The notes under the pieces were generated by a model, which saw nothing but the letters and a program-made list of their open reading frames with translations, searched no databases and was not told where the DNA came from. Source: a virus. From it: a stretch of DNA of 40,075 nucleotides. The position numbers and the translations under genes are program-made. This document shows, piece after piece, positions 1-40,075 of this stretch. Positions within the stretch are counted from its first letter, which is position 1, and each line of letters opens with the position of its first letter. The DNA lies in the IMG/VR virus record IMGVR_UViG_3300042544_001256, positions 1 through 40,075 of that record. The stretch is one strand, 5' to 3'.

Positions 1-465
1 GCTCTTGCAGTTATCATCAACCGCGTTGCTAACACTATCGCCCAGCGTACACGTCGTGGTGCTGGTAACTGGGCAGTTGTAAGCCCAACAGCATTGACAG
101 TTCTTCAGTCTGCTACTACAAGCGCATTCGCTCGTACAACAGAAGGCACATTCGAAGCACCTACAAACACTAAGTTTGTTGGTACATTGAACAATGCTAT
201 GAAGATCTATGTAAACACTTATGCACAGAATGATGATGTATTAGTTGGTTACAAAGGTGCTAACGAAAGTGATGCAGCAGCATTCTATTGCCCATACATT
301 CCATTGATGAGCAGTGGTGTTGTTCTAGATCCAGCAACATTCGAACCAGTCGTATCATTCATGACACGTTATGGTTATGTAGAGTTAAGCAACACTGCTT
401 CTTCTCTAGGTAATGCAGCTGACTATCTAGGCAAAGTTACATTAACTGGCCTAGCATTTAGCTAA
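1..465 (+). CDS. 23: Major capsid protein gp23, C-terminal part (5' end outside window)
   Basis: The frame is open from base 1 and ends at a TAA, giving 154 residues of a protein that begins upstream. It forms the hexameric shell of T4-type heads. Recognisable gp23 landmarks are RRGAGNW near residue 19, the stretch with IYVNTYAQNDD and VGYKGANESDA (T4: VYIDQYAKQDYFTVGYKGPNEMDA), a Y-C-P-Y-I-P-L segment matching T4 YAPYVAL, and FEPVVSFMTRYGYV (T4: FQPVMGFKTRYGI). The in-frame TTG at 94 is only an internal leucine codon, not a start. A hairpin terminator follows within 30 bases. The assignment is by memory of the T4 sequence; gp24-type vertex proteins are related, but the GYKG and TRYG region favours gp23. 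Confidence 0.93.
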   Translation, partial: ALAVIINRVANTIAQRTRRGAGNWAVVSPTALTVLQSATTSAFARTTEGTFEAPTNTKFVGTLNNAMKIYVNTYAQNDDVLVGYKGANESDAAAFYCPYIPLMSSGVVLDPATFEPVVSFMTRYGYVELSNTASSLGNAADYLGKVTLTGLAFS

Positions 466-493
466 TCAACTTACCGCAAGGTACGTTACTTAC

Positions 494-520
494 AAAGGAC
501 TCTTCGGAGTCCTTTCTCTT
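494..520 (+). terminator. Hairpin terminator after capsid gene
   Basis: A perfect 9-bp stem (AAAGGACTC 494-502, GAGTCCTTT 507-515) closes on a UUCG tetraloop and is followed by a pyrimidine run (CTCTTT). It lies 29 bases after the capsid stop codon and just before a late promoter, as expected for a rho-independent terminator separating the abundant capsid transcript from the next unit. Confidence 0.85.
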
Positions 521-525
521 TATGT

Positions 526-533
526 GATAAATA
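526..533 (+). promoter_or_regulatory. T4-type late promoter (GATAAATA)
   Basis: The octamer GATAAATA matches the T4/cyanophage late promoter core (TATAAATA/NATAAATA) read by the phage late sigma factor gp55. It lies between the gp23 terminator and the next gene, 87 bases before that gene's start, leaving an unusually long leader with two small hairpins (565-580 and 583-599). Confidence 0.7.
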
Positions 534-620
534 CTTTGTATGATTTACACAGGGTAGATCTTATGCGGAAATCCAACCGCGTACAGCCTAGAACGCTGTT
601 TTTCTTAAGGAGAAATTAAA
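534..620 (+). promoter_or_regulatory. Structured leader of the 400-aa structural gene
   Basis: This leader follows the GATAAATA promoter. It can form a 4-bp stem GCGG/CCGC (565-568 with 577-580) and a 5-bp stem ACAGC/GCTGT (583-587 with 595-599) that is followed by TTTTCTT. A strong ribosome binding site AAGGAG (607-612) sits 8 bases before the ATG at 621. The second hairpin plus U-rich tail resembles a weak attenuator. The stems are short, so the function is uncertain. Confidence 0.35.
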
Positions 621-1823
621 ATGGGACGTCCTTTAAATAAAAAATATTTTGGTAACCGCAACACAGGTTCCGCAAGCACCGCAGCTGATAATTCTATCGG
701 TGGTGGAGCAGTTGCTAGTGTTACATTAAACGCATTAGGCGCATATACAACTCGCCCAACAATTACATTTGCAGTGCCAACACTACCAGGTGGTGTTCGT
801 GCTACTGGTACTATTACTTCTGAAGTTGTTAGTGCCGCAGTCAGCGGTACACAAACTCGTGCTTATCCAACAGCCGCAGCCGCAATTGGTTTCAATACTG
901 CCGGTTCGACCTTTACAGCAACCGTAACCAGCGCCGCTCTAACAACTGTAGTTCGCGCAAGTGCTACAACAATAGGTTTTGATGCTGCCAGCGCAAACCT
1001 TGCCATAAGTGGTAACAGTATTCACATTACAGGCGCAAGTATCACAGGTACATTATCAATTGGTGGTGTAGCAATTGCCGCTGGTCAAATTTATTATACA
1101 GGTGCTCCAAGTACCACTACATCAGCAACATTGTATGCCACATATGCTGACGCAGTTTCTGCAACTAACCCATTAACTATTGTTGCTGGTACAGGCGTTG
1201 GCGGTGCAACATTTACACACGGTGTTACATTTGGTGCAGTGACAGCATTAACTCCAGTTGCTCGTGGTTCATATGAAGCATTAGTTGCAAGCGGCGATGC
1301 TGTAGTTGCTACAGCTGGTGTAGGTTCTGGACTAACAATCACTCCAACATATCGTGCTAAAGCAGTTGTCATTACAGAAGCAGGTTCTGGATACACAGCA
1401 GCACCAACACCGACATTTACACAATCAGTAACAGCTACATCAGTTAACATGTTAGTTGACAGTGGTAACATTCGTACAACTGGAAATCAAGAAAATGCTA
1501 TTTTGATGACAGCATTCTTAACTGGTGGATCAGCATTACCAGTTGACATTATTAAACAAGTATCTACTAACCGTTTTAGAGTAACTGATGGTACACTTAC
1601 TGGTATTGTTAAATTAACAGATTCATTAGCCAATGCCGCAGGTGAAGGCAGCGTTCGGTTACTTGACACAGATGGCGGCACATATTTTGCTACTAAACTT
1701 ACAGCACGTAAAGCTGTTATTACTCGTGGCACTGGCACACAAACAGCATTTGTTACAGGTACATCAGTTCCGTGGAACATGACTGCTGCAACTGCAACAT
1801 CATTGTTAATCGATAACGCTTAA
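621..1823 (+). CDS. Putative virion structural protein, 400 aa
   Basis: The 400-residue protein begins MGRPLNKKYFGNRN, an N-terminus I recall from unnamed structural proteins of marine T4-like phages; no biochemical role is known to me. The body is low-complexity Ala/Thr/Gly/Val beta sequence with two copies of a G-x-Y-T-x-x-P-T motif (AYTTRPTITF near residue 40, SGYTAAPTPTF near 257), the same motif inserted in the 3602-aa protein downstream. The C-terminal third (about 270-400) is less repetitive and contains NRFRVTDGT. No signal peptide or membrane segment is visible. The start is fixed by AAGGAG eight bases upstream. Its position directly after gp23 suggests a head or neck decoration protein, but this is inference. 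Confidence 0.75.
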   Translation: MGRPLNKKYFGNRNTGSASTAADNSIGGGAVASVTLNALGAYTTRPTITFAVPTLPGGVRATGTITSEVVSAAVSGTQTRAYPTAAAAIGFNTAGSTFTATVTSAALTTVVRASATTIGFDAASANLAISGNSIHITGASITGTLSIGGVAIAAGQIYYTGAPSTTTSATLYATYADAVSATNPLTIVAGTGVGGATFTHGVTFGAVTALTPVARGSYEALVASGDAVVATAGVGSGLTITPTYRAKAVVITEAGSGYTAAPTPTFTQSVTATSVNMLVDSGNIRTTGNQENAILMTAFLTGGSALPVDIIKQVSTNRFRVTDGTLTGIVKLTDSLANAAGEGSVRLLDTDGGTYFATKLTARKAVITRGTGTQTAFVTGTSVPWNMTAATATSLLIDNA

Positions 1824-1831
1824 TTAGGTCT

Positions 1832-1847
1832 GGGGACTTCGGTCCCC
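1832..1847 (+). terminator. UUCG hairpin in the intergenic gap (weak terminator or RNA-stability element)
   Basis: A 6-bp GC-rich stem GGGGAC/GTCCCC caps a UUCG loop between the 400-aa and 359-aa genes. There is no U tract after it (TACTAAGG follows, which contains the next ribosome binding site), and no late promoter lies between it and the next gene. It may therefore trim or stabilise mRNA, or terminate only partially, rather than end transcription. Confidence 0.55.
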
Positions 1848-1862
1848 TACTAAGGATAATAG

Positions 1863-2942
1863 ATGTCAAAGATATTAAAAATTACCGATGGTGATTATAA
1901 GATTAAAACCAGAAACTATGGCAGTATCACTTTAGATACTGGCATTGAAGTGGGTGAAGTAATTGTTACTGGTTCCTTGACAGTACGAGGGAATACAACA
2001 ACAGTTAATTCTGAAACTTTAACTATTGTTGACCAACGTATTGAACTTAATGTTGGCGAATCTGGGCCGGGAGTAACAACTAAACCAACTGACACTAGTT
2101 TAGAGTCAGGAATTTTAATCCATCGTGGTGCTAATAATACTGCTGCTAGTAGAGATGTTCTAGTAGTGTTCAAAGAAGTAGAGCCAGGCTTCCCATCAAC
2201 TGCCATTGCCGGGCGCGGCACAATACAATTCAAATATTCTAACGGCGATCCAGTTGCTATCAGCACTAACAGTATTAGTGTGCCAGGTAACGGAAATCTT
2301 GGATTGATTAATGCAGGTAATGGTTATGTTACAGTATCTGGTACTACTAATTATGAACTCAATGCGTTTAGTTATACTGCATGGAATCTCGCTGGCAGTC
2401 CACGTGCAGCATATGCTATTCCTAACGCATTGATAACAGTAGTTGACGATGACGTTATACCAAATGCAAAAGGTCTGGTGGACTTTGTTGATGCATCACT
2501 TTACTATTATAGAAGTCCTTTGCTATCAGAAGGCGATACTACAGTAAGAACATACGATGCCCAGGCACCTTTCTTAAATTCACCTAGTAGAATTGAGTTT
2601 ACAGTTGACGGCAGTTTAAGAGGAAAATTTATTGCCACAGGATTAGATGTTGATAATGTTAATATTTTTACAAATACTATTAATAACGCAACTAACAATT
2701 TAATTTTATCTGCTACAACTACTAATACTGTAGAAGTCAATGCATTGTTACAGTTAAATAATCAAGCAAGTGATATAACCGTAGCAGTAACAACTGCAAC
2801 TCAAATATATACAAAAGCTGCTGAAGGTCCTGGACGTACTGGAATTTATTTTACCAACGATACAGCCTATGGAGCAAACGCATATAACAACGATGAATTA
2901 GTAAGTAAGAACAGAGCAGTATTGCTAAGTATCTTACTATAA
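1863..2942 (+). CDS. Fibre-like virion protein, 359 aa
   Basis: A 359-residue protein with a phage fibre signature near residues 30-65: a V-x-V-T-G-S-L-T-V-R-G-N-T-T-T-V-N stretch followed by L-T-I-V-D-Q-R-I-E-L-N-V-G. This repeat occurs in T4-like gp34/gp36-type fibres and many trimeric fibre shafts. A beta-rich middle follows, then an Asn-rich segment (about 265-305: NTINNATNNLIL, LQLNNQASD) typical of triple-stranded beta shafts. The C-terminus contains GRTGIYFTN. The ribosome binding site AAGGA precedes the ATG. It is co-oriented with the next two small structural genes, with a 9-base gap. Exact virion location is unknown. Confidence 0.75.
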   Translation: MSKILKITDGDYKIKTRNYGSITLDTGIEVGEVIVTGSLTVRGNTTTVNSETLTIVDQRIELNVGESGPGVTTKPTDTSLESGILIHRGANNTAASRDVLVVFKEVEPGFPSTAIAGRGTIQFKYSNGDPVAISTNSISVPGNGNLGLINAGNGYVTVSGTTNYELNAFSYTAWNLAGSPRAAYAIPNALITVVDDDVIPNAKGLVDFVDASLYYYRSPLLSEGDTTVRTYDAQAPFLNSPSRIEFTVDGSLRGKFIATGLDVDNVNIFTNTINNATNNLILSATTTNTVEVNALLQLNNQASDITVAVTTATQIYTKAAEGPGRTGIYFTNDTAYGANAYNNDELVSKNRAVLLSILL

Positions 2943-2951
2943 GGAAAGAAC

Positions 2952-3284
2952 ATGGCGATTAAAAATACAGCAATTCCAGCAACAACTGATACGGCAATTT
3001 ATACTAGTAGCGGAAATAATGCTATTACAACTATCATTGTATGCAATACTAATACAACTCCTACTACTGGAGATAGAACATTAACATTGTATGCAGTAGA
3101 ACACTCTGGTGCAGCCGTAGGAACTCCTAGTACTGGAAATATGATAGTTCAAACTTTAACAATTCCTGCAGGGGATACTATAAGTTTTGATCAAGAAAAA
3201 ATGGTGTTAGCTGACTTTGATAGTGTTGTAGCTTATGCCAGCGGAACTGGAATAACAGCAACAGTAAGTACATTACCGGTATAA
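2952..3284 (+). CDS. Small beta-rich structural protein, 110 aa
   Basis: This 110-residue protein has alternating hydrophobic/polar strands and no catalytic motif. Features are TAIYTSSGNNAITTIIVCN (residues 14-32), a central T-L-T-L-Y strand, L-T-I-P-A-G-D-T near 70 and a V-x-A-Y-A-S-G-T-G-I-T-A-T-V end. The pattern (strand, 'cN.t' turn, strand, 'iPaG' turn, strands) recurs in the 109-aa and 110-aa proteins at 14096 and 33833, so I read the three as one fold family, probably a single beta-sandwich capping or joining fibre components. The start is supported by AAGGAAAG 5 bases upstream. The next gene starts 4 bases after its stop. Confidence 0.7.
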   Translation: MAIKNTAIPATTDTAIYTSSGNNAITTIIVCNTNTTPTTGDRTLTLYAVEHSGAAVGTPSTGNMIVQTLTIPAGDTISFDQEKMVLADFDSVVAYASGTGITATVSTLPV

Positions 3285-3288
3285 GACA

Positions 3289-4047
3289 ATGAGATTTTTA
3301 AAAACGTTAACACTCAATCGTAGATCAGTTTATGATGACAGATTAGCTATCAATACTGATAGCGAAGTCATTATGAATACTACTGCGTCACTGTTAGTAC
3401 CTTACGGAACTACTGGCGAACGTACTAGTGACGTTAACGGCATGGTCCGATACAATGCCACTACGAAAGAATTTGAAGGATATCAAGGCGGCGTAGCAGG
3501 AGCAACAGGTGGAGGTCAATGGCGTCCTTTTAGATTTAAAGAACCTAATGGTGTTGTTTTACAAGATGTTGGACCAGCTGATGGACCAACGGATACTCAA
3601 ACTGTATTTGGTCCATTAACGCCTGATCCATTTTTATACGCTACCCACCAATCTGATATAGATACAAATTCAGTACTGTACCCTTCAGGTTGGGTTGCTG
3701 GCCAAATGGCTAAAAATATACTAGTAATTACTGAAACTATTGTGCAACTAGGTGGTGTAAACTTTAACATTGTACAAGATCCAACTACTACTGGAACAGG
3801 CGATGAAATTACAACCGGTGCATTTGTAGACGGCGTTGAGTATGTAATTACTAATGTAGGCGATACCGACTTCATTGCATTGGGTGCAAGTGCAAATACA
3901 GTTGGGGTCGTTTTCACTACTGCACCAGCAAGCGGTGGTGGCAACGGCACTACAGGTAAAGTAAGAAAGACAGGCACATACTTAGAGTTTTACACTGCGG
4001 TTCCTGCAGGCCGTTCTGTGCATATTATTCACAACCTAAACCAATAA
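3289..4047 (+). CDS. Fibre-like structural protein, 252 aa
   Basis: The protein has two recognisable phage-fibre motifs. Residues about 33-85 carry the 'lpvGTtgeR...nGmvRYNattkefEGYqgg.WrpfrF' module, which also ends the two large fibres at 4081 and 8202. Residues about 175-232 match the widespread phage-fibre motif with Y-V-I-T-N-V-G-D-T-D-F-I-A-L-G-A-S-A-N followed by V-G-V-V-F-T and a Gly-rich tail. The C-terminus (AGRSVHIIHNLNQ) is short. The ATG lies 4 bases after the preceding stop and lacks a clear Shine-Dalgarno sequence, so translation is probably coupled to the 110-aa gene. I cannot place it in the particle more precisely. Confidence 0.72.
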   Translation: MRFLKTLTLNRRSVYDDRLAINTDSEVIMNTTASLLVPYGTTGERTSDVNGMVRYNATTKEFEGYQGGVAGATGGGQWRPFRFKEPNGVVLQDVGPADGPTDTQTVFGPLTPDPFLYATHQSDIDTNSVLYPSGWVAGQMAKNILVITETIVQLGGVNFNIVQDPTTTGTGDEITTGAFVDGVEYVITNVGDTDFIALGASANTVGVVFTTAPASGGGNGTTGKVRKTGTYLEFYTAVPAGRSVHIIHNLNQ

Positions 4048-4055
4048 CAATCTAC

Positions 4056-4063
4056 TATAAATA
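4056..4063 (+). promoter_or_regulatory. T4-type late promoter (TATAAATA)
   Basis: This is an exact TATAAATA, 17 bases from its last base to the ATG at 4081, with GGAG (4071-4074) between. It is the best late promoter in the window and drives the 1333-aa fibre gene. Confidence 0.85.
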
Positions 4064-4080
4064 GTGTATTGGAGCTGAAT

Positions 4081-7000
4081 ATGGCGAATGCACTAGGTAG
4101 AATTTCTGGTCAATTATTAAAAAATAACCTAACCCGCAACGGCCAGGATCTTGTATTTGACGATCTTGGCACTACTGATCCCGTATTAAAACTCAATGTA
4201 ACTAATCGTTATGTTAGCATTAACTCTGACACTACATTAAGAGATTTATTTGTTAACGAAAAGATACGTACTACTAATTTAATATCTGTAGATCGATTAA
4301 ACGATCCGTTAGACGCATCCCCTCTCAAATTAAGCATTAGTGGAACTACCATTATTTCTAGAGATAATCTTAATTTTTCCGCAGCCACGCAAGTAAATGC
4401 AAACATTATTCATACTGATAACATACGTATTGATAACAGGGTAATATCAACTAGAACTCTTAATACAACTTTAGATTTTAGTCCAGCAGGATCATTAGAC
4501 ATTTATAATGTGTTAAATGTCACTGGTAACTTACGAGCATGGGATGCTGGACCTGGAACTGGAAATATTACCCTAGACGGTAATATTACGTTTGGCAGCA
4601 CAGACCAATCTGGAACTAATGCAGATACCATTTCGTTTAATGCAGATATCAATACTGATATTAATCCTAATCTAGATGAAACATATCGGTTAGGATCTAC
4701 TACACAACGTTGGGAAGGGTTATATACTGAACTAATTAATGGTGAACAGGTATCAACAATAGGACTATCTTCCAGCGGCGTTAATTTAGTATTGAGACCT
4801 GGAAAAAGTTGGTACGTTGCTACTAACGGGTCAGACACAAATGTTGGCAATCATCAGAGTGGCCCCTTTGCCACAATTAAACATGCGCTCGACGAATCAT
4901 CTGCCGGCGACACTGTTTACATTTATCCAGGAACCTATACAGAACAATTTCCGCTAACGGTCCCAGTTGGGGTAGCTGTTAAAGGTACCGGCATTCGCTC
5001 AGTAACGGTGCAACCTACTGCGCTTACACAGTCAAACAATGCGTTTTTACTCAACGGTGAAACTACTGTTAGTGATTTAACCGTTAAGGATTTTTATGCT
5101 CCAGGTTACGCATTTAGTTTTGCTCCTGGATTTACTGTATCTACCCGTAGTCCTTATGTACAAAATATAACAGTACTCACAAAAGGTAGTGTTACATCGC
5201 CAACTGATCCGAGAGGATTTGACGAAGGTGATGCAGGCGGCGGCGCCTATGTTGACGGTAGTCTGGCAACATCAGCTAGTAAAGAAGCTAGTATGTTGTT
5301 CCACAGTGTAACATTTATTACCCCGGGTGTAGATGCTCTAACAATGACCAACGGTGTTCGTGTAGAGTGGTTAAACTCGTTTACTTACTTTGCTAATAAA
5401 GGTCTATATGCAACAAACGGTACACTGGGGTTTGGCAGTTCTGTTGTAGGTTTTGACAGCATCGTAGGATTTTACGGACAAAACGGAGTTGTATTAACTG
5501 GCGATGGCTCTAAAACTGTCACCGTCAATGTTTCTCTTACTGGTCTAATTACTATTGTTAGCATAGACGTTGGTGCTGTATCCGGATATTATATATCAAC
5601 TGGTGGCACAACCTGGGTTGTTACTTTAGGAAAGTTTGGCGCTGAACTACGTAGTATAGGATCTGCAAACGTCTATGGTAACTACGGCGCCGAAGCAGAT
5701 GGTGCAAGTACACTAATGTACTTGATACAGCATAATTTTGCCTATATTGGAACTGGAAAAGATTTTAGTAATGATATATCGTTAGTAATTCAAGCCAACG
5801 AAACAGTAGAACTTAATAGCGGAAAAATATATTATCAAGGTTATAATAGAGGCAAGTGGAGAGTAGGCGACGCATTTAGTGTTGATCATGCAACTGGTAT
5901 AATATCTATTAACGGAGTTTCAGTAAGTGCTGGAGGTGTTACATCGATTAATTTTCTTAACGGCACAGACGAAACAGTTATTAATTCTAGACAAGTAACT
6001 ACCGGTAACGTTAAATTTAGCAATAATTTAATAACAACTTTATCGGGCCCAATTAATTTAGTCGGCGGCACCGGAGAGATTAACTTAAATGCTAACACAT
6101 CTGTAACTGATAACTTAGATATTACTGGCAATCTCAACACTGACGGTACTCTAACTATTGGTAATGCATACATTGACATTGTTAGATTTGAAGCTCCTGT
6201 AGAATTTGATCTACGTCCCAAAACAGATGACGATTATACTCTAGGTGGTCCAACAAACAAACGTTGGGACTTTGTATACCTAGACACTTCGTACATCGGC
6301 AACTACAAATTAGAAAATGCTACTATCTCAACAGTAGCAGGCAGTGCTGACGTTGAGCTAAGAGCTGACGGTGCCGGAAGAATTTTTGTAAATCAAGACA
6401 ATGCTGAATTTGATCAAGATTTAACAGTTGACGGTACAACTACTTTAAAAACTACAATAATAACCGGCGAGCTAACACAATACGGTGATTACTTACAAAC
6501 AGGTAACACTCTACAAACTGGTAATAGAGAGATTACCAATACATTAGATGTAACTAACAACGTATATTTTGATAACATAAACATTGTTGACAATAGAATT
6601 CTTACCACAAATTCTAATGACAATTTAGAATTACGTGCAGTTGGTTCAGGCATTGTAGTGTTCAATGATAATACACAGTTTAGTCAAGCAGCCCTATTTG
6701 GTACATTAGAAACCAATGGACTAACCAACTCTGGAACGATTACATCAGACATTTTTACAGACGGTGATATAGAGATTAATGACAACTATATTACTACGAC
6801 TGTGGGTAATAACGATCTTAGACTAGTCCCTAACGGCACAGGAAAAGTATCATTACCTTTAGATCCTGTAGCAATAACTCAAAAGTTAACTGTAGAAGAC
6901 GATGCTATACTAAAAAATGTTGCAATCAACGGAGATCTAGATCACCTAGGTAATACTACGCAAACAGGTAACGTAGTTCAAACTGGAAACTTTGAGCTAT

Positions 7001-8082
7001 CAACGGATCTAACAGTCACGGGAACCGATGCATTCTTTACAGATGTACGTATAATTAACAATCGTATTGCAACATCAACAGGAAGTAATAACTTAGAGCT
7101 ACGTGCCAACGGCACTGCAATTATTAAAATTGCAGATAGTGCTGCTTTTGGACAACCACTAACTGTTAACGGCGTCACAACAACTTCTACAATTAGTGCT
7201 ACAACTGGAACAATCACATCAGATATATTCTCAGATAGTGATATAGAAATTAACGACAATTATATCACAACCACTGTTGGAAATAACAATTTAATTTTAG
7301 CAGGTAGTACTACTGGCGGTCCTAAACTTGAACAAATTAAATTTAATGCAAGCACTATTAGTACAGAAACTACCAATCAAGGATTTACCTTAACAATTCC
7401 TAGTGGCAATCTTAATATTAACGCAGCCACTGCCTTAAAAGTTCCAGTTGGAACCACAATAGATCGTCCAACATTGACCCAAGGTGAGTTTAGATTTAAC
7501 TCAACTGACAATTTATTTAGAGGATACAGTTCAGCTACAGTTAGTTTTGCAGGAGTATATTCTGCAGACAGACGGACTTCAGTGCTAGCGCACCCAACAA
7601 ATAATACACTATTGTTTACTACTAATACCTTAAACAATATGACGGTTAGTGCATCTGGGTTAACTGTAAACTCACTCACTGTTGATAACAATACAACATT
7701 TGCAACTAACATAATTTCAACAGCAGTTACTAATAATGACTTGTTCTTAACTCCTAATGGTCTAGGCAAGGTAGTGATAGATGACATTTCATTATTAAGC
7801 AATGAAATTATTAACTCGGCCAATACCGCACTAGTCTTACAAAACACTGGAAGTGGATATGTAAGATTTGGAGGCACAGGTGGTATTGCACTACCTGCTG
7901 GTCCTACAGTAGTTGACACTACTGGAGTAGAACTAGGTGACCTTCGCTATAATACAGACTTGAGCATTCCAGAAATATTTAACGGAGTTGACTATGTTGG
8001 CTTTGTTTCAGAAAATGCCGCACTGCTCAGCGCAGACGAAGTCCAAGAGATTACCAATCTTTGGGCCCTTGTAATCGGTTAA
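4081..8082 (+). CDS. Large fibre-like virion protein with DUF1565-type beta-helix, 1333 aa
   Basis: The ATG at 4081 is chosen over an in-frame TTG at 4069 because GGAG (4071-4074) and the late promoter place translation there, and because the resulting N-terminus (MANALGRISGQLLKNN) matches the next gene (MSQLGRISGQLLKDN). Order: N-terminal signature (1-60); beta-strand shaft with a Y-R-L-G-S-T-T-Q-R-W motif (about 205); DUF1565/pectate-lyase-like beta-helix from about 242 (WYVATNGSDTN, FATIKHAL, VYIYPGTYTEQFP, GTGIRSV) to about 560; a G-K-W-R-V-G-D-A-F segment near 590; then about five shaft repeats (ITTTVGNNDL, PNGTGKV) to 1110; two 'GttxxRp...RyN' modules near 1120 and 1270. DUF1565 folds resemble sugar-binding or sugar-cleaving beta-helices, but I see no catalytic triad. 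Probably a host-recognition fibre or whisker. Confidence 0.85.
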   Translation: MANALGRISGQLLKNNLTRNGQDLVFDDLGTTDPVLKLNVTNRYVSINSDTTLRDLFVNEKIRTTNLISVDRLNDPLDASPLKLSISGTTIISRDNLNFSAATQVNANIIHTDNIRIDNRVISTRTLNTTLDFSPAGSLDIYNVLNVTGNLRAWDAGPGTGNITLDGNITFGSTDQSGTNADTISFNADINTDINPNLDETYRLGSTTQRWEGLYTELINGEQVSTIGLSSSGVNLVLRPGKSWYVATNGSDTNVGNHQSGPFATIKHALDESSAGDTVYIYPGTYTEQFPLTVPVGVAVKGTGIRSVTVQPTALTQSNNAFLLNGETTVSDLTVKDFYAPGYAFSFAPGFTVSTRSPYVQNITVLTKGSVTSPTDPRGFDEGDAGGGAYVDGSLATSASKEASMLFHSVTFITPGVDALTMTNGVRVEWLNSFTYFANKGLYATNGTLGFGSSVVGFDSIVGFYGQNGVVLTGDGSKTVTVNVSLTGLITIVSIDVGAVSGYYISTGGTTWVVTLGKFGAELRSIGSANVYGNYGAEADGASTLMYLIQHNFAYIGTGKDFSNDISLVIQANETVELNSGKIYYQGYNRGKWRVGDAFSVDHATGIISINGVSVSAGGVTSINFLNGTDETVINSRQVTTGNVKFSNNLITTLSGPINLVGGTGEINLNANTSVTDNLDITGNLNTDGTLTIGNAYIDIVRFEAPVEFDLRPKTDDDYTLGGPTNKRWDFVYLDTSYIGNYKLENATISTVAGSADVELRADGAGRIFVNQDNAEFDQDLTVDGTTTLKTTIITGELTQYGDYLQTGNTLQTGNREITNTLDVTNNVYFDNINIVDNRILTTNSNDNLELRAVGSGIVVFNDNTQFSQAALFGTLETNGLTNSGTITSDIFTDGDIEINDNYITTTVGNNDLRLVPNGTGKVSLPLDPVAITQKLTVEDDAILKNVAINGDLDHLGNTTQTGNVVQTGNFELSTDLTVTGTDAFFTDVRIINNRIATSTGSNNLELRANGTAIIKIADSAAFGQPLTVNGVTTTSTISATTGTITSDIFSDSDIEINDNYITTTVGNNNLILAGSTTGGPKLEQIKFNASTISTETTNQGFTLTIPSGNLNINAATALKVPVGTTIDRPTLTQGEFRFNSTDNLFRGYSSATVSFAGVYSADRRTSVLAHPTNNTLLFTTNTLNNMTVSASGLTVNSLTVDNNTTFATNIISTAVTNNDLFLTPNGLGKVVIDDISLLSNEIINSANTALVLQNTGSGYVRFGGTGGIALPAGPTVVDTTGVELGDLRYNTDLSIPEIFNGVDYVGFVSENAALLSADEVQEITNLWALVIG
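4126..4145 (+). repeat. 20-nt direct repeat, copy 1 (5' end of the 1333-aa gene)
   Basis: The sequence aacctaacccgcaacggcca is identical to 8244-8263 in the next paralogue, and a 15-nt identity (ggtcaattattaaaa) lies just upstream in both. It codes the shared N-terminal signature. Identity at third codon positions contrasts with the diverged remainder of the two genes and could support recombination between them. Confidence 0.8.
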
Positions 8083-8093
8083 AACCCAAAACA

Positions 8094-8101
8094 GCTAAAT
8101 A
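8094..8101 (+). promoter_or_regulatory. Late promoter variant (GCTAAATA)
   Basis: GCTAAATA lies 12 bases after the stop of the 1333-aa gene and differs from NATAAATA at one core base (CTAAATA-type late elements are described in cyanophages). It starts a leader of about 100 bases that contains a hairpin immediately downstream (8110-8131). Confidence 0.5.
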
Positions 8102-8109
8102 CAATTACT

Positions 8110-8131
8110 GTAAAAGTTGGCAAACTTTTAC
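8110..8131 (+). terminator. 9-bp hairpin between the two paralogous fibre genes
   Basis: GTAAAAGTT (8110-8118) pairs perfectly with AACTTTTAC (8123-8131) around a GGCA loop. The stem is AU-rich and no U run follows, so it is a poor intrinsic terminator. It sits nine bases after a likely late promoter and could instead be a 5' leader hairpin protecting the mRNA. Confidence 0.45.
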
Positions 8132-8201
8132 GATATTAAACTGTGGTAAACCCGCAATGCAAGGTGGTTAACCGTGAAACACGGGGTCTAAAGGAGCACT
8201 C
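8132..8201 (+). promoter_or_regulatory. Structured leader of the 1962-aa gene
   Basis: The leader contains two near-identical decamers, gtggtaaacc (8143-8152) and gtggttaacc (8164-8173), 21 bases apart and differing at one position, and a small hairpin CCGTG-AAA-CACGG (8172-8184) just before the ribosome binding site AAGGAG (8191-8196). The other large genes here have leaders of only about 20 bases. Function is not known; a protein- or RNA-mediated translational control site is a possibility only. Confidence 0.35.
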
Positions 8202-11200
8202 ATGAGCCAGCTTGGTCGTATTTCCGGTCAATTATTAAAAGACAACCTAACCCGCAACGGCCATGACTTAACGTTTGACAAGATTGTAGATGCTGATCCA
8301 CTTGTAGCTAAAGACGGACTGCTTCATTTAGACGTTACTAACCGCAGAGTTGGTATTAATACTGAAACACCAGAATACGATTTAGACGTAGACGGTACAA
8401 CAAGAACAACTGAGTTAGAAGTTACAACTCAAGCAGATATTGCTGACTTAACATTTACCACTGACACCATTACCAGCAATACTGGCATACTAAATCTAGC
8501 CAACGGCACCGGTGATCAGATTAATTATCAAGCAAAACTAGTAGTTGATAATGTTGAACTTGAAAATAATGTTATCTCAACTAACGCAGGCGCAAATTTA
8601 GAATTACGTCCAGATGGCACAGGCACGGTGGACATCTATGCAGACACTAATGTCTATGGTAATGTCTATGTAACAGGTAATATTCGTGCAGACGGCAACA
8701 TTACTGTTGGTGATGCAAATACAGACAACATCACAATTAACGCTGATGTTAACAGCAATATTATTCCTGACGCTGATATTACATACCAATTAGGTAATGG
8801 CGGCACTGGCTATGTTGCAGATACAGAATTTACACTAGGTGACGTTGTAGTTACAGTAAGCGGATCAGGAACAATAGTAACATTATCAATCCCTGCAGCT
8901 GGCCCTACCTGGGTAGATACACTGACTGATAACGACATTGGTAAATCTTACCAATTAGCTATAGACGGTACACCGGGAAGCTACTCAGTAACCACATCAG
9001 GCGTATGGTCTGGCACAAATCCACAAGTAGTATCGACAACAAATGACGGTCTATTAGACGGCACGTATAATGTTAGCTCGATTAGGTTTGATCAAAAGCG
9101 TTGGGTAGACGTATGGGTTAAAAATTTATATACTGATGCTATTGTAACTGGAGACATCACAGTTGACAGCATTAATTTGAATTTAGTACAGGGTAAGATC
9201 TATTACGTTTCCACAAACGGTTCAGATACTAATGCAGGGCAGCATCAAAACGATCCGTTTGCCTCTGTTAAACATGCCTTAAGTATAGCTACTGCTGATG
9301 ATACTGTTTACATCTATCCAGGTACTTATACTGAACAATTTCCCCTAACTGTCCCAACGGGAGTAGTAGTCAAGGGCACTGGCATTCGTTCAGTAAAAAT
9401 TGTTCCTACTACAGCTACACGTTATAATGATGCGTTTTTACTTAATGGTGAAACAACTGTTGAAGACGTGACCATTGCAGATTACTTCAGCGGCGGAAAC
9501 TATTTTGCAGTTACCTCAGCAGGCGTTGGCGAAACAGTAATGAATGTTGGCACTGCACCATTTGCTCACACATGGGTAAGTAGCGGAACTATTAATATTT
9601 CTGGTACAGCGTATAGTATCATTGCTGCTGTATACTCTCACACTACCGGAGTATTAACAGTAAATCATGTAGGCCCAGATGCAACCAGTGCAAGCCCCGT
9701 GTTCTTATCCGGACTAATATTCAGCTGCAATGGTGGCAATAGAGTGTTTCCAGATAATGGATATGCATTCCGTTTTGCAACAGACTTTGCAGTCTCTAGT
9801 CGTAGTCCATACATTCGAAATATTACAGTTCTAACCAAAGGCAGTGTAACTAGTTTATCAGACCCACTAGGTTACGATGCAGGAGATGCTGGTAAAGGCG
9901 CCTACATTGACGGTGCTTATGCAACATCTGTGAGCAAAGAAGCCAGCATGTTATTCCACTCTGCGACATTTATCTGTCCGGGTGTTGATGTAATTGTTGC
10001 TACTAACGGTGCTCGAGTAGAATGGTTAAATTCATTCACCTACTATGCAAATCGCAGCATGTATCTGTACAGCAGTGCAGACGGATTTGCTAGTGACGGT
10101 AAGACAAGAGTTAAGATCGTCAACACAACAGGCACCTGGGCAGTTGGTAATACATTAAGCTACTATGACACAGACGGTACAACGGTATTAGCCTCAGGTA
10201 TTATTGAAAGTATCGACGGTGATTTTTACAATATTGATACTCGTGTATTAGGATTTGAACAAATACAAGACCGTGCTGGTAAGACAATAACAGTTCACGG
10301 CAATGCAAAACTTAGCACATCTGTTAAGAAATTTGGCACAGCAAGTTTAGCATTAGATGGTACTGGCGATTATCTTTCTGTTGCAAGCCAGCCTGACTTT
10401 GCTTTTCCGTCAACTATATCAAGAATTGCTAAAACAATTACTGCCAACGGTAATGCCGCAGTCAGCGCAACAGAAAGTAAGTTTGGCGGAAGCAGTATTG
10501 CGTTTGACGGCACAGGTGACTATCTCAGCATTGCTACAGATACAGATTATGGATTTGGCACAGGCGATTTTACTATTGAAGGCTGGTTCTATAAAACAGT
10601 AGTAGCTACACAATACTTGTTTGATACAAGAACAACTCTAAATGAAAATTCAATTGCCGTTCAGTCCAATGGTTCGGGAAGTTTAAGATTATTTGTAAAT
10701 GGCGCATTTGTACTAACATCTAGTAATGCTCATACTAACAATGCTTGGAATCATCTTGCTATCTGTCGCGCTGGCGGCGTAACAAGATTCTTTATAAATG
10801 GTGTGGTATCTACTACTACCCACACTGACGCAACCAACTATGGAACTACTAAGCCTCTAGTAGTGGGTGCTCAATACAACGGTACAACAGCATTTGCTGG
10901 TTATATCGATGACTTTAGAGTAAGCAATACTGCAAGATATACTGCAACATTTACCCCTAGTGCTGTAGTATTCACTAACGACGTTAATACTAAATTATTA
11001 GTTCATGGAGATACAGACATCTCCGATGACGTTGGCGGAACAATAACTAGTTTTACAATTGAATCTTGGATTTATAATACTGGCGGCCAAAGTGCTGTCC
11101 AGGTAATTTTTGATTTTAGAACAGCAACTCCACAAGCAGCTCCATTTTTAAATATTCAAGCCGGCGGTAGCTTACTATATTTTGTAAACGGAGTGTCAGC

Positions 11201-14090
11201 TATATCAGGTGGAACCATAGCATTAAACACTTGGACACACGTTGCCGTTGCTAGAAACGGAACAAGCACTAAATTATTTGTTAACGGAACACAAGTTGGT
11301 AGTACATATACCGACATTACCAATTACATTCAATGTCCGCTAGTTATTGGCGCACGTTTTGATGGAACTCTTGGATTTAATGGCTACATTGATGACGTAA
11401 GAATTAGCAAAGGTGTAGCACGTTATACCACAACATTCCCAGTACCTACAGCACAGCTGACCGGCGACCTAAGCACAGTATTATTGATTACCTGCAACGG
11501 CACAAATAACAGTACTGCCATTGCAGACAACGGTATTACTCTACAAGACCTAAGAACATCAGCGGGCGGCACTGCTAGCATTATAGATTTTGCTGACTAC
11601 TCAGACTTCGGCGTCGAGGTACGATCAATTGGTTCAGCTGCTGTCTACGGAAACTATGGTATCTACGGTGACGGTCCAGGCGTCATTGCCTACCTAATTG
11701 GACAGAACTTAGCCTACATTGGCAACGGTAAAGACACTACTAACGATCCTCTTACAGTTATACAGGCCAATGAAGTTGTTGAACTCGATGGTGCAAAGAT
11801 TTTCTATAACAGTGTGGACCATAAAGGTGATTTCCGTATTGGAGATTTATTCTATGTTAACCAAGCCACTGGTGAAGTTAGCTTTACGAACTCAAATGTT
11901 ACTATTGGCACAAGCCTAACATTTGATGACGGTAGCGGCAATATAACTTACTTAGACGCCACTAAGATCGAAACTGGTGATTTTAGAATCAGCGGTAATA
12001 CGATTCAGACATTAACACAAGATTTTAATGTTGACGCTGCTAGCAATCAAATCAACCTACAGAGCAATGTAACAGTTACTGGTAACTTAGAAGTAACTGG
12101 CGATGTTACAGTTGGCGGCAATGTAACTATTGGTAATGAGTCAACTGATGTTGTAAGATTTGTTGCAGGTGTTGACAGTGATATTTTACCTGCACTGGAC
12201 AGCCAGTATGATCTAGGTACTAGTACAGAGCGATGGAGTACACTGTATTCTACAACCTTAGTTAATGCTGATATTCAAATTAGTACTAATGTTATTACAA
12301 CTACTAATTCTAATTTAGATCTAACTCTGCAAGCTAACGGCACTGGTAGAATTTACGTACCGTCTAATAATGTTGAGATTACTAACAATTTAACAGTTAA
12401 CGGAACTACAAATCTAGCAACTACTAACATTGGTGTTGTTGGAACTCCCGCAACAGTTACACACGTCGGTGGAGTAACACAAACTGGAGACTTGTTCCAA
12501 ACTGGTAACACTGAAATTACCGGCACACTAACAGTTGGATCAACTGCTCAGTTTGAAGATATTCAAATTGACAACAATATTATTACTACTACATTAGGTA
12601 ATAACGATTTAGTACTAGAAGCTGCCGGCACAGGTAAAGTTATTGTTCCAGTAGACAATGCTGAAGTAACTGGAACCCTTACTGTAGTCGGAACAACTAG
12701 TACCACTACTATTAATAACACCGGAACAGTTACATCTGGTATTTTTAGCACCGGCAATATACGAATTACCACAAACAATATTACTACTACTGTAGCTGAT
12801 ACTGATCTTGTGCTAGAAGCTAGTGGCACCGGCAGAATTTATGTTCCCCTTAATGATGTTACTCTAGGTAAAACACTAACTGTTACAGGCTTAACTACGT
12901 TAGTTGATACTGACATTACTGGAACACTAACACACATTGGAGCCACAACAAGAACTGGCGATGTTACTCAAACAGGTAGTTATACGCTAAATGGAAACTT
13001 AACAGTTTCAAATATTGCACAATTTAAAGATGTTAATATTACCAACAATGTAATTACTACTACATTGACTAACAGTAATTTACAATTAGGTGCAGCAGGC
13101 ACTGGTATTATTTCTGTACCAACTAACAATGTTACCATTGATAATAATCTAACAGTTACTGGTACTACTTTTACTGCTAATATTAACAACAGCGGCACAG
13201 TCACAGCTGGAACATTCAGCACTGGTAATATTAGTATCAATGGCAATACTATTCAGACCACTGTTGGCAGTAGCAACCTACAACTGCAAGCCGCCGGCAC
13301 TGGTTATATTGTATTAGAACAATTTGACGTACAAGAAAATGAAATAAGAATTAATACCGGCTCTGACATGGTACTAACACCTAACGGCATTGGTATTGTC
13401 ACAGTTAACTCTACACAAAGCATTAAATTACCAGTGGGTAATACTGCTGCTCGTCCAACAGGCGCTGCCGGTATGGTGCGATTTAATAGTCAACTGACTC
13501 GCTACGAAGGATACGACGGCACAAATTGGATTAGACTAGATGGCGTTGAAGATGCAGACGGCAATACAAAGATCACTGCTGAATTAACACCAGGTGCAAA
13601 CGATAACACTATTCGTTTTTACACTAACAATACACAAGTTGCTGACCTAACGTCGACTAGATTGAATGTTATTAACGTAGATGTTGACGTAATAAACATT
13701 AATAACAATGTTATATCAACTACTACAACTGATACTAATTTAGTACTTGCACCAAATGGTACCGGGTCGTTGCGCACAGGTAATTTTTCTATCAACGGAA
13801 GTACAGTTACAAATACTGTAAATAACAGTATAACATATTTTAATCAAACTGGCGATGGATATGTTAAGATCAACAGCACCGGTGGATTTGTAATCCCGGC
13901 AGGATTAACAACTCAAAGACCTCCGTTGTTTGATGTTGGCATGATGAGATATAACACTGACCCAGGTAACTTCCGTGTTGAAGTATGGGATGGTGGCAAC
14001 TGGGTTAATGCAGGACAAGCAGCAGGTGGCGGAGTAACACTTGCAGAAGCACAAGACATCGGAATTGTCAGTGCAATTATATTTGGATAA
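8202..14090 (+). CDS. Large fibre-like virion protein with beta-helix and LamG-like lectin modules, 1962 aa
   Basis: Paralogue of the 1333-aa protein: same N-terminus (SQLGRISGQLLKDN), same DUF1565-like beta-helix (YYVSTNGSDTN near residue 333, VYIYPGTYTEQFP), same G-D-F-R-I-G-D-L-F segment near 1209, same shaft repeats (GTGKVIVP, ITTTLGNNDL) and same C-terminal 'GRY/RYN' modules near 1741 and 1896. It is longer because of three insertions relative to its sister: about 99 residues (199-297) splitting the Y-Q-L-G-N/K-R-W motif; about 87 residues near 431-517 in the beta-helix; and a block of LamG/concanavalin-like modules (about 693-1098) with hallmarks GDYLSIA, FTIEGWFY, AWNHLAICR and IDDFRVS. 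LamG folds bind glycans or protein. The C-terminus is TLAEAQDIGIVSAIIFG. The start follows AAGGAG by 5 bases. Probably a receptor-binding fibre or whisker. Confidence 0.85.
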   Translation: MSQLGRISGQLLKDNLTRNGHDLTFDKIVDADPLVAKDGLLHLDVTNRRVGINTETPEYDLDVDGTTRTTELEVTTQADIADLTFTTDTITSNTGILNLANGTGDQINYQAKLVVDNVELENNVISTNAGANLELRPDGTGTVDIYADTNVYGNVYVTGNIRADGNITVGDANTDNITINADVNSNIIPDADITYQLGNGGTGYVADTEFTLGDVVVTVSGSGTIVTLSIPAAGPTWVDTLTDNDIGKSYQLAIDGTPGSYSVTTSGVWSGTNPQVVSTTNDGLLDGTYNVSSIRFDQKRWVDVWVKNLYTDAIVTGDITVDSINLNLVQGKIYYVSTNGSDTNAGQHQNDPFASVKHALSIATADDTVYIYPGTYTEQFPLTVPTGVVVKGTGIRSVKIVPTTATRYNDAFLLNGETTVEDVTIADYFSGGNYFAVTSAGVGETVMNVGTAPFAHTWVSSGTINISGTAYSIIAAVYSHTTGVLTVNHVGPDATSASPVFLSGLIFSCNGGNRVFPDNGYAFRFATDFAVSSRSPYIRNITVLTKGSVTSLSDPLGYDAGDAGKGAYIDGAYATSVSKEASMLFHSATFICPGVDVIVATNGARVEWLNSFTYYANRSMYLYSSADGFASDGKTRVKIVNTTGTWAVGNTLSYYDTDGTTVLASGIIESIDGDFYNIDTRVLGFEQIQDRAGKTITVHGNAKLSTSVKKFGTASLALDGTGDYLSVASQPDFAFPSTISRIAKTITANGNAAVSATESKFGGSSIAFDGTGDYLSIATDTDYGFGTGDFTIEGWFYKTVVATQYLFDTRTTLNENSIAVQSNGSGSLRLFVNGAFVLTSSNAHTNNAWNHLAICRAGGVTRFFINGVVSTTTHTDATNYGTTKPLVVGAQYNGTTAFAGYIDDFRVSNTARYTATFTPSAVVFTNDVNTKLLVHGDTDISDDVGGTITSFTIESWIYNTGGQSAVQVIFDFRTATPQAAPFLNIQAGGSLLYFVNGVSAISGGTIALNTWTHVAVARNGTSTKLFVNGTQVGSTYTDITNYIQCPLVIGARFDGTLGFNGYIDDVRISKGVARYTTTFPVPTAQLTGDLSTVLLITCNGTNNSTAIADNGITLQDLRTSAGGTASIIDFADYSDFGVEVRSIGSAAVYGNYGIYGDGPGVIAYLIGQNLAYIGNGKDTTNDPLTVIQANEVVELDGAKIFYNSVDHKGDFRIGDLFYVNQATGEVSFTNSNVTIGTSLTFDDGSGNITYLDATKIETGDFRISGNTIQTLTQDFNVDAASNQINLQSNVTVTGNLEVTGDVTVGGNVTIGNESTDVVRFVAGVDSDILPALDSQYDLGTSTERWSTLYSTTLVNADIQISTNVITTTNSNLDLTLQANGTGRIYVPSNNVEITNNLTVNGTTNLATTNIGVVGTPATVTHVGGVTQTGDLFQTGNTEITGTLTVGSTAQFEDIQIDNNIITTTLGNNDLVLEAAGTGKVIVPVDNAEVTGTLTVVGTTSTTTINNTGTVTSGIFSTGNIRITTNNITTTVADTDLVLEASGTGRIYVPLNDVTLGKTLTVTGLTTLVDTDITGTLTHIGATTRTGDVTQTGSYTLNGNLTVSNIAQFKDVNITNNVITTTLTNSNLQLGAAGTGIISVPTNNVTIDNNLTVTGTTFTANINNSGTVTAGTFSTGNISINGNTIQTTVGSSNLQLQAAGTGYIVLEQFDVQENEIRINTGSDMVLTPNGIGIVTVNSTQSIKLPVGNTAARPTGAAGMVRFNSQLTRYEGYDGTNWIRLDGVEDADGNTKITAELTPGANDNTIRFYTNNTQVADLTSTRLNVINVDVDVININNNVISTTTTDTNLVLAPNGTGSLRTGNFSINGSTVTNTVNNSITYFNQTGDGYVKINSTGGFVIPAGLTTQRPPLFDVGMMRYNTDPGNFRVEVWDGGNWVNAGQAAGGGVTLAEAQDIGIVSAIIFG
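8244..8263 (+). repeat. 20-nt direct repeat, copy 2 (5' end of the 1962-aa gene)
   Basis: Identical to 4126-4145 in the preceding paralogue; the 4.1-kb spacing spans one whole gene. Recombination between the copies would fuse the two fibres in frame and delete the region between. Confidence 0.8.
10278..11493 (+). repeat. Tandem LamG-like modules: one truncated, one complete, one lacking its N-terminus
   Basis: Three copies of one lectin-type module lie head to tail. Copy A (from 10278: GKTITVHG, KFGTASLALDGTGDYLSVA) stops after about 50 residues at PSTISR. Copy B (from 10428: AKTITANG, KFGGSSIAFDGTGDYLSIA) is complete through IDDFRVSNTARYT and the linker VNTKLLVHG. Copy C (from about 11000) begins directly at the SFTIESWIY strand without the GDYL part, then runs complete to IDDVRISKGVARYT. 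The arrangement suggests unequal recombination inside a former array of full modules. Confidence 0.75.
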
Positions 14091-14095
14091 AGAAC

Positions 14096-14425
14096 ATGGC
14101 ATCATTTTTTAGAAACAAGGTAGCTAAGGAAATAGGCACAACACCTGTAGAAGTATTGGCAACTTCAGGAGCCAATCGTATGACTATCATTGGGTTGAGT
14201 CTGGCAAATTTAACATCAGGGATTGTGTTAATTGACATCACATTAACTGACGATGCTAGTGTAACTGGTTACTATGCTAAACAAGTATTAGTGCCACCTA
14301 ACTCAAGTTTGCGAGTAGTTAATGGCGGAGAAAAATTAATTTTATCAACCAATAATAGTTTAAGTATCACTGCAAATTTTGAAGATGCAATAGACGCAAT
14401 TATTAGTTACGTAGAACTAATATAA
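14096..14425 (+). CDS. Small beta-rich structural protein, 109 aa
   Basis: The gene starts 5 bases after the stop of the 1962-aa gene, within the same transcript. The 109-residue product (MASFFRNKVAKEIGTTPVEV...) has a short charged N-terminus, then strands T-I-I-G-L-S-L-A-N-L and G-I-V-L-I-D-I-T-L, a V-L-V-P-P-N-S-S-L turn near 65 and a final I-I-S-Y-V-E-L-I strand. The strand order and the 'vPp.ss' turn resemble the 110-aa proteins at 2952 and 33833. No enzyme motif is visible. It is probably a beta-sandwich adaptor or cap accompanying the fibre encoded just upstream; the role is inferred only from fold pattern and position. Confidence 0.7.
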   Translation: MASFFRNKVAKEIGTTPVEVLATSGANRMTIIGLSLANLTSGIVLIDITLTDDASVTGYYAKQVLVPPNSSLRVVNGGEKLILSTNNSLSITANFEDAIDAIISYVELI

Positions 14426-14434
14426 GGAATTATT

Positions 14435-14812
14435 ATGACATATTATATTGGACAAACTAGCGCACTAGCTGATGTGCTTGGAGAAGGAAATCCTAGGTAC
14501 TTTTATGCAATTCGTCGAGACGATGACGGCCTATTATTCTTTGCTAAGATTGATCAACTTACTGATCTAGGAACTATTATAGTTAACAACTCAGGCCTAA
14601 CAGAAGATGACTATACAGATTTTGAATATGGTGTAGATTTCTTTGACGGGCGACTAGCAGAAGATCACTCGAGACCATACAGCAACCTACAATGGGATCA
14701 ATACCGCTGGGACAGCAAGAATGTATATTATTACATTAATACTGCTGGAGAATTTGTTGTGCGTATTAATCAAGCATACGTATATCCTCCAGAATTAATC
14801 GTAACCCCATAA
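14435..14812 (+). CDS. Conserved phage protein of unknown function, 125 aa
   Basis: I recognise the type (small proteins in marine T4-like phages with R-Y-F-Y-A-I-R-R-D-D-D-G-L-L-F-F near residue 22 and Y-Y-I-N-x-x-G-E-x-V-V-R-I-N-Q near 100) but no function has been assigned to my knowledge. It is acidic and rich in Asp, Tyr and Phe, with a central F-E-Y-G-V-D-F-F-D-G-R segment and a W-D-Q-Y-R-W-D motif near residue 90. There is no signal peptide or helix-rich region. The ribosome binding site AAGGA lies 6 bases before the ATG. It sits between a 109-aa fibre-associated protein and the 2702-aa giant, so a structural or assembly role is likely. Confidence 0.7.
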   Translation: MTYYIGQTSALADVLGEGNPRYFYAIRRDDDGLLFFAKIDQLTDLGTIIVNNSGLTEDDYTDFEYGVDFFDGRLAEDHSRPYSNLQWDQYRWDSKNVYYYINTAGEFVVRINQAYVYPPELIVTP

Positions 14813-14822
14813 TTAATTAACG

Positions 14823-14830
14823 TGTAAATA
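14823..14830 (+). promoter_or_regulatory. Possible late promoter (TGTAAATA)
   Basis: TGTAAATA differs from the late consensus at one core position. Its last base is 18 bases before the ATG at 14849, the same geometry as the better promoters at 4056 and 22977, with AAGGA in between. Confidence 0.45.
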
Positions 14831-14848
14831 GAGAACAAGGAATATAAA

Positions 14849-17800
14849 ATGGCAGCAGAATTTAAAATTGGCAGACTACGATATACATGGAAAGGTGTAT
14901 GGGCAACAGCAACTTTCTATAACAGGGATGCTGTCGCATCGTATAACGGTAAGACTTATGTGTGTATAGTACCGCATACCTCTGGCGATTTTTATGACGA
15001 TTACGAAAATGTAGAACCAAGCGGAGAAATTAAACCTTACTGGGTAATAATGTTGGAAGGTACTAGCTGGAAAGGCGAATGGCAACCTAATACATTATAT
15101 ACTTTGGGCGCAATTGTATTATATGGCGGAAGCGTGTACAAGAGAATAGTAAACGGCCTGTCAGATGCAACATTTAATCCAGCTAGTTGGGAAGTTTACA
15201 CAACTGTTAATAGTACATGGATTGGCAACTATTCTACTAATCAGTTTTATAAAGTTGGAGACACTGTTAAGTACGGTGGAATTGTTTATAGTTGTATAAC
15301 ACAGCATACTTCATCTAACTCTATAACATATCCTACATATAGTAATTGGGAAATTTTAGATGTTGGAATTGAATATAGGGGCACCTGGACATCTACTAAT
15401 ACATCATATAAGATCAATGACCTTGTTAAATACGGACCCGACTTATGGATCTCAAGACAAGATCATAGTTCGTCACTTCCATTTAATGCAACTATAGATC
15501 CGCTAAACACTACTGCAACTTGGCAATTATGGTTGCCCGGTATTGATTACAGTGCAGCCACTACATGGTCAGCAACAGTAGTATACCAACCAGGTAATAC
15601 TGTCAAGTACGGTGGCTATTCTTATATAAATTTAATTGTTAATAATCTTAACATTGTACCATCTACCAACGTAGACGGACTAAATCCAGAATGGCAGTTA
15701 TTGACTACTGGATATGATTTTAACGATGATTGGTTAAGTGGCGTTTCTTATAAAATTGGGTCAGTAGTACGCCGAGCCGGCAATCTGTTCGAAGCATTGC
15801 AAGATAATTTATCTCAAGATCCTACTGAGTTAATAACAACTACCACATATACCGAGTTAGGTAGTAGCGGAACAACGCTAATAGTCAACAACACTACTAA
15901 CATCTTCCCTGGCATGATTATTTCAGGACAAGGATTTGATAAAGGTCAATTTGTTACATCAGTTGAGGATGGTACTACATTAATAATCAGTCAAGCCCCA
16001 TATCCTACTTTAATAGACGGGCAATCATTGGCATTTTCCGGAGTTAACGGAAATTATTGGGTACCACTTGTACCTGGAACTCGATGGAGGAATCGATGGG
16101 CTGCTACTGAAAATTATGTTGTAGGTGATCTAGCTGTATGGGTTAATGTTACCTATAGATGTATTAAAACACACATATCTGAAATAACAAAACGCCCCGA
16201 TATTAATTCTGGAATCTATTGGGTAGTTGAACTAAATCATGATTACTATAATGTACTGAATATTAAAGGTGACATAATTGTTAGCACTGACGGTACCAAT
16301 AACGCACTTGCAATTGGATCTGAAGGATATTTGTTAAAATCAGTAACCGAAATCCCTACATGGGCAAACGTATTCCAGTCTCCTGCATTGTATTATGTTG
16401 CACCATCAGGCTCCGATGCCTTAACCAGTGGTGATACGTGGGATAATCCTTATAAAACAATTAAGTATGCCTGTGAGCGAATTGCCGCCGGAACACTAAA
16501 TTCGTCAGCAACACTATTATTAAAACAAAATAAAACTTTTATAGTAGAAGAAACATACGGACCAGCAGTACAATCAATTACAACAACACCTCTCGACCTT
16601 ATACAAACTAAAAGAGATATTAGATCTCTAGTCGATGCAATCACATATGATCTAGCAAGAGGCGGCAACAGTCAGACTGTTGCATTTACTCTTTCATTTT
16701 TTGACGAACAGTACAGCTATAAATTTATTACGCCCAGAGTTTCCTCTTCAATTACTGTTCTTATAACAGCCTTTAATCGAGTGTTTACACTAATCTCTGA
16801 TATTTTAAATAATATAATAGTTGATCCAACGTTTCAAACAATTTATCCGCAGATAACAGGCACTGTTGCCGGACTATCCCAAGCCCTAACGTCAGTACAA
16901 TCATTTCAAAACATAGTTATTACTGCTCTAATTAATGAAAATATCAACAGTATACCTGCTCGAAATCAAGGTCTTACTGCAACTTTAATGGTTAAGACCG
17001 GAGCCTACCATGAAGAATTACCAATTGTAATTCCCGCTAATACAGCACTTAATGGAGATGAACTCAGGGGTGTAATAGTTTACCCGAAGACAATTATTAA
17101 TACTATTGCAACTAGATCATTTTCCGCAACAAATTTATTTAGAGTAAATACAACAGAAGGAATGATTAACAATACCGCAGTTCAGTTTGTATCAGTTAAT
17201 CCAGTGTCCGGATTTAATACTGTATTCGGCGGAGTTGTTGCCGGAACAACTTATTATGTAATTGGCAGCTCCATCACAAGCACTCAATTTTCAGTAAGTG
17301 CAATTCCAGGCGGCCCTCCAGTTACGCTATCAAATGCTACTAGTCAAATGAAAGTATTTGGCGGCGATGCATTAAAGGACATGTTCCGTGTTCAAAATGG
17401 TTCAGGTATTAGAAACATGACATTATCTGGGCTGCTAGGCACACTTACAGCACCAAATTCATTTACTACACGTCGTCCGACTGGTGGAAGTTTTGTAAGT
17501 TTAGATCCCGGAACCGGCATAGCCGATACCACAGCTCATATTTACAGAAGAAGTCCATATATTCAAAATGTAACGACTTTTGGTACAGGATGTGTTGGTT
17601 TAAAAATCGACGGCAGCTTGCACGCCCTTGGCAACAAGTCTATAGTGTGTAACGACTTTACACAAATTGTAAGTGACGGAGTTGGTATATACTGCACTGG
17701 ACCCGGCGCACTTTGCGAAGCAGTGTCAGTATTTTCATATTATGCATATGCTGGATACTTATCCGAAGCAGGCGGCCGTATACGTGCTACTAACGGCAAC

Positions 17801-20800
17801 AGCTCATATGGTAACTTTGGAGTTATTGCTGAAGGATTTGATACTACTGAAATCCCATCAGTTGGCACGGTATTTAATAGATACTACGAAGCCAGTGCAA
17901 CTCCTATTAGTGCATTGGGCGCAACTGCTAACATTTTGAAGCTTCAATACAGTCATGCTGGGCAGGAATATATAACATCAACAACTAACTTGCTACAATA
18001 TAGTAATTCATTTACTAACTGGACAAGTGACGGTAATATTACCCTAATCCAGTCAATACTATCCCCGTTTGCTAATCAATCAGATGCATGGATTGCAACC
18101 GGTAATACCTCTGGAACTAACAGTAGCTATTTTTCAAAATCAATTACTATTGCACCATCGGGAGAAATATATACTAACATTGCTGGTATTAATATTACCG
18201 GCGGTGGCTTAGGAGCAACATTTGATATTATAGTAACTAGTACGCAATATACAGTGACTATTAACAATGGAGGTACTGGATATGTTGCAACAAATCAGAT
18301 TCGTATACTTGGCTCTCAACTAGGCGGAATTTCCGGAGTTAATGATCTAATTATTACAGTTACTGAACTATCAGGAACTACTATTACGACAATTACCTCA
18401 ATTGGAGTAGTACAGATTGGTAGTGTACAACCATATACTGCAAGCATTTTCTGCAAACAGGGCACATCAACTACGTTTGATCTTGTAGCTACCTTTAGTG
18501 GTTATTCTGCAGCATCGAGTAGTATCAGTTACAACTTTAACACAAATACTATAACTCCGGGTAGTGCAACAGGCGGCATGACTCCTGTTGTATTTTCTGC
18601 AACGCCTATATCAACTAATCCTGGATGGGTTAGATTATCATTTAGATTCTATGATGTATCCGGATTAAACAATACTCTTAAATTGACAATCTACCCAAGA
18701 TCGCAACTAGGTAATAGCAGCTATACACTAATATACGGAGCACAGTTAGAATTAGGCACCCGCACCGGGTTTTATCAAGAAACAACTACTGGAAGATATA
18801 CAGCGTATGCAAATTATGACGTTGTAGGAGCAGGATCCGGAGTTGATTTAGTTGCAGACGAAATTAGAGACCGTGGCATATATCAAACTCGTATATTAGA
18901 AGTTAACGGAGTTACCGGCGGAGTTGGACATAGACTATCTACTAATAATGCACAAGCAGGCACTGACTCAACAATTACTATTGCTGGTTCAGATATTGCC
19001 GGCCCTAAGGACTATCTTGGAATGCGAGTATTTGTTAATAGCGGCTTAGGAGCAGGCCAATATGGAGCAATTTCAGCGTTTGACGCAGAATTAAAAATTG
19101 CATCAGTATTAAAAGAATCTTTTACTCAATTAGAAATAACAACAAGTTCAAGTATTGGTAATATTTTTACGTTAGCACCAAGTGCTGATGTGTATTCATT
19201 ATATAATAATCAACCAGTACAATTTGTTCCTACTACCTACGACACTATTGTAACATTGGTAGGACAAAGTTCAGTAGAGGCAACTAGTACAATAGGAGGT
19301 CAAACTAATACTATGTATGTGACCAGCACAGCGCAGCTGACTGTTAACATGCCGGTAACATTTTCAGGAATAACCTATGGTGGCGTAACTTCAAATTTCA
19401 CATATTATATAATTGCAATCCTTAACGAAAATGAAATTCAATTAGGCTTAACAGTAGGCGGCATAGCTATCTTCTTAAATAATGATGACGGCAGCATGTC
19501 ATTAAACTATCCGTCAAATACTGGGTATTTAGGTGCGCCGACTACTAATATGGATATAAATTTGCCAATATATTTTACAGGCGCAGTATTGTCAGAGATC
19601 GAAGCTAGTACTGATTATTTCATTAATGATGTCATTGACATTAATAATTTTACTATATCAGACACGTTAGTAACTCCTACTGCTACAAGCACCACAGCTA
19701 TTAGTAATACCGTTACTGTAGATACAAGTGATACGTTAGTTCCGTTAAATCCTATTAAATTTGCAGGAACTGCATTCGGCTCAATCTTACCAAGCACTAA
19801 GTATTATATAAACCACATTGTTGACTCTACAAACATTACTATTTCTCTCGGTACATTAACTACTACTGCAACTGCTACTCAAAATGAAGGAGAGTTAATA
19901 ACAGTTGGAGATACTACTGGATTTGCTATTGGAAATGCAATTAAATTTACAGGAACTACGTTCGGCGGTATTGTTAACGATCGAATATATTATATTTCGT
20001 ACATTAATAACGCTACATCACTAATCGTTAGTTCATCGTCGTCGGCATTATCTATTACTGCAACTAATACATCAACTAGCATCAACATTAGTGGAACCGT
20101 CTACAATAATGTTTTAACATTGATATCATCGAGTAATTTAACACCAATGTATCCTGTAACATTTTCAGGGACTACATTTGGAAGTATCACAGCAGGTACT
20201 ACGTATTTTATAAGTAGGATTTATGACTCAACTCGTATATCAATTACTAATTCGATTATTTCAGTAACTGCAATTGAAACATCAGCAACCTCTAACTTAA
20301 TACATGTCGAGTCTACTGCCGGATTTGTTGCAGGCAACCCAATAATATTTGGAGGAGTATCATTTGGTGGTATAGTTTCAGGGCAATTATACTATATTTC
20401 TGCAGTTAACTCACCCACAGACTTTACAATTAGTACAACGCCAACTGGATCAGCAGTGGTATTAACGGCCGGCACCGGAAGTATTACAGCAAGAACTCCT
20501 GCAGTAAATACTACAGTAACTACAGCAACTGGTTCGATGATTGGAACTACTAGGGCTAGTGCTAGTCCAGTATTATTAACTTCTGCAATTGGGCTGTGTA
20601 TTGTTAGGACAACCAGCTCAACAATCACTTTATCAACTGCTACGGGCCTATTAACCGGTACATCAACTACCGTAAAGAAACAATTCACTAGTGATGCAGG
20701 CTCTATGGTAGGTACTTTTAGTGTACCTATACTTGGTGGTATTACTCAAGGAATCACCTACTACGTCCGTACTATTACACCGGGTGTATCAAATACATTT

Positions 20801-22957
20801 ACAATAACAGCTACAAGTGGCGGCGGGACTAATGTAACACTAACAGATACAGTAGGTTCTATGAAGATAGGGCAGATAGGCTGGGATCATATAAATCCAG
20901 GAACACCATTAGTAGCATCGTTTGACTCCACATCTGTGTACAGTATTGAGCCACGAATTATATATTCTAAACCCAATTTTACATCAACTAGCTCATTAGC
21001 TACTACACAAGCAGTTGGGGTTTCTTATGTTGATATAGGATACGGCGGCGGTAAATTTACCGGACTTGCTAATGCTGATTCGACATTAACAGTTAGTGAA
21101 GATGGAGTACTATGGACACCACAATCATTACCATCTTCTGCAACATGGTCTAGTATTGCTTACGGAAGCAGTTATTGGGTGATTATATCATCCGGGGGTA
21201 GTGGTATTTCTGGCTCTAAAGTATTATACTCAAATAGCAATTTAGCAACATGGAAAACATCCTACTTGCCAAGTATTGGAAATTGGAGTAAAGTAGCGTA
21301 CGGAAACGGAAAATTTGTTGCTATCACAAGCAATTCTGCAAGTTCGTCGTACTCATTAAATTTTGGCGCTACTTGGGTAGCAGGCACAGGATTACCTAAT
21401 ACTACATGGTCAGGACTAACATATGGCGCTGGCACATTTGTTGCAGTAGCAACAGGCGGAACTCAGGCTGCAAGAAGTACTGATGGAATTACATGGGCAT
21501 CTAGCACATTACCTAATTCAACTGCATGGTCGGGCGTTGCGTATGGAAACGGAAGATTCGTTGCAGTGTCATCAACTTTATCTAAAGCAGCATATAGCCT
21601 AGATGGGATTACATGGAGTCAATCATTATACAGTGTGCTCGGAACTAATATTGCCTATGGAAACGGAGTATTTATTTTAGCAGGAGATGACCCATTTTGT
21701 TATACAAGCGAAGATGGAATTGTATGGACCAAAACAGCAGTCGTTCCGGGTGTTGGACGAATGGTGTATGGATTATATGGTGTAAACGGAAGATTTGCAT
21801 CAGTTAGTGGCCAGGATACGGCAATGGTAATTACTGCAGGCAGTCAGACTAAAGCAAGAGCCAGTGTTGCTGGTGGAAAAATTATAGAGATTAACGAATG
21901 GGATCCAGGTTCAAATTATATAAATTCCCCAACAGTAACCATAGTCGATGCTAATGCTACAGTTTTAACAGCAACGTCGCCACTACTTGGCTCTGGTGTA
22001 TTAGGAAATCCTACATTTATTAATCGAGGCACAGGATATAATACTAATACTACTACTATTACAATTACAGGAGATGGGTATGCTGAACGTTTTCAAACTG
22101 GTCTAGGAATCATTATTAGCAATTTGATAGTATTGCCAGTAGCCGGTGATAATCTTGCAATCGCTGGGAACGACACAATCTATAAAGTAACGTCTGCAAC
22201 ACTATTAGATGGATCAATTACTCCAAACATTATTGCTGAAGTATTTGTGTCACCTGAAATAACAGTTGGCTTATCACCTAATCAGGGAGTGCCTGTATCA
22301 ATCAGGACAAAATACAGTCAAGTACGATTAACTAATCATGACTACTTGAACATTGGATACGGAAACTTTGAAGAATCAAATTATCCATTGCTACCAGCAA
22401 GCACAGTATTGTCGCAAGAGAATGAGGCAGTTGATGCTAACTATGGCCGTGTGTTTTATTCTTCAACAGACCAAGACGGTAACTTCCGAGTTGGTAAACT
22501 ATTTGCGGTTGAGCAGGCTACTGGTATTATTACGCTAAGTGCTAGTCAATTTGGACTAAGCGGACTAAATGAACTTAAAATTGGTGGCGTTGCAGTCGGC
22601 GGCAACAGTGTTATTATTACACAGTTTAGTACAGACTCTACGTTTGTTGCAAATTCTAATAGCATTGTGCCAACACAAAAAGCAATTAAGGCATACTTAG
22701 GTGCAAAATTAACACAGGGTGGATCTAATACATTTACCGGGCAATTAATTGCTGGTACTGTGTTAGTCGGCGGACCTGATAAGATTGCCAGTACTATTGT
22801 TGAAGGTAACGATGGATGGCATATAAACATGCCAAATACAGTCGATGTAACGGGTGTAAATGACGGGAACGGCGGCGGCGCTGGCGGCTGGGATGGCGAC
22901 GGAATGGCAATGGCATTCTTTCAAATGTCCTTTGCCCCAGGAAGTGCTGATCAATAA
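14849..22957 (+). CDS. Giant modular virion protein with CBM-like repeats, beta-helix and beta-propeller, 2702 aa
   Basis: Order of parts: (1) residues 1-460, seven CBM5/12-like repeats of the form W-x-G-x-W...Y-x-x-G-x-x-V-x-Y-x-G-x-x-Y-x-C; (2) DUF1565 start at about 515 (LYYVAPSGSDAL); (3) one helical unit near 583-700 (TKRDIRSLVDAITYDLARGG); (4) beta module ending near 835; (5) beta-helix about 843-1000 (GRIRATNGNSSYGNFG); (6) a CBM-like jellyroll about 1050-1310 (LLQYSNSFTNW, YTASIFCKQGTS, YGAQLELG) interrupted by an 88-residue module; (7) about seven tandem beta modules, 1430-2005; (8) six-bladed propeller with Asp-box motifs (STDGITW, SLDGITW, SEDGIVW), 2060-2328; (9) conserved C-terminus (STDQDGNF, VPTQKAIKAYL) and a Gly-rich end. 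It is the paralogue of the 3602-aa protein downstream. Probably a very long host-recognition fibre; VrlC-type cyanophage structural proteins look similar. No enzyme active site is evident. Confidence 0.85.
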   Translation: MAAEFKIGRLRYTWKGVWATATFYNRDAVASYNGKTYVCIVPHTSGDFYDDYENVEPSGEIKPYWVIMLEGTSWKGEWQPNTLYTLGAIVLYGGSVYKRIVNGLSDATFNPASWEVYTTVNSTWIGNYSTNQFYKVGDTVKYGGIVYSCITQHTSSNSITYPTYSNWEILDVGIEYRGTWTSTNTSYKINDLVKYGPDLWISRQDHSSSLPFNATIDPLNTTATWQLWLPGIDYSAATTWSATVVYQPGNTVKYGGYSYINLIVNNLNIVPSTNVDGLNPEWQLLTTGYDFNDDWLSGVSYKIGSVVRRAGNLFEALQDNLSQDPTELITTTTYTELGSSGTTLIVNNTTNIFPGMIISGQGFDKGQFVTSVEDGTTLIISQAPYPTLIDGQSLAFSGVNGNYWVPLVPGTRWRNRWAATENYVVGDLAVWVNVTYRCIKTHISEITKRPDINSGIYWVVELNHDYYNVLNIKGDIIVSTDGTNNALAIGSEGYLLKSVTEIPTWANVFQSPALYYVAPSGSDALTSGDTWDNPYKTIKYACERIAAGTLNSSATLLLKQNKTFIVEETYGPAVQSITTTPLDLIQTKRDIRSLVDAITYDLARGGNSQTVAFTLSFFDEQYSYKFITPRVSSSITVLITAFNRVFTLISDILNNIIVDPTFQTIYPQITGTVAGLSQALTSVQSFQNIVITALINENINSIPARNQGLTATLMVKTGAYHEELPIVIPANTALNGDELRGVIVYPKTIINTIATRSFSATNLFRVNTTEGMINNTAVQFVSVNPVSGFNTVFGGVVAGTTYYVIGSSITSTQFSVSAIPGGPPVTLSNATSQMKVFGGDALKDMFRVQNGSGIRNMTLSGLLGTLTAPNSFTTRRPTGGSFVSLDPGTGIADTTAHIYRRSPYIQNVTTFGTGCVGLKIDGSLHALGNKSIVCNDFTQIVSDGVGIYCTGPGALCEAVSVFSYYAYAGYLSEAGGRIRATNGNSSYGNFGVIAEGFDTTEIPSVGTVFNRYYEASATPISALGATANILKLQYSHAGQEYITSTTNLLQYSNSFTNWTSDGNITLIQSILSPFANQSDAWIATGNTSGTNSSYFSKSITIAPSGEIYTNIAGINITGGGLGATFDIIVTSTQYTVTINNGGTGYVATNQIRILGSQLGGISGVNDLIITVTELSGTTITTITSIGVVQIGSVQPYTASIFCKQGTSTTFDLVATFSGYSAASSSISYNFNTNTITPGSATGGMTPVVFSATPISTNPGWVRLSFRFYDVSGLNNTLKLTIYPRSQLGNSSYTLIYGAQLELGTRTGFYQETTTGRYTAYANYDVVGAGSGVDLVADEIRDRGIYQTRILEVNGVTGGVGHRLSTNNAQAGTDSTITIAGSDIAGPKDYLGMRVFVNSGLGAGQYGAISAFDAELKIASVLKESFTQLEITTSSSIGNIFTLAPSADVYSLYNNQPVQFVPTTYDTIVTLVGQSSVEATSTIGGQTNTMYVTSTAQLTVNMPVTFSGITYGGVTSNFTYYIIAILNENEIQLGLTVGGIAIFLNNDDGSMSLNYPSNTGYLGAPTTNMDINLPIYFTGAVLSEIEASTDYFINDVIDINNFTISDTLVTPTATSTTAISNTVTVDTSDTLVPLNPIKFAGTAFGSILPSTKYYINHIVDSTNITISLGTLTTTATATQNEGELITVGDTTGFAIGNAIKFTGTTFGGIVNDRIYYISYINNATSLIVSSSSSALSITATNTSTSINISGTVYNNVLTLISSSNLTPMYPVTFSGTTFGSITAGTTYFISRIYDSTRISITNSIISVTAIETSATSNLIHVESTAGFVAGNPIIFGGVSFGGIVSGQLYYISAVNSPTDFTISTTPTGSAVVLTAGTGSITARTPAVNTTVTTATGSMIGTTRASASPVLLTSAIGLCIVRTTSSTITLSTATGLLTGTSTTVKKQFTSDAGSMVGTFSVPILGGITQGITYYVRTITPGVSNTFTITATSGGGTNVTLTDTVGSMKIGQIGWDHINPGTPLVASFDSTSVYSIEPRIIYSKPNFTSTSSLATTQAVGVSYVDIGYGGGKFTGLANADSTLTVSEDGVLWTPQSLPSSATWSSIAYGSSYWVIISSGGSGISGSKVLYSNSNLATWKTSYLPSIGNWSKVAYGNGKFVAITSNSASSSYSLNFGATWVAGTGLPNTTWSGLTYGAGTFVAVATGGTQAARSTDGITWASSTLPNSTAWSGVAYGNGRFVAVSSTLSKAAYSLDGITWSQSLYSVLGTNIAYGNGVFILAGDDPFCYTSEDGIVWTKTAVVPGVGRMVYGLYGVNGRFASVSGQDTAMVITAGSQTKARASVAGGKIIEINEWDPGSNYINSPTVTIVDANATVLTATSPLLGSGVLGNPTFINRGTGYNTNTTTITITGDGYAERFQTGLGIIISNLIVLPVAGDNLAIAGNDTIYKVTSATLLDGSITPNIIAEVFVSPEITVGLSPNQGVPVSIRTKYSQVRLTNHDYLNIGYGNFEESNYPLLPASTVLSQENEAVDANYGRVFYSSTDQDGNFRVGKLFAVEQATGIITLSASQFGLSGLNELKIGGVAVGGNSVIITQFSTDSTFVANSNSIVPTQKAIKAYLGAKLTQGGSNTFTGQLIAGTVLVGGPDKIASTIVEGNDGWHINMPNTVDVTGVNDGNGGGAGGWDGDGMAMAFFQMSFAPGSADQ
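14867..16210 (+). repeat. Seven CBM5/12-like repeats
   Basis: Seven units of about 60 residues each carry an aromatic-rich pattern W-x-x-x-W/Y...Y-x-x-G-D-x-V-x-Y-G-G-x-x-Y-x-C. Clear copies include KGEWQPNTLYTLGAIVLYGG, IGNYSTNQFYKVGDTVKYGG and NRWAATENYVVGDLAVW. This resembles chitin/cellulose-binding type 5/12 modules, in which exposed aromatics stack on sugar rings. Unit six is followed by a short inserted beta segment (about 15830-16035). Confidence 0.7.
19141..20870 (+). repeat. Array of about seven tandem beta modules
   Basis: Repeats of about 65-80 residues share the pattern 'g-n-P-I-x-F-t-G-T-x-F-G-g-I-x-x-G-t-x-Y-Y-I-s-x-I-x-x-x-T-x-F-T-I-S'. Good copies include PVTFSGITYGGV, PIKFAGTAFGSI, AIKFTGTTFGGI, PVTFSGTTFGSI, PIIFGGVSFGGI and the last with GGITQGITYYVRTI. 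DNA between copies is diverged, so the array is not a recent slippage product. The corresponding site in the 3602-aa paralogue (30571-30810) has a single copy. Confidence 0.75.
21027..21834 (+). repeat. Six-bladed beta-propeller (Asp-box/BNR-like repeats)
   Basis: Six units of about 45 residues have the pattern 'Y-G-n-G-x-F-V-A-v-s...S-x-D-G-x-x-W'. Asp-box motifs SEDGVLW, STDGITW, SLDGITW and SEDGIVW are intact; the second and third blades are degenerate (SNSNLATW, SLNFGATW). BNR propellers occur in sialidases, but here the residues expected of a sialidase active site (Arg triad, nucleophilic Tyr) are not evident, so binding is likelier than cleavage. Confidence 0.7.
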
Positions 22958-22976
22958 AATTGAAATATTAAACTAA

Positions 22977-22984
22977 GATAAATA
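22977..22984 (+). promoter_or_regulatory. T4-type late promoter (GATAAATA)
   Basis: GATAAATA lies 22 bases before the ATG at 23007, with AAAAGGAC between. It is the promoter for the 3602-aa gene and probably for all genes to the terminator at 36838, because no other late octamer is seen in the intervening gaps. Confidence 0.8.
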
Positions 22985-23006
22985 TAATGTAAAAGGACGA
23001 AAGCAA

Positions 23007-26000
23007 ATGGCTGAATTTAAACTAGGTAGAATTAGATTTGTATGGAAAGGTCAGTGGACCGTTGGAACTCCATATCTAATAGATGACGTGGTAAGCAACG
23101 GCGGAAAGAGTTATATTTGTGTTGTAAATCACACTGCTTCTAGTCTTTTCGATACTGATTTGGACTATCCAGGAGTACCAAGATGGGAAATTGTCGCCGA
23201 CGGAACACAATGGAATGGCAACTGGGAACCAGAGACATATTACAATCCGGGTGCAGTTGTCAAATACGGTGCATTAGTTTATATTTGTAAAACTGGTCAC
23301 ACATCGGCTACATATGTAGCACCTACTTATTTGGGACTAGAAGACGATCAAGTAAACTGGGAATTGTTTGCTACTTCATTTAGCTGGGAAGGCACTTGGA
23401 CAACTGCTACTCGATATAGACTTAATGATTTTGTAGTTTACGGCGGCACTACCTATGTATGTAATACTCCGCATATTTCTGCTGCAATCTCAGCAAGCAT
23501 AACGGCAACTAATTTTACAGTCCTTGCCGGAACTGCTACCCTAACATTTGCATCAAAAGTAGTTGCACCATATGCTGTAGGAGCAACAATTACCTTAGCA
23601 GGCTTTAGTCCAGCAGCTACTACTTCTCCAGCAAATAATATTAATACAACCTTTACTGTATTAACCTGCACTACAACCCAATTAACATTTGCGCTAACAG
23701 GTACATATACTAATTCGGTATTAGGTACTGTATCCGGAACAAGCCAGTTGGGATTAGAACTTGACGCAGCAAAATGGGATACGTTTAATCAAGGAATTAC
23801 CTATCTAGGAGATTGGAATTCTGCAAGCCTTCCAGGCGGAGCCAATGTTAGATATAAGCAAAACGATATTGTAAAATGGGGAGCAGATCTATGGATCTGT
23901 ATAACCCCACATACGTCAACCGGAGCAACAATAGACACTAGTAAGTTTAGTGTGTTTGTTAATGGATTCCAATTTGAAAATAGTTGGAATAATTCAACAG
24001 TATATCAAATAGGAGATACAATAACGTACGGCGGCTATTCGTATATTGCTAAAACAAATCATACCAACAAACAACCAACTAGTAATCCTAGTGACTGGGC
24101 TGTATTTACTACGGGTATTAATTTTGTAGGTGAATATGATGAAACTACTAATTATCGAGTTGGCGATCTTATTCGTAACGGTGCATACACATATATTGCT
24201 AGACTTGATAGTTTAGCGCAAACCCCTGTATCAGCAACTACTTACTGGGCAAGATTGAATAGTGGATTACGCTGGACTAACACACCTGAAACTTATCTAG
24301 CAGTTGATTCAGTTGCTGTGTTACCCGGAGTAGGTAGCGGTGCTAAATTTGATGTTACTCGCACTGGCACTGTGTATAATGTTACGCTAACTTCAGGACA
24401 GGCTGGAATAAATTATGCGGCTCTTGATCGAATTAAAATTCTTGGCAGCAACCTCGGCGGCATTAGTCCAGCCAATGATATTACAATTACTGTTGTAACA
24501 GTTTCAACTAGCGCAGTTGCAACATTTACAGCATCTGGTCGATCAGTAACCTGGACAGTTGACACAGATTACTTATTAGGCGACACTGCATCATTTGGTG
24601 CGAATAGTTATATCTGCATTGATGCACATACTTCAAGTTCACTAAACAGACCAGATGCTGACGCACAGGGAGACTATTGGAATCTGTTAACAGCTGGTTC
24701 AGAATATAATATTCTTACAACCACAGGTGATCTAGTATACTACGGCGACAACGGCCCTGAAAGACTGCCGGTTGGAACAAACGGCCAAGTGTTACGAAGC
24801 CAAGACGGCGTTCCAGTCTGGGCCAACTACGGATTAATTAATAACTTAGTGTTTGTAGGACCATTGGGCCGAGATGTTGCTTACCCTGATGCTGGCTCAA
24901 CGATTGACCAACCTTGGAAAAGTGTAAGGTATGCAGCTAAACAAGTTGAAGAAGGATACTTAAATCCGCAAGCTAAGATGCTGTTAGTTAAAAACAAACA
25001 GTTTATGATGAAAGAAATTACCAACTGGGTAAATTATACTTATACTGTTAGAATTTCAGCCGCTGATTCCTTAGACGACATATTCACCTGTATCACTACT
25101 GTTAATCTAGTAGTAAATATGCCTATTAGTTTTACTGGAACAATTGGAGGAGTTACAGCAGGTGTAACTTATTATGTTAAAACTATTGTTAACGGTACAA
25201 CATTTACAATTTCAGACTTGTCTGGAGGTACATTACGTCAGTTAACTACCGGCTCGGGCACAATGACTGGATCATTGGTGTATGACTATGCGTTCTGCGA
25301 ACGAGATACTGGATTAATTGTTGACGCATTAATTCATGATATTACACACGGAGGCACCGGCAAAATTACTGCTGCCGCAAAAGCATACTATACTGCCGCA
25401 GGTAACGCTTACATTAATAACAATTTTGGTGCACAAACTACACAAACCGTTGCAGCATACACTTATCTAAGTACCCTAGTAGAAAAAATCCTTGGCAATA
25501 TTGCTTGGAGAAATTACCAAGCAATGAATGGAATTACATCAGGTGTAATTCAAATAGTTGATACTTCATTTACTGCCGAAGCAGGCACTTCTATCACAGC
25601 AGCTGAATTACTGTCAATTATTACAAACGGCATTCTTGCAGGGTCAGTAACCGCTATACCTGTTGCAATTTATCCTAATACTACTATTTCAGTTAAAACT
25701 GGAACGTTCACAGAAGTGCTACCAATTGTGATTTCTCCATATACTGCGGTAGTAGGAGATGAATTACGTAGTTCAGTTATTCAACCAGCTACTGCAAATC
25801 CATTGTTAGCTACTGATAAAGCAAAAACTACATCAGCATTGAATCGTATTGCCTCAGTAGCCGGCGATATTGTGCAAAACATCGTAGTAACTCCTACAGT
25901 AGGAAATACTGAAACACAATATTATGTCGGCGGATATGCGGGTAGTGGAACAACATCAACTGCTGTTGGAGCAAAAACTACTGTTATATCAACAATTTTA

Positions 26001-29000
26001 TCAGGCGGCCTTGGCTCAGTTCCATCAACTGTAATTTCAGATCCTGCCGGATATGATGCTGGATATTTAAATGCACGTAGATTAGTTGTAGCTAACAAGG
26101 CATTCTTACAAGCAGAAATTAGTGCATGGATTAATGTACAAATAGCAGGTAATATTGCTCCGTTTGTTGGATTCACTTATGGTGGCACTGATCAAACAAA
26201 CTGTGAACGAGATGTAGGGTATATTGTCGATGCTCTACGATACGATTTAACCTATGGCGGGAACTTGGAAACTATTGTAGCTGCTCGAGCATACTATTCT
26301 TATGGATCATATGTTGGTGACTCTGCTTCAAAGCTTCGTGCGTTAGCAGTACAAAATCGTATTAAGAGTATCATTGATAATATTGCCGTCGGAGATAATT
26401 CAGGCTGGACTAAGTCTGTAGGCAATGCACTTAACCAGGATGATTCGTTACCACACGGATCTGTACCAGCGGGCGCATTTGCACAAGCACGTATCCAAGA
26501 AATATACAATACAATTGACACAGGGGTAACTCCAGATACAATTGAACCTCCGACTAGTTGGGTTAGCAATGATCTTGTTCTAGCTAAAATAGCAATTACA
26601 AATTTAAAGGCTGGCATACAAGCTGGAGCAATTGAGTACATTAGTACAAAGTATCCAACATTAACATACAACACAGTCACTTGTTCTCGAGATGTTGGCT
26701 ATATGGTTGATGCTGTAGCATACGATGTAATGTTTGGTAGTAATTTTAGATCTATTACGGCTGGTAGAAGTTACTATAGAGCAACAGCATCTGCACAGTA
26801 TGTAATTGCAAACCAACTAGCAGCGACATTAGATACTATAACATATATTGACACAGCGATTAGACAAATAACAACCGGTCAATCTGGCTCAGTTGGTAGC
26901 ACATTAGCTGTTTCGAGAGTAGAGACTAGTGCCAATACTATGTATGATATTATTGCTAGCGGGTTAGGATCTATACCAACACTAGTATTACCAACACCAA
27001 CTGGCGGCACCGGCAATGCATATGACAGCAATTATTTAAATGCCCGACAACAAATTGTAGAAAACTACGCATTCATCAAAGCTGAAATTGCTCAATATCT
27101 AAATGTTAACTATAATGCTGTTTGGGTAGCACTTGGTGCAACTGGCCAGGCAGGATGTGCTCGAGATATTGGCTACATCTTAGACGGAGTACGCTATGAT
27201 ATTACCTACGGTGGTAACTTACAATCACTAATTGTAGGTAGTGCATACTATTCAAATTACGTTTTAGCTATTGGGTCTGGTGAGCTTACTGCAACAGTTG
27301 CGGCCTACACTAGAATTAAAACAATCGTTGGACAAATTGCACAACGTCAAACAGTAACACCTACTGTGGGTTATAGTGGTCCTTCACAATATTTAGGCGG
27401 TACCGGTGACCTAGTAGGTACCGCTGCAACCTTTGCTCAAGATCGGGTACAAGACGTTATTGATTGGGTTAGCAACGGTTACGCTAATGCAACTATTACG
27501 CCAAGTATTGCTTGGGCTAGTTCTGCACTACAAACAGCATTTGCAGAAGTTCAAGCAAAGAGATCTGAGATACAAGCTGATACGCTATGGTGGGTCTACA
27601 AGAATTATCAAAACTTAAACTTTAATGCTGATTTATGTTCTAGAGACGCGGGCTATATTGTTGATGCGCTAAGTTATGACTTAGTATTTGGCAGTAACTT
27701 TGCTGCAATCACAGCAGGAAGAAGTTATCAACGTGCAACACCGTCGGCCCAAGTGGTAGCAACAGTACAGCGGCAAGCTGAATTAGGTTCAGTTAATTTT
27801 ATCAAATATAAAGTTAAGCATATTGCAGCCTCGGGCGCAGTAGCACAGATTAATGCAATTGTTTCTGATGTGACTGGATTTATTAATGGCGGAGCAATTC
27901 CTCGAGTACAATGGACTAATCCATCAACGATTACCAGTGCATATGCTGCTGCGACCGTATTGTTAAGAGACAATGCACCATTTATTCAAGCAGAAATCAC
28001 AGCATGGATCAATGTACAAATTGCGGCCAACGCTTCTGGATTTGTTGGATTACAATTCAGCAGATCAGCTTGCGAAAGAGATGTAGGTTTAATTATTGAA
28101 GCACTAGTATACGATTTAACCTATGGTTACGGTGTTGGTAATATTGGTAAAATTGCTACACTGATTGCAGGTAAAGCATATTACTCTGCACTAACAAGCG
28201 TATTACAAATAGATTCAGGCGACTCAACAGCTACAATTGCAGCTTATAACAGATTAAAGGCTGTTGCACAGAGTGTAGTTCAAGACACCGCAGTAACTCC
28301 AAGTGCAGGTAATTCTGTATCTCAAGTAAGAGCAGTTACCGGCCAGACAGTTGGGTCAGTTGCTACTGCTACATCTGTAGGCACATTGGTTGATGTTATC
28401 ACCAATATAATTACCAACGGTCTTACAACCGGTGTTCCTCAGATAACTATTTCTGCGGTTGCTGGCGGCACAACATTTACTAGCGGAACACATAACCTTG
28501 CAGTAGGAGATGTTGTTATACCACAATCTACTCCAACTACAGGTAACGGTGGATTTGGCCTAGTTAGCGGAACAAGATACTATGTTGCATCTACACCGTT
28601 AGGCACAACATTTACATTGGCTGCATATCAAGGCGGTGCCGCAATTACTACCTTTACTAACGGTACAGGATTAACTATCGCTGCTGAGATTAACAACTTA
28701 CCAAGTACAAGTTGGGTATCTGCATCTTTAGTTACTTTACGTAATGCATTACAATCAAATAAAGCAACTATTAAAAATCAGATTACACAATATATTGCTA
28801 CTAACTATACTACGTTAGTATACAATTCTTCAACATGTGAAAGAGACGTTGGCTTGATTGTTGACTACATTGCCTACGATATGATGTTTGACAGTAACTA
28901 TCTAACAATAACCTCAGCAAGAAGCTATTTTAGAGCCCAGGCCTCGCTAGTAGTTGGAGCACAAAAAACAGCAACTGTTGCATCTTATAGATATCTAAAA

Positions 29001-32000
29001 ACTTTATTACTAACAGTTGTAGCTAATGATGCTACAGCAACTCGAAAAATTAAAGTGCTGATGGATATCATTATCAACACAATGTTAAATGGTATAGGTT
29101 CTACATCAGAAGTAACTGGTACCATAACTTATAAAAATAATATTGGATTGTATAACGCAGCAGAGTCTCTAAGATTGAATAAAGAATTCTTAGCAAGCGA
29201 AGCTACGTCATGGATTAGTGCAAACTTTGGCGGAACTGTGACAACAACTACTGCAACTACTAACCTGTTTACTACTAGCTCAGCGCACAATCTAATAGTA
29301 AGCGACCCTATTAGATTCACTGGGTCTATTATTACAAGTAGCGGAGTAACGCAGAATACTACATATTATGTATTAACAACACCTTCTGCTACTACGTTTA
29401 CACTAAGTACATCACAAACTCTTCCTATTCCAGTTGACGTAACTGCTAACGGAAGCGGCTCAATGACTGTAAATTATGCGTTTGATGTAACTTCTTGTAA
29501 GAGAGACATGAAAGAATACATCGATGGTATCATCTATGATTTAAGTTATACTGGTAACTATCGTTCATTACGTGCTGCAGAATTGTATAACAACGCAGTA
29601 AGCGGATCGACACTCGCTAATATGTTCTATGTTAGCAACGGTACAGGTTTAAGAAACTGTACATTAACCGGATTAAACGGAACACTAACAGAAGAAAATG
29701 AATACGGAACTAAACGACCAACTGCAGGCGCATATGTTGCATTAAATCCAGGATTTGGCCCAAATGATAGCAATGTATGGGTTCAAACAAGATCACACTA
29801 TTCACAAAACGTTACTATGTTTGGTACCGGATGTAGTGGTGCTAAGATTGACGGCGCAATACATGCCGGTGGCAATCGAAGCATGGTTAAAAACGACTTT
29901 ACAACAATTCTAAGCGACGGATTGGGCGTATGGGTTACGGGTGCTAATTCATTAACTGAATTAGTTTCAGTGTTTAACTACTACGGATATGCAGGGTACT
30001 TAGCAGAGCTAGGCGGTCGTATCCGTGCTACTAATGGTAACAGCTCATATGGTACGTACGGTACCATAGCTGAAGGAACTGACACTTACGAACAACCAAT
30101 TTTTGCAGTCGTTGACAATAGACAACAAGATGCAGTTATAAGCAATGTTGTAGTAAATGGTGTTTTAGGGACAATTCTTCGTGTAGAGTACTCTAATGCC
30201 GGCGTTAATCATACTAATGCAGATATTGGAATTAGTGGCGATGGCATTAATGTAGTAACAATCACTAACGAATTCCGTGATGGTGGTGTATTCAATACTA
30301 GAATTTTTGATCCTAATGATGGTAGTGCTACAGCAGACTATCCAGGGTATGGCGGATCAAACTATGTAAATGCTATTAATGCTGCACAGGGTGGTTCTCT
30401 AGGTGAGTTAACTATTGCTAACTCTGATGTTGCATTAGCAACCGCATATCCTACTATGAGAATTATGATAACTGCTGGTACAGGTGTTGGTCAATATGCT
30501 AATATCTTAGATTACAACAACGGTACCAAACTAGTAAAAATTTATAAAGATAGTTTTGCTACGTTAACTGTTACTGGCACTGCTGTTACCAACAATCTTT
30601 TAACGGTTGCAAGTACTGCTACATTATTTGCAGGAATGTCAATTTACTTAGGCACAACAGTTAACGGACTAACTGATAACACTTTGTATTACGTCAGAAC
30701 TGCTAACTTCTCTAGTACGCAATTCTCTGTAAGTTTAACAGGCGCTGCAGGAACCGCAGTAACTATTACTACAACTACTGCTAGCGGATTAACTATTCCG
30801 TTGTACGCCGCAGGATGGGATCATGCTGTTCCAGGAACAACAGTTTCTAATGCAATTGACTTAACTTCTAGTTATATTATCGAACCGCGTATTAGCTATA
30901 CTGCTCCTGGATATACTGCAACTACAAGAACAGTACCTGCTAATACATACATTGGCTCAACATTTGGTAATAATAAATTTGTTGCAATTGGCAACACTGG
31001 CACTGCTACAGCCTATAGCCTAGATGGAAAAACATGGGCATCGGGCGGAGTATTGCCAGTCAGTGCCAACTGGGGAGATGTTATCTTTGGTGGCGGATCT
31101 GGTGTAGTAGCTTCGATCACAGTAGGTGGTTTAGGCGGTGTCGGAGCAATCTTAACACCTATTATGGGAACTGCTAACAGCATTGGACTGCCGGGCGCTG
31201 ACCAAGTAGTCGGAGTCACTATTGTCGACGGTGGCCGAAACTATACAACTGCTCCAACAATTGTGTTTACTCCAACAAATGGCGGCCTGGGGGCAGTTGC
31301 AGTGTGTACTGTGTTAAATGGAAAAATTGATGCAATCTATATTGATAACGTAGGTTATCCAGGCACTAGTAACGGTTCAGGTTATAATTCTCCTCCTATT
31401 GTAACTGCAGATTCTAGTAAAATTACTAAGATGATAACAAGCCAGTGGGGAAGAAACTATACAACTCCGCCAACTGTTACAGTAAGCGCACCAGTCAGTG
31501 CTACTGCATGGTCTAGTGGTGATGCCGCAACCAGCGGCAATTACTATTCTCATGCTAACGTAGTTGGTTTAGTAACAACAACTAACTACTACCAAGCAGG
31601 TGCCACAGGCACGTTTGGCTCAGTAGCACCTACATTCCAAACAGGAACTGGCGCAAGCGGAACATACGGTGTTGCATTAACTTATGTAGGAACCTTAGCA
31701 ACTGGAACTGCTGTTTTGACTAATTCTGGCGTAAGCAGCATAACTATAACAGAACCGGGGCAGGGTTATACAAGTACACCTACAATTTCTGTAGTAGATA
31801 CTTCTGCTAAGTTTGTTGCAATTTCAGGCAGCGGATCAGTTGATGCTGCATATTTGCTAGCTAGCTCAGCTAACACCGCATCATGGACAGCAGGCAATAA
31901 TTTACCTACATCTACTATGACAGGAATTGCATATGGAGTTCTTAACGGAGTTAGCACATATGTAGTAGTAGGCGGAACCGGATCTAGTTCAGCAGCTTCT

Positions 32001-33815
32001 AGTGTAACTGGAATATCTTGGACTACACGTTCATTGCCAACATTAGGATCTGGTAACTACTCAGCAGTGGCTTTTGGTAACGGACAGTTTGTAGCAATAT
32101 CAACAGGTTCTACCCTAGCAACCGCAACAAGCACAAACGGCACTACATGGGTAGCCGGAGGTAACTTGCCATCAGGATTTACTACTGGTACAAGCATTAC
32201 CTACGGTAATGGACGTTTTGTAGCAATTTGTTCAGCATCTGGAACAGCAACTGCCTACAGTATTGACAACGGTACTACATGGAGAAGCTACGGTGTTGGA
32301 TTACCATCTACACAGACATGGTCCAAAATTAAATATGGTCAAGGACAATTTATAGCAATTGCTACAGGTAGTACAGTATGTGCTACAAGCCCAGACGGTA
32401 TCAACTGGACACTACGTACTATGCCAGGTAGCTCGTCTACTTGGTCAACACTATCATTTGGTAATATAAACTCTAGACCGTTATGGATTGCTATGAGTTC
32501 AACTAGTGGACAAAATGCAGCTTCTATTAATACCGGAGCACAAGCACTAGGACGTATAGCTGTAGCATCGGGCACAATGACTGAGGTTAGAATGGTTGAA
32601 CCGGGCAGTGCATATCCTCAGGGAACTGTAACAGCAACTACTGATATTACTAACTTGATTACTGCAGATACTACAGAAAACTTGATTGATAGTCAACCAA
32701 TTGTATTTTCAAATTGTAACGGCAGTGGCATTGTAACTGAAAAATTATATTATGTAATTGGATCAACTGTAACTAGCACACAATTTAAGGTTAGTCTAGT
32801 GGCAGGAAGTAGCACAGCAGTGGTATTAACCTCAGCTACTGGGTTAACTGGTACTTATAAAGCTGGACCGATTATAACACAGTTTGATCCTAACAAGGTT
32901 ATAACAGCATCACTAAACCCACGCACTGGCAACGGTGTACTGGCTAACCCAAGTTTTTACAATAGAGGAAACACGTTTACCACAGCAACTGGTACATCTG
33001 CAGGTGACGGTAATGCTGATCTATATCAGCCTAGTACATTTATTGCCGTTAGAAACTTACACAGAGTACCAGCAGCTGGGTCAAATGTGGTATTTGGTTC
33101 TTTACCAAGTACCTGGTATAAATTAGTTGCAGCAACAAATGTTCTAGGCAATGCTGGAGAGTATACTGCTACATTCCAAATTAGCCCAGGAATTAGTGTA
33201 TTAGAAGCGCCAATTGATGCAGATTTAATAACTACTACTATTAAGTATAGTCAAGTTCGTTTAACTGGACATGACTTCTTGTATATTGGTACTGGAAATC
33301 AAGCACAGACTAACTATCCGTTTGTTGACCCTACTACTGCTAGTATTGCGGCGCAAACTAATAGTTCAGGTGGAGGGCGTGTGTTCTTTACAAGTACTGA
33401 CCAAGACGGAAACTTTAACGTTGGTAACTTGTTTGGAGTTCAACAGTCAACCGGTACTGCTACATTGAACGCCGATGCGTTTAACTTATCGGGATTACAA
33501 TCCTTACAGTTAGGCGCATTGAATATTGGTGTTGGATCAGCAATTATTACACAGTTTAGTACAGATCCGTATTTTACTGCAAACAGTGATAATATTGTAC
33601 CTACACAGCGAGCAATTAAATCTTATATTACAGCCCAGATTGGTGGCGGACAGAGCTCATTAAATGTAAATACCCTAACAGCAGGTGTTGTGTATATTGC
33701 TAATGATTCTATTTCAACAACCAGTGGCGGTCAGTTAAATATAAAAGCAAAAATGAATTTTACAGGTGGAATTGACGGTGCTCCAGTAGCATTGGGATTC
33801 TTTTTACAACGATAA
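23007..33815 (+). CDS. Giant modular virion protein, 3602 aa, with Cys-Arg-Asp helical repeats, beta-helix and split propeller
   Basis: Paralogue of the 2702-aa protein with the same order but extra parts: seven CBM5/12-like repeats (1-550), interrupted twice by inserted modules; a DUF1565-like start (about 617-680); eight helical repeats (about 660-2195) with motif C-x-R-D-x-G-x-I-V-D-A-L-x-Y-D-L and conserved cysteines at residues 764, 1066, 1226, 1384, 1544, 1689, 1944 and 2164; beta-helix (about 2203-2355, GRIRATNGNSSYGTYG); a single beta module (about 2522-2600); beta-propeller (about 2648-3172) split by a 238-residue insertion; another beta module near 3210-3285; and the shared C-terminus (STDQDGNFNVG, VPTQRAIKSYI). 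There is no signal peptide, transmembrane segment or recognised active site. It is exceptionally long for a T4-type virion protein. Probably a fibre or tail-decorating whisker; VrlC-type cyanophage proteins are the closest named match I can think of, unverified. Confidence 0.85.
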   Translation: MAEFKLGRIRFVWKGQWTVGTPYLIDDVVSNGGKSYICVVNHTASSLFDTDLDYPGVPRWEIVADGTQWNGNWEPETYYNPGAVVKYGALVYICKTGHTSATYVAPTYLGLEDDQVNWELFATSFSWEGTWTTATRYRLNDFVVYGGTTYVCNTPHISAAISASITATNFTVLAGTATLTFASKVVAPYAVGATITLAGFSPAATTSPANNINTTFTVLTCTTTQLTFALTGTYTNSVLGTVSGTSQLGLELDAAKWDTFNQGITYLGDWNSASLPGGANVRYKQNDIVKWGADLWICITPHTSTGATIDTSKFSVFVNGFQFENSWNNSTVYQIGDTITYGGYSYIAKTNHTNKQPTSNPSDWAVFTTGINFVGEYDETTNYRVGDLIRNGAYTYIARLDSLAQTPVSATTYWARLNSGLRWTNTPETYLAVDSVAVLPGVGSGAKFDVTRTGTVYNVTLTSGQAGINYAALDRIKILGSNLGGISPANDITITVVTVSTSAVATFTASGRSVTWTVDTDYLLGDTASFGANSYICIDAHTSSSLNRPDADAQGDYWNLLTAGSEYNILTTTGDLVYYGDNGPERLPVGTNGQVLRSQDGVPVWANYGLINNLVFVGPLGRDVAYPDAGSTIDQPWKSVRYAAKQVEEGYLNPQAKMLLVKNKQFMMKEITNWVNYTYTVRISAADSLDDIFTCITTVNLVVNMPISFTGTIGGVTAGVTYYVKTIVNGTTFTISDLSGGTLRQLTTGSGTMTGSLVYDYAFCERDTGLIVDALIHDITHGGTGKITAAAKAYYTAAGNAYINNNFGAQTTQTVAAYTYLSTLVEKILGNIAWRNYQAMNGITSGVIQIVDTSFTAEAGTSITAAELLSIITNGILAGSVTAIPVAIYPNTTISVKTGTFTEVLPIVISPYTAVVGDELRSSVIQPATANPLLATDKAKTTSALNRIASVAGDIVQNIVVTPTVGNTETQYYVGGYAGSGTTSTAVGAKTTVISTILSGGLGSVPSTVISDPAGYDAGYLNARRLVVANKAFLQAEISAWINVQIAGNIAPFVGFTYGGTDQTNCERDVGYIVDALRYDLTYGGNLETIVAARAYYSYGSYVGDSASKLRALAVQNRIKSIIDNIAVGDNSGWTKSVGNALNQDDSLPHGSVPAGAFAQARIQEIYNTIDTGVTPDTIEPPTSWVSNDLVLAKIAITNLKAGIQAGAIEYISTKYPTLTYNTVTCSRDVGYMVDAVAYDVMFGSNFRSITAGRSYYRATASAQYVIANQLAATLDTITYIDTAIRQITTGQSGSVGSTLAVSRVETSANTMYDIIASGLGSIPTLVLPTPTGGTGNAYDSNYLNARQQIVENYAFIKAEIAQYLNVNYNAVWVALGATGQAGCARDIGYILDGVRYDITYGGNLQSLIVGSAYYSNYVLAIGSGELTATVAAYTRIKTIVGQIAQRQTVTPTVGYSGPSQYLGGTGDLVGTAATFAQDRVQDVIDWVSNGYANATITPSIAWASSALQTAFAEVQAKRSEIQADTLWWVYKNYQNLNFNADLCSRDAGYIVDALSYDLVFGSNFAAITAGRSYQRATPSAQVVATVQRQAELGSVNFIKYKVKHIAASGAVAQINAIVSDVTGFINGGAIPRVQWTNPSTITSAYAAATVLLRDNAPFIQAEITAWINVQIAANASGFVGLQFSRSACERDVGLIIEALVYDLTYGYGVGNIGKIATLIAGKAYYSALTSVLQIDSGDSTATIAAYNRLKAVAQSVVQDTAVTPSAGNSVSQVRAVTGQTVGSVATATSVGTLVDVITNIITNGLTTGVPQITISAVAGGTTFTSGTHNLAVGDVVIPQSTPTTGNGGFGLVSGTRYYVASTPLGTTFTLAAYQGGAAITTFTNGTGLTIAAEINNLPSTSWVSASLVTLRNALQSNKATIKNQITQYIATNYTTLVYNSSTCERDVGLIVDYIAYDMMFDSNYLTITSARSYFRAQASLVVGAQKTATVASYRYLKTLLLTVVANDATATRKIKVLMDIIINTMLNGIGSTSEVTGTITYKNNIGLYNAAESLRLNKEFLASEATSWISANFGGTVTTTTATTNLFTTSSAHNLIVSDPIRFTGSIITSSGVTQNTTYYVLTTPSATTFTLSTSQTLPIPVDVTANGSGSMTVNYAFDVTSCKRDMKEYIDGIIYDLSYTGNYRSLRAAELYNNAVSGSTLANMFYVSNGTGLRNCTLTGLNGTLTEENEYGTKRPTAGAYVALNPGFGPNDSNVWVQTRSHYSQNVTMFGTGCSGAKIDGAIHAGGNRSMVKNDFTTILSDGLGVWVTGANSLTELVSVFNYYGYAGYLAELGGRIRATNGNSSYGTYGTIAEGTDTYEQPIFAVVDNRQQDAVISNVVVNGVLGTILRVEYSNAGVNHTNADIGISGDGINVVTITNEFRDGGVFNTRIFDPNDGSATADYPGYGGSNYVNAINAAQGGSLGELTIANSDVALATAYPTMRIMITAGTGVGQYANILDYNNGTKLVKIYKDSFATLTVTGTAVTNNLLTVASTATLFAGMSIYLGTTVNGLTDNTLYYVRTANFSSTQFSVSLTGAAGTAVTITTTTASGLTIPLYAAGWDHAVPGTTVSNAIDLTSSYIIEPRISYTAPGYTATTRTVPANTYIGSTFGNNKFVAIGNTGTATAYSLDGKTWASGGVLPVSANWGDVIFGGGSGVVASITVGGLGGVGAILTPIMGTANSIGLPGADQVVGVTIVDGGRNYTTAPTIVFTPTNGGLGAVAVCTVLNGKIDAIYIDNVGYPGTSNGSGYNSPPIVTADSSKITKMITSQWGRNYTTPPTVTVSAPVSATAWSSGDAATSGNYYSHANVVGLVTTTNYYQAGATGTFGSVAPTFQTGTGASGTYGVALTYVGTLATGTAVLTNSGVSSITITEPGQGYTSTPTISVVDTSAKFVAISGSGSVDAAYLLASSANTASWTAGNNLPTSTMTGIAYGVLNGVSTYVVVGGTGSSSAASSVTGISWTTRSLPTLGSGNYSAVAFGNGQFVAISTGSTLATATSTNGTTWVAGGNLPSGFTTGTSITYGNGRFVAICSASGTATAYSIDNGTTWRSYGVGLPSTQTWSKIKYGQGQFIAIATGSTVCATSPDGINWTLRTMPGSSSTWSTLSFGNINSRPLWIAMSSTSGQNAASINTGAQALGRIAVASGTMTEVRMVEPGSAYPQGTVTATTDITNLITADTTENLIDSQPIVFSNCNGSGIVTEKLYYVIGSTVTSTQFKVSLVAGSSTAVVLTSATGLTGTYKAGPIITQFDPNKVITASLNPRTGNGVLANPSFYNRGNTFTTATGTSAGDGNADLYQPSTFIAVRNLHRVPAAGSNVVFGSLPSTWYKLVAATNVLGNAGEYTATFQISPGISVLEAPIDADLITTTIKYSQVRLTGHDFLYIGTGNQAQTNYPFVDPTTASIAAQTNSSGGGRVFFTSTDQDGNFNVGNLFGVQQSTGTATLNADAFNLSGLQSLQLGALNIGVGSAIITQFSTDPYFTANSDNIVPTQRAIKSYITAQIGGGQSSLNVNTLTAGVVYIANDSISTTSGGQLNIKAKMNFTGGIDGAPVALGFFLQR
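23025..24660 (+). repeat. Seven CBM5/12-like repeats with two inserted modules
   Basis: Copies include KGQWTVGTPYLIDDVVSNGG, NGNWEPETYYNPGAVVKYG, EGTWTTATRYRLNDFVVYGG, ENSWNNSTVYQIGDTITYGG and TWTVDTDYLLGDTASFG. A beta module (about 23479-23752) follows the third unit's H-I, and a G-x-G-A-x-F-D module (about 24294-24545) breaks the seventh unit between its two tryptophans. Confidence 0.7.
24985..29590 (+). repeat. Eight helical repeats with conserved Cys-x-Arg-Asp motif, arranged as an alternating A-B supra-repeat
   Basis: Cys codons of the motif are at 25296, 26202, 26682, 27156, 27636, 28071, 28836 and 29496. Type A units (second, fourth, sixth) start with a helix of the form N-A-R-x-x-x-x-N-x-A-F-I-x-A-E-I and continue to Y-D-[LI]-T-Y-G. 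Type B units (third, fifth, seventh) read Y-D-x-[MV]-F-x-S-N-[FY] followed by R-S-Y-x-R-A. A-to-A and B-to-B spacings are 954 bases for the first pair of each. The later spacings are 915 and 1200, the latter lengthened by an inserted beta module. The first and last units are diverged. Confidence 0.8.
30940..32530 (+). repeat. Beta-propeller repeats split by a 238-residue insertion
   Basis: Blades have 'G-n-x-x-F-V-A-I...S-x-D-G-x-x-W' (SLDGKTW, SIDNGTTW, SPDGINW). The first and second blades are separated at D-V-I-F-G-G-G / A-K-F-V-A-I-S by about 31095-31808, which codes G-x-x-Y-T-x-x-P-T repeats (GGRNYTTAPTIVF, WGRNYTTPPTVTV, PGQGYTSTPTISV) and a further Tyr/Gly module. Confidence 0.7.
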
Positions 33816-33832
33816 TTTTGGAGAAATAAAAA

Positions 33833-34165
33833 ATGGCAACAGGAAGATTAGGTAATATTGCGGTAGGTGTGGCAACTAACGCAACGGCATACACCGTGCC
33901 GGCGGGATTCTACACAGTTTGTAATGTGACGTTAGTGAATCGAAACGCAACAGCAGTTAGGATTCGAGTAGCAATGACAACTTCGGGTGGCGCTACGCCA
34001 ACACCAAACCCACAAGAATGGTTAGAATATGATACTATTGTTGTGCCAGGCGGTGTGTTCGAGCGAACTGGTCTGGTATTAAATTACGGACTAAATATAG
34101 TGGTATATTCAGATGCTGCAAATGTTGGGTGTACAGTATATGGCATCGAAACTTCAACAGTATAA
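33833..34165 (+). CDS. Small beta-rich structural protein, 110 aa
   Basis: It lies 17 bases after the 3602-aa gene, with GGAGA ahead of the ATG. The 110-residue product begins MATGRLGNIAVGVATNATAY, then T-V-P-A-G-F-Y-T-V-C-N-V-T-L-V-N-R, a strand with V-R-I-R-V-A-M-T, T-I-V-V-P-G-G-V-F-E-R-T-G, L-N-Y-G-L-N-I-V-V-Y-S and a C-terminal G-C-T-V-Y-G-I-E. This is a compact beta-sandwich pattern like the 110- and 109-aa proteins at 2952 and 14096. Proteins of this size and pattern occur beside fibres in many T4-like marine phages, but I know of no experimental role. A connector or cap for the adjoining fibres is inferred. Confidence 0.72.
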   Translation: MATGRLGNIAVGVATNATAYTVPAGFYTVCNVTLVNRNATAVRIRVAMTTSGGATPTPNPQEWLEYDTIVVPGGVFERTGLVLNYGLNIVVYSDAANVGCTVYGIETSTV

Positions 34166-34178
34166 TAGGTGAGATAAT

Positions 34179-36251
34179 ATGGCACGTTTTAACACTACAC
34201 AATCGACAATTTCAGTAACGGAGGCTACTACACTAACCTACGTACTTGATAAGTCTACAATTTTATTATCCGGCACAGCAGGTTACACCTTAACATTATC
34301 GACCCCAGTACCATTTCCGGGCACAATTCAAAGTATATACAACTCCACAGGTGGCAATGTAACTATTCAAACATCAGCTGGAAATATAATTGGTAATGGA
34401 TTTACGGCTGCTACTACTCAAATTATTCCAAATAATACCACTTATACTCTAACATCAAATGGCACAGATTATATTATTACTAATAATCAAGGTGGTCCAA
34501 TTTCGGTTACAGCTGGTACATTTAGTGGTGCATTAACTGCAAACAGTACAGTATCGTTAAGTCCGGCAAACGCAAACGTAACAGCTAGTCCAACAGGATC
34601 TGGTACTGTTACTATTGCTCCAGCAACTGCTGGTACAATCAATAATGTAGCAATTGGCGGCACTACTAGAGGCGCCGGTAATTTTACTACACTAGATGCT
34701 AATGCAGCAGTGGGATTAAGCCCATCAAATGCTACTGTAACAATCAGTCCAACTGGTACTGGTACAGTAGCAATGAGTCCTGCTACTACCGGTAACATTA
34801 ATAACACAAACATTGGTGGTACTACTCGGGCCGCAGGCGCATTTACCACACTAGGTTCAAATGCACAAGTGACCATGACTGGTGGCACAACCAGTACTAC
34901 TACTGGCACTGGTCAAGTAGTTGTAACAGGCGGTGTAGGTGTCAGTGAAAATTTAAACGTTGGCGGTACAATTACATCAGCATCCAGCGGCATACAAAAT
35001 ACCCCAATTGGTGGTACTACTCGAGCAGCAGGAGCATTTACTACATTAGCAGCTAACTCAACAATTACAATGTCGGGTGCAGCTACTTTTTCTAGTACTA
35101 TCATTGTACCTGAACCATCAAGTTCAACTCACGCAGCATCTAAAAACTATGTTGATACTAAAATTTCTTGGTCAACACCTTCAACAATTTATCTTACTAA
35201 AACGACTGGTTCAATGTCCTATGCTTTTGCAGCGGGCAACATTGCTGGAGATTCAGTTTCATATAGTTTAATATCTGGTTCAGTACCAGCAGGCATGAGC
35301 CTAGCATCAAATGGTCTTCTTAGTGGGACTCCGTCTGCAACATCAAATACTACTTACACGTTTACTTTACGAGCAACTGGCGGATCGCCTACGCAAAACG
35401 TTGATAGGGCATTTACCTTTTATCTTATAATACCGCCTCCAGTAGGCCAAATTTTGTATGAAGGATCTCAAAGCGGTACCAATGGCGGTGTAACAGCATA
35501 TACATGGGTTGCACCTGCTGGTGTTTCCACAGTGAGTGTGGCTGTAATTGGCGCAGGCGGTGGCGGCTATTATGGGTGGGCTGTGTGCGGCGGATCAGGC
35601 GGCGGCATGGCATGGGGAGCAGGAATACCTGTCACCCCAGGGTCCAGTTACACAGTTCAAGTTGGAGACGGTGGCTGCTGGAGCGGCAACGGTGGCGGAT
35701 ATTCATGTTTTCCAAACTTTATGGGCGGCGGCGGTCGTTGCGGATGTTGCCAAGGATGTTGCGCCTATGGCGGTTCGTACACTGCTGCCTGCGGTAGTAG
35801 TGGTATGGTAGCGTATCCAGATACAGCCGGAGGTGGCGGTGGCGCTGGCGGTTATGGCCCAACTAACTGTAATGCAGCCACTTCTGGATATCGAGGATGC
35901 TACGGCGGTGGTGGCAGCGCAACCAGCCACCACTCATCAACTCACGGCACAGGAGGCGGTGGCGGCACAGGCATCCTTGGCCAAGGTACAGACGGTGCAT
36001 GTGGCAATCCCGGCACAGGCCATGGTACATCAGGCGGTGCCGGCCAAGGTGGATCCGGCGGAACTTGTGGCAAATACGGAGAACCATATTCAAACGGTCA
36101 GGGTAACGGATTTGCCTGCGGTGGCAACTATGGTGGCGGCGGAGGCGGAGGCGGAACCGGCCAAGGCGGCGGCTGGGGCGGCAAAGGTGCAGTCCGTATC
36201 ATTTGGGGACCGGGCCGATCATATCCAAGCACTGGTACAGCTAATCAATAA
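34179..36251 (+). CDS. Tail fibre with Ig-like domain and Cys/Gly-rich C-terminal adhesin domain, 690 aa
   Basis: Residues 1-105 are a beta-rich head. About 105-315 contains three copies of I-G-G-T-T-R-x-A-G-x-F-T-T-L with S-P-T-G-[ST]-G-T-V between them, a phage fibre shaft repeat. About 320-332 has ASKNYVDTKI, a frequent fibre motif. About 361-400 resembles a He_PIG/Ig-like domain (SGSVPAGMSLASNGLLSGTP). From about 445 on the protein is glycine-rich (runs such as GGGGGAGG) and ends GAVRIIWGPGRSYPSTGTANQ, the typical end of glycine-rich phage fibre tips. The glycine region has 14 cysteines, including G-R-C-G-C-C-Q-G-C-C, while I find none earlier. Polyglycine-helix tips bind receptors in gp38-type adhesins, so this is the best candidate for the terminal receptor-binding protein. 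The chaperone-like gene follows at once. Confidence 0.85.
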   Translation: MARFNTTQSTISVTEATTLTYVLDKSTILLSGTAGYTLTLSTPVPFPGTIQSIYNSTGGNVTIQTSAGNIIGNGFTAATTQIIPNNTTYTLTSNGTDYIITNNQGGPISVTAGTFSGALTANSTVSLSPANANVTASPTGSGTVTIAPATAGTINNVAIGGTTRGAGNFTTLDANAAVGLSPSNATVTISPTGTGTVAMSPATTGNINNTNIGGTTRAAGAFTTLGSNAQVTMTGGTTSTTTGTGQVVVTGGVGVSENLNVGGTITSASSGIQNTPIGGTTRAAGAFTTLAANSTITMSGAATFSSTIIVPEPSSSTHAASKNYVDTKISWSTPSTIYLTKTTGSMSYAFAAGNIAGDSVSYSLISGSVPAGMSLASNGLLSGTPSATSNTTYTFTLRATGGSPTQNVDRAFTFYLIIPPPVGQILYEGSQSGTNGGVTAYTWVAPAGVSTVSVAVIGAGGGGYYGWAVCGGSGGGMAWGAGIPVTPGSSYTVQVGDGGCWSGNGGGYSCFPNFMGGGGRCGCCQGCCAYGGSYTAACGSSGMVAYPDTAGGGGGAGGYGPTNCNAATSGYRGCYGGGGSATSHHSSTHGTGGGGGTGILGQGTDGACGNPGTGHGTSGGAGQGGSGGTCGKYGEPYSNGQGNGFACGGNYGGGGGGGGTGQGGGWGGKGAVRIIWGPGRSYPSTGTANQ
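35527..36213 (+). repeat. Glycine- and cysteine-rich coding segment
   Basis: GGN codons dominate this stretch, making it visibly more GC-rich than the surroundings and leaving several other frames open. It encodes G-rich loops of varying length separated by aromatic, Cys and Ser/Thr residues, as in the polyglycine sandwich of phage adhesin tips. Such repeats are common sites of host-range change. Confidence 0.75.
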
Positions 36252-36274
36252 TAGAATAACGAGGATAATTACTA

Positions 36275-36829
36275 ATGAAAATATATGTAAAGATTGATGA
36301 GAATGGAGATCCTGCATCATACCCAATAACCCAAGAAAATTTAAATCATGTCTTTGGAATGGGTACCGACTGGGATGACGAATTTGCCTTGACGCAAGGG
36401 TTTTCTGTAGTTAATAATTCTGAAATGCCCGCACTTGAAACATACACCGAAGTTACAAAAGGTGAAATTGTTAAAAACGCCCAAGGTAAAATTGAGCAGA
36501 TGTGGTCTGTTACGGAAATTTCACGAGAAGAAAAAATAAGAAGATGGATTCTAGGCCCACGAGAATATTACTTAATATCTTGCGACTGGACTCAACTCCC
36601 TGATGCTCCAATTAGTGATGAAGAAAGGGCACAATGGACAATTTATCGAGCAGCTCTCAGGAACATTACCGATACTACTGATATTGATATCTTAAAAGAT
36701 AGAATTGATGTACCCTGGCCAGAGCCGCCGACAAAACCGTCAAAAGATACCAAGTATGCAATAGCTCCACCACCGCTACCAAGATTGGATCCACTTGCAC
36801 TAATAATACCACCAGTAGAACCGGTATAA
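36275..36829 (+). CDS. Tail fibre assembly chaperone-like protein, 184 aa
   Basis: Residues about 85-150 match the Phage_tail_APC type of tail assembly chaperone: an R-x-Y-x-L-I-S-C-D-W-T-Q-L-P-D-A-P-I-S-D-E segment, then A-Q-W-T-I-Y-R-A-A-L-R-N-I-T, then V-P-W-P-E-P-P. Such proteins help fold or trimerise the distal fibre or adhesin and usually lie just downstream of it, exactly as here. The N-terminal half (MKIYVKIDENGDPASYPI, then T-E-V-T-K-G) is the usual variable part. The C-terminal 35 residues are Pro-rich (APPPLPRLDPLALIIPPVEP) and look unstructured. GAGGA lies about 10 bases before the ATG. It is the last gene of the late + strand unit. Confidence 0.82.
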   Translation: MKIYVKIDENGDPASYPITQENLNHVFGMGTDWDDEFALTQGFSVVNNSEMPALETYTEVTKGEIVKNAQGKIEQMWSVTEISREEKIRRWILGPREYYLISCDWTQLPDAPISDEERAQWTIYRAALRNITDTTDIDILKDRIDVPWPEPPTKPSKDTKYAIAPPPLPRLDPLALIIPPVEPV

Positions 36830-36837
36830 TTATTAAT

Positions 36838-36866
36838 AAAAAACGGACTGTATAGTCCGTTTTTTT
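36838..36866. terminator. Strong bidirectional intrinsic terminator
   Basis: AAAAAACGGACT (36838-36849) pairs with AGTCCGTTTTTT (36854-36865) around a GTAT loop, giving a U tract on both strands. It stands between convergent genes (chaperone on +, halogenase on -) and should stop both transcripts. Confidence 0.93.
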
Positions 36867-36870
36867 ATGA

Positions 36871-38040
36871 TCAAGAAAAATATTTGTACCCTAAATTTTT
36901 ATCCCAGTTAATCCAGTGTCTAATGTACCATCTTGCAACAGACCTTTCTTGAATAATTTTTCCATTAGAAATACATGATTTTATATCTTTAACAGTCTCA
37001 GCCCATCGTTGATCAGTTTGCAATTTATTAGTAGTAGTAGCAACCGTAGTTTTCCAAAATTCACTATCAAAAGTTGAGCCACCGTGATATGCAAAATTAA
37101 TAAAATTTTCAATATCCTGTGCAGCTTCAGTTAGTCTATAGTTAACATCATCTATTGAACATTGCCCATAAATGTAATCAGTTAAGTTTCTCATAACTGT
37201 ACTGTAAAAATAGCCGGATAGCGCCTCCATCGGTTCAAAGAACAATGCGGCATTACCATTTTTAATTATGCGTCCATTAAAAAAACTTTTTGCATAGTAG
37301 CTGTTAAATTTAAACTCTTTTAGATTTAAATCTGTAGTATTAAAGATTTTTTCAATATCCGCTACTGCATCTTCTCTTGAAGTAATTTTATCGTTATACA
37401 AGTAACCCCAACCTTGTCTAGTAGTTAACGGAATACCAAACATCCAACCGTTGGCATGTGCTTGATGAATTGTAGTTCCCCATGTGCCTGGTTCATTTAT
37501 GACGTTTACTAAGCAGTGATTAACAGGATCATTAATGACATTGTAATCTGTTAGGTCTTTTGGAGTTCCTCTACAGTCGATTACAAAATCAAAATGGTGG
37601 CTGACATTGTCAACAGTAACAGTTGCTAGATTAACAGTACTAGTAAGATCAGTAACTGATCCTTCTATTGTTTTAAATCTATCGCCCCATATTTTTTTAA
37701 ATCGACCAAAACAAAAATTTTTTAATTTACCATTGTTAAAATGCATAGCATATTGCGGTGGATGCATTAGGGAAGTAAAGTCTGTATCTCTCCAATTCTT
37801 CCAAGTAACTCCTAATTTTAGTGTAGCATCTAGCTTGTCTGCATCTTCTAGTAGTGTAAAGCCAGCGCCTTCGAACAGCACTGTAGGAAATCCTGGATCC
37901 ATCGATTCACCTATTTCTAGAATTTTTACATTCGGATCGTATATTGCAGTAACAGTGTCATCCTCATTACCTAGCCAACGAAGTGCATGACTCAATGAGG
38001 TTATACCAGCAGTACCTACACCTATAACAGCTATTTTCAT
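36871..38040 (-). CDS. Divergent flavin-dependent halogenase-like protein, 389 aa
   Basis: The N-terminus has a Rossmann FAD-binding G-x-G-x-x-G (residues 7-12, VIGVGTAGI), then the G-E-S of the halogenase flavin loop (44-46, EIGES) and a lysine (K75 in ATLKLGVTWKNW) where PrnA/RebH-type enzymes have the catalytic Lys. The W-x-W-x-I-P motif that separates halogenases from monooxygenases appears as W-M-F-G-I-P (199-204), so its second Trp is Phe. F-F-E-P-M-E (267-272) corresponds to the F-x-E-P-L-E-S motif with the catalytic Glu; D-C-R-G (155-158) replaces D-C-T-G. At 389 residues it is well short of the usual 500-540. Its ATG overlaps the stop of the oxygenase-like gene (ATGA), so the two are translationally coupled. 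Substrate is unknown; a non-halogenating flavin oxygenase is a real alternative. Confidence 0.8.
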   Translation of the reverse strand: MKIAVIGVGTAGITSLSHALRWLGNEDDTVTAIYDPNVKILEIGESMDPGFPTVLFEGAGFTLLEDADKLDATLKLGVTWKNWRDTDFTSLMHPPQYAMHFNNGKLKNFCFGRFKKIWGDRFKTIEGSVTDLTSTVNLATVTVDNVSHHFDFVIDCRGTPKDLTDYNVINDPVNHCLVNVINEPGTWGTTIHQAHANGWMFGIPLTTRQGWGYLYNDKITSREDAVADIEKIFNTTDLNLKEFKFNSYYAKSFFNGRIIKNGNAALFFEPMEALSGYFYSTVMRNLTDYIYGQCSIDDVNYRLTEAAQDIENFINFAYHGGSTFDSEFWKTTVATTTNKLQTDQRWAETVKDIKSCISNGKIIQERSVARWYIRHWINWDKNLGYKYFS

Positions 38041-38765
38041 AATTCTTTTCCAGTTGGGTTATCAAAGATTACATAATTATGCCACTCGGGGTGATCATTA
38101 TGCTCAAACAAATTAACAAATTCTGACAGAGAAATATCGAAAGCAAGGGTAATTCGTTCGGAGTTAGTTGTACTATGATGCGGAGTAGTGTAGTGCGGAA
38201 TATTATGTTGAAATAGTGTAATTTTTCCTATCCGATTATAACTAACATATATTTCTGGATCGTTAATTTGATTTATTGGATTTATATAAACTGTACTAGT
38301 ATCTTCACATTGCACTGTCACGTGCCCGCCTAAATATGACCATTCATCGGTTGAGTGGATATGCGGACACATTTCTTCACTTTCTCGCATTACATTGGCC
38401 CAGCATTGTATCATAACATTTGATCTAGGCACATTATATGCTTGAAGAAATTCTAAATATTTCTCATGTATTTGAACTTTTAATTTTTCTATCTCTGGTT
38501 CTGTCCATGAAAACACATTAAATGACTTCCAGCGCGAGGTTAAACTATCATTACCTAATCCGGTATACGCAGCAGTTGTTGGCGGAGTTGTGTTAATAAT
38601 TATCTTTTCTTTTTCTAAGATTATATTTGCAATTTTTTTAAAATCTATACCCTCAATAAAGTTTTCAGCAAATATATAATGGTAAATTGGGGCAAACGGA
38701 CTCTTAGGAGGTTTGCTTTTAAATTCTGAGAATTTCCAATTACTATCTCGTACAGTACCATTCAT
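38037..38765 (-). CDS. 2OG-Fe(II) oxygenase-like protein (TIGR02466 type), 242 aa
   Basis: The pattern fits the TIGR02466/2OG-FeII_Oxy_5 family found in many marine phages: a P-H-I-H-S-T-D-E-W-S-Y-L-G-G segment (first metal ligands, H135/H137 and possibly D140), then V-Y-I-N-P (159-163), then G-K-I-T-L-F-Q-H-N-I-P-H-Y-T-T-P-H with the distal histidine (H191 or nearby), and E-R-I-T-L-A-F-D-I with the 2-oxoglutarate-binding Arg (R204). Family members are thought to hydroxylate unknown substrates. It is the first gene of a minus-strand pair, followed with a 4-base ATGA overlap by the halogenase-like gene. The ATG follows ACAAGG by about 10 bases. Function within the family is unproven and the exact ligand assignment is by eye. 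Confidence 0.75.
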   Translation of the reverse strand: MNGTVRDSNWKFSEFKSKPPKSPFAPIYHYIFAENFIEGIDFKKIANIILEKEKIIINTTPPTTAAYTGLGNDSLTSRWKSFNVFSWTEPEIEKLKVQIHEKYLEFLQAYNVPRSNVMIQCWANVMRESEEMCPHIHSTDEWSYLGGHVTVQCEDTSTVYINPINQINDPEIYVSYNRIGKITLFQHNIPHYTTPHHSTTNSERITLAFDISLSEFVNLFEHNDHPEWHNYVIFDNPTGKEL

Positions 38766-38785
38766 AATAACGTAGCCTTGTTGTA

Positions 38786-38798
38786 CAGTTACTTATCA
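38786..38798 (-). promoter_or_regulatory. Divergent promoter element, left arm (reads TGATAAGTAACTG on the minus strand)
   Basis: On the minus strand this contains GATAAGTA, one mismatch from the late octamer GATAAATA, 24 bases upstream of the oxygenase ATG (octamer end to ATG), and AAGG lies in the leader. It is a perfect inverted copy of 38825-38837. Confidence 0.6.
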
Positions 38799-38824
38799 GG
38801 AATTCTCACTCCTTGTTAACATCG

Positions 38825-38837
38825 TGATAAGTAACTG
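38825..38837 (+). promoter_or_regulatory. Divergent promoter element, right arm (TGATAAGTAACTG)
   Basis: GATAAGTA at 38826-38833 ends 19 bases before the halogenase ATG, the same geometry as the late promoters at 4056 (17) and 22977 (22). AGAGGA (38840-38845) is the ribosome binding site. The 13-bp sequence is identical to the left arm read on the other strand. Confidence 0.6.
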
Positions 38838-38852
38838 CATAGAGGAATACAA

Positions 38853-40075
38853 ATGCCTAAAAAAATCGAAAATATTGTAGTAGTTGGCGGCGGCAGCGCA
38901 GGTTGGATGACTGCTGCCACCTTAATTAACTTTTTTCCAAATAAGAAAATAACAGTAATAGAAAGTCCAGATGTTCCAATTGTAGGTGTTGGTGAAAGCA
39001 CACTAGGCGGTATTAGGCATTGGATGCATGCCTTAGGAATAGACGAACAAGATTTTATGAAGTATACTAACGCTTCTTATAAAATGAGCATTAAATTTAC
39101 CGATTTTTATAATAAGGATGCAGGGTCATTTCACTACCCGTTTGGTACTCCTGTGGGAGATGACGTAGGAGGCGGTGTAAAAGATTGGCAGGCTAAAAAG
39201 GTATTTTATCCTGAAACCCCAGTTGAAGATTATTGCAGAACGTATTTTTCAACAATGCCAATCATAGAAAATAATAAATTTACTAATGATCCCACCGGCT
39301 TTGATAATTATAGACCTGACACAGATGTAGCATATCATTTTGAATCAGTTCTATTTGGTAAATGGTTATGTGATCATTATTGTATTCCCCGCGGCGTAAT
39401 CCGTATTCAAGATACTGTTTCCAACATTAAAACTTCAGACTCTGGCATAGAAAAATTAATTATGGAGAATGGTGACGAAATAGTTGCTGATTTGTTTGTT
39501 GACTGCACTGGATGGAAAAGTATGCTATTAGGCGAAGCACTAGCGGAACCTTTTATTTCTTATGCAGATATGTTACCTAACAATCGTGCATGGGCTGTGC
39601 AAGTTCCCTACGTAGAAATTGAAAAAGAATTAGAACCCTACACAAATTGTACGGCTATCAATAACGGATGGTGTTGGAATATTCCGTTATGGAGTAGACT
39701 TGGTACCGGGTATGTTTACAGTGATAAATTTGTTAGCCCTGAAGATGCTAAGGAAGAATTTAAACAGTATCTAATGAGCGACAAAATGACTGTGCCACGA
39801 ACTAAAGAGCAGGTAGAAGCGTTAACTTATAAAGATATTACTATGCGTATTGGAATCCACGAACGCACTTGGGTTAAAAATGTAGTTGCAATTGGATTAA
39901 GTGCAGGGTTTATTGAACCTCTTGAAAGTAACGGATTATTTACTGTACATGAATTCCTATTTAAAGTAGTTGCAACATTGGATCGAGAAGGATACGTAAC
40001 ACAATGGGATCGAGATGTATATAATTCTGCAACCTTGGAATTATATAACAATTTTGCAGAATTTGTAGCAATGCA
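38853..40075 (+). CDS. Flavin-dependent tryptophan halogenase-like enzyme, 3' end outside window
   Basis: The frame stays open to the window edge, giving 407 residues of a family that usually runs 500-540. All hallmark motifs are present: G-G-G-S-A-G (FAD-binding, residues 12-17), V-G-V-G-E-S-T (44-50), the catalytic-type Lys in N-A-S-Y-K (K77), D-C-T-G-W (217-221), the complete W-C-W-N-I-P (W-x-W-x-I-P, 273-278) followed by G-T-G-Y-V-Y-S, and F-I-E-P-L-E-S (353-359) with the catalytic-type Glu358. The family oxidises halide with FADH2 and O2 to hypohalous acid and delivers it through Lys to the substrate. Marine T4-like phages carry relatives, among them the cyanophage Syn10 halogenase VirX1, which prefers iodide; whether this is an orthologue needs alignment. 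It is transcribed away from the oxygenase-halogenase pair from a shared 87-bp region. Confidence 0.93.
   Translation, partial: MPKKIENIVVVGGGSAGWMTAATLINFFPNKKITVIESPDVPIVGVGESTLGGIRHWMHALGIDEQDFMKYTNASYKMSIKFTDFYNKDAGSFHYPFGTPVGDDVGGGVKDWQAKKVFYPETPVEDYCRTYFSTMPIIENNKFTNDPTGFDNYRPDTDVAYHFESVLFGKWLCDHYCIPRGVIRIQDTVSNIKTSDSGIEKLIMENGDEIVADLFVDCTGWKSMLLGEALAEPFISYADMLPNNRAWAVQVPYVEIEKELEPYTNCTAINNGWCWNIPLWSRLGTGYVYSDKFVSPEDAKEEFKQYLMSDKMTVPRTKEQVEALTYKDITMRIGIHERTWVKNVVAIGLSAGFIEPLESNGLFTVHEFLFKVVATLDREGYVTQWDRDVYNSATLELYNNFAEFVAM

Follow-up and report, generated by a model that had tools for sequence, protein, structure and literature searches.

The right-hand end of the window (the whole analysed stretch of viral DNA, 40,075 nucleotides) carries a set of enzyme genes directly after a tail fibre module. 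On the plus strand, a 3602-aa ORF (23007..33815), which matches at 100% the part of it present in the near-copy locus L003 and probably encodes a virion structural protein given its position 5' of the fibre, is followed by a 110-aa tail-fibre-like ORF (33833..34165; phrog_11338, tail fiber protein, E 2.8e-10), a 690-aa fibre with a Gly-rich C-terminal part (34179..36251; phrog_4474, a family of unknown function, E 5.5e-26), and a 184-aa tail fibre assembly chaperone (36275..36829; PF16778, E 1.7e-12; phrog_4912, E 3.4e-12). The Gly content of the fibre ORF, measured on the identical ORF in L003, peaks at 48% over 100 aa, and a Pfam search with E values up to 1 returned no match for it. A hairpin flanked by A and T runs (36840..36866) lies between the chaperone gene and the first, convergent enzyme gene; it was read directly from the sequence, is absent from the output of an automated scan, and is a probable bidirectional terminator.

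The original prediction described two flavin halogenase-like genes and one 2OG-Fe(II) oxygenase-like gene in divergent units next to the fibre and its chaperone. All three ORFs are present, and the fibre and PF16778 ORFs directly precede them. The minus-strand unit consists of P0002, a 2OG-Fe(II)-oxygenase-like protein of 242 aa (38037..38765), and HalS, a short flavin halogenase homologue of 389 aa (36871..38040); the 4-nt ATGA overlap that was said to couple them can be read at 38037-38040. HalL (38853..40075, plus strand) is open at the window end and is the first gene of a long operon that runs past it. The intergenic stretch between the divergent units (38766-38852, folding z -4.69 against 200 shuffles) contains a 13-bp inverted repeat (38786..38837) that is kept in L004 and, with one change in the second arm, in L005; it is a possible operator or RNA hairpin.

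HalS matches PF04820 (Trp_halogenase) with E 2.9e-29 and 102.7 bits against a cut-off of 21. Seven residues (G7, G9, G12, K75, E269, P270, and E272) are invariant among 48 sequences, and the protein keeps the catalytic Lys and Glu as well as the nucleotide-binding Gly residues. It was rightly called divergent: WxFxIP replaces WxWxIP, reading GWMFGIP in the window protein and in 8/8 of A2, and the invariance of this stretch in the 48 sequences is partly a product of selection, as the scan patterns spanned it and one step required NGWMFG. The HalS model (pLDDT 94.7) has a halogenase fold, with Z scores of 39.8 to AbeH and 30.7 to VirX1, and all 50 Foldseek matches listed are halogenases. In a pattern scan of genome contigs for a bacterial origin of HalS, 45 stretches matched and none of them encodes a relative. 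The homologues in phages S-SSM5 and S-SSM7 are placed elsewhere in the genome.

P0002 matches phrog_81 ('2OG-Fe(II) oxygenase', E 1.6e-18) and scores 25.7 bits against PF13759 (2OG-FeII_Oxy_5), below the cut-off of 27. Its model (pLDDT 86.7) has a double-stranded beta-helix, and its fold matches are 3bvc (E 1.1e-7) and 2rg4, then SnoK, PHD2, P4H, and other 2OG enzymes. Among 46 relatives, W122, H135, H137, and H191 are invariant and R204 is nearly so; these sequences carry HxH (H135, H137)...H191...R204 in place of an HxD/E...H metal triad. P0002 is a protein of predicted 2OG-oxygenase fold in which HxH may bind iron.

HalL matches PF04820 with E 2.3e-92 and 310.7 bits against a cut-off of 21. 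The window holds 407 of its residues, and the protein in the near-identical L003 has 529. Every halogenase motif expected of it is present in the alignment: GxGxxG (GGGSAG), WxWxIP (WCWNIP), K77, E355, and E358. By homology and retained catalytic residues, HalL is a predicted flavin halogenase with presumptive activity. The closest solved structure is VirX1 (320 bits). HalL and VirX1 fall into one clade (44 of 114 rows, SH-aLRT 100) in a tree made by a quick method with no bacterial reference. VirX1 has been characterised on non-natural substrates, accepts many small aromatics, and has a large, accessible active site (PMC8407142). The available text of PMC10452541 and PMC8407142 contains no report of its natural substrate that we could find, and none is known to have been published.

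The window end cuts the island arbitrarily. In L003 and L007, near-copies of the window, it extends ~7 kb further. The added part on these near-identical contigs holds four 2OG-like genes, one gene each for a glycosyltransferase-like protein and a carbamoyltransferase, and a third halogenase gene. By ORF reading and Pfam, the L003 island (856-11170) contains only enzyme-like ORFs, with no scaffold-forming gene or precursor peptide of the kind that would mark a natural-product cluster; its widest gap is 87 nt, and this tight packing leaves little room for either. The glycosyltransferase-like protein has a weak heptosyltransferase signal (E 0.0069; 15.5 bits, below the cut-off of 170), and a profile search of solved structures with its family gave no match. 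The carbamoyltransferase is NodU-like (E 1.5e-39; 136 bits, below the cut-off of 1000). Weak partial matches, none of them usable, were obtained when the p278/p240 family was searched in the same way.

Conserved gene order in relatives, a check named in advance, was found: a 2OG gene lies directly before HalS, with HalL also present, in 5/5 loci (L003-L007, including the two near-copies). The 2OG and HalS genes overlap in four of these and are 1 nt apart in L005. The block HalL-2OG-glycosyltransferase-2OG-carbamoyltransferase recurs and is inverted as a unit in L006. Two or more halogenase ORFs, counting those cut at contig ends, occur in 41/121 IMG/VR halogenase loci, a set from which the window, L001, L002, and loci with a halogenase segment in common were dropped. 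These counts are of loci and not of virus lineages: only 11/121 loci show T4-like markers within the DNA covered, and PHROG typing left four of nine flanking proteins unmatched. In the part available to us, a 2010 comparison of 26 T4-like genomes lists two prnA genes per genome in two cases; 2OG oxygenases number two or three in each of these genomes, one of which also has three carbamoyltransferases (PMC3037559). The suggestion that two halogenases plus an oxygenase would be unusual in a virus is contradicted by that table and by the 41/121 loci; the feature that stands out is the location by a Gly-rich fibre, not the paired halogenases.

To measure this linkage, we called an ORF Gly-rich when Gly reached 33% or more over 100 aa and counted such ORFs lying no more than 5 kb from an anchor gene. 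Near halogenases there were 89 in 880 kb of flank (10.1 per 100 kb; 57/121 loci), against 1 in 457 kb near terminase and 1 in 534 kb near PhoH (each 1/80 loci and 0.2 per 100 kb); each control was collected with one protein as the query and therefore draws on more closely related sequences than the halogenase set. In the other 64/121 halogenase loci, this distance holds no Gly-rich ORF; the full 5 kb is present on either side in 25 loci, and 18 of these contain a Gly-rich ORF. 2OG-like ORFs at the same distance were also frequent near halogenases (414 in 1158 kb; 96/121 loci) compared with terminase (12 in 588 kb; 11/80) and PhoH (17 in 595 kb; 14/80). The 2OG-type profiles behind these counts were grown from ORFs of the same loci and merged with one another, and p252 was scored as 2OG; the Pfam 2OG cut-off is passed by 3/5 of the 2OG-labelled ORFs in L003 and 6/8 in L009 (p252 included). 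A carbamoyltransferase gene lies within 5 kb in 11/121 halogenase loci and a glycosyltransferase gene in 7/121.

On eight long contigs, Gly-rich ORFs lie ~1.1 kb or less from a halogenase in six, including G004, where a lone halogenase adjoins one, while G003 and G007 have no Gly-rich ORF at 33%; a rotation test over six or seven contigs was marginal (p about 0.04). Anchoring on neck genes, which is blind to halogenases and left 39/79 loci usable, showed a weak association, with cell counts of 3/3/5/28 for Gly-rich ORFs against at least two tailoring genes (Fisher p 0.088) and 1/5/1/32 against halogenase (p 0.29). Fibre tips near halogenases (n=111) show no Trp enrichment over tips near neither enzyme (n=10; median 1.2% vs 2.1% of non-Gly residues, p 0.16); each 20-kb piece was scored alone, so that two of the "neither" tips, both from L195, are really near halogenases of the adjoining piece. 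His was higher in tips near halogenases (p 0.037), but with 14 tests and no correction we do not take this as evidence. Of the tips near halogenases, 60/117 contain a loose Gly-Asn/Ser...His pattern, against 4/17 near 2OG genes only and 1/17 near neither; the pattern was picked post hoc with relatedness uncontrolled and serves as a hint of location only.

Similar layouts are found in named phages. The VirX1 locus of Syn10 runs from three Gly-rich ORFs through a 164-aa ORF, two halogenases, and a p278-family ORF to a run of 2OG-like genes, and Sf-CH11, P-TIM40, and S-RIM44 have a similar gene set. Published LC-MS identified ORFs 51-54 of S-SZBM1 as virion proteins, ORF 51 from a single peptide (PMC9146016); the next ORFs, 50, 49, and 48, peak at 48, 31, and 32% Gly, so that only ORF 50 clears our threshold, and ORF 46 is a halogenase. 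ORFs 48-50 are missing from the published 30-protein table (PMC9146016) despite 8-9 predicted tryptic peptides (7-30 residues) each, an absence that low copy number would also explain.

Our favoured reading, which we place only a little short of an even chance, is that the window genes form the left edge of a phage tailoring island that modifies the phage's own Gly-rich tail-fibre (adhesin) tip post-translationally. More tentatively, many viruses may carry such an island, in which a Gly-rich tip is chemically diversified by flavin halogenases, VirX1 among them, together with 2OG-type oxygenases and in some cases carbamoyl- and glycosyltransferases. What the analysis shows is gene identity by homology, retained halogenase catalytic residues, operon structure, the folds predicted for HalS and P0002, and the linkage of halogenases to Gly-rich fibre ORFs; we infer enzyme activity, the fibre at 34179..36251 as substrate, the target residues, and every chemical step. 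A host flavin reductase would supply FADH2, with which HalL, HalS, and the third halogenase would make hypohalous acid, hand it to the catalytic Lys, and then halogenate the side chains of aromatic residues or His at the fibre tip. Other side chains would be hydroxylated by the 2OG-type enzymes; these hydroxyls may in turn be capped by the carbamoyltransferase and the glycosyltransferase-like protein, and the fibre chaperone would aid assembly. The outcome would be a receptor-binding surface that is chemically altered or more stable. The joint tailoring pathway first proposed for these genes is more plausible given the larger, tight operon, and of the substrates suggested for it (a host metabolite, a signal, or a virion protein) the context favours a virion protein. 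Beside the Gly-rich and 2OG linkage, the layouts on long contigs and in named phages, and the packing of the L003 island, we counted in favour of fibre tailoring the large, accessible VirX1 site and related flavoenzymes with peptide or protein substrates: QhpG (protein Trp; PMC7876137), ChlH (peptide Trp; PMC12518702), and the RiPP brominase SrpI (PMC10858898), as far as the available text of these sources goes. We counted against it the neck-anchored and rotation results, the halogenase loci and long contigs that lack a Gly-rich ORF, the missing Trp enrichment, the placement of the S-SSM5 and S-SSM7 homologues of HalS, and that the carbamoyltransferase and glycosyltransferase point equally to sugars. 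DNA modification by the 2OG, glycosyltransferase, and carbamoyltransferase genes was considered and set aside because the halogenase genes are linked to fibres.

A halogenase, an oxygenase, a carbamoyltransferase, and a glycosyltransferase together resemble natural-product tailoring sets. It is nevertheless unlikely that the island serves auxiliary metabolism, producing or tailoring small molecules or host metabolites with fibre proximity incidental, since by ORF reading and Pfam the L003 island has no scaffold-forming gene and scant room for a precursor, and Gly-rich fibre ORFs are strongly enriched near halogenases; for this explanation speak also a published view that cyanophage halogenation may alter host metabolites (PMC10452541, as available) and the many small aromatics taken by VirX1 (PMC8407142). 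Modification of the host cell surface, such as LPS or glycan decoration that blocks superinfection, would suit the heptosyltransferase signal, weak as it is, and the NodU-like carbamoyltransferase, both below cut-off, and S-SSM7 carries phosphoheptose isomerase, nucleotidyltransferase, and epimerase genes in its island. With neither transferase a usual part of the halogenase loci, and with flavin halogenases not known to act on substrates of the LPS or glycan type, we regard this as quite improbable.

The fibre-to-neck stretch might instead tolerate cargo, in which case the linkage would reflect an insertion site and not function. This would fit the differing order and strand among relatives, the marginal rotation test, and the neck-anchored loci in which Gly-rich fibres lack accompanying enzyme genes (L376, L402) or an enzyme block has no Gly-rich ORF beside it (L383, L394, L399). 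Terminase, however, can be nearby (in Sf-CH11, 4.8 kb separate it from a Gly-rich ORF) yet has almost no Gly-rich linkage, and lone halogenases also lie directly after a Gly-rich ORF (L040, L071, L092, L135, L142). In Syn10, Sf-CH11, P-TIM40, S-RIM44, and HTVC008M, the annotation from the Gly-rich ORFs through the whole 2OG block names no gene for photosynthesis, carbon, or phosphate functions apart from a doubtful "ferrochelatase" label, although many ORFs there are labelled only "hypothetical". We find a hot spot of this kind unlikely.

If tailoring of the fibre tip is correct, these phages would halogenate and oxidise a virion protein with their own enzymes, chemical variation beyond the 20 amino acids would accompany sequence change in receptor binding, and modified tips could escape ordinary peptide searches. 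The shared neighbourhood offers one candidate substrate for VirX1 and the marine-phage 2OG oxygenases, in culturable isolates, and if the idea is wrong, a test of it would still narrow the role of an oft-repeated enzyme set. We found no link between phage halogenase or 2OG genes and a Gly-rich fibre in the open-access literature, judged mainly by titles and abstract starts; marine phage 2OG oxygenases are loosely associated with either 2OG levels or DNA repair in the parts of PMC3037559 and PMC9146016 available.

The tryptophan halogenases PrnA, RebH, and PyrH (PF04820) act on free Trp. HalS shares their fold (Z 31.6-36.3 to their entries) and their catalytic Lys and Glu, but they have ~500-550 aa, whereas HalS has 389 aa and WxFxIP. 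HalL is a relative of VirX1 (Syn10, PDB 6qgm), whose locus likewise combines Gly-rich fibre ORFs with 2OG-like genes and a second halogenase; the HalL operon has glycosyltransferase and carbamoyltransferase genes, whereas our local profiles found neither in the Syn10 stretch examined. The cyanophage sets of prnA, 2OG oxygenase, and carbamoyltransferase contain the same gene types in several copies per genome, but the available part of PMC3037559 assigns the 2OG genes to metabolism or repair and does not connect them with a Gly-rich fibre module. QhpG, MibH (by structure entry title), SrpI, and ChlH are fold-related flavoenzymes whose substrates are peptides or proteins; we see no leader peptide or crosslinked substrate here. 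QhpG is the best NCBIfam model for both HalS (20.0 bits) and HalL (44.5 bits), each far below the equivalog cut-off of 240 bits, and although it is not among the 50 structural matches listed for HalS, that excludes nothing.

A 690-aa fibre with a glycine-rich end is followed in the window, a viral record of 40,075 bases, by a tail-fibre-assembly ORF and then by HalS (a short flavin halogenase homologue; 36871-38040, minus strand, 389 aa), the 2OG-Fe(II)-oxygenase-like protein P0002 (38037-38765, minus strand, 242 aa) and HalL, which is related to VirX1, the halogenase of cyanophage Syn10. Two other ORFs match baseplate wedge subunits, as T4-like tail genes. The divergent layout of the original prediction was borne out: HalS and the 2OG-like gene run leftward, joined by an ATGA overlap read from the sequence at 38037-38040, and HalL (plus strand, from 38853) runs rightward and is truncated at the window end (40075). 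A 13-bp inverted repeat (38786-38837) separates the two units, is conserved in locus L004 as well as in L005, where it has one change, and lies in a stretch with a folding z of -4.69; it is possibly a shared operator or hairpin.

The predicted conservation of gene order also held. In all five loci compared (L003-L007), a 2OG gene directly precedes HalS, together with HalL, glycosyltransferase-like (GT) and carbamoyltransferase (CarT) genes and an assembly chaperone. The 2OG and HalS genes overlap in four of these loci; in L005, 1 nt separates them. Two of the loci, L003 and L007, nearly duplicate the window, and HalS identity in L004-L006 is 73-89%. The HalL-2OG-GT-2OG-CarT block is inverted in L006, recurs in L098-L100 (HalS identity 53-56%), where some loci have an extra 2OG gene, and takes a shorter form in L025. 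L005 holds an additional HalS copy (56% identity).

We used L003 (98 kb) and L007 (120 kb), whose HalS is identical to that of the window, to read the island past the window end. Downstream of HalL (529 aa) lie, in order, a 2OG protein (PF13759, 71.5 bits), a 313-aa GT-like protein whose sole signal is a weak heptosyltransferase match, another 2OG protein (66.6 bits) and a carbamoyltransferase (PF16861, E 6.9e-57). Then come one more 2OG protein (43.7 bits), a protein of 208 aa that reads HxD...H...R but lacks a Pfam match, and finally a third halogenase (PF04820, E 1.9e-85). Including the window genes, ~10 kb of island thus encodes five 2OG-type proteins and three halogenases, together with a single carbamoyltransferase and a single GT-like protein, and its widest intergenic gap, between the divergent units, is 87 nt. 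A quick tree (114 rows, some of the branches long) places the three halogenases in separate clades, each with SH-aLRT 100 (HalS, 27 rows; HalL with VirX1, 44; the third, 4). This sets them apart from recent tandem copies and suggests different jobs.

HalL, as predicted, carries the textbook halogenase motifs when aligned. HalS reads GWMFGIP at the position of the expected WxWxIP; the nucleotide-binding glycines, K75 and E269-P-x-E272 are retained in 48 of 48 relatives, and its predicted structure (pLDDT 94.7) matches halogenases along the whole length. Two Campylobacter phages (HM246721.1, HE815464.1) have distant HalS matches (~24% identity) annotated as tryptophan halogenase. P0002 is predicted to adopt an oxygenase fold, but HxH...H...R replaces HxD...H...R in its relatives, which makes its metal chemistry uncertain. 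All 46 aligned PF13759-type proteins of these islands, including P0002, carry HxH instead of HxD as their metal-site motif; solved relatives (3bvc, 2rg4) were deposited as uncharacterised. Another family (L009:12482-13240, Syn10 L202:20122-20664 and relatives) is labelled 'ferrochelatase' in PHROGs and some phage records. All 17 members aligned share an invariant HxD...H...R (H108, D110, H161, R163), the metal triad of 2OG oxygenases, and the label looks wrong. The label 'DNA endonuclease V' or denV (PHROG 274; S-SSM7 annotation) on L003:2338-2964 and L205:11447-12001 may likewise be wrong; both proteins score with local 2OG profiles, and that of L003 reads HxD...H...R.

For the neighbourhood comparison, at least 165 halogenase-homologue loci were gathered, including two pieces of the window, with the best 80 kept from each of two scans; removing redundancy left 121 loci. 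A Gly-rich ORF (at least 33% Gly over 100 aa) lay within 5 kb of the halogenase in 57 of them (10.1 per 100 kb of flank), compared with 1/80 terminase and 1/80 PhoH anchors, and four of the five Gly-rich ORFs at control loci themselves adjoin 2OG or halogenase genes. For 2OG-like ORFs, the counts were 96/121 versus 11/80 and 14/80, respectively. Where 5 kb or more was available to the left and to the right (25 loci), a Gly-rich ORF was present in 18 and a 2OG gene in 21. ORFs of the p278/p240 family (Pfam DUF6065 matches in 3 of 17 aligned sequences) lay within 5 kb of the halogenase at 28/121 loci and of 0/80 anchors of either control; one (L202:13574-14362) directly follows VirX1.

All 20 long records contain a halogenase. 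Eight were read for gene content, and Gly-rich ORFs lie beside the island in six; G003 and G007 had none at the 33% threshold. From the halogenase matches (71 and 65 records), we also chose and read eight regions of seven named isolates. Syn10, Sf-CH11, P-TIM40 and S-RIM44 have the halogenase grouped with Gly-rich ORFs and 2OG genes; HTVC008M has its 2OG block ~1 kb from the Gly-rich ORF and its halogenase ~8 kb further. As counter-cases, S-SSM7 and S-SSM5 have their short halogenases at other places, near petE/PTOX and adjoining gp33. Fibre ORFs of the S-SSM7 tail island (L205:2757-5150) have unusually high contents of Cys, Trp, Tyr and His, with Gly at most 25%; they adjoin halogenase, carbamoyltransferase and sugar genes. 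A ninth region, from S-SZBM1, runs from virion proteins 54-52 and 51 through ORFs 50-48 (48, 31 and 32% Gly) and 47 to halogenase 46 and 2OG proteins 44 and 43; the published 30-row virion table lists 51-54 and none of 42-50 (PMC9146016).

Halogenases therefore predict Gly-rich fibres far above controls, but Gly-rich fibres predict halogenases poorly: the association was weak when the anchor was picked independently of halogenases, a rotation test was marginal, and Gly-rich fibres without enzyme blocks and enzyme blocks without Gly-rich fibres both occur. Gly-rich tips showed no Trp enrichment; this, the weak association and the marginal rotation test count against tailoring of the fibre. In L394, L399 and L386, a similar-looking 562-569 aa protein is followed by 2OG-like genes, with neither a halogenase nor a Gly-rich ORF present. 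The asymmetry is consistent with a common type of adhesin that is optionally tailored, and also with an insertion hot spot shared by fibres and enzymes.

On genomic context, we tentatively prefer the fibre tip over host metabolites as substrate, because the Gly-rich fibre is a recurrent non-enzyme neighbour, the L003 island shows no scaffold gene, and peptides or proteins are substrates of several related flavoenzymes, among them QhpG (PMC7876137), SrpI (PMC10858898) and ChlH (PMC12518702). We hold this reading at slightly under an even chance; the decisive datum would be a modified residue. Glycan chemistry is conceivable for the loci carrying CarT or GT, which are a minority since these genes lie near only 11 and 7 of the 121 halogenases, respectively.

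The original prediction considered two halogenases plus an oxygenase unusual in a virus. This did not stand, as earlier work already describes halogenases in viruses, genomes holding more than one of them, and 2OG oxygenases in multiple copies (PMC10452541, PMC8407142, PMC3037559). We found no earlier description, in the open-access literature searched, of a halogenase-2OG island linked to Gly-rich fibres, and fibre halogenation, if true, would to our knowledge represent a new type of viral modification.
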